From positions 1 to 64,000 of the forward strand of contig CANXME010000896.1 of the NCBI GenBank assembly GCA_948144175.1: DNA of 64,000 bases. Direction: 5' to 3'. The DNA comes from Closterium sp. NIES-65 (taxonomy: Eukaryota; Streptophyta; Zygnematophyceae; Desmidiales; Closteriaceae). Shown piece after piece: positions 1 through 64,000 of this stretch; positions within the stretch are counted from its first letter, which is position 1, and each line of letters begins with the position of its first letter. The notes under the pieces are model-generated. The model was not told the origin of the DNA and made no database searches. It was given only the letters and a program-made list of their open reading frames with translations. The position numbers and the translations under genes were made by a program.

Positions 1-847
1 CCCCCACCCCCCGCCACCCCCACCTCCTCCGCCACTGCCCCCTCTAGCTCCACCCGCTCCCTTGCCCCCTTGCCCTTGCCAGAGCGGCGTCTACTGCTGG
101 GGGCAGACGCCGCACCGACCGACTCAAAAAACCAGCGAGGTCGGCCCGCAGCGGCAGAGGCGACAGAGGGCAGCAGGGGGGAAGAGAACACCCCTCAAAG
201 ATGGGGGTGCGAGGGTCACCCCGAGAGGCCCCTACATAATCTACTATGCTCTTCTCAGCCGCTAGCAGGACTCCTCAAGGAGGTCGACATGAGGGTGGTG
301 GACAGCAGAGAGAAACTGGTCCCTAACGACACGGAGGGACTCAGGAAGACGGGTGACAAGAAAGTAGAGAGTGATGTACATGGAGGAGGGTTTGCGTCGC
401 TGAACTCAGCAGGAGGGCAGCGCGGTAGCGAGCGTCACTAGCGCGGAGGTGGGTAATGAGGTCAGCGACAGTGGGAAAGGCAGCGAGGTCAGGAATAGAA
501 AAAGTAGCATGAGGCGGCTCAGCGTAGCGAGGAAGGGAGGAGTAGCGTGCAACTACAAAGCGTCGTACAAGGCCTGAGCGGTCTTGCACTGACTAAAGTG
601 GGTACGCTCGGAGGAAGGGAGGTGGCGACGCACAGCAAGACGTGCAGCAGCATCGCGGGTCGCCCACTTGGAGCGAACGGCGGAATCAGCATCAGGAGGA
701 GGGGCAGGGACAGCGCCAGAGACAAAGTCAAAGAGAGAGACCTCATCGACCGCATCACACAGTAAGTACAGCTGCAGGTCCTCAATTCCAGACTGCAAAG
801 TCAATGGCTCTCCCTCAGCGTCAAAGCTAGGACATTGGGGTGGCCAT
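1..847 (-). pseudogene. Copia element A, gag fragment (cut by the window edge)
   Basis: Read leftwards from an ATG at 847 that matches the MATP start of the other gag copies. Blocks shared with the gag of elements B and H appear in successive frames: DLQLYLLCD, WATRDAAARLAVRRHLP and ALYDAL down to about 553, then VVARYSS and FPTVADLITHLRASDARYR in a second frame (589-341), then the remains of the region before the zinc knuckle. Gag forms the virus-like particle of Ty1/copia elements. The reading frame breaks just after the start, near 560 and near 350, so this copy is dead. Its C-terminal half and pol would lie left of the window. Confidence 0.85.
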
Positions 848-1925
848 GACAGCACTGACAGTACAGTCTTCACCGGGCAGGAAGAGTCGGGTAGGTCAGC
901 GGCGCAGGTACACAGCCCGAAGCAGCAGTAGCCCGACAGGAGCAGGAGAGCAGCTCCTCTGGCGGCTCGGGGTAGCTCGGGCGGCTCGGGCGGCTCGGGC
1001 GGCTCGGCGGCGCGGGCGGCTCGGGCGCTAGGGCGGCTCGAGCGGCTCGGGTGGCTAGGGCGGGCGCGGCGGCCCGGGCGGCTCGGGCGGCTAAGGCGGC
1101 TCGGGCGGCGGCACGGGCGGCTGGGGCAGCTCGTTGGCGGCTCCACGCGGCTGGGAACGGCGCGCGGGGAGCTCACGGGCGGCTGGGCAGGCGGCCAGGG
1201 CGGCTCACGGGCGGCGGCGGCGGCGTCGGCGGCTCACGGGCGACGGCGGCTCACGGGCGGCGGCGGCGGCGTCGGTGCTCACGGGCTGGCGCGGCGGCGT
1301 CGGCGGCTCACGGGCGACGGCAGCGGCAGCGGCGTCGGCGGCTCACTAGGCGGCTCGGCGGCGTCGGCGGCTCACGGTGTGGCGGTCGGCGTCGGCTGCT
1401 CACGGGGCGGCGTCGGCAGCTCACGGGCGGGCTGAAGGCCACGGGTGGGCGGTTCGCGGGCAGCGCCGGCTCACGGGCGCGGCGGCGTGACGGGCGGGCG
1501 GCGGGACGGGCGGCGGCGTCACGGGGGGGGAGCGACAGACGGGCGGCGGCGTCACGGGCGGCGGCGTCACGGGCGGCGGTTCACGGGCGGCTGCGTCACG
1601 GGCGGCGCTCACGGGCGGCGCTAAAGGGTGGCGACGGGCGGCGGCTCACGGGCGGCGCTACGGGCGGCGGCTCACAGGGGGCGCTACGGGCGGCCCGCAA
1701 CGGGCGGCGCTAACGGGCGGCCGCACGGGCGGCGCTACGGGCTGCGCAAAGGGCGGCGCGAACGGGCAGCCGCACGGGCGGCGCTAACGAGCGGCGCTAA
1801 CGGGCGGCGCGAACGGGCGGTTCGAAAGGGCGGGCGCTAGGGGCCGGCACTAGGGCGGGGCGCCAGGGGCAGAAAAAAAAAGTTCTAGGTGGTGGGCCCG
1901 AAGCACAGTTCCCACAGGGGAACCT
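848..1925 (-). repeat. GC-rich tandem leader of element A
   Basis: Between the primer-binding site and gag lies about 1 kb made almost wholly of short GC-rich units (CGGCTCACGGGCGG, CGGCTCGG, GGGCGGCGCTAA variants). The same kind of leader, with different unit sequences, sits at the same place in elements B, H, I and K. Long open frames across it are by-products of base composition; I see no gene here. Confidence 0.75.
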
Positions 1926-1937
1926 GCTCTGATTCCA

Positions 1938-2071
1938 TGTGAAGAAGTGAACGAGAGAATGTGTGAACTATGAACGAAGTGAGTACAAATAGGAAACCCT
2001 AGCTGGGTTTGTACCCCCTATGGGATACCCACTATAGCCTACACAAATAAGTAAGCTATAATGTTCTGACA
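1938..2071 (-). mobile_element. 5' LTR of copia element A (134 bp) with adjacent primer site
   Basis: On the minus strand the LTR starts TGTCAGAACATTATAGC at 2071 and ends in ...TTCACA at 1938. It is followed at once by TGGAATCAGAGC (1937-1926), one base from the TGGTATCAGAGC initiator-Met-tRNA primer site usual in plant copia elements. Body motifs such as GTGTAGGCTATAGTGGG and AGGGTTTCCTA recur in every short LTR of the window. Confidence 0.85.
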
Positions 2072-2369
2072 GACCCTCCATTCAGCCATTGCATTTTCAT
2101 AATTTGCAAATTTGTTTGAAAGCACGCTTCGAATGGGGGGGGGGGGGTTGGAGCGGGAAGGCCTTGTACGATGTTTGGGGGAAAACGTTGCTAGCAATAA
2201 TACTGCACTGAGCCAAAAGTGTGGCTTAAATGGTTAGTGTTGGAATGAATCCTTCAATGATCGTTTAAAGATCGTAACAGTCTTGGGTAATGTAGACTTG
2301 TATTCGTAACGAAGTTGTAATAGAATGATTGTTGACAAAAACTTGATAATAGAACGCATTATAAGAGAA
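2072..2369. other. Unassigned spacer
   Basis: AT-richer DNA with a G10 run near 2138. I recognise no gene or element in it. Confidence 0.5.
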
Positions 2370-2639
2370 GATATAGCTAGGCGAAAATACATGTTCGCTT
2401 ACGTTCGCTAACGTAGCTTCTCATTACATAAACAGATTGTACCCTTTCGCTATAGTATAGCCCTGTTTACTAGCGTCAGCGTGTTATGAAAAGTGAAATG
2501 AGAAAAAGCATTGTGCACTCGTAACCGCAGCAAGCGAATCACACAATGCCGAGGATGAATGTGAAGGGGCAGAGTGACGCGAAGAGTCGTGTGCGATTAT
2601 GAAGCATCTGGACTGTCAGGGCAAACAGCATCAAGCCAA
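2370..2639 (+). repeat. 270-bp direct repeat, copy 1, holding a cut C-type LTR
   Basis: Starts GATATAGCTAGGCGAAAATAC and ends CAGCATCAAG. It matches 6548-6825 with scattered substitutions (about 94 percent by eye). From 2486 it carries the first ~150 bp of the LTR family of elements C and G (TGTTATGAAAAGTGAAATG). It stops exactly where element B begins. Confidence 0.8.
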
Positions 2640-4202
2640 GGAAGACACAGGGAACAGTATGGGGGGACAAGCTTGTCCGCAGACAAGTCGCGGACAAACG
2701 CCCGAGACCCCCAGACCCGAAACGCAGACGCATCGCCAACCTTCCCTGTCCACCGCAAGGCGGGGGAGGTCTCTGGCAAGGAGACCCGGGGCTGAAGGTT
2801 GAGCTGATGCGCGGCGTACTGAACCGCAAACGGCCACAGAAAATGGGGGGCAGCCGCATGCATCATGGACGTACCAGCGACGTCCATGACCATGCCAATG
2901 CGGCGATCAGCAATCCCATTTTACTGTGGAGAGGCCGGAAGCGTGAAGGTCTGGCGGATGCCCTGTGCACGACACAAGGCTCCCAGACGGGCAGGGGAAA
3001 ACTCCTCGCCTCTGTCCGAGTGCAAACGCAGAACAGGAAAGTCCGAGCCGAAGCTCTCCCGGAGCTGGAGACGAGCTGCGCGGATCCAGTCAATCAACAC
3101 CTCAGTGACGTCACCTTTGCTGCGCAAGGGGAAAGACTATGGTGTAACGCGAGTAGTCGTCAACCACTAGCAGGAAGTACCGGATGGCGCCCTTGCCCAC
3201 TGACGCGGGCGGGGCCCCACACGTCCATGTGGAGAGTCTGCAGTGGAGCCTCTGTCGGAGGAAACTCGGAGGAGTGAGGGGCGGCGCGCTGTCGCCCCTC
3301 GACGCAGGGGACGCAGGTAGGGCCTGGCCCAAGAGGTAGGGGAGGGAGAGACCGAGGGAGACCAGAGACAAGGACACGGGAGGCCATGCCTCGGAGACGA
3401 GGCAAGGAGGGGTGACCAAGGCGGTGGTTCCAAAGGAGAGTGTGGGTGGGACAAAAGATGACACGAGCAGGGAGCAGACTCAGGACCAGACCTGGACGCT
3501 GCAGCAAACACCTGACTCGACGCAGCTACCTGGACAGACTCAGCAGCCGGAGGAGACTCAGTAGTAAGGGTGTACAGGCTCGACCCTGGCCGACGGGTGA
3601 ACGTGGCCAAGTGTCGGCCTGTCCGAGCACACGTGCAGTGGGTCACTCGCTGACTCGCAGGAGTGAACTGGTCAACCCCCCTATCGTGTAGGTCCGCTCC
3701 ACTCACCAAGTTCGTAGAGAACGAGGGGAGGTAGAGACCTGACAGGGTGCCACAGGGGGCTGCCGGGCATGATAAGACAGTGGAGACGCTAGCAAGGACA
3801 GGGAACCCAGAGGGGTCTGCCAGGGAGACTGCAACCGGCAGACTAAGCGGCGTAAGAGTGGTGCGGTCTCGAAAGAAGGAGCGGGACGCACCCGAGTCAA
3901 GGGTAAAGGTGTGTAAGGTCTGAGCCGACGTAGTACCTGAGAGTGCAAACTCACCAGTACCTGGGGTAGCACACGCACTAGCACCTGGGGCAGCTGACGC
4001 ACTAGCACCTAGAGCAGTAGCCTCACCAGCACCTAGAGCAGTAGCCTCAATACCTGGGTCAGGCGGTACACACAGGTAACAGTCAACCACAACACTATCA
4101 TCAACAGCATACATGGCAGCAAGAAAAGCATCTAAGTCAAGATCAAAGATAGCAACCCCCGCCCTAGACAGATCTCCCCAGCGAGGGATCTCAGAGGCCC
4201 AA
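2640..4202 (-). pseudogene. Element B pol: protease and integrase (truncated, frameshifted)
   Basis: Protease is visible as TFTLDSGASRSFFRDRTTL (aspartic DSG motif, near 3920-3865). The GAG-pre-integrase block reads NHRLGHPSLPRLRGMASR (near 3430-3375), and the integrase core has HMDVWGP, VVDDYSRYT and LHSDRGEEF. The next block, LWPFAVQYAAHQLNLQP, runs to SRAFVRDLSADKL. Frames change near 3450 and 3170, and an amber codon ends gag just upstream at about 4217. Nothing of reverse transcriptase remains. The protein would process and integrate element cDNA in an intact copy; this one cannot. Confidence 0.85.
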
Positions 4203-4216
4203 GGGAACTGGTGATG

Positions 4217-5454
4217 CTACGCGTCCGTCAGGCGGCCGAAGCAGTGCTGGGTGGGTTGCGGGCCCCCGCACTGCTTACCAGCGCGGTCGCCGGTGCGGAG
4301 AACGTAGGTGCAGGGACCCGTACCCCCACCGCGCTGACGCAGAGCGTACCACTCACGAAGCTGCTGAGGGGACAGGGTCTCACGACTGCTCTGTTGCTGC
4401 TGGCGCGAACCACCACCGGAGCCACCCCTCTGCGCAGAGCCGCGACCAGGTCCACTGCTCCCGCCGCTGCCTCCGCCGCCTCCTCCACCTCCGCCTCCTC
4501 CGCCACCTCCGCCGCCTCCGCTCCCTCCGCCACCTTTGCCGCCTCCTCCGACTCCACTACTGCCGCCGCCGCCGCCACCCCCGCCACCACTCCCACCACC
4601 ACCCCCACCCCCTCCACTGCCTCCACCACCACCTCCACCGCCCCTGCCAGCCCCTCTAGCGCCCTTGCCCCCCTTGCCCTTGCCGGTGCAGCGTCTCCCG
4701 CTCGGGGTAGACGCAGCGCCGACCGACTCGAAACCAACAAGTTCGGCCACAGCAGCAGAGGCAATAGAGGGCAAGAGGGAGGAGGGAGAACACCCCTAAA
4801 AGACGGGGGTGCGAGGGTCACCAGAGAGGCTCCTGAAGCAACTATGCACTTCTCTGCCACTAGGAGGGCCTTCTCGAGGAGGTCAACAGTGAGAGTGGTG
4901 GGGCAAACTGAGAGGAAGTGGTCCCTGACTACGCGGAGAGAGTCAGGGAGCCGGGTGACTATATAGTAGAGTGTGATGTACATGAGGGGGGGGTTCCTGG
5001 CGCAGAACTCAGCAGGAAGCGCAGCGCGGTAGCGAGTGTCACTAGTGCGGAGGTGCGTAATGAGGTCAGCGACTGTGGGAAAGGCAGCAAGGTTAGGGAA
5101 GAGGTACGGTAGCATGAGGCGGCTCAGTGCAGCAGTGGCAGGGGAAGAGTAGCGTGCAACTACAGCGTCGTACAAGGTCTGAGCACTCTTGTACTGGCTA
5201 AAGTGTGCAGGCTCAGTGGTCGGTAAGTGGCGACGAATGGCAAGGCGAGCAGCAGCATTGCGTGTGGCCCACTGTGAGCGAACAGTGTTGTCAGCAGTAG
5301 CAGGCGGGGCAGGAGAGACACCAGAGGTGAGATCGAACAGAGAGAGTCCGTCTGCCCTATCGCACTGGAGAAACAGCTGGAGGTCATCGACCCAGACCTC
5401 AAAGTCAACGGCACAGCCCTCAGCATCAAAAGTGAGGACACTGGGGGTAGCCAT
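4217..5454 (-). pseudogene. Element B gag
   Basis: Starts MATPSVLTFDAEGCAVDF at 5454. The first ~220 residues are the copia gag core (DDLQLFLQCDRADGLSLFDL, TVADLITHLRTSDTRYRAAL, VTRLPDSLRVVRDHFLSVC). Then comes a long Gly/Ala/Glu low-complexity linker made of GGN codons (about 4690-4440), where the frame slips. After it come TLSPQQLREWY and a zinc-knuckle-like CTYVLRTGDRAGKQC...HCFGRLTDA ending at a stop at 4217. Other copies read LTDAWRRQF here, so the stop looks like a TGG to TAG change. Confidence 0.85.
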
Positions 5455-6409
5455 GACTGCAGTGGCCTAGGAGGAAGGGAGCTCACCAGTCCGAGGAAGG
5501 AGGGGCCGGGGAGCACCGGTAGGAACAGCAGCTGCTAGACAGATGGGCGGCTCGGCGGCTCGGCGGCAGGGCGGCTCGGCTGCTGGGCGGCTCAGCTGTA
5601 GGGCGGCTCGGCTGCTGGGCGGCTCGGCGGCAGGGTGGCTCAGCTGCTGGGCGGCTCAGCTTCTTGGCGGCTCGGCTGCTGGGCGGCTCGGCTGTTCGGT
5701 AGGTGGGCGGCTCGGGTGCTGTGCTGCTCGGCGGCTCGGTCGCTGGGCGGCAGAGCGGTGATAGGGCCGCTAGGGGAGGGCGACGGGGCCGCGGGTGACG
5801 GCGACAGGGCCGTAGGTGGCGGTGCCGGGGCCGAAGGTGGCGGCGGGGCCGCAGGTGGCGGCGGTGTGGCCGTAGGTTTCGGTGACGTGGCTGCAGGTGG
5901 TGGCGACTGGGCCGCAGGTGGCCGCGACGGGGCCGCGGAGGGGCCTAGACGGGGCCGAGAGGGGCCTAGGCGGGGCCGAAAGGGGCCTAGCCGGGGCCGA
6001 AAGGGGCCTAGATGGGGCCGAAAGGGGGCCTAGACGGGGCCGCGGAGGGGTCTAGACGGGGCCGCAAGGGGCCTAGACGGGGCCGCAGAGTGGCCTAGAC
6101 GGGGCCGTAAGGGGCCTAGACGGGGCCGCGGAGGGGCTTAAACGGGGCCGTAAGGGCCCTAGACGGGGCCGCGGAGGTGCCTAGACGGGGCCGCGGAGGG
6201 GCCGTAAGGGGCCTAGGCGGGGCCGTAAGGGGCCGTAAGGGTGGCGCGAAGGGCCTTAGAGGGCGGCCAAAGGGGGCCGTGAGAGGGGCCACTAAGGGGG
6301 ACTCGAGGGTAGGTAGGGCACACGAAGCGCGACTCGGGCAGGAGTGAAGCGCGCTCCGAGAAGGAAAAATTCGTGGTGGGCCCTAGGTAGCGTTCCCACT
6401 AGGGAACCT
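5455..6409 (-). repeat. GC-rich tandem leader of element B
   Basis: Two blocks: CGGCTCGGCTGCTGGG units (about 5540-5755) and GGGGCCTAGACGGGGCCG units (about 5760-6290). It corresponds in position to the leaders of elements A, H, I and K. No coding sequence recognised. Confidence 0.75.
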
Positions 6410-6420
6410 GCTCGATACCA

Positions 6421-6547
6421 TGATGAGAAACAAGGATGAATGAACTATGAAAGAGTTGGGTACAAGTACTAACCCTAATTGGGTTGTACCCCTTATGGGC
6501 TACCCCACTACAGCCTACACAAATGTATAAGCTATAATGTTCTGACA
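6421..6547 (-). mobile_element. 5' LTR of copia element B (127 bp)
   Basis: Minus strand TGTCAGAACATTATAGC at 6547 to ...CTCATCA at 6421, followed by the primer site TGGTATCGAGC (6420-6410) and the shared GGTTCCCTAGTGGGAACG stem-like sequence just downstream. Confidence 0.88.
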
Positions 6548-6825
6548 GATATAGCTAGGCGAAAATACACGTTCGCTTATGTTCGCTAACGTAGCTTCTC
6601 ATTACATAAACAGATTGTACCCTTTCGCTACAGTATAGCCCTGTTCGCTGACGTCAGCGTGTTACGAAAAGTGAAATGAGAAAAAGCATTGTGCACTCCT
6701 AACCGCAGCAAGCGAATCACACACTGCCGAGGATGAATGTGAAGGGGCAGAGTGACGCAAAGAGTCGTGTGCGGTTATGAAGCATCTGGACCGTCAGAGA
6801 AAACAGCATCAGGCAGTAGTGGCGA
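6548..6825 (+). repeat. 270-bp direct repeat, copy 2
   Basis: Begins at the base next to the 5' end of element B's LTR and matches 2370-2639. Here the C-type LTR (from 6660) continues past the end of the repeat into element C. Confidence 0.8.
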
Positions 6826-6909
6826 GGATTCAGCCCGAATAGTTTCGTAACCATCTGGGGTCACACGGTTGGATTTCGCTGCAGTAAGGGAATGCACCCC
6901 TCAGAGTAA
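6660..6909 (+). mobile_element. 5' LTR of copia element C
   Basis: Starts TGTTACGAAAAGTGAAATG and matches, with about 15-18 percent divergence by eye, the 248-bp LTR at 29213-29460, which starts TGTTACGAATAG and ends GAGTACA. The right boundary here (GAGTAA) is set from that match. I see no good primer site after it. Confidence 0.65.
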
Positions 6910-7002
6910 TCTTCACCCCACGACTTGGGAATCCTTCGCACTGCCACCTCCGAAATCTTCGGTGATCGAAAGGTGGCGTACGGCACACGCTCGCACGTAA
7001 GG

Positions 7003-10000
7003 ATGGCCGAAGGATCTGGTGGTCAGACGAATCTGACCACTGAAGCGCAGCCCAACCCGGCTGAGACAAATGAGGAAACAACGATGATTGGAACCACCGT
7101 CCTCACACAACTGCTGCGACTCACCAGCTTGGAGCAAGGACTCCAAACATTGCGGAATGGCGACGCGGGAACATCTTCCCAACCATCTCAACAAGCCTCG
7201 AATGGCCATAACACCGCCTCGCAAACCTTCCCTGTCAACACAAATGGCTCAACTCCCAAGACTCCCCGTCCCAACAAAGAAGCAATCCTCTTTGCACAAT
7301 CAAGGTTCCTGAGCATATCAAAAATAAAGACAAGTGTGTGCTTTGACCAGAGACTTCTATACGTCGAGCTTCGAGCTGGAGCTGCTGCTACAAAACGCAG
7401 AGATGTTCCACTACTTTGACGGGAGCTACGCGGGACCAGCTGAAGATACCGCCGACTCTAGGGCGCAGTACTACAACAAATCGTTGATGGCGTATGGCAT
7501 CCTGCTGCGAAATATGTCGCCGGCGGAGCAGCTGGGCATTCGTTCGTACAAGACAGCGTCAGCTCCAGCCCTCGACGCCTTGCGACACCTGAACGGCGTG
7601 CACCAACCGAAAGGTTCGGTTTCGTCAAGCCACTTGCTCCAGCAGCTACTCGCGACAAAAATGGCCCCAGGGGAGAAGCCAACAGCTACAATAATCTCTC
7701 TCAAAGCTTACGCGATCAAATCGCGAAATTGGGAAGCAGCATTTCCGAAGAAATCTTCGTGAGCATCATGCTTCAAGGGCTCGGCCCAGACTGGGCAGCC
7801 CAACAAGGCGCTTCTCAGACAGCAGGGGGTTATCTCGGAAGCCGCCCTATGCACAATCCTCCTTGTCGAACAGAGAGACATGGACCAGCAGCGACTAGTG
7901 CCGCGACGAGACCTGGAACGCCTCACCTTCGACGCATATAGCACAGAATGGCAACGGCCGCGGGGCCTTTACTGCAAAATCTGCACTTGGCACTTGGCAG
8001 ATCGATGTAAGTTCCGATCTCGTCCTCGCCAAACCAATCCAAGCACCTGGTCCGGCCATCAAGATGCACGAAACGAGACGTGTCAAGCCCAGGGGTACCA
8101 ACCCCCATCGCGCAACTTGAACCCAGCGATTCAGCATCAGCAAAAGCAGCCGTCAAAGCCTACTCCCGCACGCAATGTCATTGGTAGCATGACCATGACA
8201 GAAACGAGCGGATCGCGCCGCCGCCGTGTGCGTACACCATCACCAGAGCCAGCACGCCACCCAATCAGAGCGTTCACGGTGTCAGAATGTTATAATTGTC
8301 TAGCCTCCAGTGGGGTACTCTATAACGAGTACAACCCAATTAGGGTTTCCTATATGTATGCCAACTGCTGCTAGTGCAACCTCTCTTCTTCATTCCTCAT
8401 TCTTCACATGCTATCAGAGCATCTACGCTCCTGGCCTGTGGGCCCACCTAACTGCTTCCGCTGCTACTCTGTATGTTGCACGCCCTTTGGCGTGTGACGG
8501 ACATTTTTTTCTTCCCCTCCTAGAGGCCCCTCTCACGGCCCCTCGCGCGACCCTTAGCGGCCCCGTCGCCACCCCTAGCGGCCTCATCGCCGCCCTTCTC
8601 GGCCCCTCGAGGCCCCTTCGCGGCCCCGTCGCTGCCTCTAGCGGCCCGTCGCTGCCCTTCCAGGCCCCTCGCGGCCCCTTTGCGGCCCCGTCGCCGCCCC
8701 TATCGGCCCCGTCGCCGCCACCAGCGGCCCCGTCGCCGTCCCTAGCGGCCCCGTCGCCGCCCCTATCGGCCCCGTCGCCGCCTCCAGCGGCCCCGTCGCC
8801 GCCACTTGCGGCCCCGTCGCTTCCCCTTTCTGCCCTGCCTCGACCCTGCCCCGGCCCCGCCCCGGCCATGCTCCATCGCCTATCGCGGCGCACCGGGGGC
8901 CCGTGCACCCCCCCCCCCCCCCCCCCCCCCCCGACCCCCTCTTTTCCCGTCGCCTGTCGAGGCGACCTGAGGGGGCCGGGGGGGGGGGGGGGGGCGCGAG
9001 CGTCGCCCCTTCTGCCGCCTGTTTTGGCGTCCTGGGAGGCCGCGCGTCGGCCCCCCCCTCCCCCCCCCCCCCCCCGTAACCTCCCTACCCACCGTCCCGC
9101 CCTGCCCTGTGTTAGGGTCTGGGGTGGCGAGTAGGGGGTGGCGGGTGTGTGGTCTCCCCTACTCCTCCTCCTCCTCTGTCTCCCACTGCTGCAGCTGCCG
9201 CTGAGGGGGGTGGGTGTGTGGGAGTCGACGGAGTGGTGCTAGGGGGTGGGGTGTGAGTGAGCCTAGGGTGCAGCAAGGGGTGTGTGAAAAGGGAGGTGAC
9301 GTGGGAGTGGAGCTAGGGGTGTAGCAAGGAGTGTGTGAAAGGGGGGTGGGACAGTTGGGGGAGGTTGAACGGAGGCTGTCGTCGTGTCGTCAGCAGCATC
9401 AGTAGTCCGGGGCGCTGCTCCGGTAGCCCAGTCGTAGCCACCTGCACCAGTCGCCCGTGGTTCCGTTGCTCCTGCCGCTCGTCTTAGCCGCGGAACCAGT
9501 TACTAGTAGTCCGAGGCGTTGTTCCGGTAGTCGCTGTGCCAGTGTGACTCCTGTTGCCCGTGTGTCTGCAGCTTCAGCCGTCGCCTCCTATCTCCTCTCC
9601 TCTTACAGTCTCGCCTCCCCCTCACTTGCCCTTTGTGAATGCCTCTAGCTTTGCTTGTCCTTGTGAACCTGCTCTATGCCTGCTTGCTCATTGTGCTGAT
9701 TACACCCTACTTTGGCTATGGGGGTGTGTCAGAATGTTATAATTGTCTAGCCTGCAGTGGGGTACTCTATAGCGAGTACAGCCCATTTAGGGTTTCCTAT
9801 AAGTATGCCAACTGCTGCTAGCACAACCTCTCTTCTTCATTCCTCAATTTTTTCACCCACGGATAACAATCCGTTCACTACCTGCCAAGATTTTAGCGAC
9901 AACGACAATCAGGACTGGAATCTCCCAGTCCTACTGCTTGAAAGTCCCCCGCACGTATCTGATTCGTGGGTGGCACCGATCGATTGGATCTCGCACGAGC

Positions 10001-10070
10001 AATTTCTGAAATTTGACACACTGCACATCGTCACGCTGCGATTGGTGCTGCTCGGACGTGACTACAACAA
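7003..10070 (+). pseudogene. Element C gag, interrupted by a nested short-LTR element
   Basis: Starts MAEGSGGQTNLTTEAQPN at 7003. Coding continues in shifting frames: a break near 7330-7420, then AEMFHYFDGSYAGPAEDTAD, then a break near 7730 into LRDQIAKLGSSISEEIF and MLQGLGPDW, the UBN2-like gag pattern, then a third break near 7900. At 8279 it is cut by a 1,578-bp insertion and resumes at 9863. Removing the insertion and one target copy restores the frame as RAFT-DNNPFTTCQDF. It belongs to a lineage distinct from elements B and H. Confidence 0.7.
8280..9857 (+). mobile_element. Nested non-autonomous short-LTR element (TRIM/LARD-like)
   Basis: Left LTR 8280-8408 (TGTCAGAATGTTATAATTG ... TTCACA), then the primer site TGCTATCAGAGC at 8409. 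Right LTR 9727-9857 is nearly identical and is preceded by the purine-rich GGCTATGGGGGTG. The flanking 5-bp duplication is CACGG (8275-8279 and 9858-9862). The 1.3-kb interior is GC-rich leader-like sequence (GGCCCCGTCGCCGCC units, C and G homopolymers at about 8910, 8982 and 9060) with no gag or pol, so it must have used proteins of a related copy. Confidence 0.9.
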
Positions 10071-10080
10071 GCGCTGCAAC

Positions 10081-10480
10081 ACTTGGTACCTGGACAGCTG
10101 TTGCGCATATGGTTGGATCCGAGCGTTTCGTCTACAACGCCGTCTCGACCTCAACAGTCACCTACGTCACCGTGGCCAACAATACCCGCCTGCGCACAAG
10201 CGCGCAAGAAATCGTCGTGCTCAAGGCACGATGAAACCACACGCACATCACGCTTAAAGATGTGCTCATAGTCCAGAACATGCGCTTCAACCTTCTCTCC
10301 GCCACTCAACTCATGGATTGCGGCGTCGAATTGAGCACGGTTCCACGCACACGTGATATACTTTTGCACTACTCATCGCTGACAAAACGCGCAGGCAGAT
10401 CGGACGAGCACACTCCGAAAATGGAGTGTCCATCTTTGACTTCGACATTCTCGACTGCAGCGGCAACTCGAACGAGCTAA
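10081..10480 (+). pseudogene. Element C protease region
   Basis: TWYLDSCCAY at 10081 stands where copia proteases have WYLDSG(C/A)S; the catalytic Asp is kept but Gly is replaced by Cys. A frame change near 10110 leads to VGSERFVYNAVSTSTVTYV and then ITLKDVLIVQNMRFNLLSA, the usual end of the protease domain. It would not be functional as it stands. Confidence 0.7.
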
Positions 10481-11490
10481 TTGATCTCGTTCCACTGCGC
10501 TTCGAGCACATCCACCGTCCTGACTGGAAACACCCTGACGGAAGACCGTGGGTGCCACATCACCCTCACCTACGTGAGCTGGCGCTGCATGACCCTGATC
10601 CAGACGGGATTTGCAGGGACTGCCACACGCCCACCGCCTCAACAATCGCAATTGCCGGCCGCGGCCTCGCCGCCATCACTGAAGCTCAGCGACACACGCC
10701 ACATGAAGAAGGCATGACGGCACTTGAGCTCGAAGTGGAAACAGAACGAGTCTTCGGTCCGCCAAATCCGGAGCCTGGACAGGCACTTCCCAGCACACCA
10801 GCTGAGCGGCCCGAAAGCATCCTACGGGAACGACGCCACGGCACCTTCAACGACCGCGGAGTGGTGCTCCCCTACACGAACGAGGAGTTCCTGAAGGTTT
10901 ACCCCCACTGGCGCGACCCCACGATGAAGCTTACCGTGGAACAGGAAGAAGAATTGGCGCGCTGCGAAGCAGTGGAGCTTCGCCGAAAGAGCATCGCCGA
11001 GGCACTCGGCACATTCTCATGCGCCGCATGGGGCGCAGAGGAAGAAGATAGAGCCTCAAATGAAGGGGGGTGGGGAAGCGCTGGTGGATGGGGAACGAAC
11101 TACATCGGAGGATGGGGCAACATCGGCGGCACCTGGGCTGACGCCGGCGGCGGCTGGGGCGCCGCATTTGGCGGCGAAGGCAGGGGATGGGGCACTTCTG
11201 GCGGCAGCTGGGGAACGTCCCGCGAAGAACAAAGGGGGGAAGCTGAAGGTGAAACAGAACCTCCTGTTGTTCCCCTCGATCGTCCCCCGTGCCTCCCTGC
11301 ACCCGCGCTACCTTCCCCTGACGTCTAGCCGCACTGCGATCCCTAGGAAACCAACGATTGGGGCAACGAACCATCGCCCCCATGTCGCACAGCCTTCGGA
11401 CCTGACCTCGAGCCGCGCGAACCCACCTTCTTCCCCGGAACGGTTCCCGGAACCAACATTTCTCTCTCCGTTATTCTCGATAGAGAATTC
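10481..11490 (+). pseudogene. Element C pol spacer with Trp-Gly repeats
   Basis: An open stretch linking protease to integrase in one frame, with stops at 11326 and near 11350. It contains PWVPHHPHLRELALHDPD and VVLPYTNEEFLKVYPHWRD, which I cannot assign. From about 11070 to 11225 it carries a Gly/Trp-rich tract with about seven WG/GW pairs (GGWGSAGGWG, GGWGNIGG, GRGWGTSGGSWG). Most copia pols lack such a segment. Confidence 0.55.
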
Positions 11491-12633
11491 TTGGCACTGA
11501 TGCTGACGACTCTAAACGACAAAGAAGAAACTGAAGAGGCAACAACGGAACCTGCCGCAGTACCTGACGAGGACCCCGAAGCAGCACGCGCACGCTACAT
11601 GCGCACCTCTGGATTCCGCGCCAACAATGACCTTTGGCTCCAGCGCCTCTGTCACCCCTCGCGCGTGACACTGAAGAATTGCATCGAGGCGAGCGTATTT
11701 GCGCCTGGGGCACTCCTGCGCCCTGATGGCACTGAATTGAGAAGCACAACCCAGCCGCGTAATTGCACCGTCTGCCCCGAAGCTGCTCTAAGCCACCAGC
11801 CATTCCCCTTGCTTGAGCCAGGAACTAATCGCTACCCAAAACTGCACAGGGTGTACAGTGCCTTTCTCATTGTTGGCCACTTCAGGCTCAACGTCGAGCA
11901 GTACAAACTCACATTCGTTGACGCTGGAACCCGCTACGTGTGGGTAGTCAACGTCGAACTCCGACGTAGGGCGTATGAGGCCTTTTGTCTCTGGCTGGCG
12001 CACGCGCAACGTCAATCTGGGGAAAAGCTGAAAATCTGCCAGACACACGACGCAGCGGAGTTTAGGAGCAAAGAGTTGTAGGATTACTTGGTGTAGAAAG
12101 GAATCGAGCATCACATTTCCCTACCCTACGCGCACTAGCAGCAAGGCGTAGCTGAACAAACGAACCGCACACTCATGACAAAGGTGCGAGTGCTACTTAA
12201 GCCATCAAAGCTTTCGCCGACATACTGGACTTACGGGATGCACCACGCCGTGCACAACCTGCTTTCAACCACCGCCATAACCGGCAACCTCTCCCCGCAC
12301 CTGAAGTGGACGGGCACAAAGGGCGACACATCCATGCTCCACGTTTGGGGATGCATGGTGCAGTATCGCGTGCCAACATCAACTATCGGGAAATTCACAA
12401 GCCATGCGCGCTGGGGAATCCACCTCGGCATCAGCCACGAATACAAGGTGTGGCCCATCCTTGACCTCATCAGCCCGAAGGTCACGAATGCGCGTGACGT
12501 CATTTTCTACGAGCGGCTTTTCCTCGAGAAATTCTGTGAAGACGAGCGGACAAACGCAAATCACGTCTATGCCAACGACGGGCATAGCTACGTCACACCC
12601 GAAGACAAAGCCGCTGCAGCCATCCTCGAGTAA
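11491..12633 (+). pseudogene. Element C integrase
   Basis: The GAG-pre-integrase block NNDLWLQRLCHPSRVTLKN and a C..C pair (NCTVCPEA) precede a core with LTFVDAGTRYVWVV and HDAAEFRSKEL. Three in-frame stops lie between 12079 and 12140. Then GVAEQTNRTLMTKVR carries the catalytic Glu region, followed by YWTYGMHHAVHNLLSTTA and the C-terminal LHVWGCMVQYRVP. The order is that of copia integrases. The stops and the replaced first Asp show decay. Confidence 0.75.
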
Positions 12634-12779
12634 GACACCGGGGGCGAATTCGCAAGAGGCGATCGCCACAGCAGCGATGACGATGACGAAGACTCCCCTA
12701 GAGGAGGAGTTGGCGGAGCAGGAGGAAGTAGCAGAGACGCAGCACCGCCAGCACCACCTGAACCGGAGAGCGACGACGA

Positions 12780-13160
12780 CGACGGGCAGGAAGTAATTCC
12801 GCAACATCGCCACGACAGCATTGTCTCGGGACTGCAGCCTCTCGGGCTCCACACCGCCACCTCAACCGTGCCACGTGTCATCGAGCCCAAGAACCCATGC
12901 CAAGCCCTCTCAGGACCACACATCAAGGAATGGCGCAAGGTAATGGACGCAGAGATCAAGGCGCTCGAGTCCCGCGACACTTGGGTGCTCGTCGATCGCG
13001 TCGTAATTAAGGGGGAAAGGATTCTCTCTAGCAAATGGGTCTCCCGCGTGAAGACCGCAGAAGACTGCATGATCAAGTGATTTAAGGCACGTGGGGTTGT
13101 GCGCGGCTATGATAAGAGGCACGGCATTGACTTTGACCAGACGTTTGCGAGTCATATGAC
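12780..13160 (+). pseudogene. Element C reverse transcriptase, N-terminal piece
   Basis: Reads PCQALSGPHIKEWRKVMDAE (start of copia RT), WVLVDRVV, SSKWVSRVKTAED, a TGA at 13078, then FKARGVVRGYDKRHGIDFDQTF, matching the KARLVAKGF...DYxETF block of the family. At about 13160 it changes without a stop into the protease/integrase polyprotein of element D. The rest of C is absent here and may continue at 28156. Confidence 0.75.
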
Positions 13161-13162
13161 CC

Positions 13163-14731
13163 CACGGGCAGATTTGCTTGATGAGGTAAGACCTCCTGGG
13201 AAGATCAAGTTTGTGGCTGCCGCTTCAGGTGCTTTGCTCCCTGTGATTGGTGTTGGGAATGCCAAGGTGATGGGAGCCAATGGAGAGCTTGTGGGGCTTG
13301 GGAATGTGCTGTTGGTTGAAGGTTTGTCCGCTAACCTTCTTTCTGTGCGCCGGCTGCAGAAGAGCAAGGCTGACGTTACCTTCGGCCCAACCAGCTGCCG
13401 TGCAAAGCTTGGGAAGTTGCTGCTGTGGAACTTGGAGGAGAAGAGCAGCTGCATCAAGGACCTATGGCAGCTGCCCATCATCATCCATTGGAAGGGGAAA
13501 CCACCAGCAACGGCAAAGGCAGCGGCAGCGGCTAAAGCAACTGCGGGAGGAGAGGAGACTGCACCAACTGCAGGGGCCCTGGATGCAGTCAAGAAGGTGC
13601 AGCAGTCACAGCAACCACATGGTGAGGTGCTTGCTGGTGTGAATGCGACAGCTGCATGGGCAAAGGCTTCATCTGGGAGTGGTGAGGCCGATTGGGAGAC
13701 GTGGCACGAGAGGATGTGTCACATCAACATCCCTATGCTGCAAAAGTTAGTGAAGGATGGGTGCTTGAAGGGGCTGGAGGTGAAGGGGGCAGCAAAGGAG
13801 ATTGGGGGCTGCCCTACATGCCTTGAGACCAAGTTCACGAAGTTTCCCTTCAGCAGCAGCACAGGACCAGCCAAGGCGCCACTTGCACTTGTGCACATGG
13901 ACGTGGTGGGCCCCACGAGGGTCCCTTCTCTCTCGGGCAGCCGCTATTTCCTGACCATTGTGGACGATCACACACGTGCAGTGTGGGTCTACCCTCTAAA
14001 GACTAAGGGGGAGGTGGCAGCGGCTGTTCTCAAAGAGTGGATGCCAAGAGCTCAAAGGGAGAGCGGACACAAGGTGAAGGTGATCCGCACCGACAATGGG
14101 GGAGAATTCATTGGCGCTGATTTTGAGGCGGTGCTGAAGAAGAAGGGGATCCAGCATCAGCTTACGGTGCCCTACAACCCTCAGCAGAACGGCGTGGCTG
14201 AGCGGTTCAACCGGACCCTGCAGGAAGGTGCTCGCACTCTCCTTGGGCGTGCAGGGCTGCCGGATCCGTTTTGGGTGACTGCACTGCGGCAGGTCGCCCT
14301 TGTGAAGAACAGGGTGCTGGCGACTGTGGGGGACAAGCAGTGGGTCCCCTACACCAAGTGGTATGGGAGTGCACCAGCTGTCAACATGCTGAGAGCCTAT
14401 GGATGCATGGTGGTGTTTCATGTGCCTAAGGAGAAGAGGGGAAAACTGGAAGCTTTTGGGAGATGGGGTGTGCACTTGGGGCTTGCTAAGGATCACAAGG
14501 GCTGGTTGATATGGGATTTGACCAGCCAGCAGCTGACTGTGTCAAGGGATGTGAAGTTCCTCGAGTCCTTATACTACAAGGAGTGGAAGCAACAGCAGCA
14601 GAAGCTTCCTACTACACAGCTGATCATTGAGGCCGACGAGGTGCAGCGGCCTTCGAGGCAAGTGCAGGTCACTGTCTCAGAGGAGGAGATCTCTGGGGTG
14701 ACTGAGGATGGGGGAGAACCTGAGGTGGAGG

Positions 14732-14762
<31 letters not shown>

Positions 14763-14793
14763 GCAGCAGCAGCAGCAGCAAGGTGCTCCATAA
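13163..14793 (+). pseudogene. Element D pol, part 1: protease end and integrase
   Basis: LPVIGVGNAKVMGANGE and LLVEGLSANLLSVRRLQKS are the C-terminal half of a copia protease. GAG-pre-integrase WETWHERMCHINIPMLQKL starts near 13693, with a CPTC pair near 13810. The integrase triad is readable: HMDVVGPTR (near 13895), IRTDNGGEF (near 14085), NGVAERFNRTLQEG (near 14190). A poly-Gln stretch precedes an in-frame TAA at 14791; the same frame continues after it as RPPNRLTYPSFGKPK. So part 1 is intact except for this stop and the missing start. Confidence 0.85.
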
Positions 14794-16534
14794 GGTGCCG
14801 CACGTCCGGGTGACCGTCCTAGGAGGGATGTGCGCCCTCCTAACCGGCTGACCTATCCGAGCTTTGGCAAGCCAAAGGTGGTAAGGGCTGGGAGTGTGGC
14901 TGAGCAGTGTGATGAGGATGAGATAGCACACTGCTACTGGGCAGCCGTTCCTGAGCCCAAGACGCTAGCTCAAGCATTGAGCGGGCCGGATGCTGAAAAA
15001 TGGAAGCAGAGTGTGAAGGAGGAGTATGACTCTCTGTTGGAGAACGAGACGTGGGAGCTGTGTGAGCTGCCACCTGGGAAGAAGGCCATTTCTTCCAAGC
15101 TGATCTTCAGGCATAAGTACGGACCAGATGGGGAGCTGACCCGCTACAAGTCAAGGCTTGTGGCTAAGGGGTTTCAGCAGACAAAGGGGAAGGATTACGA
15201 TGAGTTCTTTGCTCCTGTGGGGAAAGGCACAACATTGAAAGTGTCACTAGCAATGGCAGCAAACCGTGGATGGCGGATGAAGCATTAGACATTACCACCG
15301 CCTTCCTCAATGGGATCATTCTGGAGGAGCTGTACATGTTACAGCCTGAGGGCTTGGATGATGGGAGCGGCAGGGTGTGCAGGCTGAAGAAGGCCATCTA
15401 TGGCTTGAAGCAGGCTCCCCGTGCATGGTACCACAAGCTAGAGGAGACACTGCTGGCTGGGGGGTTCAAGAAGAGTGAGTGTGACCACAGCCTGTTCCTG
15501 CTACAAGAGAAGGAGCAGTTTCTCATGCTCCTGGTGTATGTGGACGACATCCTGCTCTTCTCTGAGTCGTCTGCAATGATTGAGCGTGTGGAGGAGATGC
15601 TAGAGATGCAGTTCAAGTGTTCCAAGATGGGAGATGTGAAGTACTACGTGGGGATGCATGTGGAGAGGGACCTTGATAAGGGAGTTTGAGATTGCACCAG
15701 AGGAAGTACTGTGAGGGGCTGGCCGAGAAGTGTGGGCTGCAAGATGGAGGAAAGCCAGCCACCCCACTGCCTTCGGGTTTCACTGTAGAGCCCTGTGCTG
15801 ATGAGGAGGTGGTGGGTGAGAGTGACAGGAAACTTTTTCATTCCATGGTTGGGGCACTCAATTATGCGGCTAACCACACGCGGCCTGACATTGCCTTTGC
15901 TACATCCAGGCTTGCAAGTGTGGTTGCACGCCCCAGTCATGAGCAGCTGGAAGCGGCCAAGAGGTTGGTCCGCTATGTGAGCGCTACGGCATCAATGGGC
16001 TTGAAGTACAGTGCTGTGCGACAGAGGCTGCAGAGGGGTGCAGCTGATTTGGGCAAGGGGGAGATGCTCCTGACTTGCTACACCGACGCCAGCTTCAACT
16101 CGGTGAAAGCGGATGGCACCAGCATCGGGGGCTATGTGCGCCTGTTTGGAGGTGGTGCAGTGAGCTGGCGCAGCAAGAAGCAGAACAAGGTGGGGCAGTC
16201 CTCATGTGAGACAGAGTACATGGCCCTGCATCATGGGGCAAAGGAGGTGGTTTGGCTGAGGCGTTTGTTGGAGGAGATCGGAGTGTGCCAGAGGGAGCTG
16301 ACTGTGATTTTCTGTGACAATGAGTCGGCGGTGAAACTAGCAAAGAATGTTTGTCTTCATGGGCTGACCAAACACATCAGGCCCAAGTGGCACTGGGTGA
16401 GGAGGCTCCTGGACAAGGAGGTGCGACTGGAGATTGTGAAGACCCATCAGCAGGCGGCTGACATCCTCACCAAGCGCATGGCTGAATCTGAGCATTGGAA
16501 GGGCATGAAACTTGCTGGGATGAGTGTGCATTAA
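14794..16534 (+). pseudogene. Element D pol, part 2: reverse transcriptase and RNase H
   Basis: RT begins TLAQALSGPDAEKWKQS. FRHKYGPDGELTRYKSRLVA follows, then a one-base shift near 15285 just before LDITTAFLNG. AIYGLKQAPRAWY and the active site LLVYVDDILLF (about 15530) are intact. A second shift near 15688 leads to RNase H with CYTDASFNSV, SCETEYMALHHGAKE and IFCDNESAVKLAKN, then THQQAADILTKRM, ending at TAA 16532-16534. With one nonsense and two frameshifts this copy is inactive but comparatively young. Confidence 0.87.
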
Positions 16535-16591
16535 GGGTGCATGCTTGAGCTATGGCATGTGGGATGATGGTAGGCAGCCAGAGGGGGAGTT

Positions 16592-17465
16592 TGTTGTGTG
16601 ATGCAATCATATGCATTCACGTCTGTCTGCCTCCCATCATATGTTCGTGCGTTGCATGCGTGGTGTGAGCATGTGCAAGAATTTGTGTTTTGTGTAGTTC
16701 GAATTTTCTGAGCGTGTTCAAATTTCATTTGGCTTGAGCAGATATCTGAAGTGACTCCTCTGCTCAAGAGCTTTCCGACGAACCAAGTATCGCTTCAATC
16801 GGAGCACAAACAAGAAAGTTACAAAAGTTTGAAGTTCGTATGCTTTTGATATTTGGTTGTGGTGACTATGGGGAGTTGTGGGGTTGACTCCATATGGGGT
16901 ACAGACTTTTGGGGGTTGGGAAATTCGTCAACATCACTGTAGATGCTGCCAAGTGGTTGGGAGAAACCAAACCAGGTTGGCAAGTGTGGCCAAGTTGGGC
17001 AAGGTGGATGGCATGGGTTGGAAAGTGACAAAAGTGAAAGTGGGGTTGCCTATGGAGAAGGGAATTGTGTGGCATGGGGTTTCCTTGGTTGGGGACTCTC
17101 TTGGGACTTTCCCTCTCGTCCTCCTCATCCCATCCCACCTGGTTTATTGCCACTCTTACTCTCTTGTGTAGTGATTGTGCAATTATGAGAACTTTGTGAT
17201 TGAGTTAAGATTCCATGGCAGCATACCTCCTAGTGCGCCGAAATTGATAACTCAGGAAATACTTCACCTTTTCGTAAGATTCAACTTGGAAATTGTAGCC
17301 ACGGAGTAGAGCTACAACATATCTGAGTTTCAAGAAGTTTTGACAGTGAACCTTTCGTCGACAGCGTTTCTTGTGAACGCGACTTTTCTGTCCAGAATTC
17401 TAAGCCAACGATTTTGAGAAATTTAGGCACCTAATCTTCGTAGACTCCGTCCTTAGTCTCTAACA
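16592..17465 (+). mobile_element. Presumed 3' LTR of element D
   Basis: Starts TGTTGTGTGATGCAATC two bases after the purine tract and probably ends CTCTAACA at 17465, where element E coding sequence begins on the other strand. No second copy is in the window, so both ends are inferred. No gene seen within it. Confidence 0.55.
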
Positions 17466-20400
17466 AGAACTAGAGGAGAACAAGACGGCTCTCCTAGATC
17501 AGTTAGAAGGTAGGAGAGCCAGCGTAAATCCTGTGCAGCCATGGCCCCTGCGTAGGTCTCAGCCTCACATCTGGAGCTGAGAACAGAAGACGAGCAGGTA
17601 GACCGCCACGAAACAGAGCCGGAACCAAGGCCGAAGGTGTAACCCTGTGACGACCGTTGCGTAGCCAAGTCGTCAACCCAAGACGTGTCTGCGTGACCAA
17701 TGAGTACCACTGAACTCCGCCCTCGAAACACGAGCCCCATGCTCGACGTACTGCACAAGTAGCGCAACACCCTCTTTGCTGCAACCATGTGTTCTGGTCG
17801 GTGTCTCCCAGGAGCAACATAGCGTGCCAAGATGCTAAGAGGGTATGCCAGGTCAGGTCGAGTGCAGGTCATCAGGTACATGAGGCAGCCAACAAGCTCT
17901 GGGTACGGGCCACTCAGCTCTACGGACTCATCCGAAGGAAGAGCTGAGAGCGAGTGGCGAGTAGACAGAGGAGTGGCCTTAGGCAAGGAGTACGTGAAGT
18001 CGAAGCACTGAAGCACCTGCTGCACCATGTGGGACTGAGTCAGGGTAATGGTGCACCGTGCTTTGTCCCGGGTGATCTGCAAGCCAAGATAGCTGCCCAG
18101 TTCACCCAAAACTGTGCACGTGTGTCTCTTCTGCAGCTCGGACTTCACGTGGGCGAGTCCAGCGGTGTCATCAATGGCAAAGACCAATTCGTCGACGTAC
18201 ACGAGAATATAGAACGGCGGCAGCGAGGTGTCGGTGCGTAGAAACAGCGACGGGTCAGCAGTAGAAGGAGCAAACCCAAGAGCCGCAAACGTAGTCCTAA
18301 GTGTGTCGTGCCACTCATGGGGCGCCTCGCTGAGACCGTAGAATGGCCGCCGGAGGCTCCACTAGGTACCAGGGGGAAACGACCCAGTGAAGCCAGGTGG
18401 GCGACGCAGCTAGATCTCCTCGTGCACGCTGCCCTGTAGGAAAGCAGTGCCGAAGTCAAGAGAGTGAAGCACGTAGTCACGCTGAGCAGCTATGTGCAGC
18501 AGCACCCAAAGAGTGGTCATCTTCGGGGTGGGAGAGAAGGTCTGAAAGTAGTCAACTCCCTGCCGGTGACTGAAGCCTCAAGCCACGTAACGCGCCTTAA
18601 AAACAGGCGGAGAACCCGGTGGCCGCTTCACCTTGAAGATCCACATACCACTGACGATATTCGCCTCGGGTGGGGGAACCTCGTCGACGTAGGTGCCTGT
18701 GGACTTGCAAGAAGCCATCTCTGCGTCCATGGATATCTGCCACTCAGAGGAGTACGGACCCTCTATCACCTCCGCATAAGAGTGCGGGGTCGGGATGTCT
18801 GGTGCATCCGGGTCTCCCTCAAGGGCAAGCAACATGGACACGAGATGAAATAAAGGAGTCACAAAACGCTGGAACTCCTCTTCCCTGTCCTCAAGGACGT
18901 CGGTGCTAAGAGCACACTCACCCCCGACCAACGGAGGACAGACAATCTCAGACTCGGCAACAAGACTAGCGGCGTAGTCTAGACGACAGTGAGCAACAAA
19001 TTTGACAAGCGCAGCAACTAAGGCAGACGCAGCAGTGGACTCAAAGGAAAGGTCAGTGACAACAGTAGCCAGGAGACGAGTGACAGTAGGACTGGCAGCA
19101 TAAAGGGAGTCAGACTCCGGGTCAGCAAGGACAGGAAGAGAGGACTCTGGTGGAGACGGCAAAGGGACACGAAGTGGAGCAGTGGAAGGACGTAGTCCCA
19201 TCTGGTGCGTGCGTGGGACCGCAGGAGGACGCTGACGCGGAACACGACCACTAGTGCGAGCAGCACGAACAGGCGACGTAGGACGAGACGCAGGCTCACG
19301 ACGCTCAGCAAGACCTCTAGTAGGACCAGTGTAGGGAGAAGGAGCAGGCACTGGGGAGGCGGGCTGTAACTGTGACTCGGACTGGACAGGCAGTGGACAC
19401 TCTAAGGAGCAGGACCACTAGAGGGCGGAAGACCAAGAACCTGCTGAAGGAGTACGGCCGTGGCCGCGCAGCACCTCCAGGACCAGCAGGGACAGCACTA
19501 GCACCCTTAGCGTCAGCTCCAACAGCTCAAGGAGCACTACCAGCTGCTCCAGTAGCGCGAACTCCAGCACCCAAAGGAGTACTAGCTCCAGTAGCACCTC
19601 CAGCTCCAGCACCCTCAGCATCTGCAGCTCCAGCAGGACCACCGGAAGGCGAAGCAGCTCCAGCTCCAGTACCTCCAGCAACACCTACTCCAGCAGCACC
19701 GCTAGCTCCAGCACCGCTAGCAGCTCCAGCACCAGTAGCACCACCAGGCCCAGCAGCTCCAGTACCTCCACTACGAGCACCCCCGGGACTCGTGGCTCCA
19801 GAACCTCCAGTAGCCCCAGCAGCAGAACCTCCAGCTTCGGAAGCACCACCAGCTCCACCAGCACGGCTCCAGTGCTGAGCAAGCCACTCGCGCAGCTCCT
19901 GCGGAGAGAGTAGCTCCCGCCGGGACGAAGCACCCGAAGGACCTCCAGGTCCAGCACTTCAAGACTCCACACGAGGAGGCCCAGCACCCTCAGGCTCCGC
20001 ACCCCCAGACTCAGCAACCCCAGGCTCAGCACCCCTATACTCAGCACCCCCAGGCTCAGTACACCTAGACCCAGCACTCCCAGCTTCCGCACGCTCACGC
20101 TCAGCACCCTCAGACCCGGTACCCGCAGGCTCACCACCCCTAGCAGCACCAGAGTCAACAGCTAACTCGACAGGCTCGACTGGGTCTACCTGGGACACAC
20201 CTGAGGGGGCAGGACCCTGAGGGGGGAGGGGGTCTACCGGGTGGGGGACCTGGCGCGAGGAAGAGTGGTTTGGGGGGAAGGGGAGCAGTGTGGTAGGGGA
20301 AGAGACGGTAGTAGGGAACCGACTTGTCAAACGTGAGGTCCTGAGAGGACAGAACACGGTGCGAGGTGGGGTGGTAAAACTGCCAACCAGGCGCGTCAGC

Positions 20401-20662
20401 GGGGAAGCCAAGGAAGACGCAGGGAACAGCACGGGAGGACACCTTGTCCGCAGACAAGTCGCGGACGAAAGCTCGAGATCCCCAAACACGGAACGCAGAC
20501 GCATCGCCAACCTTTCCCGTCCACCGCAGAGCAGGGGAGGTCTCCGGCATGGAGACCCGGGGCTGAAGGTTGATCTGATACACCGCGTACTGAACCGCGA
20601 ACGGCCACGGAAAATGGGGGGCAGCCCCATGATCATGGACGTACGAGCGATGTCCATGACCA
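17466..20662 (-). mobile_element. Copia element E (truncated at both ends)
   Basis: Minus-strand copy of the B/H family. It begins inside integrase at 20662 (MVMDIARTSM), where the LTR of element H interrupts it. It runs through a Ser/Pro/Leu-rich linker and RT, and stops inside RNase H at 17466 next to element D's LTR. The missing 5' half is not found elsewhere in the window. Confidence 0.8.
17466..20662 (-). pseudogene. Element E pol: integrase end, linker, RT, RNase H
   Basis: Integrase C-terminal part LQPRVSMPETSPALRWTGKV and VWGSRAFVRDLSADKV (20570-20440). A low-complexity linker follows (about 20230-19350). RT has GMWIFKVKRPPGSPPVFKAR (near 18640), DYFQTFSPTP and an internal stop near 18415. 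Its catalytic motif reads LVYVDEL, with Glu instead of the second Asp of YVDD (codon GAA near 18190). RNase H has VGCLMYLMTCTRPDLAYPL and SRCEAETYAGAMAAQDLRW and is cut after SPLVLV. It is inactive. Confidence 0.8.
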
Positions 20663-20786
20663 TGTCAGGCATATATGCTATAGTCTGTGTAGGCTGTAGT
20701 GGGGCAGTTCATATGGGTACAACACTTCAGGGTTTACTACTTGTACTCCTTATTCTGCTCAATGCATTCATTCTCGTTTCTTATCA
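20663..20786 (+). mobile_element. 5' LTR of element H (124 bp)
   Basis: TGTCAGGCATATATGC at 20663 to TTCTTATCA at 20786, followed by the primer site TGGTATCGAGC. It holds the family motifs GTGTAGGCTGTAGTGGGG and CAGGGTTTACTACTTGTA. A TATATG stretch near its start could act as a promoter element, but this is not shown. Confidence 0.88.
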
Positions 20787-20819
20787 TGGTATCGAGCAGG
20801 TTCCCTAGTGGGAACGCTA

Positions 20820-21860
20820 CCTAGGGCCCACCACGATATCTTTTTTTTCCTGCCCGTACCGCGCTTCACTCCTGCCCGAGTCGCGCTCTGTGTGCCCTCC
20901 CTACATTCGAGCCGCCCTTAGTGGCCCCTCTCACGGCCCCTTTGGCCGCCCTTACGGCCCCTCGCGCCGCCCTTACGGCCCCTCCCGCCGCCCTCCATGG
21001 CCCGCCGCGCCGCCCTTACGGCCCCTTACGGCCCCTTAAGGCCCCTCGCGTCGCCCTTACGGCCCTCGCGCGGCCCCTTTCGGCCCCTCGCAGCGCCCTT
21101 TCCGGCCCCTTACGGCCCCGTCGCCGCCCCGTTTAGGCCTCTTGCGGCCCCTCTTCGGCCCCGTCTAGGCCCCTTGCGACCCCTCTACGGCCCCGTCTAG
21201 GCCCCTTACGGCCCCTCTGCGGCCCCGTCTAGGCCCCTTGCGGCCCCGTCGCCGCCACCTGCGGCCCCGTCGCCGCCACCTGCGGCCCCGTCGCCACCAC
21301 CTGCAGCCCCGTCAACACCACCTGCGGCCACGCCGCCGCCACCTGCGGCCCCGCCGCCACCAGCGGCCCCGTCGCCGCCACCAGCGGCCCCGTCGCCACC
21401 ACCTGCGGCCCCATCGCCGCCACTTGCGGCCACACAGCCGCCACCTGCGGCCCCGCCGCCACTTGCGGCCCCATCGTCGCCACCTGCGGCCCCGTCGCCG
21501 CCACCCACGGCCCCGTCGCCGTCACCTGCGGCCCCGTTCCCCTCCCATAGCGGCCCTGTCACCGCTCAGCTGCCCAGCGACCGAGCCGCCGAGCAGCCCA
21601 GTAGCCGAGCTGCCCACCTGCCGAGCTGTCGAGCCGCCCACCAGCCGAGCCGCCGAGCAGGCGAGCCGCCGAGTAGCCGAGCCGCCCTTCCGCCGAGCCA
21701 CCCAACAGCTGAGCCGCCCTGCCGCCAAGCCGCCCAGCAGGCGAGCCGCCCTGCCGTCGAGCCGCCGAGCCGCCCTCCTGTCGAGCCGCTACTATTCCTA
21801 CCGGTGCTCCCCGGCCCTCCTTCCTCGGACTGGTGAGCTTACTCCCTACTAGGCCACTGC
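20820..21860 (+). repeat. GC-rich tandem leader of element H
   Basis: Units of GGCCCCTTACGGCCCC, then GCCGCCACCTGCGGCCCCGT (about 21240-21540), then GCCGAGCCGCCCAGCAG-like units to 21790. Open frames across it exist on both strands because the units lack stops. The leader ends at the gag ATG (21865). Confidence 0.75.
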
Positions 21861-21864
21861 AGTC

Positions 21865-23050
21865 ATGGCCACCCCCAGTGTCCTTACTTTTGATGAGGGC
21901 CGTGCCATTGAATTCGATGACCTCCAGCTGTTTCTCCATTGCGATACGGCAGACGGACTCTCTTTGTTCGATCTCACCTCTGGTGCCTCTCCTGCCCCGC
22001 TTGCTACTGCTGACAGCACTGTTCGCTCACAGTGGGCCACACACGATGCTGTTGCTCGCCTTGTTGTGCGTCGCCACTTACCGACCACTGAGCGTGCACA
22101 CTTTAGCCAGTACAAGAGTGCTCACACCTTGTACAACGCTGTAGTTGCACGCTACTCTTCCCCTGCCACTGCTGCACTGAGCCGCCTCATGCTACCGTAC
22201 CTCTTCCCTGACCTTGCTGCCTTTCCCACAGTCGCTGACCTCATTACGCACCTCCGCACTAGTGACACTCGCTACCGCGCTGCGCTTCCTGCTGAGTTCT
22301 GCGCCAAGAACCCCCCCCCCCATGTACATCACCCTCTACTTCATAGTCACCCGGCTCCCTGACTCTCTCCGCATAGTCAGGGACCACTTCCTCTCAGTTT
22401 GCCCCACCACACTCACCGTTGACCTCCTCGAGAAGGCCCTCCTAGCAGCAGAGAAGAGCATAGTCGTTGTAGGAGCCTCTCGTGGTGACCCTCGCACCCC
22501 CGTCTTTGAGGGGTGTTCTCCCTCCCCCCTCTTGCCCTCTGTTGCCTCTGCTGCTGCAGCCGACCTCGCTGGTTTCGAGTCGGTCGGCGCTGCGTCTGCC
22601 CCCAGCGGGAGACGCCGCACCAGCAAGGGCAAGGGAGGCAAGGGCGCTGGAGGGGCTGGCGGGGGCGGTGGAGGTGGTGGTGGAGGCAGAGGAGGGGGTG
22701 GGGGTGGTGGTGGGAGTGGTGGCGGGGGTGGCGGCTGCGGCGGCATCAGTGGAGGCGGAGGAGGCAGCAGTGGTGGCGGAGGGAGGCGGAGGTGGCGGAG
22801 GAGGCGGAGGTGGAGGAGGCGGCGGAGGCGGCGGCGGCGGCGCTGGTGGAGCGGGTCGTGACTCTACACAGAGGAGTGGCTCAGGTGGTGGTCCGCGCCA
22901 GCAGCAGCGGAGTGGTGTGACCCTGTCCCCTCAGCAGCTTCGTGAGTGGTACACTGCGCGTCAGCGCAGTGGGGGTACTGGTCCCTGCACTTACGTCCTC
23001 CGTACCGGCAACCGAGCAGGTGAGCAGTGCGGGGGCCGGCACTCCACCTA
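21865..23050 (+). pseudogene. Element H gag
   Basis: Starts MATPSVLTFDEGRAIEFDDL at 21865 and carries the same core as B. A run of about ten C residues near 22310-22320 shifts the frame inside FCAKNPPPMYITLYF. The second frame continues to the Gly-rich linker (22640-22860). Another shift precedes VTLSPQQLREWYTARQR and CTYVLRTGNRAGEQCGGRHST, which ends at TAG 23048-23050, where other copies read Gln-His-Cys. Confidence 0.85.
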
Positions 23051-26000
23051 GTGCTGCTTCGGTCGCCTGACGGACGCGTGGCGTCGCCAGTTCCGTGAGG
23101 CATCACAGATCCCTCGCTGGGGAGATCTGTCTAGGGCGAGGGTTGCCATCTTTGATCTTGACTATGATGCTATCCTTGCGGCCATGTATTCTGTCACTAC
23201 TAGTGTTGAGGGTGACTGTTACCTGTGTGTACCGCCTGACCCGGGCATTGAGGCCACTGCTCTAGGTGCTCGTGAGGGTGCTGCTCTAGGTGCTAGTGCG
23301 TCTGCTGCCCCAGGTGCCAGTGCGTCTTCTGCCCTAGGTGCTGGTGAGTCTGCTCTCTCAGGTACTACGTCAGCTCGGGCCTTACACACCTTCACCCTTG
23401 ACTCGGGTGCGTCCCGCTCCTTCTTTCGAGACCGCACCACTCTTACGCCGCTCGGTCTGCCGGTTGCAGTCTCCTTGGCGGACCCCTCTGGGGGTCCTGT
23501 CCTTGCTAGCTTCTCCACTATCTTACCGTGCCCGGCAGCCCCCTCTGGCACCCTGTCACGTCTCTACCTCCCCTCGTTCTCTACGAACTTGGTGAGTGGA
23601 GCGGACCTACAGGATAGGGGGGTTGACCAGTTCACTCCTGCGAGTCAGCGAGTGACCCACTGCACGTGTGCTCGGACAGGCCGACACTTGGCCACGTTCA
23701 CCCGTCGGCCAAGGTCGAGCCTGTACACCCTTACTACTGAGTCTCCTTTGGCTGCTGAGTCTGCCCAGGTAGCTGCGTCGAGTCAGGTGTTTGCTACAGC
23801 GTCCAGGTCTGGTCCTAAGTCTTCTCCCTGCTCGTGTCGTCTACTGTCCCACCAGACTCTCCTCTGGCACCACCGCCTTGGTCACCCCTCCCTGCCTCGT
23901 CTCCGAGGCATGGCCTCCCGTATCCTTGTCTCTGGTCTCCCTCGGTCTCTCCCTCCCCTACCTCCGGGGCCTGGCCCTACCTACGTCCCCTGCGTCGAGG
24001 GGCGACAATGCGCCGCCCCACACTCCTCCGAGTTTCCTCCGACAGAGGCTCCGCTACAGACCCTCCACATGGACGTGTGGGGCCTCGCCCGAGTCCGTGG
24101 ACAAGGGCACGAGCCTTTCTTCCTGTTGGTGGTTGACGACTACTCACGTTACACCACAGTCTTCCCCTTGCGCAGCAAGGGTGACGTCACTGAGGTGTTG
24201 ATCGACTGGATCCGCGCAGCTCGTCTCCAGCTCTGAGAGAGTTTCGGCTCGGACTTTCTTTTTCTGCGTCTGCACTGTGACAGAGGCGAGGAGTTTTCTC
24301 CTCTGCCCGTCTGGGAGCCTTCTATTGTGCACAGGGCATCCGCCAGACCTTCACGATTCCGGCCTCTCCACAGCAAAATGGGATTGCTGAGCGCCGCATT
24401 GGCATGGTCATGGACGTCGCTTGTACGTCCATGATGCATGCGGCTGCCCCCCATTTTCTGTGGCCATTTGCGGTTCAGTACGCCGCGCATCAGCTCAACC
24501 TTCAGCCCCGGGTCTCCTTGCTAGAGACCTCCCTCGCCTTGTGGTGGACCACGAAGGTTGGCGATGCATCTGCGTTTCGGGTCTGGGGATCTCGGGCGTT
24601 TATCCGCGACTTGTCAGCGGACAAGCTGTCCCCCGTGCTGTTCCCTACGTCTTCCTTGGCTTTTCCCCTGACGCGCCTGGGTGGCAGTTTTACCACCCCA
24701 CCTCGCGCCGTGTTCTGTCCTCCCAGAACGTCACCTTTGACGAGTCGGTGCCTTACTACCGTCTCTTCCCCTACCGCACTGCGCCCCTTCCCCCGCCGCC
24801 GCTCTTCCTTGCGCTACGTCCTCCCCTAGTAGACCCACCTCCCCCCTCAGGGTCCTGCCCCGTCAGGTGTGTCCCAGGTAGACGCAGTCAAGCATGTCAA
24901 GGTAGCTGTTGACTCTGGTGCTGCTAGATGTGCTACGCCTGCGGGTGCCGGGTCTGGAGGTGCTGAGTCTGGGGGTGCTGAGTCTGGGGGTGCTGAGACT
25001 GGGGGTGCTGAGCTTGAGGGTTCTGGGTCTAAGGTGGTGAGCCTGGAGGTGCTGAGCCTGGGGGTGCGGAGCCTGGGGGCGCTGGGTCTTCTCGTGTGGC
25101 CGCCGGCGGAGCTTCGTCGAGGCGGGAGCCGCTCTCTCCACAGGAGCTGCGCAAGTGGTTTGCCCACCGCTGGAGACGTGCTGCTGAGACTGGGGGTGCT
25201 GCTGGGGCTACTGGAGTTGGTCCTGCTGGAGCTGCTGGCGGTGCTGGTGCTGCTGGAGCTGGAGCTGCTGGGGGTGTTGGCGCTGGTGTTTCTACTCGCG
25301 CTGGTGCGTCTGGGGGTGCTGCTAAGGCTGCTGGTGCTGACGGTCCTTCTAGAGTTGGTGCTGCTGGAGCTGGAGCTGCTGGGGGTGTTGGCGCTGGTGG
25401 TGCTACTGGCGCTGGTGCTTCTGAGGGTGCTGGAGTTTGCGCTGTTAGAGCTGAAGGTGCTGCTGGCGCTGGTGCTGCCGCTTGGGGCACTGGTGCTGTC
25501 CTTGCTTGTTCTGGAGGCGCTGCGTGGCCAAGGCCGTACTTCGTTCCGCTCCTGGAGCACGTTCCTGGTCTCCCGCCCTCTCCTGGTCCTGCTCCTCCCT
25601 TAGAGTGTCCACATCCTATCCAGTCGCAGTCACAATTACAACCCGCCTCCCCTCAACCTGCTCCTTCTCCCTACACTGGTCCTACTGGAGGTCTTGCTGA
25701 GCATCGTGAGCCTGCGTCTCGTCCTGCGTCGCCTGTTCGTGCTGCTCGCACTAGTGGTCGTTTTGCGCGTCCGCATCCTCCTACGGTTCCCAGCACACAC
25801 CAGATGGCGTTGCGTCCTTCCACTACTCCTCTGCGTGTCCCGTTGCTGTCTCCTCCAGAGTCCTCTCTTCCTACTCTTGCGGACCCGGAGTCTGACTCTC
25901 TTCGTGCTACCAGTCCTACTGTCACGCGTCTCCTGGCTACTGTTGTCACTGACCCTTCCTTTTAGTCCACTATTGCGTCTGCCCTAGTTGCTGAAATTGT

Positions 26001-26822
26001 CGACTTCGCTGCTCGCTGTCGTCTAGACTACGCTGCCAGTCTCGTTGCTGAGTCTGAGTCTGTCTGTCCTCCGTACGTCGGGGGTGAATGTGCTCTTAGC
26101 ACGGACGTCCTTGAGGACGGGCAGGAGGAGTTCCAGTGCTTTGCTGCTGCTTTGCCCCAACTCGTGTCCACGCTGATTGCCTTTTGAGGGAGACCCGGAT
26201 GCACCAGACATCCCGACTCCTCGATCGTACGCTGAGGCGATCAAGGGTCCCTACTCCTCTCAGCCGCAGTCAGCCATGGACGCAGAGATGGCTTCCTAGA
26301 AGTCCACAGGCACCTACGTCGACGAGGTTCCCCCACCTGGGGCGAACATCGTCAGTGGCATGTGGATTTTCAGGGTGAAGCGGCCGTCGGGTTCTCCGCT
26401 TGTCTTCAAGGCGCGTTTCGTGGCTCGAGGCTTCAGTCAGCGGCAGGGAGTTGACTACTTTCAGACCTTCTCTCCCACCCCGAAGATAACCACTCTTCGG
26501 GTGCTGCTGCACATAGCCGCTCAAAACGACTACGAGCTTCACTCTCTTGACTTCAGCACTGCTTTCCTGGAGGGCCGCCTGCACGAGGAGATGTGGCTAC
26601 GCCGCCCACCTGGCTTTACTGGGTTGTTTCCCCCTGGTACTGAGTGGAGCCTCCGGCGGGCAGTCTACGGTCTCCGCCAGGCGCCACGTGAGTGGCACGA
26701 CACACTGAGGACTACACTTGCGGCTCTTGGGTTTGCTCCTTCTACAGCTGTCCCGTCGCTGTTTCTGCGCACCGACACCTCTTTGCCGCCGTTCTACATC
26801 CTCGTGTACATCGACGACTTGG
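23051..26822 (+). pseudogene. Element H pol: protease, integrase, linker, partial RT
   Basis: Protease TFTLDSGASRSFFRDRTTL near 23395. GAG-pre-integrase LLWHHRLGHPSLPRLRGMAS near 23860. Integrase HMDVWGLARV, VVDDYSRYTTVFPLRSKGD, a TGA at 24235 (RLQL-stop-ESFG, probably CGA to TGA), then a frame change and VMDVACTSMMHAAAPHFLW. A low-complexity Gly/Ala/Leu linker covers 24950-25600. RT starts GMWIFRVKRPSGSPLVFKAR (near 26360), with HSLDFSTAFLEGRLHEEM, AVYGLRQAPREWH and LVYIDDL at its broken end. Several stops and shifts make it non-functional. Confidence 0.83.
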
Positions 26823-28155
26823 ACGACGCTGCAGCTGCACCTGGCCACTACCAGAAGCTCCCGAACTACCCACTCCAGGGCGACTCCCACTACGGCCACC
26901 CCGACAACCCCAACTAGCGTACCACTCACGAAACTGCTGGGGCGTGAGGGACTCATGCGGACGGCCCTGGAGCTGCATCTGGCCACGCCAGGAGCACCAG
27001 TAGTAGCAGTAACAGCAGTAACAGCAGTAGCGGCAGTAGTAGCGGGAGCAGCGCAGGCAGGGCAGTGCTCACTAGTGGAGGGAAGGGCAGGCGCACGACG
27101 GCGGCGACGGCGGGGCCGCTACAGCGGCAAGGCGGGGCCGCGACCGCACCAGGGAGCTCCGCGGCAGTTGGTGCAGGGCGGGGCCAGGCCGCGACGGCAG
27201 CTGGTGCAGGGTGGGGATAGGGCCGCGACGGCAGCTGCTGCAGGGCGGGGCAGTCTGCGACGGCCGCTTCTGTAGGGCGGGGCAGTGCCGCGACGGCAGT
27301 TGCTGCAGGGCGGTGCAGGGGCGGCCGTCCAAAGGGCGGGCGCGGGGTAGGGCAGGGCGCCGCGGCGGGCAGGGGCGACGCGGCGCAGGTCCCGCAGGGG
27401 CGTCGCGACGAGTGGGGGCGACGCACGGGTCCCATTGGGGCGGCGCGACGTGCAGGAGCTGCGCCTCGCGGGTCCCGCAGGGGCCTCGCGACGAGGCAGG
27501 GGCGACGCGCGGGTCCTGCAGGGGCGTCGCAACGAGGCAGGGGCGACGCGTTGCGACGAGTCAGAGGCAGGGCGACGCATCGGTGGGTCCAGGGGCCGCG
27601 CCGCGGGGTCCAGGGGCGGCTGCGCGGGTGCAGGGCAGGGACAGCTGCTACAGGGGCCAGGGGCGGCTGCTGCAGGGGCGGGTGGTCCAGGGGCCAGGGG
27701 CGGTTGTTGCACGAGCGGCGGCTCCAGGGGCCAGTGGCAGGTGCTGCATTGGCGGCTACTCTAGGGGCCAGGAGCGGCTGCTCTAGGGGCCAGGAGCGGC
27801 TGCTCCAAGGGCCATGGGCGCGGGTAGGCAGCCGCTCAATGGCGCAGGTAGGCAGGCGCTCAAGGGCGCGGGTAGGCAGGCGCTCGAAGGCGCGGGTAGT
27901 CAGGCGTAAGGCCCGTGACAGGGTAGGCAGGCACGACAGTGCGATTAGGGCAGGGCAGAAAAAAAAGTTTGTGGTGGGCCCTAAAAAAAAGCCGGTCCCA
28001 CTAGGGAACTTGCTCTGAAACCATTTGAGAATTACTGAACAAGGAATGACTGAACTAGCAAGGAGATGGGTACAAGTAGGAAAACCTAGCAGTGTTGTAC
28101 CCCATATAGTCTACCCCAATGCAGCCTACACAGACTATGTCATATATGTTTAACA
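26823..28155 (-). mobile_element. Copia element I (internally deleted derivative)
   Basis: On the minus strand: LTR 28155-28024, primer site TGGTTTCAGAGC (28023-28012), a GC-rich leader (about 27990-27000), then only a scrap of gag with SLTPQQFREWYASWG (near 26940), matching the region before the zinc knuckle in B and H. The gag core and all of pol are missing. The left edge abuts the broken RT of element H. Confidence 0.75.
28024..28155 (-). mobile_element. 5' LTR of element I (132 bp)
   Basis: Minus strand TGTTAAACATATATGACATAG at 28155, close to the start of H's LTR, ending ...TTCTCAAA before the primer site. It cuts into the RNase H coding end of element G, which begins at 28156. Confidence 0.75.
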
Positions 28156-28266
28156 ACACATTGCGCTGCGGTACTTCTTCGTCAAGGACATAGTGGACAT
28201 AGGCAATGTTGACTTGACCTATTGCAGGACAGGTGACATGGCAGCTGATTTCGTCACGAAGCGACT

Positions 28267-29121
28267 TGTCAAAGTTTGAAGAAAGAAAGAGGATTGAACT
28301 AGCAAGAATGAGGATACAAATAGCAAACCCTAGAAGGGTTGTACTCGCTATAGAGCACCCCACTACAGGCTAGAACAATAAGATAATATTGGGGGGGAGG
28401 GGAGAAAAAAAAAAGGGGGGGGGGGGGGGGACGGGGCCGGGGCCGCGACGAGGGGCGGGGCCGCGACGGTCGGGGCGGGGCCGCGACATAGGGCGGGGCC
28501 GCGACGTAGGGCGGGGCCGCGACATAGGGCGGGGCCGCAACGTTGGGCGGGGCCGCGAAGGTAGGGCGGGGCCGAGCCGGGCAGGCGCACGGGCGGCGAC
28601 GGGCCGGGCCGGGGCCGCGACGTAGAGCGGGGCCGAGCCGGGCAGGCGCACGGGCGGCGACGGGCCGGGGCGGGGCCGCGACGAAGGGCGGGGCCGAGCC
28701 GGGCAGGCGCACGGGCGGCGACGGGCCGGGGCGGGGCCGCGACGTAGAGCGGGGCCGCGTCAAGGGGCGGGGCCGCGACAATCGGGGCGGGGCCGCGACG
28801 TAGGGGAGAAGCCCGCCGCGCGCCTCGGGGCGCACAGCGGGCAATGAACCGCCGCGCGCCTCGGGGCGCACGGCGGGCAGAAAACCGCCGCGCGCCTCGG
28901 GGCGCACGGCGGGAGGAAAAATTAGCAGCGGAAGCAAGGTGGGGACACACCCACAGGATCGATCGAAGGGGATCGACCTGCTCTGATAGCATGTAAAAGT
29001 TTGAAGGAAGAAAGAGGATTGAACTAGCAAGAATGAGGATACAAATAGCAAACCCTAGAAGGGTTGTACTCGCTATAGAGCACCCCACTACAGGCTAGAA
29101 CAATAAGATAATATTCTGACA
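28267..29121 (-). mobile_element. Nested non-autonomous short-LTR element F (855 bp)
   Basis: On the minus strand the 5' LTR is 29121-28992 (TGTCAGAATATTATC ... TTTTACA), followed by the primer site TGCTATCAGAGC. The 3' LTR is about 28391-28267 and lacks its first bases where it meets long G runs near 28390 and 28420. The target duplication is CGACT (28262-28266 and 29122-29126). The ~600-bp interior is GC-rich (GGGGCCGCGACGTAGGGC units and three CGCCGCGCGCCTCGGGGC copies), without coding capacity. Confidence 0.92.
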
Positions 29122-29212
29122 CGACTGTCACTTCAGCAGTACCAGCACTGCTCCGAATTCAGCGGAGTAGTCAAGCGGGTCAACAACAGCTACGGTCAGG
29201 AGTGAAGGGGGG

Positions 29213-29460
29213 TGTTACGAATAGTGAAATGAGAAAAGTCACTGTGCACTCATAACCGCAACACACCATGTCGAGGATGAATGCGAAATGGTAGAGTGAC
29301 GTGAAGAGTCATGTACGGTTACAAAGCATCTGGACCATCAGGGCAGACAGCATCAAGCAGCAGAAGTAGTGGCGAGGATTCTGCCCAAAAAGTTTTGTAA
29401 CCGTTTGGAGTCGCACAGTTGGATTTCATTGCAATAAGGGAATGTACCCCTTAGAGTACA
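29213..29460 (+). mobile_element. 3' LTR of element G (248 bp)
   Basis: TGTTACGAATAGTG to GAGTACA, with TG and CA ends, preceded by the purine tract GAAGGGGGG. Compared with the 5' LTR of C it has many substitutions and small indels. Confidence 0.78.
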
Positions 29461-30038
29461 TGGCTAGTCTAGGTCGCTTCGTATTCCGCATGTACTCTTA
29501 TTTGGTATATGCCCGTATTTGCATCTCAGTCATTTTACATTCACTCTAAATTGAGGTCAAGGGCCCACCACCACTATTCTATCGTGTGCGAACCTTCCGA
29601 GGTGATCCTGGGTACAATCAACTTCTGATCGCAGCAAAGCGTAACTCACTAGTGACTTGCTATTGTAGCTAATGACTTGGTAATTTCTTGAAATGTAAAC
29701 TCTATTATTTTTTTTCCAATAGTTGAATTGACGAATCAATGGAAACCTATGAAGAAAACAAGAAGATGAAGAGAAAAAGCCCTGTGCCAGAAACGTGACC
29801 ATCAATTTCCCACCCGCATAAACAGGGTAATTTTTTACACTTATTGTGACATACGTAGTTGTTATTGAATGGTACTACCCATTTCTCTAGCAATCAGCTT
29901 TTGGTTGGTAGACAATGTCAGTTCTTTTTATACCCTTCGCGTGTACCTCCTAACGCGTACAAGGTCTGCGTGTGTACCTCCCACGAGGTCTTCAGCGTAC
30001 CAGTGGAGCAGCCTTCGGCGCCGACTCCTTTACCCGCC
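29461..30038 (+). promoter_or_regulatory. Upstream region of PIGL
   Basis: About 580 bp of ordinary AT-richer DNA between the retroelement nest and the PIGL start. The promoter should lie here, but I can point to no specific motif beyond a T-rich stretch near 29708. An in-frame ATG at 29859 exists upstream of the preferred start. Confidence 0.4.
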
Positions 30039-33000
30039 ATGGCTAGCGGCGATACAGCGCGGGATGCGGGGATGCAAGGAGGCGGCGGAGCGGCGAGTGG
30101 CAAGGAGGTGGCGGCGGGGCTCGTGATCGCGCACCCCGACGACGAGTCCATGTGCGCCCCGCCTCGCCGCCTCCCCGCCTCCCCGCCTCCCCGCCTCGCC
30201 GCCTCCCTGCCTTCCCGCCTCCCCGCCTCCCCGCCTCCCCGCCTCGCCGCCTCCCTGCCTTCCCGCCTCCCCGCCTCCCCGCCTCCCCTCCTCCCCGCTT
30301 CCTGCCTTCCCGCCTCCCCGCCTCCCCGCCTCCCCTCCTCCCCGCTTCCTGCCTTCCCGCCTCCCCTCCTCCCCGCTTCCCGCCTCCCCGCCTCCCCGCC
30401 TCCCCGCCTTCCCGCCTCCCCGCCCTCCCGCCTGCCCGCCTCTCCGGCTCCCCGCCTCTTAGTCCTCGCACGCCTCTCTTGCGCCCCGCCTGGCCTCGCC
30501 TAACCTCGCCTCGTCTCCGCCCTCCTCGCCCGCTGTGATCATCCGCCGCTCCCGCGGCCACAGCCGCGCGCTGCTACCCTGCCTCTCGCCCCACCATCTG
30601 TCCTCCTTATTCTCACCATCCGCCCTCCTTATTCTCACCATCCGCCCTCCTTATTCTCACCATCCGCCCTCCTTATTCTCACCATCCGCCCTCCTTATTC
30701 TCACCTCCGCATTTCACTTCCGTCCTCCTCTCCCCTCTCTTCCGCTACCCTCCTCTCTTTTGCTCTCTCCTGTGCTTCCCCCTTCCGTCCGCCAACCCCC
30801 CCGCGCGCAGGTTCTTCGTGCCCACGCTGCGCGCGCTCGTCGCGCGGCCCTCCGCGGTGGGGCACCTCGTCTCTTGCGCGGCGCTGCCACAAGCTGACTC
30901 CATACAACACGGCGCCCGCTGCGCGCTGCACATCCTCTGCCTCTCCTCAGGTGCCCCATGGCCCGCCGTGCGTTTCCTCTCTGCCGTTGACTCCCCTCTG
31001 AGCTGCGCTGCGCCACCCCTTATTCTCTCCTCCACTCCCTTCGCCTTGTGCCCTACTGGGCAATGCTGAGGTAGTTCAGGCGCCCAAATTGTTGTGTTTT
31101 ACCCGCGTCCCCTCGTTGCAACGGAACTTCGCATCCCCTTGGTTTCCCGCGCCTCAACATTCTCCCCTCGTCTCTCTCCGGCCTCGCCTCACCAACTGGC
31201 CTCGGCAGGCAACGCGGAGGGGCTGGGCAGCACGAGGAGGGCGGAGCTGAAGGCAGCAGCGGCGACCCTCGGGGTAGAGACGGGGTTGGGACCCAACTCA
31301 CTCCATCCCAACTCACTCCATCCCAACTCACTCCATCCCAACCCACTCCATCCCAACTCACTCCATCCCAACCCACTCCATCCCAACCCACTCCATCCCA
31401 ACCCATTCCATCCCAAACCAATTCTCCCCGTTCCATCCACCCCATCCCATCCCATCATCCCACCCCTCGTCTTCTCTGTTCTCACCCGCACCCCTTTGTT
31501 CTCCTCCTCTACACTCACTCTCCTCACCGCACCCTCGTCACCTCAAAACCTCCCCCCTCCCCTTCCCCTCCTCCCTTTTCCTATCCCTCTCTCCCCCCTT
31601 TCTCCGGCGCTCAGATAGCCCAGCAGTGCGTGGAGGTGGTGGACCACCCGCAGCTGCAGGTGTGGTGAGGGGCGGTGAGGGGCGGTGAGGGAGGGTGAGG
31701 CGTGAGTGAGGGGTGAGTGAGGGGTGAGTGAGGGGCGGTGAGGAGCGAGTGAATGAGGGGTGAGTGAGGATGGTGAGGGGCGGTTGAGGGCAGTGAGGGG
31801 ATGGGTTGACATGGGTGAGGGAAGGAAGGGAGTGGGGCGGAAAGAAGCAAACTGGGCAGATGGGAGTGCAAAGCACACATCCTTTCATCCACGCTGCAGC
31901 ATGAGTCATCCGCCAACCCTTCTTCTGCACCCTCACTCCCCCGTCACTCGTCACCGTTGATCTGCAGGATGGCATGGACCAATCCTGGCCGTCGGATGTC
32001 ATTGCCGGCTTTGTGACTGACTTTGTGAAAAGGCACCAATTAAAAACGGTGGGAGCAATGATGGGATGCGATGTGACGGATGGGGTATGGAGGATGGAAG
32101 GTGGGATGTGAGGGATGGGGTATGGGGAGGGATGGGGAATGGAATGTGAGGTGAGCGTCCTTCCGTCCACTCTCTGCCCTGCGCGCACACCTCGCTCTTC
32201 CCACCCTCCCCTCGGCCCCTCAGATGCTGTCCTTGCATGCCTGGGGAACCATCTGGCCCTCTTATTCCCGTCGTTCCCCTCCACTCATTCCCCGCCTTGT
32301 CCGCCGTGCAGCTCCTCACATTCGACGCCTGGGGTGTGTCGGGCCATCCCAACCACCGTGCCATCAGCCATGCTCTCAGGTGCGCTGTGCTCTCAGGTGC
32401 GCTGTGCTCTCAGGTGCGCTGTGCTCTCAGGTGCGCTGTGCTCTCAGGTGCGCTGTGCTCTCAGGTGCGCTGTGCTCTCAGGTGCGCTGTGGTCTCAGGT
32501 GCGCTGTGGTCTCAGGTAATCTGTGCTCTCAGGTGCGCCATGCGTCGAGGTATCAGGTGCTCTTTGAAAAGGCTGGTGTGCATGTTGCCTTGCCCAGACG
32601 CCCCATCGCTTCATCAAACTACAATGTGGCATTCACCCTGCACCTGCTGCTTCCCGAGCCTCGCCACCCCCGAGGCCCGTCGGAGGCGCATTTGGTTTGG
32701 ACGGTCCAGCTGCTGATCCAAATGCCTTGCTGGAGGCGCGCTTGGGTGCTGCTGGAAACACAAACACACGTGACAGAGGTGGTGGAACGGACAAGACATT
32801 GCGGGGGGATGCGGCGTAAGGTGTGGGCAGTGGGTGGAAGCAGATGCGGAATGTGAAGAAGAAACTTGAGCTGTTTCAAGTCGTTTTGGGTTGAAAATTC
32901 AGCCCGACGTACCGGGAGCTGCACTGCACTGAACCACTCCCTGCGCTGCTCATCGTTATGTGACGCCCCACTGTCTGTGCTGCAACTGCGTCCCCCTGCA

Positions 33001-36000
33001 AGCTGCCCCCCTGCCACCTGTCCCCCTGCCACCTGTCCCCCTGCCACCTGTCCTACTGCCTCCTGTTTGCATGTGCCAAGCTCGTCGCCTCACGTGCTTC
33101 TCAATCTCCGTCCGCCCTGTCCCCCTCGCCCCCACGCCCCTGCTCACGTGCTTCACCAGCACCATGGTTGACAACGGGTCGCTGCCAGTCCCCGTGTGGC
33201 AGCTGGTGAGTGGGGCAGCTGGTGAGTGTGGCAGCTGGTGAGTGTGGCAGCTGGTGAGTGTGGCAGCTGGTGAGTGTGGCAGCTGGTGAGTGGGGCAGCT
33301 GGTGAGTGTGGCAGCTGGTGAGTGTGGCAGCTGGTGAGTGTGGCAGCTGGTGAGTGTGGCAGCTGGTGAGTGTGGCAGCTGGTGAGTGGGGCAGCTGGTG
33401 AGTGTGGCAGCTGGTGAGTGTGGCAGCTGGTGAGTGTGGCAGCTGGTGAGTGTGGCAGCTGGTGAGTGTGGCAGCTGGTGAGTGTGGCAGCTGGTGAGTG
33501 TGGCAGCTGGTGAGTGTGGCAGCTGGTGAGTGTGGCAGCTGGTGAGTGGGGCAGCTGGTGAGTGGGGCAGCTGGTGAGTGTGGCAGCTGGTGAGTGTGGC
33601 AGCTGGTGAGTGTGGCAGCTGGGTGAGTGTGGCAGCTGGTGAGTGTGGCAGCTGGTGAGTGTGGCAAGCTGGTGAGTGGTGGCAGCTGGTGAGTGTGGCA
33701 GCTGGTGAGTGTGGCAGCTGGTGAGTGGGGCAGCTGTGAGTGTGGCAGCTGGTGAGTGTGGCAGCTGGTGAGTGTGCAGCTGGTGAGTGTGGCAGCTGGT
33801 GAGTGTGGCAGCTGGTGAGTGTGGCAGCTGGTGAGTGTGGCAGCTGGTGAGTGTGGCAGCTGTGAGTGTGGCAGCTGGTGAGTGTGGCAGCTGGTGAGTG
33901 TGGGCAGCTGGTGAGTGTGGCAGCTGGTGAGTGTGGCAGCTGGTGAGTGTGGCAGCTGGTGAGTGTGGCAGCTGGTGAGTGTTGGCAGCTGGTGAGTGTG
34001 GCAGCTGGTGAGTGTGGCAGCTGGTGAGTGTGGCAGCTGGTGAGGTGTGGCGAGCTGGTGAGTGTGGCAGCTGGTGAGTGTGGCAGCTGGTGAGTGTGGC
34101 AGCTGGTGAGTGTGGCAGCTGGTGAGTGGTGGCAGCTGGTGAGTGTGGCAGCTGGTGAGTGGGGCAGCTGGTGAGTGTGGCAGCTGGTGAGTGTGGCAGC
34201 TGGTGAGTGTGGCAGCTGGTGAGTGTGGCAGCTGGTGAGTGGGGCAGCTGGTGAGTGTGGCAGCTGGTGAGTGTGGCAGCTGGTGAGTGGGGCAGCTGGT
34301 GAGTGTGGCAGCTGGTGAGTGTGGCAGCTGGTGAGTGTGGCAGCTGGTGAGTGTGGCAGCTGGTGAGTGTGGCAGCTGGTGAGTGTGGCAGCTGGTGAGT
34401 GTGGCAGCTGGTGAGTGTGGCAGCTGGTGAGTGTGGCAGCTGGTGAGTGTGGCAGCTGGTGAGTGTGGCAGCTGGTGAGTGGGGCAGCTGGTGAGTGTGG
34501 CAGCTGGTGAGTGTGGCAGCTGGTGAGTGGGGCAGCTGGTGAGTGTGGCAGCTGGTGAGTGTGGCAGCTGGTGAGTGTGGCAGCTGGTGAGTGTGGCAGC
34601 TGGTGAGTGTGGCAGCTGTGAGTGTGGCAGCTGGTGAGTGTGGCAGCTGGTGAGTGTGGCAGCTGGTGAGTGGGGCAGCTGGTGAGTGTGGCAGCTGGTG
34701 AGTGTGGCAGCTGGTGAGTGTGGCAGCTGGTGAGTGTGGCAGCTGGTGAGTGTGGCAGCTGGTGAGTGTGGCAGCTGGTGAGTGTGGCAGCTGGTGAGTG
34801 TGGCAGCTGGTGAGTGTGGCAGCTGGTGAGTGTGGCAGCTGGTGAGTGTGGCAGCTGGTGAGTGGGGCAGCTGGTGAGTGTGGCAGCTGGTGAGTGTGGC
34901 AGCTGGTGAGTGTGGCAGCTGGTGAGTGTGGCAGCTGGTGAGTGTGGCAGCTGGTGAGTGTGGCAGCTGGTGAGTGTGGCAGCTGGTGAGTGTGGCAGCT
35001 GGTGAGTGTGGCAGCTGGTGAGTGTGGCAGCTGGTGAGTGTGGCAGCTGGTGAGTGTGGCAGCTGGTGAGTGTGGCAGCTGGTGAGTGTGGCAGCTGGTG
35101 AGTGTGGCAGCTGGTGAGTGTGGCAGCTGGTGAGTGTGGCAGCTGGTGAGTGTGGCAGCTGGTGAGTGTGGCAGCTGGTGAGTGTGGCAGCTGGTGAGTG
35201 TGGCAGCTGGTGAGTGTGGCAGCTGGTGAGTGTGGCAGCTGGTGAGTGTGGCAGCTGGTGAGTGTGGCAGCTGGTGAGTGTGGCAGCTGGTGAGTGTGGC
35301 AGCTGGTGAGTGTGGCAGCTGGTGAGTGTGGCAGCTGGTGAGTGTGGCAGCTGGTGAGTGTGGCAGCTGGTGAGTGTGGGCAGCTGGTGAGTGTGGCAGC
35401 TGGTGAGTGTGGCAGCTGGTGAGTGTGGCAGCTGGTGAGTGTGGCAGCTGGTGAGTGTGGCAGCTGGTGAGTGTGGCAGCTGGTGAGTGTGGCAGCTGGT
35501 GAGTGTGGCAGCTGGTGAGTGTGGCAGCTGGTGAGTGTGGCAGCTGGTGAGTGTGGCAGCTGGTGAGTGTGGCAGCTGGTGAGTGTGGCAGCTGGTGAGT
35601 GTGGCAGCTGTGAGTGTGGCAGCTGGTGAGTGTGGCAGCTGGTGAGTGTGGCAGCTGGTGAGTGTGGCAGCTGGTGAGTGTGGCAGCTGGTGAGTGTGGC
35701 AGCTGGTGAGTGTGGCAGGCTGGTGAGTGGGGCAGCTGGTGAGTGTGGCAGCTAGGTGAGTGTGGCAGCTGGTGAGTGTGGCAGCTGGTGAGTGTGGGCA
35801 GCTGGTGAGTATGGCAGCTGGTGAGTGGGGCAGCTGTGAGTGTGGCAGCTGGTGAGTGTGGCAGCTGGTGAGTGTGGCAGCTGGTGAGTGTGGCAGCTGG
35901 TGAGTGTGGCAGCTGGTGAGTGTGGCAGCTGGTGAGTGTGGCAGCTGGTGAGTGTGGCAGCTGGTGAGTGTGGCAGCTGGTGAGTGTGGCAGCTGGTGAG

Positions 36001-39000
36001 TGTGGCAGCTGGTGAGTGTGGCAGCTGGTGAGTGTGGCAGCTGGTGAGTGTGGCAGCTGGTGAGTGTGGCAGCTGGTGAGTGTGGCAGCTGGTGAGTGTG
36101 GCAGCTGGTGAGTGTGGCAGCTGGTGAGTGTGGCAGCTGGTGAGTGTGGCAGCTGGTGAGTGTGGCAGCTGGTGAGTGGGGCAGCTGGTGAGTGTGGCAG
36201 CTGGTGAGTGTGGCAGCTGGTGAGTGTGGCAGCTGGTGAGTGTGGCAGCTGGTGAGTGTGGCAGCTGGTGAGTGTGGCAGCTGGTGAGTGTGGCAGCTGG
36301 TGAGTGTGGCAGCTGGTGAGTGTGGCAGCTGGTGAGTGTGGCAGCTGGTGAGTGGGGCAGCTGGTGAGTGTGGCAGCTGGTGAGTGTGGCAGCTGGTGAG
36401 TGGGGCAGCTGGTGAGTGTGGCAGCTGGTGAGTGTGGCAGCTGGTGAGTGTGGCAGCTGGTGAGTGTGGCAGCTGGTGAGTGTGGCAGCTGGTGAGTGTG
36501 GCAGCTGGTGAGTGTGGCAGCTGGTGAGTGTGGCAGCTGGTGAGTGTGGCAGCTGGTGAGTGTGGCAGCTGGTGAGTTGTGGCAGCTGGTGAGTGTGGCA
36601 GCTGGTGAGTGTGGCAGCTGGTGAGTGTGGCAGCTGGTGAGTGTGGCAGCTGGTGAGTGTGGCAGCTGGTGAGTGTGGCAGCTGGTGAGTGTGGCAGCTG
36701 GTGAGTGTGGCAGCTGGTGAGTGTGGCAGCTGGTGAGTGTGGCAGCTGGTGAGTGTGGCAGCTGGTGAGTGTGGCAGCTGGTGAGTGTGGCAGCTGGTGA
36801 GTGTGGCAGCTGGTGAGTGTGGCAGCTGGTGAGTGTGGCAGCTGGTGAGTGTGGCAGCTGGTGAGTGTGGCAGCTGGTGAGTGTGGCAGCTGGTGATGGT
36901 GGCAGCTGGTGAGTGTGGCAGCTGGTGAGTGTGGCAGCTGGTGAGTGTGGCAGCTGGTGAGTGTGGCAGCTGGTGAGTGTGGCAGCTGGTGAGTGTGGCA
37001 GCTGGTGAGTGTGGCAGCTGGTGAGTGTGGCAGCTGGTGAGTGTGGCAGCTGGTGAGTGTGGCAGCTGGTGAGTGTGGCAGCTGGTGAGTGTGGCAGCTG
37101 GTGAGTGTGGCAGCTGGTGAGTGTGGCAGCTGGTGAGTGTGGCAGCTGGTGAGTGTGGCAGCTGGTGAGTGTGGCAGCTGGTGAGTGTGGCAGCTGGTGA
37201 GTGTGGCAGCTGGTGAGTGTGGCAGCTGGTGGCAGCTGGTGAGTGGCAGCTGGTGAGTGTGGCAGCTGGTGAGTGTGGCAGCTGGTGAGGTGGCAGGCTG
37301 GTGAGTGTGGCAGCTGGTGAGTGTGGCGCTGGTGAGTGTGGCGGCTGGTGAGTGTGGCAGCTGTGAGTGTGCAGCTGGTGAGTGGGGCAGCTGTGAGTGT
37401 GGCAGCTGGTGAGTGGGGCAGCTGGTGAGTGTGGCAGCTGGTGAGTGTGGCAGCTGGTGAGTGTGGCAGCTGGTGAGTGTGGCAGCTGGTGAGTGGGTGG
37501 CAGCTGGTGAGTGTGGCAGCTGGTGAGTGTGGCAGCTGGTGAGTGTGGCAGCTGGTGAGTGTGGCAGCTGGTGAGTGGGGCAGCTGGTGAGTGTGGCAGC
37601 TGGTGATGTGGCAGCTGGTGAGTGTGGCAGCTGGTGAGTGTGGCAGCTGGTGAGTGTGGCAGCTGGTGAGTGTGGGCAGCTGGTGAGTGTGGCAGCTGGT
37701 GAGTGTGGCAGCTGTGAGTGTGGGCAGCTGGTGAGTGTGGCAGCTGTGAGTGAGGCAGCGGGTGAGTGGGACAGCTGGTGAGTGTGGTCAGCTGGTGAGT
37801 GTGGGCCAAGCTGGGAGTGTGGCAGCTGTGAGTGTGGCAGCTGGTGAGTGTGGCAGCTGGTGAGTGTGGCAGCTGGGTGAGTGTGGCAGCTGTGAGTGTG
37901 GCAGCTGGTGAGTGTGGCAGCTGGTGAGTGTGGCAGCTGGTGAGTGTGCAGCTGGTGAGTGTGGCAGCTGGTGAGTGGTGGCAGCTGGTGAGTGTGGCAG
38001 CTGGTGAGTGTGGCAGCTGGTGAGTGTGGCAGCTGGTGAGTGTGGCAGCTGGTGAGTGTGGCAGCTGGTGAGTGTGGGCAGCTGGTGAGTGTGGCAGCTG
38101 GTGAGTGTGGCAGCTGGTGAGTGTGGCAGCTGTGAGTGTGGCAGCTGGTGAGTGTGGCAGCTGGTGATGTGTGGCAGCTGGTGAGTGTGGCAGCTGGTGA
38201 GTGTGGCAGCTGGGGGAGTGTGGCAGCTGGTGAGTGTGGCAGCTGGTGAGTGTGGCAGCTGGTGAGTGTGGCAGCTGGTGAGTGTGGCAGCTGGTGGAGT
38301 GTGGCAGCTGGTGAGTGTGGCAGCTGGTGAGTGTGGCAGCTGGTGAGTGTGGCAGCTAGTGAGTGTGGCAGCTGGTGAGTGTGCACTGGTGAGTGTGCAG
38401 CTGGTGAGTGTGGCAGCTGGTGAGTGTGGCAGCTGGTGAGTGTGGCAGCTGGTGGAGTGTGGCAGCTTGGTGAGTGTGGCAGCTGGTGAGTGTGGCAGCT
38501 GGTGAGTGTGGCAGCTGGTGAGTGTGGCAGCTGGTGAGTGTGGCAGCTGGTGAGTGTGGCAGCTGGTGATTGTGGCAGCTGGTGAGTGTGCAGCTGGTGA
38601 GTGTGGCACTGGTGAGTGTGGCAGCTGGTGAGTGTGGCAGCTGGTGAGTGTGGCAGCTGGTGAGTGTGGCAGCTGGTGAGTGTGGCAGCTGGTGAGTGTG
38701 GCAGCTGGTGAGTGTGGCAGCTGTGAGTGTGGCAGCTGGTGAGTGTGGCAGCTGGTGAGTGTGGCAGCTGGTGAGTGTGGCAGCTGGTGAGTGTGGCAGC
38801 TGGTGAGTGTGGCAGCTGGTGAGTGTGGCAGCTGGTGAGTGTGGCAGCTGGTGAGTGTGGCAGCTGGTGAGTGTGGCAGCTGGTGAGTGTGGCAGCTGGT
38901 GAGTGTGGCAGCTGGTGAGTGTGGCAGCTGGTGAGTGTGGCAGCTGGTGAGTGTGGCAGCTGGTGAGTGTGGCAGCTGGTGAGTGTGGCAGCTGGTGAGT

Positions 39001-42000
39001 GGGGCAGCTGGTGAGTGTGGCAGCTGGTGAGTGGGGCAGCTGGTGAGTGGGGCAGCTGGTGAGTGTGGCAGCTGGTGAGTGGGGCAGCTGGTGAGTGTGG
39101 CAGCTGGTGAGTGTGGCAGCTGGTGAGTGTGGCAGCTGGTGAGTGTGGCAGCTGGTGAGTGGTGGCAGCTGGTGAGTGTGGCAGCTGGTGAGTGTGGCAG
39201 CTGGTGAGTGTGGCAGCTGGTGAGTGTGGGCAGCTGGTGAGTGTGGCAGCTGGTGAGTGTGGCAGCTGGTGAGTGTGGCAGCTGGTGAGTGTGGCAGCTG
39301 GTGAGTGTGGCAGCTGGTGAGTGTGGCAGCTGGTGAGTGTGGCAGCTGGTGAGTGTGGCAGCTGGTGAGTGTGGCAGCTGGTGAGTGTGGCAGCTGGTGA
39401 GTGTGGCAGCTGGTGAGTGTGGCAGCTGGTGAGTGTGGCAGCTGGTGAGTGTGGCAGCTGGTGAGTGTGGCAGCTGGTGAGTGTGGCAGCTGGTGAGTGT
39501 GGCAGCTGGTGAGTGTGGCAGCTGGTGAGTGTGGCAGCTGGTGAGTGTGGCAGCTGGTGAGTGTGGCAGCTGGTGAGTGTGGCAGCTGGTGAGTGTGGCA
39601 GCTGGTGAGTGTGGCAGCTGGTGAGTGTGGCAGCTGGTGAGTGTGGCAGCTGGTGAGTGTGGCAGCTGGTGAGTGTGGCAGCTGGTGAGTGTGGCAGCTG
39701 GTGAGTGTGAGTGTGGCAGCTGGTGAGTGTGGCAGCTGGTGAGTGTGGCAGCTGGTGAGTGTGGCAGCTGGTGAGTGTGGCAGCTGGTGAGTGTGGCAGC
39801 TGGTGAGTGTGGCAGCTGGTGAGTGTGGCAGCTGGTGAGTGTGGCAGCTGGTGAGTGTGGCAGCTGGTGAGTGTGGCAGCTGGTGAGTGTGGCAGCTGGT
39901 GAGTGTGGCAGCTGTGAGTGTGGCAGCTGGTGAGTGTGGCAGCTGGTGAGTGTGGCAGCTGGTGAGTGTGGCAGCTGGTGAGTGTGGCAGCTGGTGAGTG
40001 TGGCAGCTGGTGAGTGTGGCAGCTGGTGAGTGTGGCAGCTGGTGAGTGTGGCAGCTGGTGAGTGTGGCAGCTGGTGAGTGTGGCAGCTGGTGAGTGTGGC
40101 AGCTGGTGAGTGGGCAGCTGGTGAGTGTGGCAGCTGGTGAGTGTGGCAGCTGGTGAGTGTGGCAGCTGGTGAGTGTGGCAGCTGGTGAGTGTGGCAGCTG
40201 GTGAGTGTGGCAGCTGGTGAGTGTGGCAGCTGGTGAGTGTGGCAGCTGGTGAGTGTGGCAGCTGGTGAGTGTGGCAGCTGGTGAGTGTGGCAGCTGGTGA
40301 GTGTGGCAGCTGGTGAGTGGGGCAGCTGGTGAGTGTGGCAGCTGGTGAGTGTGGCAGCTGGTGAGTGTGGCAGCTGGTGAGTGGGGCAGCTGGTGAGTGT
40401 GGCAGCTGGTGAGTGTGGCAGCTGGTGAGTGTGGCAGCTGGTGAGTGTGGCAGCTGGTGAGTGTGGCAGCTGGTGAGTGGGCAGCTGGTGAGTGGGGCAG
40501 CTGGTGAGTGTGGCAGCTGGTGAGTGTGGCAGCTGGTGAGTGGGGCAGCTGGTGAGTGTGGCAGCTGGTGAGTGTGGCAGCTGGTGAGTGTGGCAGCTGG
40601 TGAGTGTGGCAGCTGGTGAGTGTGGCAGCTGGTGAGTGTGGCAGCTGGTGAGTGTGGCAGCTGGTGAGTGTGGCAGCTGGTGAGTGTGGCAGCTGGTGAG
40701 TGTGGCAACTGGTGAGTGTGGCAGCTGGTGAGTGGGGCAGCTAGTGAGTGTGGCAGCTGGTGAGTGTGGCAGCTGGTGAGTGGGGCAGCTGGTGAGTGTG
40801 GCAGCTGGTGAGTGTGGCAGCTGGTGAGTGTGGCAGCTGGTGAGTGGGGCAGCTGGTGAGTGTGGCAGCTGGTGAGTGTGGCAGCTGGTGAGTGTGGCAG
40901 CTGGTGAGTGTGGCAGCTGGTGAGTGTGGCAGCTGGTGAGTGTGGCAGCTGGTGAGTGTGGCAGCTGGTGAGTGTGGCAGCTGGTGAGTGTGGCAGCTGG
41001 TGAGTGTGGCAGCTGGTGAGTGTGGCAGCTGGTGAGTGTGGCAGCTGGTGAGTGTGGCAGCTGGTGAGTGTGGCAGCTGGTGAGTGTGGCAGCTGGTGAG
41101 TGTGGCAGCTGGTGAGTGTGGCAGCTGGTGAGTGTGGCAGCTGGTGAGTGTGGCAGCTGGTGAGTGTGGCAGCTGGTGAGTGTGGCAGCTGGTGAGTGTG
41201 GCAGCTGGTGAGTGTGGCAGCTGGTGAGTGTGGCAGCTGGTGAGTGTGGCAGCTGGTGAGTGTGGCAGCTGGTGAGTGTGGCAGCTGGTGAGTGTGGCAG
41301 CTGGTGAGTGTGGCAGCTGGTGAGTGTGGCAGCTGGTGAGTGTGGCAGCTGGTGAGTGTGGCAGCTGGTGAGTGTGGCAGCTGGTGAGTGTGGCAGCTGG
41401 TGAGTGTGGCAGCTGGTGAGTGTGGCAGCTGGTGAGTGTGGCAGCTGGTGAGTGTGGCAGCTGGTGAGTGGTGGCAGCTGGTGAGTGTGGCAGCTGGTGA
41501 GTGTGGCAGCTGGTGAGTGTGGCAGCTGGTGAGTGTGGCAGCTGGTGAGTGTGGCAGCTGGTGAGTGTGGCAGCTGGTGAGTGTGGCAGCTGGTGAGTGT
41601 GGCAGCTGGTGAGTGTGGCAGCTGGTGAGTGGGTGGCAGCTGGTGAGTGTGGCAGCTGGTGAGTGTGGCAGCTGGTGAGTGTGGCAGCTGGTGAGTGTGG
41701 CAGCTGTGAGTGTGGCAGCTGTGATGTGGCAGCTGGTGAGTGTGGCAGCTGGTGAGTGTGGCAGCTGGTGAGTGTGGCAGCTGGTGAGTGTGGCAGCTGG
41801 TGGTGTGGCAGCTGGTGAGTGTGGCAGCTGGTGAGTGTGGCAGCTGGTGATGTGTGGCAGCTGGTGAGTGTGGCAGCTGGTGAGTGTGGCAGCTGGTGAG
41901 TGTGGCGCTGTGAGTGTGGCAGCTGGTGAGTGTGGCAGCTGGTGAGTGTGGCAGCTCGTGAGTGTGGCAGCTGGTGAGTGTGGCAGCTGTGAGTGTGGCA

Positions 42001-44521
42001 GCTGGTGGAGTGTGGCAGCTGGTGAGTGTGGCAGCTGGTGAGTGTGGCAGCTGGGTGAGTGTGGCAGCTGGTGAGTGTGGCAGCTGGTGAGTGGGGCAGC
42101 TTGGTGAGTGTGGCAGCTGGTGAGTGGTGGCAGCTGGTGAGTGGGGCAGCTGGTGAGTGTGGCAGCTGGTGAGTGTGGCAGCTGGTGAGTGTGGCAGCTG
42201 GTGAGTGTGGCAGCTGGTGAGTGTGGCAGCTGGTGAGTGGGGCAGCTAGTGAGTGTGGCAGCTGGTGAGTGTGGCAGCTGGTGAGTGTGGCAGCTGGTGA
42301 GTGGGGCAGCTGGTGAGTGTGGGCAGCTGGTGAGTGTGGCAGCTGGTGAGTGTGGCAGCTGGTGAGTGTGGCAGCTGGTGAGTGTGGCAGCTGGTGAGTG
42401 TGGCAGCTGGTGAGTGTGGCAGCTGGTGAGTGTGGCAGCTAGTGAGTGTGGCAGCTGGTGAGTGTGGCAGCTGGTGAGTGGGGCAGCTGGTGAGTGTGGC
42501 AGCTGGTGAGTGGGGCAGCTGGTGAGTGTGGCAGCTGGTGAGTGTGGCAGCTGGTGAGTGGGGCAGCTGGTGAGTGTGGCAGCTGGTGAGTGTGGCAGCT
42601 GGTGAGTGGGGGCAGCTGGTGAGTGTGGCAGCTGGTGAGTGTGGCAGCTGGTGAGTGGGCAGCTGGTGAGTGTGGCAGCTGGTGAGTGTGGCAGCTGGTG
42701 AGTGTGGCAGCTGGTGAGTGTGGCAGCTGGTGAGTGTGGCAGCTGGTGAGTGGGGCAGCTGGTGAGTGTGGCAGCTGGTGAGTGTGGCAGCTGGTGAGTG
42801 TGGCAGCTGGTGAGTGTGGCAGCTGGTGAGTGTGGCAGCTGGTGAGTGTGGCAGCTGGTGAGTGTGGCAGCTGGTGAGTGTGGCAGCTGGTGAGTGTGGC
42901 AGCTGGTGAGTGTGGCAGCTGGTGAGTGTGGCAGCTGGTGAGTGTGGCAGCTGGTGAGTGTGGCAGCTGGTGAGTGTGGCAGCTGGTGAGTGTGGCAGCT
43001 GGTGAGTGTGGCAGCTGGTGAGTGTGGCAGCTGGTGAGTGTGGCAGCTGGTGAGTGGGGCAGCTGGTGAGTGTGGCAGCTGGTGAGTGTGGCAGCTGGTG
43101 AGTGGGGCAGCTGGTGAGTGTGGCAGCTGGTGAGTGTGGCAGCTGGTGAGTGTGGCAGCTGGTGAGTGTGGCAGCTGGTGAGTGTGGCAGCTGGTGAGTG
43201 GGGCAGCTAGTGAGTGTGGCAGCTGGTGAGTGTGGCAGCTGGTGAGTGTGGCAGCTGGTGAGTGGGGCAGCTGGTGAGTGTGGCAGCTGGTGAGTGTGGC
43301 AGCTGGTGAGTGTGGCAGCTGGTGAGTGTGGCAGCTGGTGAGTGTGGCAGCTGGTGAGTGTGGCAGCTGGTGAGTGTGGCAGCTGGTGAGTGTGGCAGCT
43401 AGTGAGTGTGGCAGCTGGTGAGTGTGGCAGCTGGTGAGTGGGGCAGCTGGTGAGTGTGGCAGCTGGTGAGTGGGGCAGCTGGTGAGTGTGGCAGCTGGTG
43501 AGTGTGGCAGCTGGTGAGTGGGGCAGCTGGTGAGTGTGGCAGCTGGTGAGTGTGGCAGCTGGTGAGTGGGGCAGCTGGTGAGTGTGGCAGCTGGTGAGTG
43601 TGGCAGCTGGTGAGTGGGGCAGCTGGTGAGTGTGGCAGCTGGTGAGTGTGGCAGCTGGTGAGTGTGGCAGCTGGTGAGTGTGGCAGCTGGTGAGTGTGGC
43701 AGCTGGTGAGTGGGGCAGCTGGTGAGTGTGGCAGCTGGTGAGTGTGGCAGGCAGTCAGGGTAGTTTCTCTGCCATGCCACCACTCTCCTCTCCCCACTGC
43801 CCTCATGCTCCCTCCATTTCGAATGGCCTCCATGCATCCTTCCTTTCATGCATCCCTTCCTTTCATGCATCCCTTCCTTTCATGCATCCCTTCCTTTCAT
43901 GCATCCCTCCTTTCACTCTCGTTCCTCTCACTCGCTTTCACTCCCCTCCATTGCACTTTCCATTTCCTGCTACATCCTTCCAATCCCATGTCTTCCAATC
44001 CCATGTCTTTCCTTCCCTTTCATCCACTTACCTTCCTTTATCCCCTCCATCCATCCCCATTTTACCGTCATTCATCTCCAATCCATCCCACCCTCCATGC
44101 CTCCTGCAGAACAGTGCATGGCTGCATGTCAAGTTTCTTGGGCTCCTGGGGGTGCTTGCCATGTGGATGCATTTCCTCATCACAAAATACCTAAGCACGG
44201 CAGGCAGCAGGATATATTTCATCTGCCCGAACATGCTGCCCAGCGTGCGAGCGATGCGGGCCCATCGCTCCCAATTTGTTTGGTGCGTAAAACTATCTCC
44301 GAGAGACCTCCTCTATCTTCCTCCCTGCCACCTTTATCGCCCATGCATGGCACAGCCCCCTCCCGTCCTCATCACCCGCACGCATCCCCCCTTCACTGTC
44401 CCATGGCCGTGCTGGCAGGTTCCGCTGGCTCTTTGTGCTCTTCTCCGTCTACACCTTCCTCAACACACTCTCTCGCGTTGCTCCTTCGCCTCGCTCGCAC
44501 AAGATCAAGAAATCTCAGTAG
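30039..44521 (+). CDS. PIGL: N-acetylglucosaminyl-phosphatidylinositol de-N-acetylase (PIG-L), nine exons
   Basis: Removes acetate from GlcNAc-PI on the cytoplasmic face of the ER, the second step of GPI-anchor synthesis. Exons: 30039-30151, 30811-30950, 31209-31273, 31615-31659, 31968-32048, 32312-32379, 33160-33205, 44110-44282, 44419-44521. All introns are GT...AG and every phase matches, giving 277 aa, close to the family's usual ~250-270. The start sits in a strong context (CCGCCATGG). The zinc/catalytic motif AHPDDE is at residues 31-36, FFVPTL at 39-44, VVDHPQLQDGM across exons 4/5, TFDAWGVSGHPNH at 151-163 and FRWLFVLFSVYTFLNTL at the end. A hydrophobic stretch lies at about 190-210. 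The tail KKSQ fits a di-lysine ER-retrieval signal. Residues ~48-72 look like an insertion relative to animal PIG-L. The usual N-terminal membrane segment is absent unless the upstream ATG is used. Intron 7 is 10.9 kb. Confidence 0.93.
30155..30475. repeat. Pyrimidine-rich minisatellite in PIGL intron 1
   Basis: Imperfect CCGCCTCCCCGCCTTCC units fill the first half of the intron, directly after the donor ATGTGCGCC. They do not copy the splice site. Confidence 0.85.
30600..30708. repeat. 22-bp tandem repeat in PIGL intron 1
   Basis: About five copies of CCGCCCTCCTTATTCTCACC and close variants. No coding role seen. Confidence 0.85.
31290..31430. repeat. 15-bp tandem repeat in PIGL intron 3
   Basis: Nine or so copies of CACTCCATCCCAACT or CCACTCCATCCCAAC, starting about 20 bp after the donor GGG|GTAGAG. 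The unit does not contain the donor. Confidence 0.85.
31660..31800 (+). repeat. Donor-like degenerate repeat at the start of PIGL intron 4
   Basis: The intron opens CAG|GTGTGGTGAGGGGCGG and continues as loose copies of GGTGAGGGGC and GGGTGAGTGAGG. Many contain GTGAG, a 5'-splice-site core. The exon part is not clearly copied, so it is a weaker case than introns 6 and 7. Confidence 0.65.
32368..32540 (+). repeat. 17-bp array copying the splice donor of PIGL intron 6
   Basis: Exon 6 ends GCTCTCAG|GTGCGC at 32379. The 17-bp unit GTGCGCTGTGCTCTCAG then repeats so that CTCTCAG|GT occurs ten times up to about 32533. Two copies have GGTCTCAG and one has GTAATC. Each unit holds a pyrimidine-AG followed by GT, so it can look like an acceptor and a donor at once. 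Confidence 0.9.
33194..43750 (+). repeat. 10.5-kb minisatellite of a 5' splice site in PIGL intron 7 (16-bp unit)
   Basis: The unit GGCAGCTGGTGAGTGT is repeated about 660 times. The first copy includes the last 12 bases of exon 7 (GTGTGGCAGCTG) and the true donor GTGAGT at 33206, so every unit is a copy of the exon/intron junction with a near-ideal donor. The commonest variant is GTGAGTGGGG; CTAGTGAG is rarer. Indel-rich stretches (about 33610-34140, 37220-38610, 41640-42130) alternate with almost perfect ones. The lack of stops on the minus strand creates a spurious open frame of thousands of codons. Confidence 0.97.
43840..43912. repeat. 17-bp tandem repeat in PIGL intron 7
   Basis: Four copies of CTTTCATGCATCCCTTC shortly after the end of the large array. 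Confidence 0.85.
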
Positions 44522-44898
44522 GCCAGTTGGCTTGGCATGATGTCGCTGTGCTATATGCAGGGAGCAGCAATGTACAGGGAGCATGCTTTTCATATGACCG
44601 GTGCTGACTTGGTAATACAGCAGAATGCGTTGGTGGCCAGTAATATGTTTTGGGTCAAAGGGAGCCAACTTTACATTCGCTATATGTGGTTCTTGCAGCT
44701 TGTAGCTACTATCAAGAAAAATATCATTGCACACAAGGTAAACAACATTCCAGTGCTAAGCGGTGATCTGAGTTACAACTCCCAAAATCAACGGAGTTAC
44801 ATTCCATGTAAAAGAGTTGCAATATGCGCAGCTGATGCAGCAGCAGCGCTCTCGCTGTGTGCATGATAGCGTGTGCGAGGTGAAAGGTGGTGAGGTGC
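44522..44898. other. Convergent intergenic region, PIGL / FKBP2
   Basis: 377 bp between the two facing stop codons. It must hold both 3' ends. I see no further gene. Confidence 0.6.
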
Positions 44899-47552
44899 TC
44901 AGAGCTCGTCGTCGGGCTTGGCCCCCACGATCTCCACCAGCTCCGTCTCAAAGATGAGCGTCGCCCCGCCTGTGTGGCGTGCCATGGGGCATGGCGGGCA
45001 GGGAGGAGAGAGGGGAGGGGGGCGGCAAGCAGGGCACGGCGGAGGGAGGGAGGGAAGAGGAGTGCAGTATGTGTTTTAAGTGTGGAGCATGTGTTTTACG
45101 TGTGCAGCATGTGTTTTAAGTGTGCAGTATGTGTTTTAAGTGTGCAGCATGTGTTTTTAAGTGTGCAGCATGTGTTTTAGGTGTGCAGCATGTGTTTTAA
45201 GTGTGCAGTATGTGTTTTAAGTGTGCAGCATGTGTTTTTAAGTGCGCAGCATGTGTTTTAAGTGTGCAGTATGTGTTTTAAGTGTGCAGCATGTGTTTTT
45301 AAGTGTGCAGCATGTGTTTTAGGTGTGCTTGCAATGGCGCTTTTCGTGCAATGCAAGCATCAGCCAATCCAAGCAGGAACAGGCGAGCGTGCAACGAGAA
45401 AAAGCAAGTGGTGCAGCAGGTGCATTGGCGACGCTGTGAGGCAGTGAGGCGTGGCCATGCGGAGGAGCACAGACGCGAGGAGGGAGAGGGCACACGGGCA
45501 GTGTGGAGTGTGGGGGACGTGATGGGAGCTATGGAGGAGGAGCGGCATGGTAAGCAGCGCATGCAGACAGGGGCAGTGGGAAGAGGGGGAGTGGGAAGAG
45601 GGGCAGTGGGAAGAGGGGGAGTGGGAAGAGGGGCAGTGGGAAGAGGGGCAGTGGGAAGAGGGGCAGTGGGAAGAGGGGGAGTGGCATGCCATGAGGGGAA
45701 GTGGCGGGACGGGGAGTGGCCAGAGGGGGAGTGGGGAGTGGCCAGGGGGGGGAGTAACTAAACCATGAGCATACCGGGAATCTTGGGTGGCGAGCCCGAC
45801 TCGCCGTACCCCATGTGTGGCGGGATCTTGAGCTTGCGCTTCTCGCCCACACACATGCCCAGAATGCCCATGTCCCACCCTGCTCCACGGGTCCATGGGA
45901 AGTGGGGGGGAAGGAGGGGGAGGAAAACATAGCAGGGCAGGGGTACATGCAGAGTGGAGGGAGGGATGTTGGGCTTGGGCGTGCACAAGCTCCCCTTCCA
46001 CGCTGTGGTGGGATCATCCTAGCGTGTGGGCATGGTGGCGTTGAGCTAAGGGGCGGATAGGGACACGCACGTAGGCAAGGTGGGGCGCACGAGGGGTAGC
46101 AGTGCACAGAGAAGCACGCTCAACAGCACTTGGAAGTTTCCTTCATCTCGTGCCAAGGAGGGCTTTCACCCACCCTTGATCACGTTGCCCTGCCCCCCCC
46201 ACCCACCCTTGATCACGTTGCCCTGCCCCCCCCACCCACCCTTGATCACGTTGCCCTGCCCCCCCCACCCACCCTTGATCACGTTGCCCTGCCCCCCCCA
46301 CCCACCCTTGATCACGTTGCCCTGCCCCCCCCACCCACCCTTGATCACGTTGCCCTGCCCCCCCCACCCACCCTTGATCACGTTGCCCTGCCCCCCCCAC
46401 CCACCCTTGATCACGTTGCCCTGCCCCCCCCACCCACCCTTGATCACGTTGCCCTGCCCCCCCCACCCACCCTTGATCACGTTGCCCTGCCCCAAGCGGA
46501 ACTGCAGCGGGTCGCCGCGCTCGTAGCTCGAGTCAAACACGCTGCCGTCCACCAGCATGCCCTGGGGGGTGGGGGGGAGGGGGCGCAGGCAGGGGGGGCG
46601 GGATGAGTGGGATCCGAGTGGGAAGCATGGTGAGGCAGTGGCGGGGGTGCTGAGAGAGGTGGAGAGGGGATGTGGGAAGAGGAGGGAAGCAGGGAAGCGA
46701 GGTGGCAGGACGTGCAGAGTACTAGGATCCATCCATGGGGTGCCTTGCAGTTCCCAACCCCTTACATCGATAATACCTTGTAGTGAATCGTGACTGTATC
46801 AAGGATACCTTGTAGTGAATCGTGACTGTATCGAGGATCCCTTGTAGTAAATCGTGAGTGCATCGAGGATACCTTGTAGTGAAGCGTGACTGTATGGAGG
46901 ATACCTTGTAGTGAACCCTGACAGTGTCGAGGTTGCGCGCCTTGGTGCTGCAGGTCTCCGGCTTGAACTGCGCGAGGGGGACATGGGGCAAGGCGCGCAA
47001 AGGGCAAGGCGCGCACAGCACACGAGGGAGCGCAGCATGCGATGGGCGCATAGGGGTTAGGGGGAAAGACGGGAAGGGGAGGAGAGTGAGTGGAGCGTAG
47101 TGAAAGAGAAGGAGAAGGAGAAGACTGGAGAAAGCGCATGCAGATGGATGGTTGCAACGCAGAACGGGAGACCGTGAAGGTAAGGGCAAGAGGGCGGGGC
47201 GCTCACCTTGACGCCGATCTGCAGCTGCTTGACGTCCTTCTCCACCTTGCCGCTCGCTGCCACGCACGCTCACACACACACAATGAGCGAGGCGCACTCA
47301 GACGCGGAGAAGGATGCTCGCGCAGAGAACAGAAGGCGGGTGCGCGCAGAGAACGGAAGGCGGGTGCGCGCAGAGAACGAGAGGGATGGGCGCGCAGAGA
47401 ACGAGAGGGATGGGCGCGCAGAGAACGAGAGGGATGGGCGCGCAGATAGGTGAGCTTGAGAAGGCGCGGCGGGTAGGTGAAGGTAGTAAGAGGTCACCTG
47501 AGACAAGGACGGCGGCGAGGAGAAGCGCGAAGAGCGCGAGTCTGGAATCCAT
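44899..47552 (-). CDS. FKBP2: FKBP2-type ER peptidyl-prolyl cis-trans isomerase, six exons
   Basis: Catalyses cis-trans isomerisation of Xaa-Pro bonds during folding in the ER lumen. Exons on the minus strand: 47552-47498, 47256-47207, 46967-46905, 46561-46471, 45879-45775, 44969-44899. All have GT/AG borders and matching phases, giving 144 aa, the usual size. Residues 1-~19 are a signal peptide ([19 protein letters not shown]). The FKBP fold follows, with the expected pocket residues: Y55, F65-D66 (SVFDSS), R71, F77, V84-I85 (GQGNVIKGW), W88, Y111 ([14 protein letters not shown]) and F128 ([13 protein letters not shown]). C41 and C96 have the spacing of the disulfide in FKBP13-type proteins. 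The C-terminal DDEL is a KDEL-like retention signal. Plants call this type FKBP15. Confidence 0.95.
45062..45335. repeat. 20-bp tandem repeat in FKBP2 intron 5
   Basis: About 13 copies of GTGTTTTAAGTGTGCAGCAT and close variants (CAGTAT, an extra T). Confidence 0.9.
45570..45690. repeat. 15-bp tandem repeat in FKBP2 intron 5
   Basis: About eight copies of AGTGGGAAGAGGGGC or AGTGGGAAGAGGGGG, then looser G-rich copies to about 45755. Confidence 0.88.
46165..46490 (-). repeat. 33-bp in-frame array copying the end of exon 4 and its donor (FKBP2 intron 4)
   Basis: On the minus strand exon 4 ends GGCAACGTGATCAAGG|GTGGGT. A 33-bp unit made of the last ~22 exon bases, the donor and a G run is present ten times, counting the true junction, with almost no variation. 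As 33 is divisible by 3 and the unit has no stop, the frame stays open ([11 protein letters not shown] per unit), so later donors would insert multiples of 11 residues after Lys86 and keep the frame. Confidence 0.95.
46775..46925 (-). repeat. 32-bp array copying the donor of FKBP2 intron 3
   Basis: Exon 3 ends GGGTTCACTACAAG|GTATCC (46905/46904). Four further units follow, each with TTCACTACAAG or TTTACTACAAG and then GTATCC, GGATCC, GTATCC and GTATTA. The third junction has lost the GT. At 32 bp the unit is not a multiple of three, so use of later copies would shift the frame. Confidence 0.92.
47300..47455. repeat. 24-bp tandem repeat in FKBP2 intron 1
   Basis: About six copies built on GGGCGCGCAGAGAACGAGAG and older variants with GGAAGGCGGGTGCGCG. 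They do not touch the splice sites. Confidence 0.85.
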
Positions 47553-48204
47553 GCTGCTGGCGCACGCGAGTCACGGATACTGATGCTGAGAATGGCGATG
47601 CTAAGAAAGGAGGTGGTTATATCTACCAAACACGGGGGAGAGAAGGGCTCCACAACGAAGCGATGAGATGCCAATTGCCGATGCGGCGCGACGAGGACGA
47701 GATTCCTAGCAGCAGGAGATCCACGAAGCTGTTGATGAATGGTGGCTGGATCACTGCTGCTACAGAGTGATGCGATGCGGATGCGGTTATCTCATGGGGG
47801 AATGTGAAGCGGTGGACACCGCAACGCTCGCAATATACGACGATCCTATTGACACCGTATAACATTCAGAATCGACGAGCGCACCGCACTAGGGAGGAAT
47901 GTGCATATAACTATTGAAACTTGTATAGAAACCAGCGGATTATTTGCACCACTTTGTATCACATCTTTTTAACACGAGGATTTGTGGCGTGTGCCAGGAA
48001 TGCACCCCCAAAAGATCAGCCAGGGTCTCACGTACTACAAGTGTTTTGAAGTTGATGGTGAAAGTTTGGGTGTGATTGGTTGGCGAGGTGTAAGGTTTGA
48101 AGTGGGGTGAAGCGAGAGTTGCGAAGCGAACACAAATCGTTGGGGGTACCCGAACCTTCTAGGCTGGGAAACTTGGTTCGGAGCCTAACCTAAAATGCCC
48201 CCAA
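47553..48204. promoter_or_regulatory. Upstream region of FKBP2, with a decayed terminal repeat
   Basis: Should hold the FKBP2 promoter (minus strand); no motif is certain. At 48019-48054 it carries GCCAGGGTCTCACGTACT...GTGTTTTGAAGTTG, a diverged copy of the terminal sequence found again at 48241-48282. Confidence 0.45.
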
Positions 48205-48240
48205 TGTCAGAATGTCATATTGTCTAGTCTGCAGTGGGTA
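48205..48240 (+). mobile_element. Left part of a split short LTR (element J)
   Basis: TGTCAGAATGTCATATTG then CTGCAGTGGGTA matches the first 36 bp of the short LTRs (compare 9727). It stops exactly where the insert's terminal sequence begins; the remainder appears at 62115. Confidence 0.75.
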
Positions 48241-48282
48241 TTTAAAGCCAGGGTCTCAAGTAGAGCAAGTGCTTTGCAGTTG

Positions 48283-49320
48283 TGAGAAAAAGGGTTGGGC
48301 TGATTGGCTTACGAATCACGAACAAACGTCCTGCCAAAATTCAACTCGCCAAAGAACAAACACTTCGCAACACGAACCCTCACATTTTCGCGAAACCCTT
48401 ACCCTCGATCGCAGGGGGTGTGCAAGACAGCCAAAGACGACGGAGTGGGTGTCGCACGCCAAACCCAGGTCTCGGTCAACTGTTTTGCGCAATCAACAAC
48501 TGAGACACCCCTTACAAACACACTCACCAGCCGTAGACCTAATCAGACCTTACGTAGTCGAGACTGGTGCTGGTTCAAGGGCGACGACGAACAGATACCA
48601 GTGATTACCGAGGTACGTGAGTGATGGTAGAGACACGCATAGGCTCAGCGCGAATAGGAAATGACCTGCACGAAAGCGACCAATGGCATTGAGCCCCACG
48701 CTCCCTCGCCCCTCACATCAGCGTGCGTACTGGGACTGCAAACGATATGGAGTGCATCGCACATGGCGACGTCCAACTGACAGGCGCCACACCCTGCAGT
48801 GTATGAGCGCAATCCGGTGTTGCGGATTAGATGCGAATTTCAGGCCAACAAAGCGTGAGGACTCACAATCCGAATACACATCAGCGGACGACTGCGAGAA
48901 TGCAAACTCGCCCGCACCAGGGGAATGACATGGCAGGCTGCGCAACTCAAAAAAGCGCATTCCGACGGAAGTTACAGGGCAAAAATGCTCCCACAGGAGC
49001 ACACGCCAAACACTAGGCATCTACGCGGAATGCTAACTATCCTTCCCACGTCTGATCCAGGCCTCGATCAACCCCGCTCCCCCCCATTTCCCTTCACCGC
49101 AGTACTCGCATACGGGTATGCGTCAATTTCGGAAAGACGGAAGGCAACAACGAAAACATATAGTATCCCCTTTGCACACGATAAGAGGTGCCTGTGAGCC
49201 AAATGCCCGTGGGCATTTGCTACAATGTGACAATGCGGAGTTATAAAAGAGGCTGCATGGCGCGAACGCCAAGGGAGCGGGTCCTAGGTAGACGGTAAGG
49301 GAGGCAACCCCTCCCGAAAT
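48283..49320. other. No recognised gene
   Basis: About 1 kb of mixed DNA with only short open frames and no motif I recognise. It lies at the left end of the candidate transposon. Confidence 0.5.
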
Positions 49321-49409
49321 GCTCCTCTTCCCTCCCGCGCCTCGCTGCTCCCCCGTTGTGCTTCTCCCTTGCTCCGATGCCCCGCTGATCCGATACTCTT
49401 ATGCTCCCC

Positions 49410-49660
49410 AAAGCATCCCCCACGCTTCCACTCCGCCTTCCCCCACGCTTCCACTCCGCCTTCCCCCACGCTTCCACTCCGCCTTCCCCCACGCTTCCAC
49501 TCCGCCTTCCCCCCCGCTTCCACTCCGCCTTCCCCTCCGCTTCCACTCCCCGCCCCCGCGCTTCACTTTCCGTCACCCACTGTTTCACTCCCCTTCCCCC
49601 ACTGTGACACTCCCCCTTCCTACACTCTTCCACTCCCCTTCCCCCACGCCTCCAATGCAA
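49410..49660. repeat. 22-bp C/T-rich tandem repeat
   Basis: About six good copies of CGCCTTCCCCCACGCTTCCA, then looser copies that continue to about 49900. Confidence 0.85.
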
Positions 49661-49914
49661 CATGCATTGCTATTACACTCCGAATCCCCGACGGGTCAGC
49701 TCCCATTCCATGGACGGTTACACTCCCATTCTCCCATGCTTCCACTCCGCCTTCCCCCCACGCTCCCACTCCCCCTCCCCCACTGTTTCACTCCCGTTTC
49801 CACCATGCTCCCACTCCCCTTCCCACACTGTTTCACTCACCCTTCCCCCACTGTTTCACCCACCCTTCCCCTACTGTTTCACTCCCATTGTAGGACTGTT
49901 TCACTCCCATGGTA

Positions 49915-50370
49915 GGACTGTCCCATGCAGACCTGCACCCATGGTCCCATGCTCCCCTACACCCATGGTCCCATGCTCCCCTGCACCCATGGTCCCATGC
50001 TCCCCTGCACCCATGGTCCCATGCAGACCTGCACCCATGGTCCCATGCTCCCCTGCACCCATGGTCCCATGCTCCCCTGCACCCATGGTCCCATGCAGAC
50101 CTGCACCCATGGTCCCATGCTCCCTTGCACCCATGGTCCCATGCTCCCCTGCACCCATGGTCCCATGCAGACCTGCACCCATGGTCCCATGCTCCCCTGT
50201 ACCCATGGTCCCATGCTCCCCTGCACCCATGTTCCCATGCTCCCCTGCACCCATGGTCCCATGCAGACCTGCACCCATGGTCCCATGCTCCCGTGCACCC
50301 ATGGTCCCATGCTCCCCTGCACCCATGGTCCCATGCTCCCCTGCACCCATGGTCCCATGCTCCTCTTCAT
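49915..50370. repeat. 24-bp array with ATG in every unit
   Basis: Nineteen or so copies of CACCCATGGTCCCATGCTCC (24-bp period; some units have GCAGACCTG). Because 24 is a multiple of three and the units lack stops, all three forward frames and two reverse frames stay open. One forward frame joins the ORF at 50470, but I regard the array as non-coding. Confidence 0.9.
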
Positions 50371-50469
50371 CACAGACCACCATGTAATGTCAAATCTCAA
50401 CCCCTCCTTATTGTGTCCCCAACTCACCCCATCTGCATTCCCACAGATTCCGTGCCCCACAGTTTGAAC

Positions 50470-51165
50470 ATGGATCGGAGAACTCGGCATAAGGGATTGT
50501 CTCTGGGCACACGGCTAACTGATGAATTGGAGAGTGATTCGGACAGCGACGATCGTGGACAGCCATGGAAGAACCGCAGATTAGTGGGTGGTGGCATGAG
50601 GAGGGGGCGGAGTCGAGCCAGCAGCCAGCTAGGCCATATCAAGCCTCTTCTGCGGCGCTCTCACACACCATCTGGCAAACCAACTGTACTGCTGGAAGCC
50701 AGCGAGTCGTGGTCCCTTGAAGAATTTGCCCGGGTCTACCCCAAACAGAACAGTGTTCTCGAGAAGTGGGCTATAGAGGAGTTAGAACTGCCCCAAGAGA
50801 GCCAAGGCGATGTGGCCGACAACATACGAACGGTCGAAGCAGTTGTGTGCATATGTTGTGGGAAGAACACGCAAACATCCAACAACGGCCGTCCCATGCT
50901 TCCCAAGAATCACAGGTTCAGGTGTTACGTACGCTTTTCCGACCTGCTTGGAGACGATCAAGAGGCCCACGTAAAACTGCCATGGTTAGTGTACGTTGTG
51001 ATAGGATCTTTGTACCCCGAGACCGTCCAAATGAACGAGGGCTACCGGAATTGCACGCAGTCGGATGTTGATTTCTTCTTGGGTGAGTGGGATCCACCCG
51101 AAGACATAGACTTTGGAATGCGTAGTTTTGAGTCAGGAGTTACAGCGTCTAGGGTGGATGGCTAA
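50470..51165 (+). CDS. Unknown 231-aa protein of the candidate transposon
   Basis: I do not recognise it. From the ATG at 50470 it reads MDRRTRHKGLSLGTRLTDEL, an acidic DSDSDD stretch, an Arg-rich part (RRGRSRASSQLGHIKPLLRR), then a denser, probably folded region (SWSLEEFARVYPKQNSVLEK, VVCICCGKNTQTSN, HRFRCYVRFSDLLGDDQEAH, LPWLVYVVIGSLYPETVQMN). CICC could bind metal, but no full zinc finger is visible. The frame is also open upstream through the 24-bp array, and a possible acceptor (CCCACAG) lies just before it at about 50447, so it may be a 3' exon. Codon use is ordinary and the frame uninterrupted, which favours a real gene. Confidence 0.55.
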   Translation: MDRRTRHKGLSLGTRLTDELESDSDSDDRGQPWKNRRLVGGGMRRGRSRASSQLGHIKPLLRRSHTPSGKPTVLLEASESWSLEEFARVYPKQNSVLEKWAIEELELPQESQGDVADNIRTVEAVVCICCGKNTQTSNNGRPMLPKNHRFRCYVRFSDLLGDDQEAHVKLPWLVYVVIGSLYPETVQMNEGYRNCTQSDVDFFLGEWDPPEDIDFGMRSFESGVTASRVDG

Positions 51166-51800
51166 ACCGTCGCACCGGATTGTGGCGGTGATAGTTGTGC
51201 CTAGGACTCTATACTTTGTATTATTTGTTGCAGTTTTGGTCTCAACAGAAGTAGAGTGGCTAATGCACTCATGTCTGATCTTGTATCACGCGAGTGATTG
51301 TGTGCAGAACAAATACCGTAAAGATCCATGTAAGGCGTATGACTAATTACTAGTGTAAAATCAAGGTGTGCACTTGGTGCCTTCCACATATCTGCAATGC
51401 CCATCGCCGCACGCTTGCTCTGTAGAATAACACATACACGGACAGGGGACGACATGGGAATAAGACATGGTTGGATATAGGGGGGCGGGTATAGGGGGGC
51501 GAGGAGACGCTTGGGGCAGCTGAGAGTACCTTACAGATTAGCGTTTAGGACCATCAATGGTGCGCGATATCGCACCCGTGTCGAGATGGTAATCATGTAG
51601 GCTATGTCAAGCGTTGGTTGTCAATGACAAATGGGGCAGGAGGTAGGGGGGGAAGGGGGGGGGGGGGGAGGGGAATGGTGTGTTGCGTGAGGCAGTGGAA
51701 AGCAATGTGTGCATCCACCCCTGTTGCTCCTCCATCAACCCCCTTAGAGAGTCCCTGAACACTCACAAACCGTATCCCATGTTACTCAAAACAATGCGGG
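51166..51800. other. Spacer, no gene seen
   Basis: Follows the 231-aa ORF; includes a G-rich run near 51645-51672. Nothing else recognised. Confidence 0.5.
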
Positions 51801-52520
51801 CATCATGAGGGGACGGCGGCACACGGAGGCAGAAAGGGAGGTGAAGAGTTTGGGGGTGGGGAAAGGGTGTTATTTGCGTGAGGCAGGAGGTGCAATATCT
51901 GCATCCGCCCATGCTCCTCATCCAGCTACCACCGTAGAGTCACTGGATCGTGCACAAACCCCATTAGCCTCTGGTGATAGGAAAACACTGCGGGCATCGT
52001 GCGGGGATGGCAGCACAAAGGGACAAAAAAGGAGGTGAAGAGTGAGGGGGTGGTGGAAGGGTGTCTCTTGCGTGAAGCAAGGGCTGCAACATATGCATCC
52101 GCCCATGCTCCTCATCCATGAACCACCGTAGAGTCACTTCGGTCGTGGGAAAACCCCATTAGCCTCTGGTGATAGGAAAAAAACAGCGGGGGGCATGAGG
52201 GGATGGCAGCACAAAGGGACAAAACAGGAGGTGAAGAATGAGGGTGGGAATAAAGGGTGTGTACGGCGTGAGGCATGGGCTGCCATATCTGCTTCCGCCC
52301 ATACCAGCCATCCAGCTACCACCGTAGAGTCACTGGATGACACACAAACCGGGTCACGCAGCTGTACAGAGGAGAACAACATGGGCTTCGGCAGGGGATG
52401 TGGGAGTAAAGGGGCTTATATAGGAGGTGAAGGGTTGGGGGGTGGGGAAAGGATGTGTTGCCTAAGTTATGGGGGGCAATATCTGCAGGCTCCCATGCTG
52501 CTCAACCAGCAAGACAATAT
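51800..52520. repeat. Imperfect ~190-bp tandem repeat
   Basis: Three to four copies share GGGGATGGCAGCACAAAGGG, GCAATATCTGC-ATCCGCCCATGC and ACCACCGTAGAGTCACTGGA in the same order (near 51805, 52003, 52197 and, weaker, 52385). A still older copy may start near 51660. Confidence 0.75.
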
Positions 52521-54059
52521 GACGGCATGAACCAGACAGGGTGACAGTGATGTATGGTCTAGTGCGAGAAAGAACACATGGTGGTATGGGTTCCATAGGG
52601 CCACGATATGAAGTGAATGGTTGGGGGCATGGTTTGGGTACATGTGGATTAGTAGAAGAGCCAAACATTGGAAAGGACATGTGTTGCGAGAAGCAAGGTG
52701 CCATAGAACTCCAAAAACGACACTTGGCATACCGGATTGATATCTGTCGAGCGCGTTTGGAGGGGCGACGCACACGTGGTACGACCTGGACCACCTCATC
52801 TGAGGTTTGTAACATTCCCTGAAGATGTGGCAAGACAAAAACAAACAGGAGCAATACCATAGTTGCCATTTAAATCGTCGAGAGTCGTCATATACAATCT
52901 GCACAAACCAGAGCAAAGACAGTGGAAATGCACATACGGAAGAGTGGTCTGCATGCAGCTATTTGGTTGAGATTGCGTCGCGTCCTCCTGCTTCGAGCCG
53001 CCCTAGAAGTTGGCGTCACGGGGCCTCCAGGGGTGGTAAAAATGAAGCTGGTGGGCACGGGGGTGGCTGGCGTGACTGCGGCATTGGTGGGAGTGATTCC
53101 AGCTAGGGGAGTAGGAGGGTGCGGTGTTTGGGAAAGACCAAGAGGTGTTTCCTCTGCATCCACCGGCCGAGGGGGGGTAGCGTGAGCAGAAACTGGCGTA
53201 TCAGGGGTTGCATCAACAGAGTGCGGCTCCGTCAACTCAGCCTCCTCATCCCGCTGAGTCGACGGCGCTGCATCATCCCGTACCAGCCCAATATCACGCC
53301 AATCAGCCATGAGCTTGTCCAACCAGCTCCAGTCCATGTCCGACAAGATCCGCTCCTTGCTACCACGCCTTACCCTAGTTGCCTTCCGCACGCGTGTCCT
53401 GATTGCCACAACAAGACGTGACACCGTTTGGTTCCAGTGCAACACCGAAAGACCTATTCTAGCCACCATACTCTTCTGAAAATGGATCCGCTTCGGTGCG
53501 TACTTGATTATTAGGGAATGAAATGATTCATTCACCCAGTTACTCGCGCCCTGCACGTAGGGTTCCATTTCTTTCGCACTGCAATGGTCAGCAAGCCATT
53601 CTCGGAGTGCCAGATGGGCCTCAGAGTTGGGCTTGTAAACTGCACTCTCTGGTCCCCATTTCTCTGACACGCATCGAGGTACCTCACCCGCATGCCCGCA
53701 GCTGCTGTGAATCCCTGCCCAATGGTCTGCAGACACGGCAAGTTGATGTGCAACACGTTCCGCTGATGGGGTCTGTCCACTCTTCATCATCGTATTGCAA
53801 TTCACCATCACATGGTTGAAGTGCGTACTCCACCGTTGTGCCAGCGTCACCTCATAGTACGGTTCTTCGTCAACTAGGCCCGCGCCGGACTCACCACGCT
53901 TCCTTTTAGCACTACCCCTCTCGGTCCAACGCAAATTGTCATCCGCGTTGGCTGGTTCGATCGTGTCCATAGAAGAAGCATGCAACTCCTCTTGCTCTGC
54001 ACACACGAATGGCAAATGCATAAGAGAGCTTGTGAACCGCGTTCTCCAAGGGCAATGCG

Positions 54060-54610
54060 ATGCAAGGCACGAAATGGACTGCCCGGTACGACTGGATAGT
54101 ACGAGATGGAGTGCAAGGAGCACAGGATGAAGGAAAGTGGGGAAATGTCTGCTTGGTACGAGATGGACAGCAATGAATGTTGGTGGCTGGAAAGTGGGTA
54201 ATGACTGGATGGTACAATGAACGAGGGCATGGAACCCCCGGTGGCTGGAAAGTGGGAAATTGACTGGATGGTACGAGATGGCAATGAACGATGGTGGTGA
54301 GAAAGTGGGGAAATGACTGGATGATAAGAGATGGAGAGCGCGGCGCAAAGTTGGAACAAAATGGAGGAAAATGTCCAAATTGTACGAGATAGGCAGCATT
54401 GAACGATGGTGGCTTGAAACTGGGGAAATGACTTGATGGAACGACATGGACAGCAAGGAACAAAGGTGGCTGGAATGTGGGAAATGACCGGATGGTACGA
54501 GATGGACAGGAATTGAACGATGGTGGCTAGAAAGTGCGGAAATTACTCGAATGTACAGAATGGATGTCCAAGATCGATGATGGCATGCTTGCCCAAAACG
54601 AGACCGGAAC
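54060..54610. repeat. Imperfect ~60-bp repeat in transposase intron 4
   Basis: Eight or so loose copies of GTACGAGATGGACAGCAATG with GGTGGCTGGAAAGTGGGAAA. It lies wholly within the intron 54630-53997 and keeps one minus-strand frame open by chance. Confidence 0.8.
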
Positions 54611-56639
54611 ATGCCCAAACCCCATCTCACCTTTTTCATCCGCTCCTCCACCCCCTGGCACACATTTTGGCTCTCCATCCATCATTGTATCCGTTGTGAG
54701 CCACACGTATTCGGCTTCCGCAGACACAGGAACACCATGCGTTGGATGTGGGTCGAACTCTCAGAGTTGTTGCACACCGGCCCATTGGAAGTTGATGACT
54801 TGCTCCGGTATGGATGCACCAGACGGCTGCGCAACCGTGGCTGCATCCACACTCGAGGCGCGTTCTGCCGTGGTTGCACCGACAGTCGTGTGACATCCGT
54901 AAGGGGGTCCATCCGCTCCTGATGTCGGCACAGGCGGGGAATTTTCCACAGTCACAGCCTGTTCATGTCCCACATCGCCTTGTCCCAGCCCATCCCTCGC
55001 TGTCTTTTGGCGCTTGGCCACGCTGGCCAGCCCCCCCCCTCCACGCTCCTTCACCAGTAGTACCTTCCGCAAATCAGGAAATTTCCACTTCGACGTCGGC
55101 ACAGCGTTTGGTTCGTATGCAAACTTACCGAGGGTTGGGCATACAGATTTGATGAGATCTGTCTTTGATGACTTGCCACTTAGACCTTCTGTTGCACCGC
55201 CGTGCTGTTTCAGCCACCCCCATAACTGTGCAGCAGTGCACAGCCACAAATCCCCAGTGCACGTTGCGGCTTCAACTTCCATCGGTTCTCGTAGCACATC
55301 TACCAATAGTTTCAGAAACTTCTTGTAAAGTGCTCTTGCCTTGTGCCACACATCTTTTTGATGTGCAAGCCCTAACTCCGCAACTGCTGTCTTAAAAGAA
55401 CTGCCATCATCGGAAATAATCCCTTTTAAGTGCACCCCCATGGCAGCTAACTCCTTCAGGCCCTCCTTGAAAGCGATCCCTTCTAGCTCAGTCGAGCAAG
55501 ACTTCTCGTTTACCCTCGACTTGGTCACTTGGTGCATTATTTTGCGCGTTATGGGGTCCATGAAGGTCACAGTTCCCCATTCGGCCTCGCGTGGATGTGA
55601 GTAACGCCCATCTACACAAACCCATTCCCATGGCACGAGTCGTTTGCCCATCTCTTCCCGAACTTCGGCCATAGACCGGACAGCTTCCTCCTCTATGACC
55701 TTCCATAACCCCTTGGGACCTCTCATGTACCTGTAAAAGGTCTCTTTCCTGATTGTTGGGATGCCAAGCGATCTACTCACTTCCCACAGCTGTTGGAAAC
55801 CAATGCCCGCAAGGGCAAAAGAGGCTATATACTTGGGCAAAGAAAGAGAGGATTGCGGCCCTCTGTTGCTGCCACTTCCAGTGGTGTGGCCGCGTTTCGT
55901 GGACCACCATGGTAGAACTCGGCCACAACTCTCACATGTCCAAGTTAGACAGAGGGTTGCCCAGGAGCGTTTCCAAGACGTAAGGGTCATCACGCCTTTG
56001 CAACCTCCACTCTTGTTGCAGCATAATCCCATGGGGGTGAAGAAGCGTATGATCTCTCGAGGGTCGAGTAGGCATACCATGCCGTTGGCCGGCATCGGAA
56101 TCGTTGCGGGCACCGGTTGAGGTCCTCCCCTGCTCCTTGGAGCGTCTGACGTGACGGGTGCCGTCCTGCTCAGGTACGTCATGCATTTAGCACGGGCGCA
56201 CAATGAAAGACTTGTATGGGTTGCATTCGTGATAATGCATCACGGGTGCTACGCTAGTGTGTAATAAATCTCGACGCGCTCACCTTGTATTTGTTGGGGT
56301 TTGAGCAACCGCATTTGTGACTGCGGGCGTGGCTACGGGCCCCCCCGCCACCTGGCCAGGAGGGGCATCGTCCACGCACAGGCCTCCAGCTGACAGCCGG
56401 GAGGGGTCCTGTCCAAGAGAGTCAACGGGGGCGTCTCCAGCCGCCTCCTCCCCATCGCCCTCCACGTCACCTCCGCATGCAACAGTAGTCTCCATGCATG
56501 GGGACTGGATTTCCATGTCCCGCTCCAAGACTTCCGGACTGCCCCTAGGATCTGCACGTGGGGCCACCCTCACAGAATAGGGGAGATAAGGTTCAAGGTC
56601 GTGAGTCCAAGGCCACGACCACAAACCAGCAGGCACTGC

Positions 56640-57060
56640 CATGCAAGCCCCACGCCTCCCACGCATCACCAGTTGAGGCCATGCAAGCCCCACCACCCCC
56701 AACCATCCTTGGGTCATGCTTGCCCCACCACCCTCTATCTTCAGGTGCTGCCATGCTTGCCCCACCACCCCTCTATCTTCAGGTGCTGGCATACTTTCCC
56801 CCCACCCCTTCTACTCTCCGGTGCTGCCATGCAAGCCCCACCACCCCTCTACTCTCAGCAAGGGCTGTAATGCTTGCCCCACCACCCCTGCACTCTTAGG
56901 AGCTGCCATGCTCGCCCCTGTACCCATTTACTCTCAGGTGCTGCCATGCTTGCCCCACCACCCCTCTACTCTCAGGTGCAGTGCTGATGCTTGCCCCACC
57001 ACCCCACTACTCTCAGGTGCTGCCATGCTTGCCCCACCACCCCCAACCAGCACATGAACT
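56640..57060. repeat. ~40-bp tandem repeat in transposase intron 2
   Basis: About ten imperfect copies of TGCCATGCTTGCCCCACCAC followed by CCCTCTACTCTCAGGTGC. Intronic; does not include the splice donor. Confidence 0.85.
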
Positions 57061-58169
57061 GCCATGCTTCCCCCACATGCACCCCCTTGCAAGCCCATTA
57101 TTCCATGCTGGCCCCTCCACCCGCAACCAGTGAGTGAGGCCATGTTAGCAACCCCACACCCCACAAGCAGTCCTGGCCGCAAACATTCCCTGCATGCGTA
57201 CCTGCCCCTTTTAATGTCTCATAGTTGGTTCCCTTTCTCGGTCCTCCGTGCTTGAAACCCTTGACAGGGACCAGCTGTCCAGCCGCATTCCAAGTGTATG
57301 TCGGCAGGTTGTATGTGAAAGGTTGAGAATGGCTTGGGACCCTTTGCAGTATGTCGGTTACAGTGGCCCCATCCCCCTTCCTCCTCTTTTGAATGGACCG
57401 TTCTTGTGCCTCTAAGTGCATTTTTGCTGTTGCGAGAGATGCCTCCCCATCAGGTCCTGCAATTGTCACGAATCGCAATGAGGGGGATGGTATACCCGAA
57501 GTCTTTGAACCGTAGATCTCCCGCTATAGCCCACACATACACACTTATCACCCCTTCTGTGTCCTTTTGTATTCCCCGAACAATTCTATCATCCACCGCT
57601 TGATGTCGTGATTATGTACGATGTGGACAGCATGCGACAATGAGGTCCCCTAGGAGATTGCATGACAGGCAGTTACGGTGAAGAGGGAAGGGATGATAGT
57701 GTCACCGCACTCATCCCTCCCTAGAGGCCCTAATGCACTGGCATGTTCACACATTACCATGCCCCCATCCTCCCATGTTTACCTGCTGTGGCAGCGGCTG
57801 CCAGCATCTTCGCAACTGCCTCTCTGGCTTCCGATACCAACACATGCAACACATCGTTCGTGCTTGCCAGCTGGTTTCCACCGCTGAGAGCTGTCAGACC
57901 GCATCGCATGAGGGCCATGGGTATCTTCATGTGGGTCCCAATGGTAACGGTGCGTTGCTTGAGTGCATCCATGGCTGGTTTGTAAGGATGTTCATCGGGT
58001 ACGATGCCGTTCTCCTGGTCGGGGCCCTCATGATGGCGGAATGGGTGTTGGGGTGTTGGTTCCATGATGTAGAATGGGAAGATAAGTTAGAATTGCTGGG
58101 AAGGGAATGGTGTGTGTGCATGGATGTGAATTGTTTTACTGAAGGCGAAGGGGAATGCTAGAGCGTTGG

Positions 58170-58760
58170 GTAGGGGAATGTCTCACGAATGTGAGAGTGC
58201 AGGACGTCCTGGAATGTGAGAGTGCGACCAAGAGGGCATGTTAGAGTGCGAGCAGGAGGGAAGGTGAGAGTGCGGCGTAGGACGGAAAGTGAGTGTGCAG
58301 GAGGAAATATGTGACTGCGAGACCAGATGGAAGGTGAGAGCGGGGTCGTATGGGTATGTGAGAGTGCCCCACAACCAACGAATGTGAGAGTGCTGGACAC
58401 AAGGGAATGTGAGAGTGCTGGACACGAGGGAATGTGAGAGTGCTGGAGACAAGGGAATGTGATAGTGCTGGACACAAGGGAATGTGAGAGTGCTGGACAC
58501 AAGGGAATGTGAGAGTGCTGGACACAAGGGAATGTGAGAGTGCTGGACACAAGGGAATGTGAGAGTGCTGGACACAAGGGAATGTGAGAGTGCTGGACAC
58601 AAGGGAATGTGAGAGTGCTGGACACAAGGGAATGTGAGAGTGCTGGACACAAGGGAATGTGAGAGTGCTGGACACAAGGGAATGTGAGAGTGCTAGACAG
58701 GGGCGAATACGAGGGTGCGGCCCAGGATGGAGTGTGAGAGTGCGAAACAGGAGGGAATGT
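58170..58760. repeat. 25-bp tandem repeat upstream of the transposase gene
   Basis: About 13 near-perfect copies of GAATGTGAGAGTGCTGGACA (period 25 with CAAGG) between 58380 and 58695, flanked by looser copies with other fillers. Confidence 0.92.
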
Positions 58761-58964
58761 GAGAGGACGGGGACGCTGGAAAGACAGGGAGTGTGCTGGT
58801 GAGACGACCCCAGCTCATGGGAACGGGATGCCACCAGAGATGTGAATGCTTCCCCTGCATGGCATGAGGGATCGTGGGACTGCAGGGTCGGGGATTGTGC
58901 GGGAGCAGGGCATGACAGCTTGAGACTATGGGGCAGGAGGGTGGGTGAGAGTGCAATGTACTTC

Positions 58965-60560
58965 ATGTGAGAGTACTCGATAGGGGAATGTGGGCGTGAA
59001 CGGTAAGGGGATGTGGCAGTGAAGGGTAAGGGGATGTGGGAGTGAACGGTTAGGGGATGTGGGAGTGAAGGGTAAGGGGATGTGGGAGTGAAGGGTAAGG
59101 GGATGTGGGATTGAAGGGAAAGGGGATGTGGGTTTGGTGGGTAAGGGGATGTGGGAGTGACGAATAGGGGATGTGGGCTTGAAGGGTAAGGGGATGTGGG
59201 AGTGAAGGGTAAGGGGATGTGGGAGTGCAGGGTAAGGGGATGTGGGAGTTACGAATAGGGGATGTGGGATTGAAGGGTAAGGGGATGTGGGAGTGAAGGG
59301 TAAAGGGATGTGGGAGTGAATAGTAAGGGGATGTGGGAGTAAAGGGTAAGGGGTTGTGGGAGTCACGAATAGGGGATGTGGGAGTGAGGGTCAGGGGATG
59401 TGGGAGTGAAGGGTAAGGGGATGTGGGATTGGTGGGTAAGGGGATGTGGGAGTGACGAATAGGGGATGTGGGATTGAAGGGTAAGGGGATGTGGGAGTGA
59501 AGGGTAAGGGGATGTGGGAGTAAAGGGTAAGGGGATGTGGGAGTGCAGGGTAAGGGGATGTGGGGGTCACGGTGAGGGGATGTGGGATTGAAGGGTAAGG
59601 GGATGTGGGAGTGAAGGGTAAGGGGATGTGGGAGTAAAGGGTAAGGGGTTGTGGGAGTCACGAATAGGGGATGTGGGAGTGAGGGTCAGGGGATGTGGGA
59701 GTGAAGGGTAAGGGGATGTGGGATTGAAGGGTAAGGGGATGTGGGAGTAAAGGGTAAGGGGATGTGGGAGTAAAGGGTAAGGGGTTGTGGGAGTCACGAA
59801 TAGGGGATGTGGGAGTGAGGGTCAGGGGATGTGGGAGTGAAGGGTAAGGGGATGTGGGATTGAAGGGTAAGGGGATGTGGGAGTAAAGGGTAAGGGGATG
59901 TGGGAGTGCAGGGTAAGGGGATGTGGGAGTCACGACTAGGGGATGTGGGAGTGAGGGGTAGGGGATGTGGGAGTGAAGGGAAAGGGGATGTGGGAGTGAA
60001 GGGTCAGGGGATGTGGGATTGGTGGGTAAGGGGATGTGGGAGGCACGACTATGGGATGTGGGAGTGCAGGGTAAGGGGATGTGGGAGTGACGAATAGGGG
60101 ATGTGGGAGTGAGGGGTAGGGGATGTGGGAGTGAAGGGTAAGGGGTTGTGGGAGTGAAGGGTAAGGGGATGTGGGAGTAAAGGGTAAAGGGATGTGGGAG
60201 TGCAGGGTAAGGGGATGTGGGAGTCACGAATAGGGGATGTGGGATTGAAGGGTAAGGGGTTGTGGGAGTGAAGGGTAAGGGGATGTGGGAGTAAAGGGTA
60301 AGGGGTTGTGGGAGTCACGAATAGGGGATGTGGGAGTGATGGGTAAGGGGATGTGGGAGTGATGGGAAAGGGGATGTGGGACTGAAGAGTAAGGGGATGT
60401 CACCGTGCAGGGTAGGGGAATGTGGGTGTGAATGGTAGGGGAATGTGGTAGTGACGGGTAGGGGAATGTGGGAATCAAGGGTGGGGGTTGTGTGTGTGAA
60501 GGGTAGGGGAAGGTGAGAGTGCAAGCACGGGGAATGAGATAGGGCAGGTTAGGGGATTGT
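58965..60560. repeat. 23-bp tandem repeat, ~65 copies
   Basis: Units of GGGGATGTGGGAGTGAAGGG with TAA, plus regular variants (GTCACGAATAG, GATTGAAGGG, GTAAAGGG). Blocks of several units recur in the same order (e.g. GGTTGTGGGAGTCACGAATA near 59350, 59645, 59785 and 60305), showing higher-order duplication. No gene. Confidence 0.92.
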
Positions 60561-61888
60561 CACAGTGCTTGGTAGGGAAATGTGAGAGGGTAGGGTAATG
60601 GAGTTCGAGTGAGGAGGGTGGGGAACGGCCAAGTGCGAGTAGTGGGTATTTGAGCATGGGAAGGAGGCAAATATGAGATAGGGTTGGGGCGGTGTGAGTG
60701 TGCTGGCTTTGTGAGTGCCCGTTTGCGTGTTATCTGTATGTGAGATTGCCCATGTGGTGAATGTGTGGCCAGGCTGGCTAAGGGAATTTGTGGCGCGCTA
60801 CGCTACAGCTCCCACTCCCCTTTAGACGTGTGATGGCCACTTCATGCCACAGCGCATGCTGGCCATCCCTGCACAGCGCATGGGTCTCATGATGTCCCTG
60901 TTCGTGTGCATTTCCGCTGGCCTCCCCTTCCCCGCACTGCCCTGTCCGTTCGCGGCGCTGCCCTCATATGCGTGGGGCGTCCCTGGTTTGCGCGGCGCTG
61001 CCCTCTAATGCGCGGCCCTGCCCTCATATGCGCGGCGCTGCCCTCGTATGCGCCGCGCTGCCCTCCTGTCTGCGGCGACGTGGGATTTTTGTTTGCGCTG
61101 TCAAGATATGGGCGTCGCTATGCTTTTCCTACGCGGCGCTGGCCTGTTTTGCGCGCCGTGTTGTCAAATGCGTGCAGCACTTCCCGTTTTGAGGCTACTA
61201 ATGTCCGAGATCAACCCTGCATCGCCCTTTTTGCACGTCTTCCACGCTTGTTGTGTCACCGTTTTTCGCTATCTCGCATCCGTAATGCTTGTCTGGCACG
61301 ATATGGGAACTCATCCTGCTGCATGGCGTAAGCTCATGCCAATGTGTCGGACCCTGGTCGCGGACTCCGTGTGTGGCGGTCCTTTGAGCTGATGTACCCC
61401 CGACTATAGGCGTGGTCGACCATGGCTCGTCGTGTCGTCGCGTACCTGCACGTGGCCCTCGTGGAAACCTTGGTTTTCGTTCCTAGGGCGAAGGTGGGAT
61501 GACCCGTGTGCATTGCACCTACGGCGCCTCCCGTCTCGCATTGTTGGCAGGGCGCCTCGGAGACGACGATTTCTAATGTGTTTATTGCGCGGGGTAGTGG
61601 ACAAAACGTGTGCGCGTCGGGCTGGTCGTTGGTAGTTTATGAGCGTGGGGTGCTGTGCTAACCGCGTGTGAGGTGGCGTGATTGCTATCGAGGAGTCGTA
61701 GTCGTAGTCTCATGTAAGGCGCTGCTTGTTGTGCAGTTGCATTTGTGAGTGGGAGTGGCGTGGTGTGTTTGCGACCAGTTGGTTGTTAGGGTCAGTCGCT
61801 TGGTGTGTTTTGTTTGTCGCAGGGTAGGTTTCTGTCGTTCCAACCAAACCGTGTTTTCGGTTTGAGTCACACAGTAACCACTCCCGCC
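60561..61888. other. Right part of the candidate transposon, no gene recognised
   Basis: Mixed DNA. A short array of GCGCGGCGCTGCCCTCATAT (about five copies) lies at 60950-61070. Short open frames exist but none resembles a known protein. Confidence 0.55.
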
Positions 61889-61939
61889 AAGTGCTTTGCA
61901 GTTGACCCCAAACGCTCTACTTGAGACCCTGGCTTTAAA
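61889..61939 (-). repeat. Right copy of the terminal sequence
   Basis: 61914-61939 is the perfect reverse complement of 48241-48266 (26 bp). 61889-61904 (AAGTGCTTTGCAGTTG) repeats 48267-48282 in the same, not the inverted, orientation. Confidence 0.9.
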
Positions 61940-62055
61940 GGGCAGAACCCGAATTGCTCAACGGAAGTCAACGCTGGAAAATAGGTTTGGGAAAGCAGCG
62001 AAAATAGGTTCGGAAACCTCCCCTAAACCCTGCTATCCCGAAACCAGCAGGAGTG

Positions 62056-62083
62056 CTTCACAAACTGGCCCCAGTTTGTGAAG
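62056..62083. repeat. Perfect 13-bp hairpin
   Basis: CTTCACAAACTGG and its exact complement CCAGTTTGTGAAG are separated by CC. It lies about 30 bp inside the right junction of the candidate transposon. Confidence 0.9.
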
Positions 62084-62114
62084 GCTTCTTTGTAATTCGG
62101 GGGCTGGGCTTTAA

Positions 62115-62214
62115 TAGTGAGTACAGCCCTGTTAGTATTTCCTATTTCTATCCCCTCTGCTTGCTAGTGCAATCCCTCTTCTGCTGTTCAACATCCCTGC
62201 TTGCTATCTTGACA
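62115..62214 (+). mobile_element. Right part of the split LTR (element J) with primer site
   Basis: TAGTGAGTACAGCCCTGTTAG ... TATCTTGACA matches the last 100 bp of the short LTRs (compare the LTR of element F) and is followed by TGGTTTCAGAGC at 62215. With 48205-48240 it makes about 136 bp, the family's length. Confidence 0.78.
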
Positions 62215-62226
62215 TGGTTTCAGAGC

Positions 62227-62725
62227 TCGTTCAATCTTAGCCTGTTGGCCCACCCTATGCTTCCGCTGCTGTCCTGCCTATCGCGCGCCCCGGGCGCGCG
62301 ACATTTTCTGCCTGCCACGCGCTCGGGGCGCGCGGCGGTTTTTTGCTCGGCGCGTCGCCCCACCTGACCCGCACCCCACCCCGTGGGACCCGCACGCCGC
62401 CCCCGCGGGACTCGCGCGCCGCCCCCGCGGGACCCGCGCGCCGCCCCCGCGGGACCCGCGCGCCGCCCCCGCGGGACCCGCGCGCTGCCCCGCAGGACCC
62501 GCGCGACGCCCTGCGGGGCTCGCGCGCTGCCCTGCTGGACCAGCGCGCCGCCCCTGCTGGACCCGCGCGCCGCCCCTGGGGACCCGCGCGCCGCCCCTCC
62601 TCGACCCGCCTGCCGCCCGTGCCTTGCCCGCAGCGAGCGCCCCACTGCCCGCCCGCGCCCTACACGTCGCGACGCCGCCCGCCCTCCCTCCTCCTCCTAC
62701 TTCCTGCTGCGCGTGCAGCCATGCG
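62227..62725 (+). repeat. GC-rich interior of element J
   Basis: CGCGCGCCGCCCCCGCGGGAC units, as in the other short-LTR leaders. No coding sequence recognised; it ends at the LTR of element K. Confidence 0.65.
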
Positions 62726-62850
62726 TGTCAAACTCATATTATATAGCTTGTGTAGGCTATAGTGGGGTAGACACTATGGGGTACAGTTTCCTAGGGTTTC
62801 CTACTTGTACCCAACTTTGTGCTAGTTCATTTCATTCCTCAATTCTCACA
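62726..62850 (+). mobile_element. 5' LTR of copia element K (125 bp)
   Basis: TGTCAAACTCATATTATATAG at 62726 to AATTCTCACA at 62850, followed by TGGTATAGAGC as primer site and the family's GATTCCCTCGTGGGAAC downstream. Confidence 0.88.
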
Positions 62851-62879
62851 TGGTATAGAGCAGATTCCCTCGTGGGAAC

Positions 62880-63870
62880 TTCCTAGGGCCCACCACTGAA
62901 CTTCATTTTTTTTTTCTGCCCTGAGATCGAATCGCTCCTGACCGAGGCGCGCCCAGTGTGCCGCCTTCCCCTTAGCGACCCGTCGCGCCGCCCTCAACGG
63001 CCCTCCCCCTCTCTCACAGCCCTTGCGACCCCGTCGCCGCTCTCCTAGCGGCCCGTCGCGCCACCCTCGCGGCCCCTCCTCCACGGCCCCGTCGCCGCCC
63101 TATCGCGGCCCCGTCGCCGTCCTATCGCGGCCCCGTCGCCGCCCTCTTGCGGCCCCGTCGCCGCCCTATCGCGGCCTCGTCGCCGCCCTCTTGCAGCCCC
63201 GTCGCCACCCTCTCGAGGCCCCGTCGCCGCCCTATCGCGGCCCCGTCGCCTCCCTCTCGCGGCCCCGGCACCGCCGTTCGCGGCCCCGTCGCCGCTCGTA
63301 GCGGCCCTGCAGCCGCCCCTTGCGGCCTCGTCGCCGCCCTCTCGCGGCCGCGTCGCCGCCCTCTAGCGGCCCCTGTCGCCGCCCTCTTGCGGCCCCGTCG
63401 CTGCCCTCTCGAGGACCCGTCGCCTCCCTTTCGCAGCTGCGTCGCCGCCCTCTTGAGGCCTCGTAGCCGCCCCTCCGCGGCCCCGCTACCGCTCGTAAGC
63501 GGCCCCGACGCCGCCTCCTAAGCGGCCTCGACGCCGCCTCTACCGAGCCGCCCAGCAGCGGAGCCGCCAAGCCGCCCAGCAGCAGAGCCGCCGAGCCGCC
63601 TAGCAGCAGAGCCGCCGAGCCGCCCAGCAGTCGAGTCGCCCGACCGCCGAGCCGCGCGACAGCCGAGCAGCCCAGCAGCCGAGCCACCCGACCACCGAGC
63701 CGCCCAGCAGCCAAGCCGCCTAGCCGCCGAGCCGCCCAACAGCCGAGCCGCCCAACAGCCGAGTCGCCGAGCCGCCCGCCGCCGAGCCGCCCAGCAGCCG
63801 AGCCGCTGAGCCGCTACCAGTCCTACCGACGCGCCCCGGCCCTACTTACTCGTGCTGGTGAGCCCACTAC
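62880..63870 (+). repeat. GC-rich tandem leader of element K
   Basis: GCGGCCCCGTCGCCGCCCT units (62990-63530), then GCCGAGCCGCCCAGCAG units (63535-63810). Same layout as in H. Confidence 0.78.
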
Positions 63871-63889
63871 TTGCTACTCCTCTGTAGGC

Positions 63890-64000
63890 ATGGCTACCCC
63901 CAGTGTTCTTACATTTGACACTAAGGGCTGTGCTGTTGACTTTGAGGTCTGGGTCGATGAACTCCAACTGTTCCTCCAGTGCGATAGGGCAGACGAACTC
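63890..64000 (+). CDS. Copia element K gag, start only (runs off the window)
   Basis: MATPSVLTFDTKGCAVDF then VWVDELQLFLQCDRADEL: 37 codons, uninterrupted, closely matching element B gag. The start is fixed by alignment with B and H. Whether K is intact cannot be judged here. Confidence 0.85.
   Translation, partial: MATPSVLTFDTKGCAVDFEVWVDELQLFLQCDRADEL

Follow-up and report, generated by a model that had tools for sequence, protein, structure and literature searches.

Minisatellites across 5' splice sites of two adjacent genes in Closterium sp. NIES-65

In two adjacent and unrelated genes of the alga Closterium sp. NIES-65, tandem repeats begin inside an exon and carry the 5' splice site with them into the intron. 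This raises the question of whether donors attract such duplications, whether the additional donors serve a function, or whether ordinary minisatellites are tolerated at these borders. The window analysed here is a stretch of 64,000 nucleotides that corresponds to C895:1-64000 (contig CANXME010000896.1), and it contains a gene for a GlcNAc-PI de-N-acetylase (PIGL) and one for an FKBP-type prolyl isomerase (FKBP2).

Arrays across the 5' splice sites of PIGL and FKBP2

Both genes have open reading frames when splicing is assumed to occur at the first donor of each array (Table 1), and their top protein matches are Closterium (Zygnematophyceae) proteins. The PIGL translation matches Pfam PF02585 (E=4e-19) and the FKBP2 translation matches PF00254 (E=5e-38). 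A purpose-written spliced aligner, queried with proteins P0002 and P0122 of Closterium NIES-68 rather than with the window's own translations, returned the same 13 of 13 introns. The joints at PIGL introns 6 and 7 are uninterrupted in predicted proteins P0001 and P0003 (Naga37s-1, Yama58-4), as are the joints at FKBP2 introns 3 and 4 in predicted proteins P0121 and P0124 (NIES-54, Yama58-4). Two PIGL models disagree, P0050 from NIES-64 and P0004 from Naga37s-1, given that both translate intron 1 and stop at or in the region of introns 6 and 7. Read by eye, the translation of P0050 enters both PIGL arrays and terminates within that of intron 7, a warning that border minisatellites can break gene models. 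In Table 1 of the Closterium genome paper, NIES-65 is listed with 5.0 introns per gene and a mean intron length of 485 bp (PMC10407611); the main text of that paper does not use the term minisatellite.

Table 1. Gene structures and donor-associated arrays, in window coordinates
Feature	Position	Strand	Description
PIGL (GlcNAc-PI de-N-acetylase)	30039-44521	+	9 exons, 8 introns, 277 aa, open frame
PIGL exons	30039-30151, 30811-30950, 31209-31273, 31615-31659, 31968-32048, 32312-32379, 33160-33205, 44110-44282, 44419-44521	+	
FKBP2 (FKBP-type prolyl isomerase)	44899-47552	-	6 exons, 5 introns, 144 aa, open frame
FKBP2 exons	47498-47552, 47207-47256, 46905-46967, 46471-46561, 45775-45879, 44899-44969	-	
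PIGL intron 1 array	30157-30458	+	8 bp unit; starts at intron nt 6; donor-adjacent, no straddling
PIGL intron 4 array	31664-31800	+	10 bp unit GGTGAGGGGC; starts at intron nt 5; donor-adjacent, no straddling
PIGL intron 6 array	32371-32538	+	17 bp x 9.9; 9 exon + 8 intron nt; first intron base 32380
PIGL intron 7 array	33194-43750	+	16 bp x ~660; 12 exon + 4 intron nt; first intron base 33206
FKBP2 intron 3 array	46766-46932	-	32 bp x 5.2; 28 exon + 4 intron nt; first intron base 46904
FKBP2 intron 4 array	46167-46493	-	33 bp x 9.9, 100% identity; 23 exon + 10 intron nt; first intron base 46470

The initial annotation held that the repeat begins in the exon, with a unit that spans the border, in four of 13 introns, and that the units differ in both sequence and length. 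Both statements are borne out by the array coordinates and units, as all four arrays were found, together with the eight PIGL and five FKBP2 introns. Each unit consists of the end of the exon joined to the 5' splice site, and the units, of 17, 16, 32 and 33 bp, are unrelated in sequence to one another. The unit of PIGL intron 6 is TGCTCTCAG/GTGCGCTG, where the slash marks the border, and eight identical donor 9-mers lie further into the intron. The unit of PIGL intron 7 is GTGTGGCAGCTG/GTGA, and the donor 9-mer CTG/GTGAGT repeats 612 more times within an intron of 10,904 bp. FKBP2 intron 4 has nine additional identical donor 9-mers, every one of them in frame. The copies in FKBP2 intron 3 have diverged, and two identical donor 9-mers are found further in; the start of this array was set by TRF, and a few of its 28 exonic nt deviate from the unit consensus. 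None of the remaining nine PIGL and FKBP2 introns holds a second copy of its own donor 9-mer.

The repeats in PIGL intron 7 occur far above chance, given that a 21-mer of the unit is found 520 times and is absent from shuffled sequence. The array divides into 649 pieces, of which 25 are 15 bp and 25 are 17 bp long, scattered along its length. A genome-wide search with a 32-mer gave 443 forward and 761 reverse matches; the 100 matches listed all lie in the window array, and in the second PIGL copy described below an array of this kind lies on the reverse strand. An introner or other mobile intron would place related sequence at different loci, and the lack of relation among the four units argues against it. 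The acceptors of the four introns lie 204-621 bp past the ends of the arrays. Units that cross the exon-intron boundary, that fall within 10-160 bp and that are unrelated to one another are features of border-spanning minisatellites, and all three are found here.

Array length in a second copy and the age of the introns

A second copy of the locus is located at C1999:838,900-811,000. All 15 exons are identical in the two copies, and only nine substitutions separate about 8.6 kb of exons, flanks and introns other than PIGL intron 7. Three of the four donor arrays are of unequal length, consistent with the copy-number instability of border-spanning minisatellites, although these differences may in part be an assembly artefact because C895, at only 65,923 bp, may be C1999 sequence assembled a second time. 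PIGL intron 6 measures 780 bp in C895 and 812 bp in C1999, a gain of 32 bp or two units minus 2 nt, and FKBP2 intron 4 measures 591 and 844 bp. The largest difference is in PIGL intron 7, at 10,904 versus 18,583 bp, with 612 versus 1076 extra donors. FKBP2 intron 3 is equal in length in both, without a mismatch. Among the other intronic arrays, two of 11 differ between the copies, both by whole units (44 bp, or 2x22, and 30 bp, or 2x15). The two contigs may represent recent copies, culture variants, or a single locus assembled twice.

It is scarcely credible that the units were multiplied by long-read assembly. The scattered 15 and 17 bp units of PIGL intron 7 do resemble long-read errors, and C895 is small and nearly identical to part of C1999, but the arrays occupy the same places in two contigs, and the separately assembled NIES-64 yields the model that, by eye, enters both PIGL arrays.

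Comparison with relatives indicates that the FKBP2 arrays are younger than the introns that hold them. In the FKBP2 relatives L048 and L051, introns 3 and 4 lie at identical positions and have no border arrays; their donors read TACAAG/GTGAGC or TACAGG/GTGCGT for one intron and ATCAAAG/GTGAGA or ATTAAAG/GTGCCA for the other. In FKBP2 the arrays were therefore added onto pre-existing introns. Two proposals of the initial annotation fit these results: that one process has acted at independent, existing donors, given unrelated arrays at separate donors and array-free introns in L048 and L051, and that duplication lengthens existing introns, as the arrays add length and vary between two near-identical copies.

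In the Rogers model, an intron is born when an AGGT segment within an exon is duplicated in tandem, in which case the arrays would be a remnant of intron birth. The units of PIGL intron 6 and FKBP2 intron 3 do have AG/GT at the border, as the model predicts, but those of PIGL intron 7 (CTG/GTGAGT) and FKBP2 intron 4 (AAGG/GTGGGT) do not. Since the acceptors lie well past the arrays, donor and acceptor cannot both come from the duplicated segment, and the relatives share the positions of FKBP2 introns 3 and 4 in the absence of arrays. As a general account of the arrays this origin is very improbable, and for FKBP2 it was rejected, given that introns 3 and 4 predate their arrays.

The array of PIGL intron 6 is probably not present throughout the genus. 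In the Naga37s-1 model P0004, exon 6 is followed by HALRCGIR, a poor fit to the array of the window, and the NIES-64 model P0050 reads, by eye, into both PIGL arrays; this comparison is between gene models rather than DNA.

Donor selectivity and proposed tolerance

The initial annotation took the pattern to be selective for donors, a claim that an enlarged sample does not support. Random placement of 15 merged arrays in the 13 PIGL and FKBP2 introns, with up to 25 nt of overlap into exons allowed, gave at least four straddled donors with P = 0.008, or P = 0.026 when the final 50 intron nt were barred. By this measure, obtained after a post hoc choice of window, the location of the arrays at donors exceeds chance to a moderate degree only. 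The enlarged sample of 44 introns consists of these 13, ten from a Na/K-type ATPase, 16 from six FKBP loci and five from PP2A, and a border was scored as straddled if an array extended at least 4 nt on each side of it. By this rule, four of 44 donors and none of 44 acceptors are straddled (Fisher P = 0.12), so that the polarity itself is unproven. All four straddled donors are among the 13 introns of PIGL and FKBP2, versus none among the 31 introns elsewhere (P = 0.005, post hoc).

For the ATPase, ten of 18 predicted introns were kept and eight were dropped for weak conservation, GC donors or odd borders; no array crosses either border in these eight. Also left out were L050 and L055, which are near-copies of L049 and L048, the unreliable introns of L049, L052, L053 and L054, two likely introns of a Mutator-like gene in the window, the FKBP locus C1065, and all but one locus of the PP2A family. 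Had the uncounted borders of L049 and L050 been included, the number of distinct donor cases would rise by one or two. In these two loci, an array with a period of 273-274 bp starts 75 nt before one predicted donor (predicted introns 4176/5538 and 4161/5377, with unreliable borders), and by eye it appears to be duplicated FKBP-domain sequence at a wrongly placed border. In both loci, the start of a 10-bp array lies 3 nt upstream of the next predicted donor, short of the 4-nt rule.

If duplication favoured donors as such, the units of other arrays might be expected to resemble donors. In the units of 129 arrays outside both genes, donor-like sites were found in 38 of 258 unit strands versus 34.5 +/- 5.1 in shuffled units, with no enrichment at a threshold set to the lower quartile of 29 donors, a test of limited power. 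Acceptor-like sites were slightly more frequent than in shuffled units (80 of 258 versus 65.6 +/- 6.2), an excess that probably stems from pyrimidine-rich units. The lack of donor enrichment is evidence against a mutational process specific to donors.

Arrays also occur near splice sites that they do not cross. Some array is present in 24 of 39 introns checked; an array straddles the donor or starts within 25 nt of it in 11 of the 39, and ends within 25 nt of the acceptor in six. It had been proposed that the other intronic repeats avoid splice sites, which is true of the other 11 merged arrays in that none crosses a border, but the arrays of PIGL introns 4 and 1 start at intron nt 5-6. In the FKBP-family locus L052, a 10-bp array of 22 copies starts at nt 3 of the intron at 4156-4556 (locus coordinates), and is likewise adjacent to the donor rather than straddling it. 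At the other end of the intron, several pyrimidine-rich arrays in the minus-strand ATPase introns of L061-L062 finish 8-21 nt upstream of the acceptor, such that minisatellites may supply polypyrimidine tracts in the Closterium genome.

These counts bear on the possibility that donors are mutational hot spots, for example through transcription-coupled R-loops or G-rich slippage, which would make intron growth recurrent and polarised. Such a process would account for the occurrence of unrelated units at each of four donors and at no acceptor, for the permutation result and the two further arrays at intron nt 5-6, for the greater number of introns with arrays near donors than near acceptors, and for length changes in three of four donor arrays as compared to two of 11 others. 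The absence of straddled donors among the 31 counted elsewhere and the absence of donor-like enrichment in other arrays argue against it, and a ratio of 4:0 is not only short of significance but is the direction expected from tolerance alone. A hot spot is therefore unlikely. The border arrays are real, though they affect a minority of the 44 introns, and the evidence stops short of a donor hot spot.

The preferred reading, with a probability of about 0.7, is that the arrays are border minisatellites that arose by ordinary expansion, and that they are tolerated at donors since splicing still takes place at the exon-proximal copy. Where minisatellites are abundant, as in this genome, some short duplications would by chance span a 5' splice site and then expand by slippage or unequal exchange. 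If the spliceosome continues to use the exon-proximal donor, each added copy would stay intronic and leave the mRNA unaltered, such that a duplication across a donor would be harmless. A duplication within an exon, by comparison, would cause a frameshift if its length were not a multiple of three, and a duplication across an acceptor would probably place the added exon part in the mRNA. Location at donors would then be a matter of what is tolerated, with no mutational hot spot involved. The restriction of all four cases to two adjacent genes, in part a product of the post hoc window, counts against a uniform model of tolerance.

Decoy donors, known systems and other repeats

The initial annotation also raised the possibility of a functional array of decoy donors, which the predicted reading frames do not favour. 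Of the four unit lengths, only 33 bp is a multiple of three. Splicing at any of the 612 decoys in PIGL intron 7 is predicted to shift the frame or to meet a stop, although the first decoy was counted for its frameshift, as the joined frame yielded no stop. The same prediction holds for five of eight decoys in PIGL intron 6, one of two in FKBP2 intron 3 and none of nine in FKBP2 intron 4. A search of the assembly matched PIGL at just two loci, both of which carry the large intron 7 array. Because use of any of the 612 decoys of the window copy is predicted to break PIGL, a working PIGL would require choice of the exon-proximal donor. If PIGL works, the cell must pick the first donor over 612 further copies in one locus and 1076 in the other, and the choice of the spliceosome among equal 5' splice sites would be directly readable from RNA reads at PIGL.

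Extra donors could in principle regulate splicing, or bind U1 and so guard a long pre-mRNA from early polyadenylation. This role might be suggested by 613 identical donors in PIGL intron 7, the real one included, by the presence of the arrays of PIGL introns 6 and 7 and FKBP2 intron 4 in both gene copies, and by the unchanged length and sequence of FKBP2 intron 3. Nevertheless, it is quite improbable, given that copy number varies between near-identical copies, that L048 and L051 lack border arrays, that the Naga37s-1 model differs after the donor of PIGL intron 6, and that use of the decoys would break PIGL.

A broader proposal is unlikely as a whole. It combines recurrent nucleation of minisatellites at Closterium 5' splice sites with a spliceosome that picks the exon-proximal of 613 to 1077 donors, overriding proximity to the acceptor. 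Introns would then grow from the donor end by copying the donor, and the rule of choice would be exon definition or use of the first donor to be transcribed.

The arrays in PIGL and FKBP2 match a kind that is already described. In amphioxus, exon-intron borders of Adh3 and the globin genes BflGb6 and BflGb9 are duplicated in a minisatellite-like manner, and these duplications are called mirages (PMC3087553). Like the Closterium arrays, they consist of tandem copies of an exon-intron border and differ in copy number, in that case between haplotypes (PMC3087553). The AG/GT signals are kept in many but not all mirage units, and regular splicing is reported despite the copies (PMC3087553). Mirages are found at both 5' and 3' borders, whereas the small Closterium sample has them at 5' borders only, and their units are 10-72 bp in Adh3 and 150-160 bp in the globins, as compared to 16-33 bp in Closterium (PMC3087553). 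The scale also differs, as the BflGb6 haplotypes have six and three units (PMC3087553), whereas PIGL intron 7 has about 660 copies in the window and, in C1999, 1076 extra donors. Border minisatellites are thereby shown in a streptophyte alga, where their distinctive features are the hundreds of copies, the occurrence at donors only in a small sample, and the presence of four in two adjacent genes.

Similar arrays are described in human genes. In human segmental duplications, exon-intron boundaries carry internal tandem repeats whose units average 30 bp and which vary between recent gene copies; unlike in Closterium, novel introns and alternative transcripts are described for them, with about four repeats on average (PMC2812944). 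The interferon-induced human transcript IFI6 (6-16), like the Closterium arrays, has a minisatellite that supplies multiple splice donor sites, according to a title cited in PMC2572611. In PIGL intron 7 all decoys are predicted to break the frame or meet a stop. The IFI6 minisatellite, in contrast, is said to have a 12-bp unit that is in frame, with several of its donors reportedly used. Duplications likewise touch splice signals in cases of intron gain by tandem duplication (PMC3443670), including the potato RdRp gene, in which the duplicated stretch crosses an intron-exon boundary (PMC4974935). Those cases make a new intron, whereas in Closterium existing introns are lengthened.

Several observations in the window and in related proteins concern 3' borders or other repeats. 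A Mutator-like transposase gene at 52891-56203 on the minus strand has a weak match to Pfam PF20700 (E=1e-6), and one homologue was found for it, P0241 of Yama58-4. Introns of this gene were seen by eye, one of which holds an array with a 115-bp period that is clear of the likely donor. In the same gene, a degenerate 38-bp array at 56600-57043 on the minus strand appears by eye to reach a possible acceptor (CATGGCAG), and could be a case at a 3' border, where the exon border is only putative. In protein P0126 of Naga37s-1, a stretch of 15 residues from the start of the last FKBP exon occurs twice, possibly by duplication at a 3' border. Pieces of retroelements with integrase core, GAG pre-integrase and RVT_2 reverse transcriptase domains lie at 13099-15285 on the plus strand and 17456-18202 on the minus strand, and are presumably of the Ty1/copia type, given the combination of RVT_2 and gag pre-integrase. 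Positions 58982-60521 of the window hold a 1.5-kb array of about 68 copies of a 23-bp unit.
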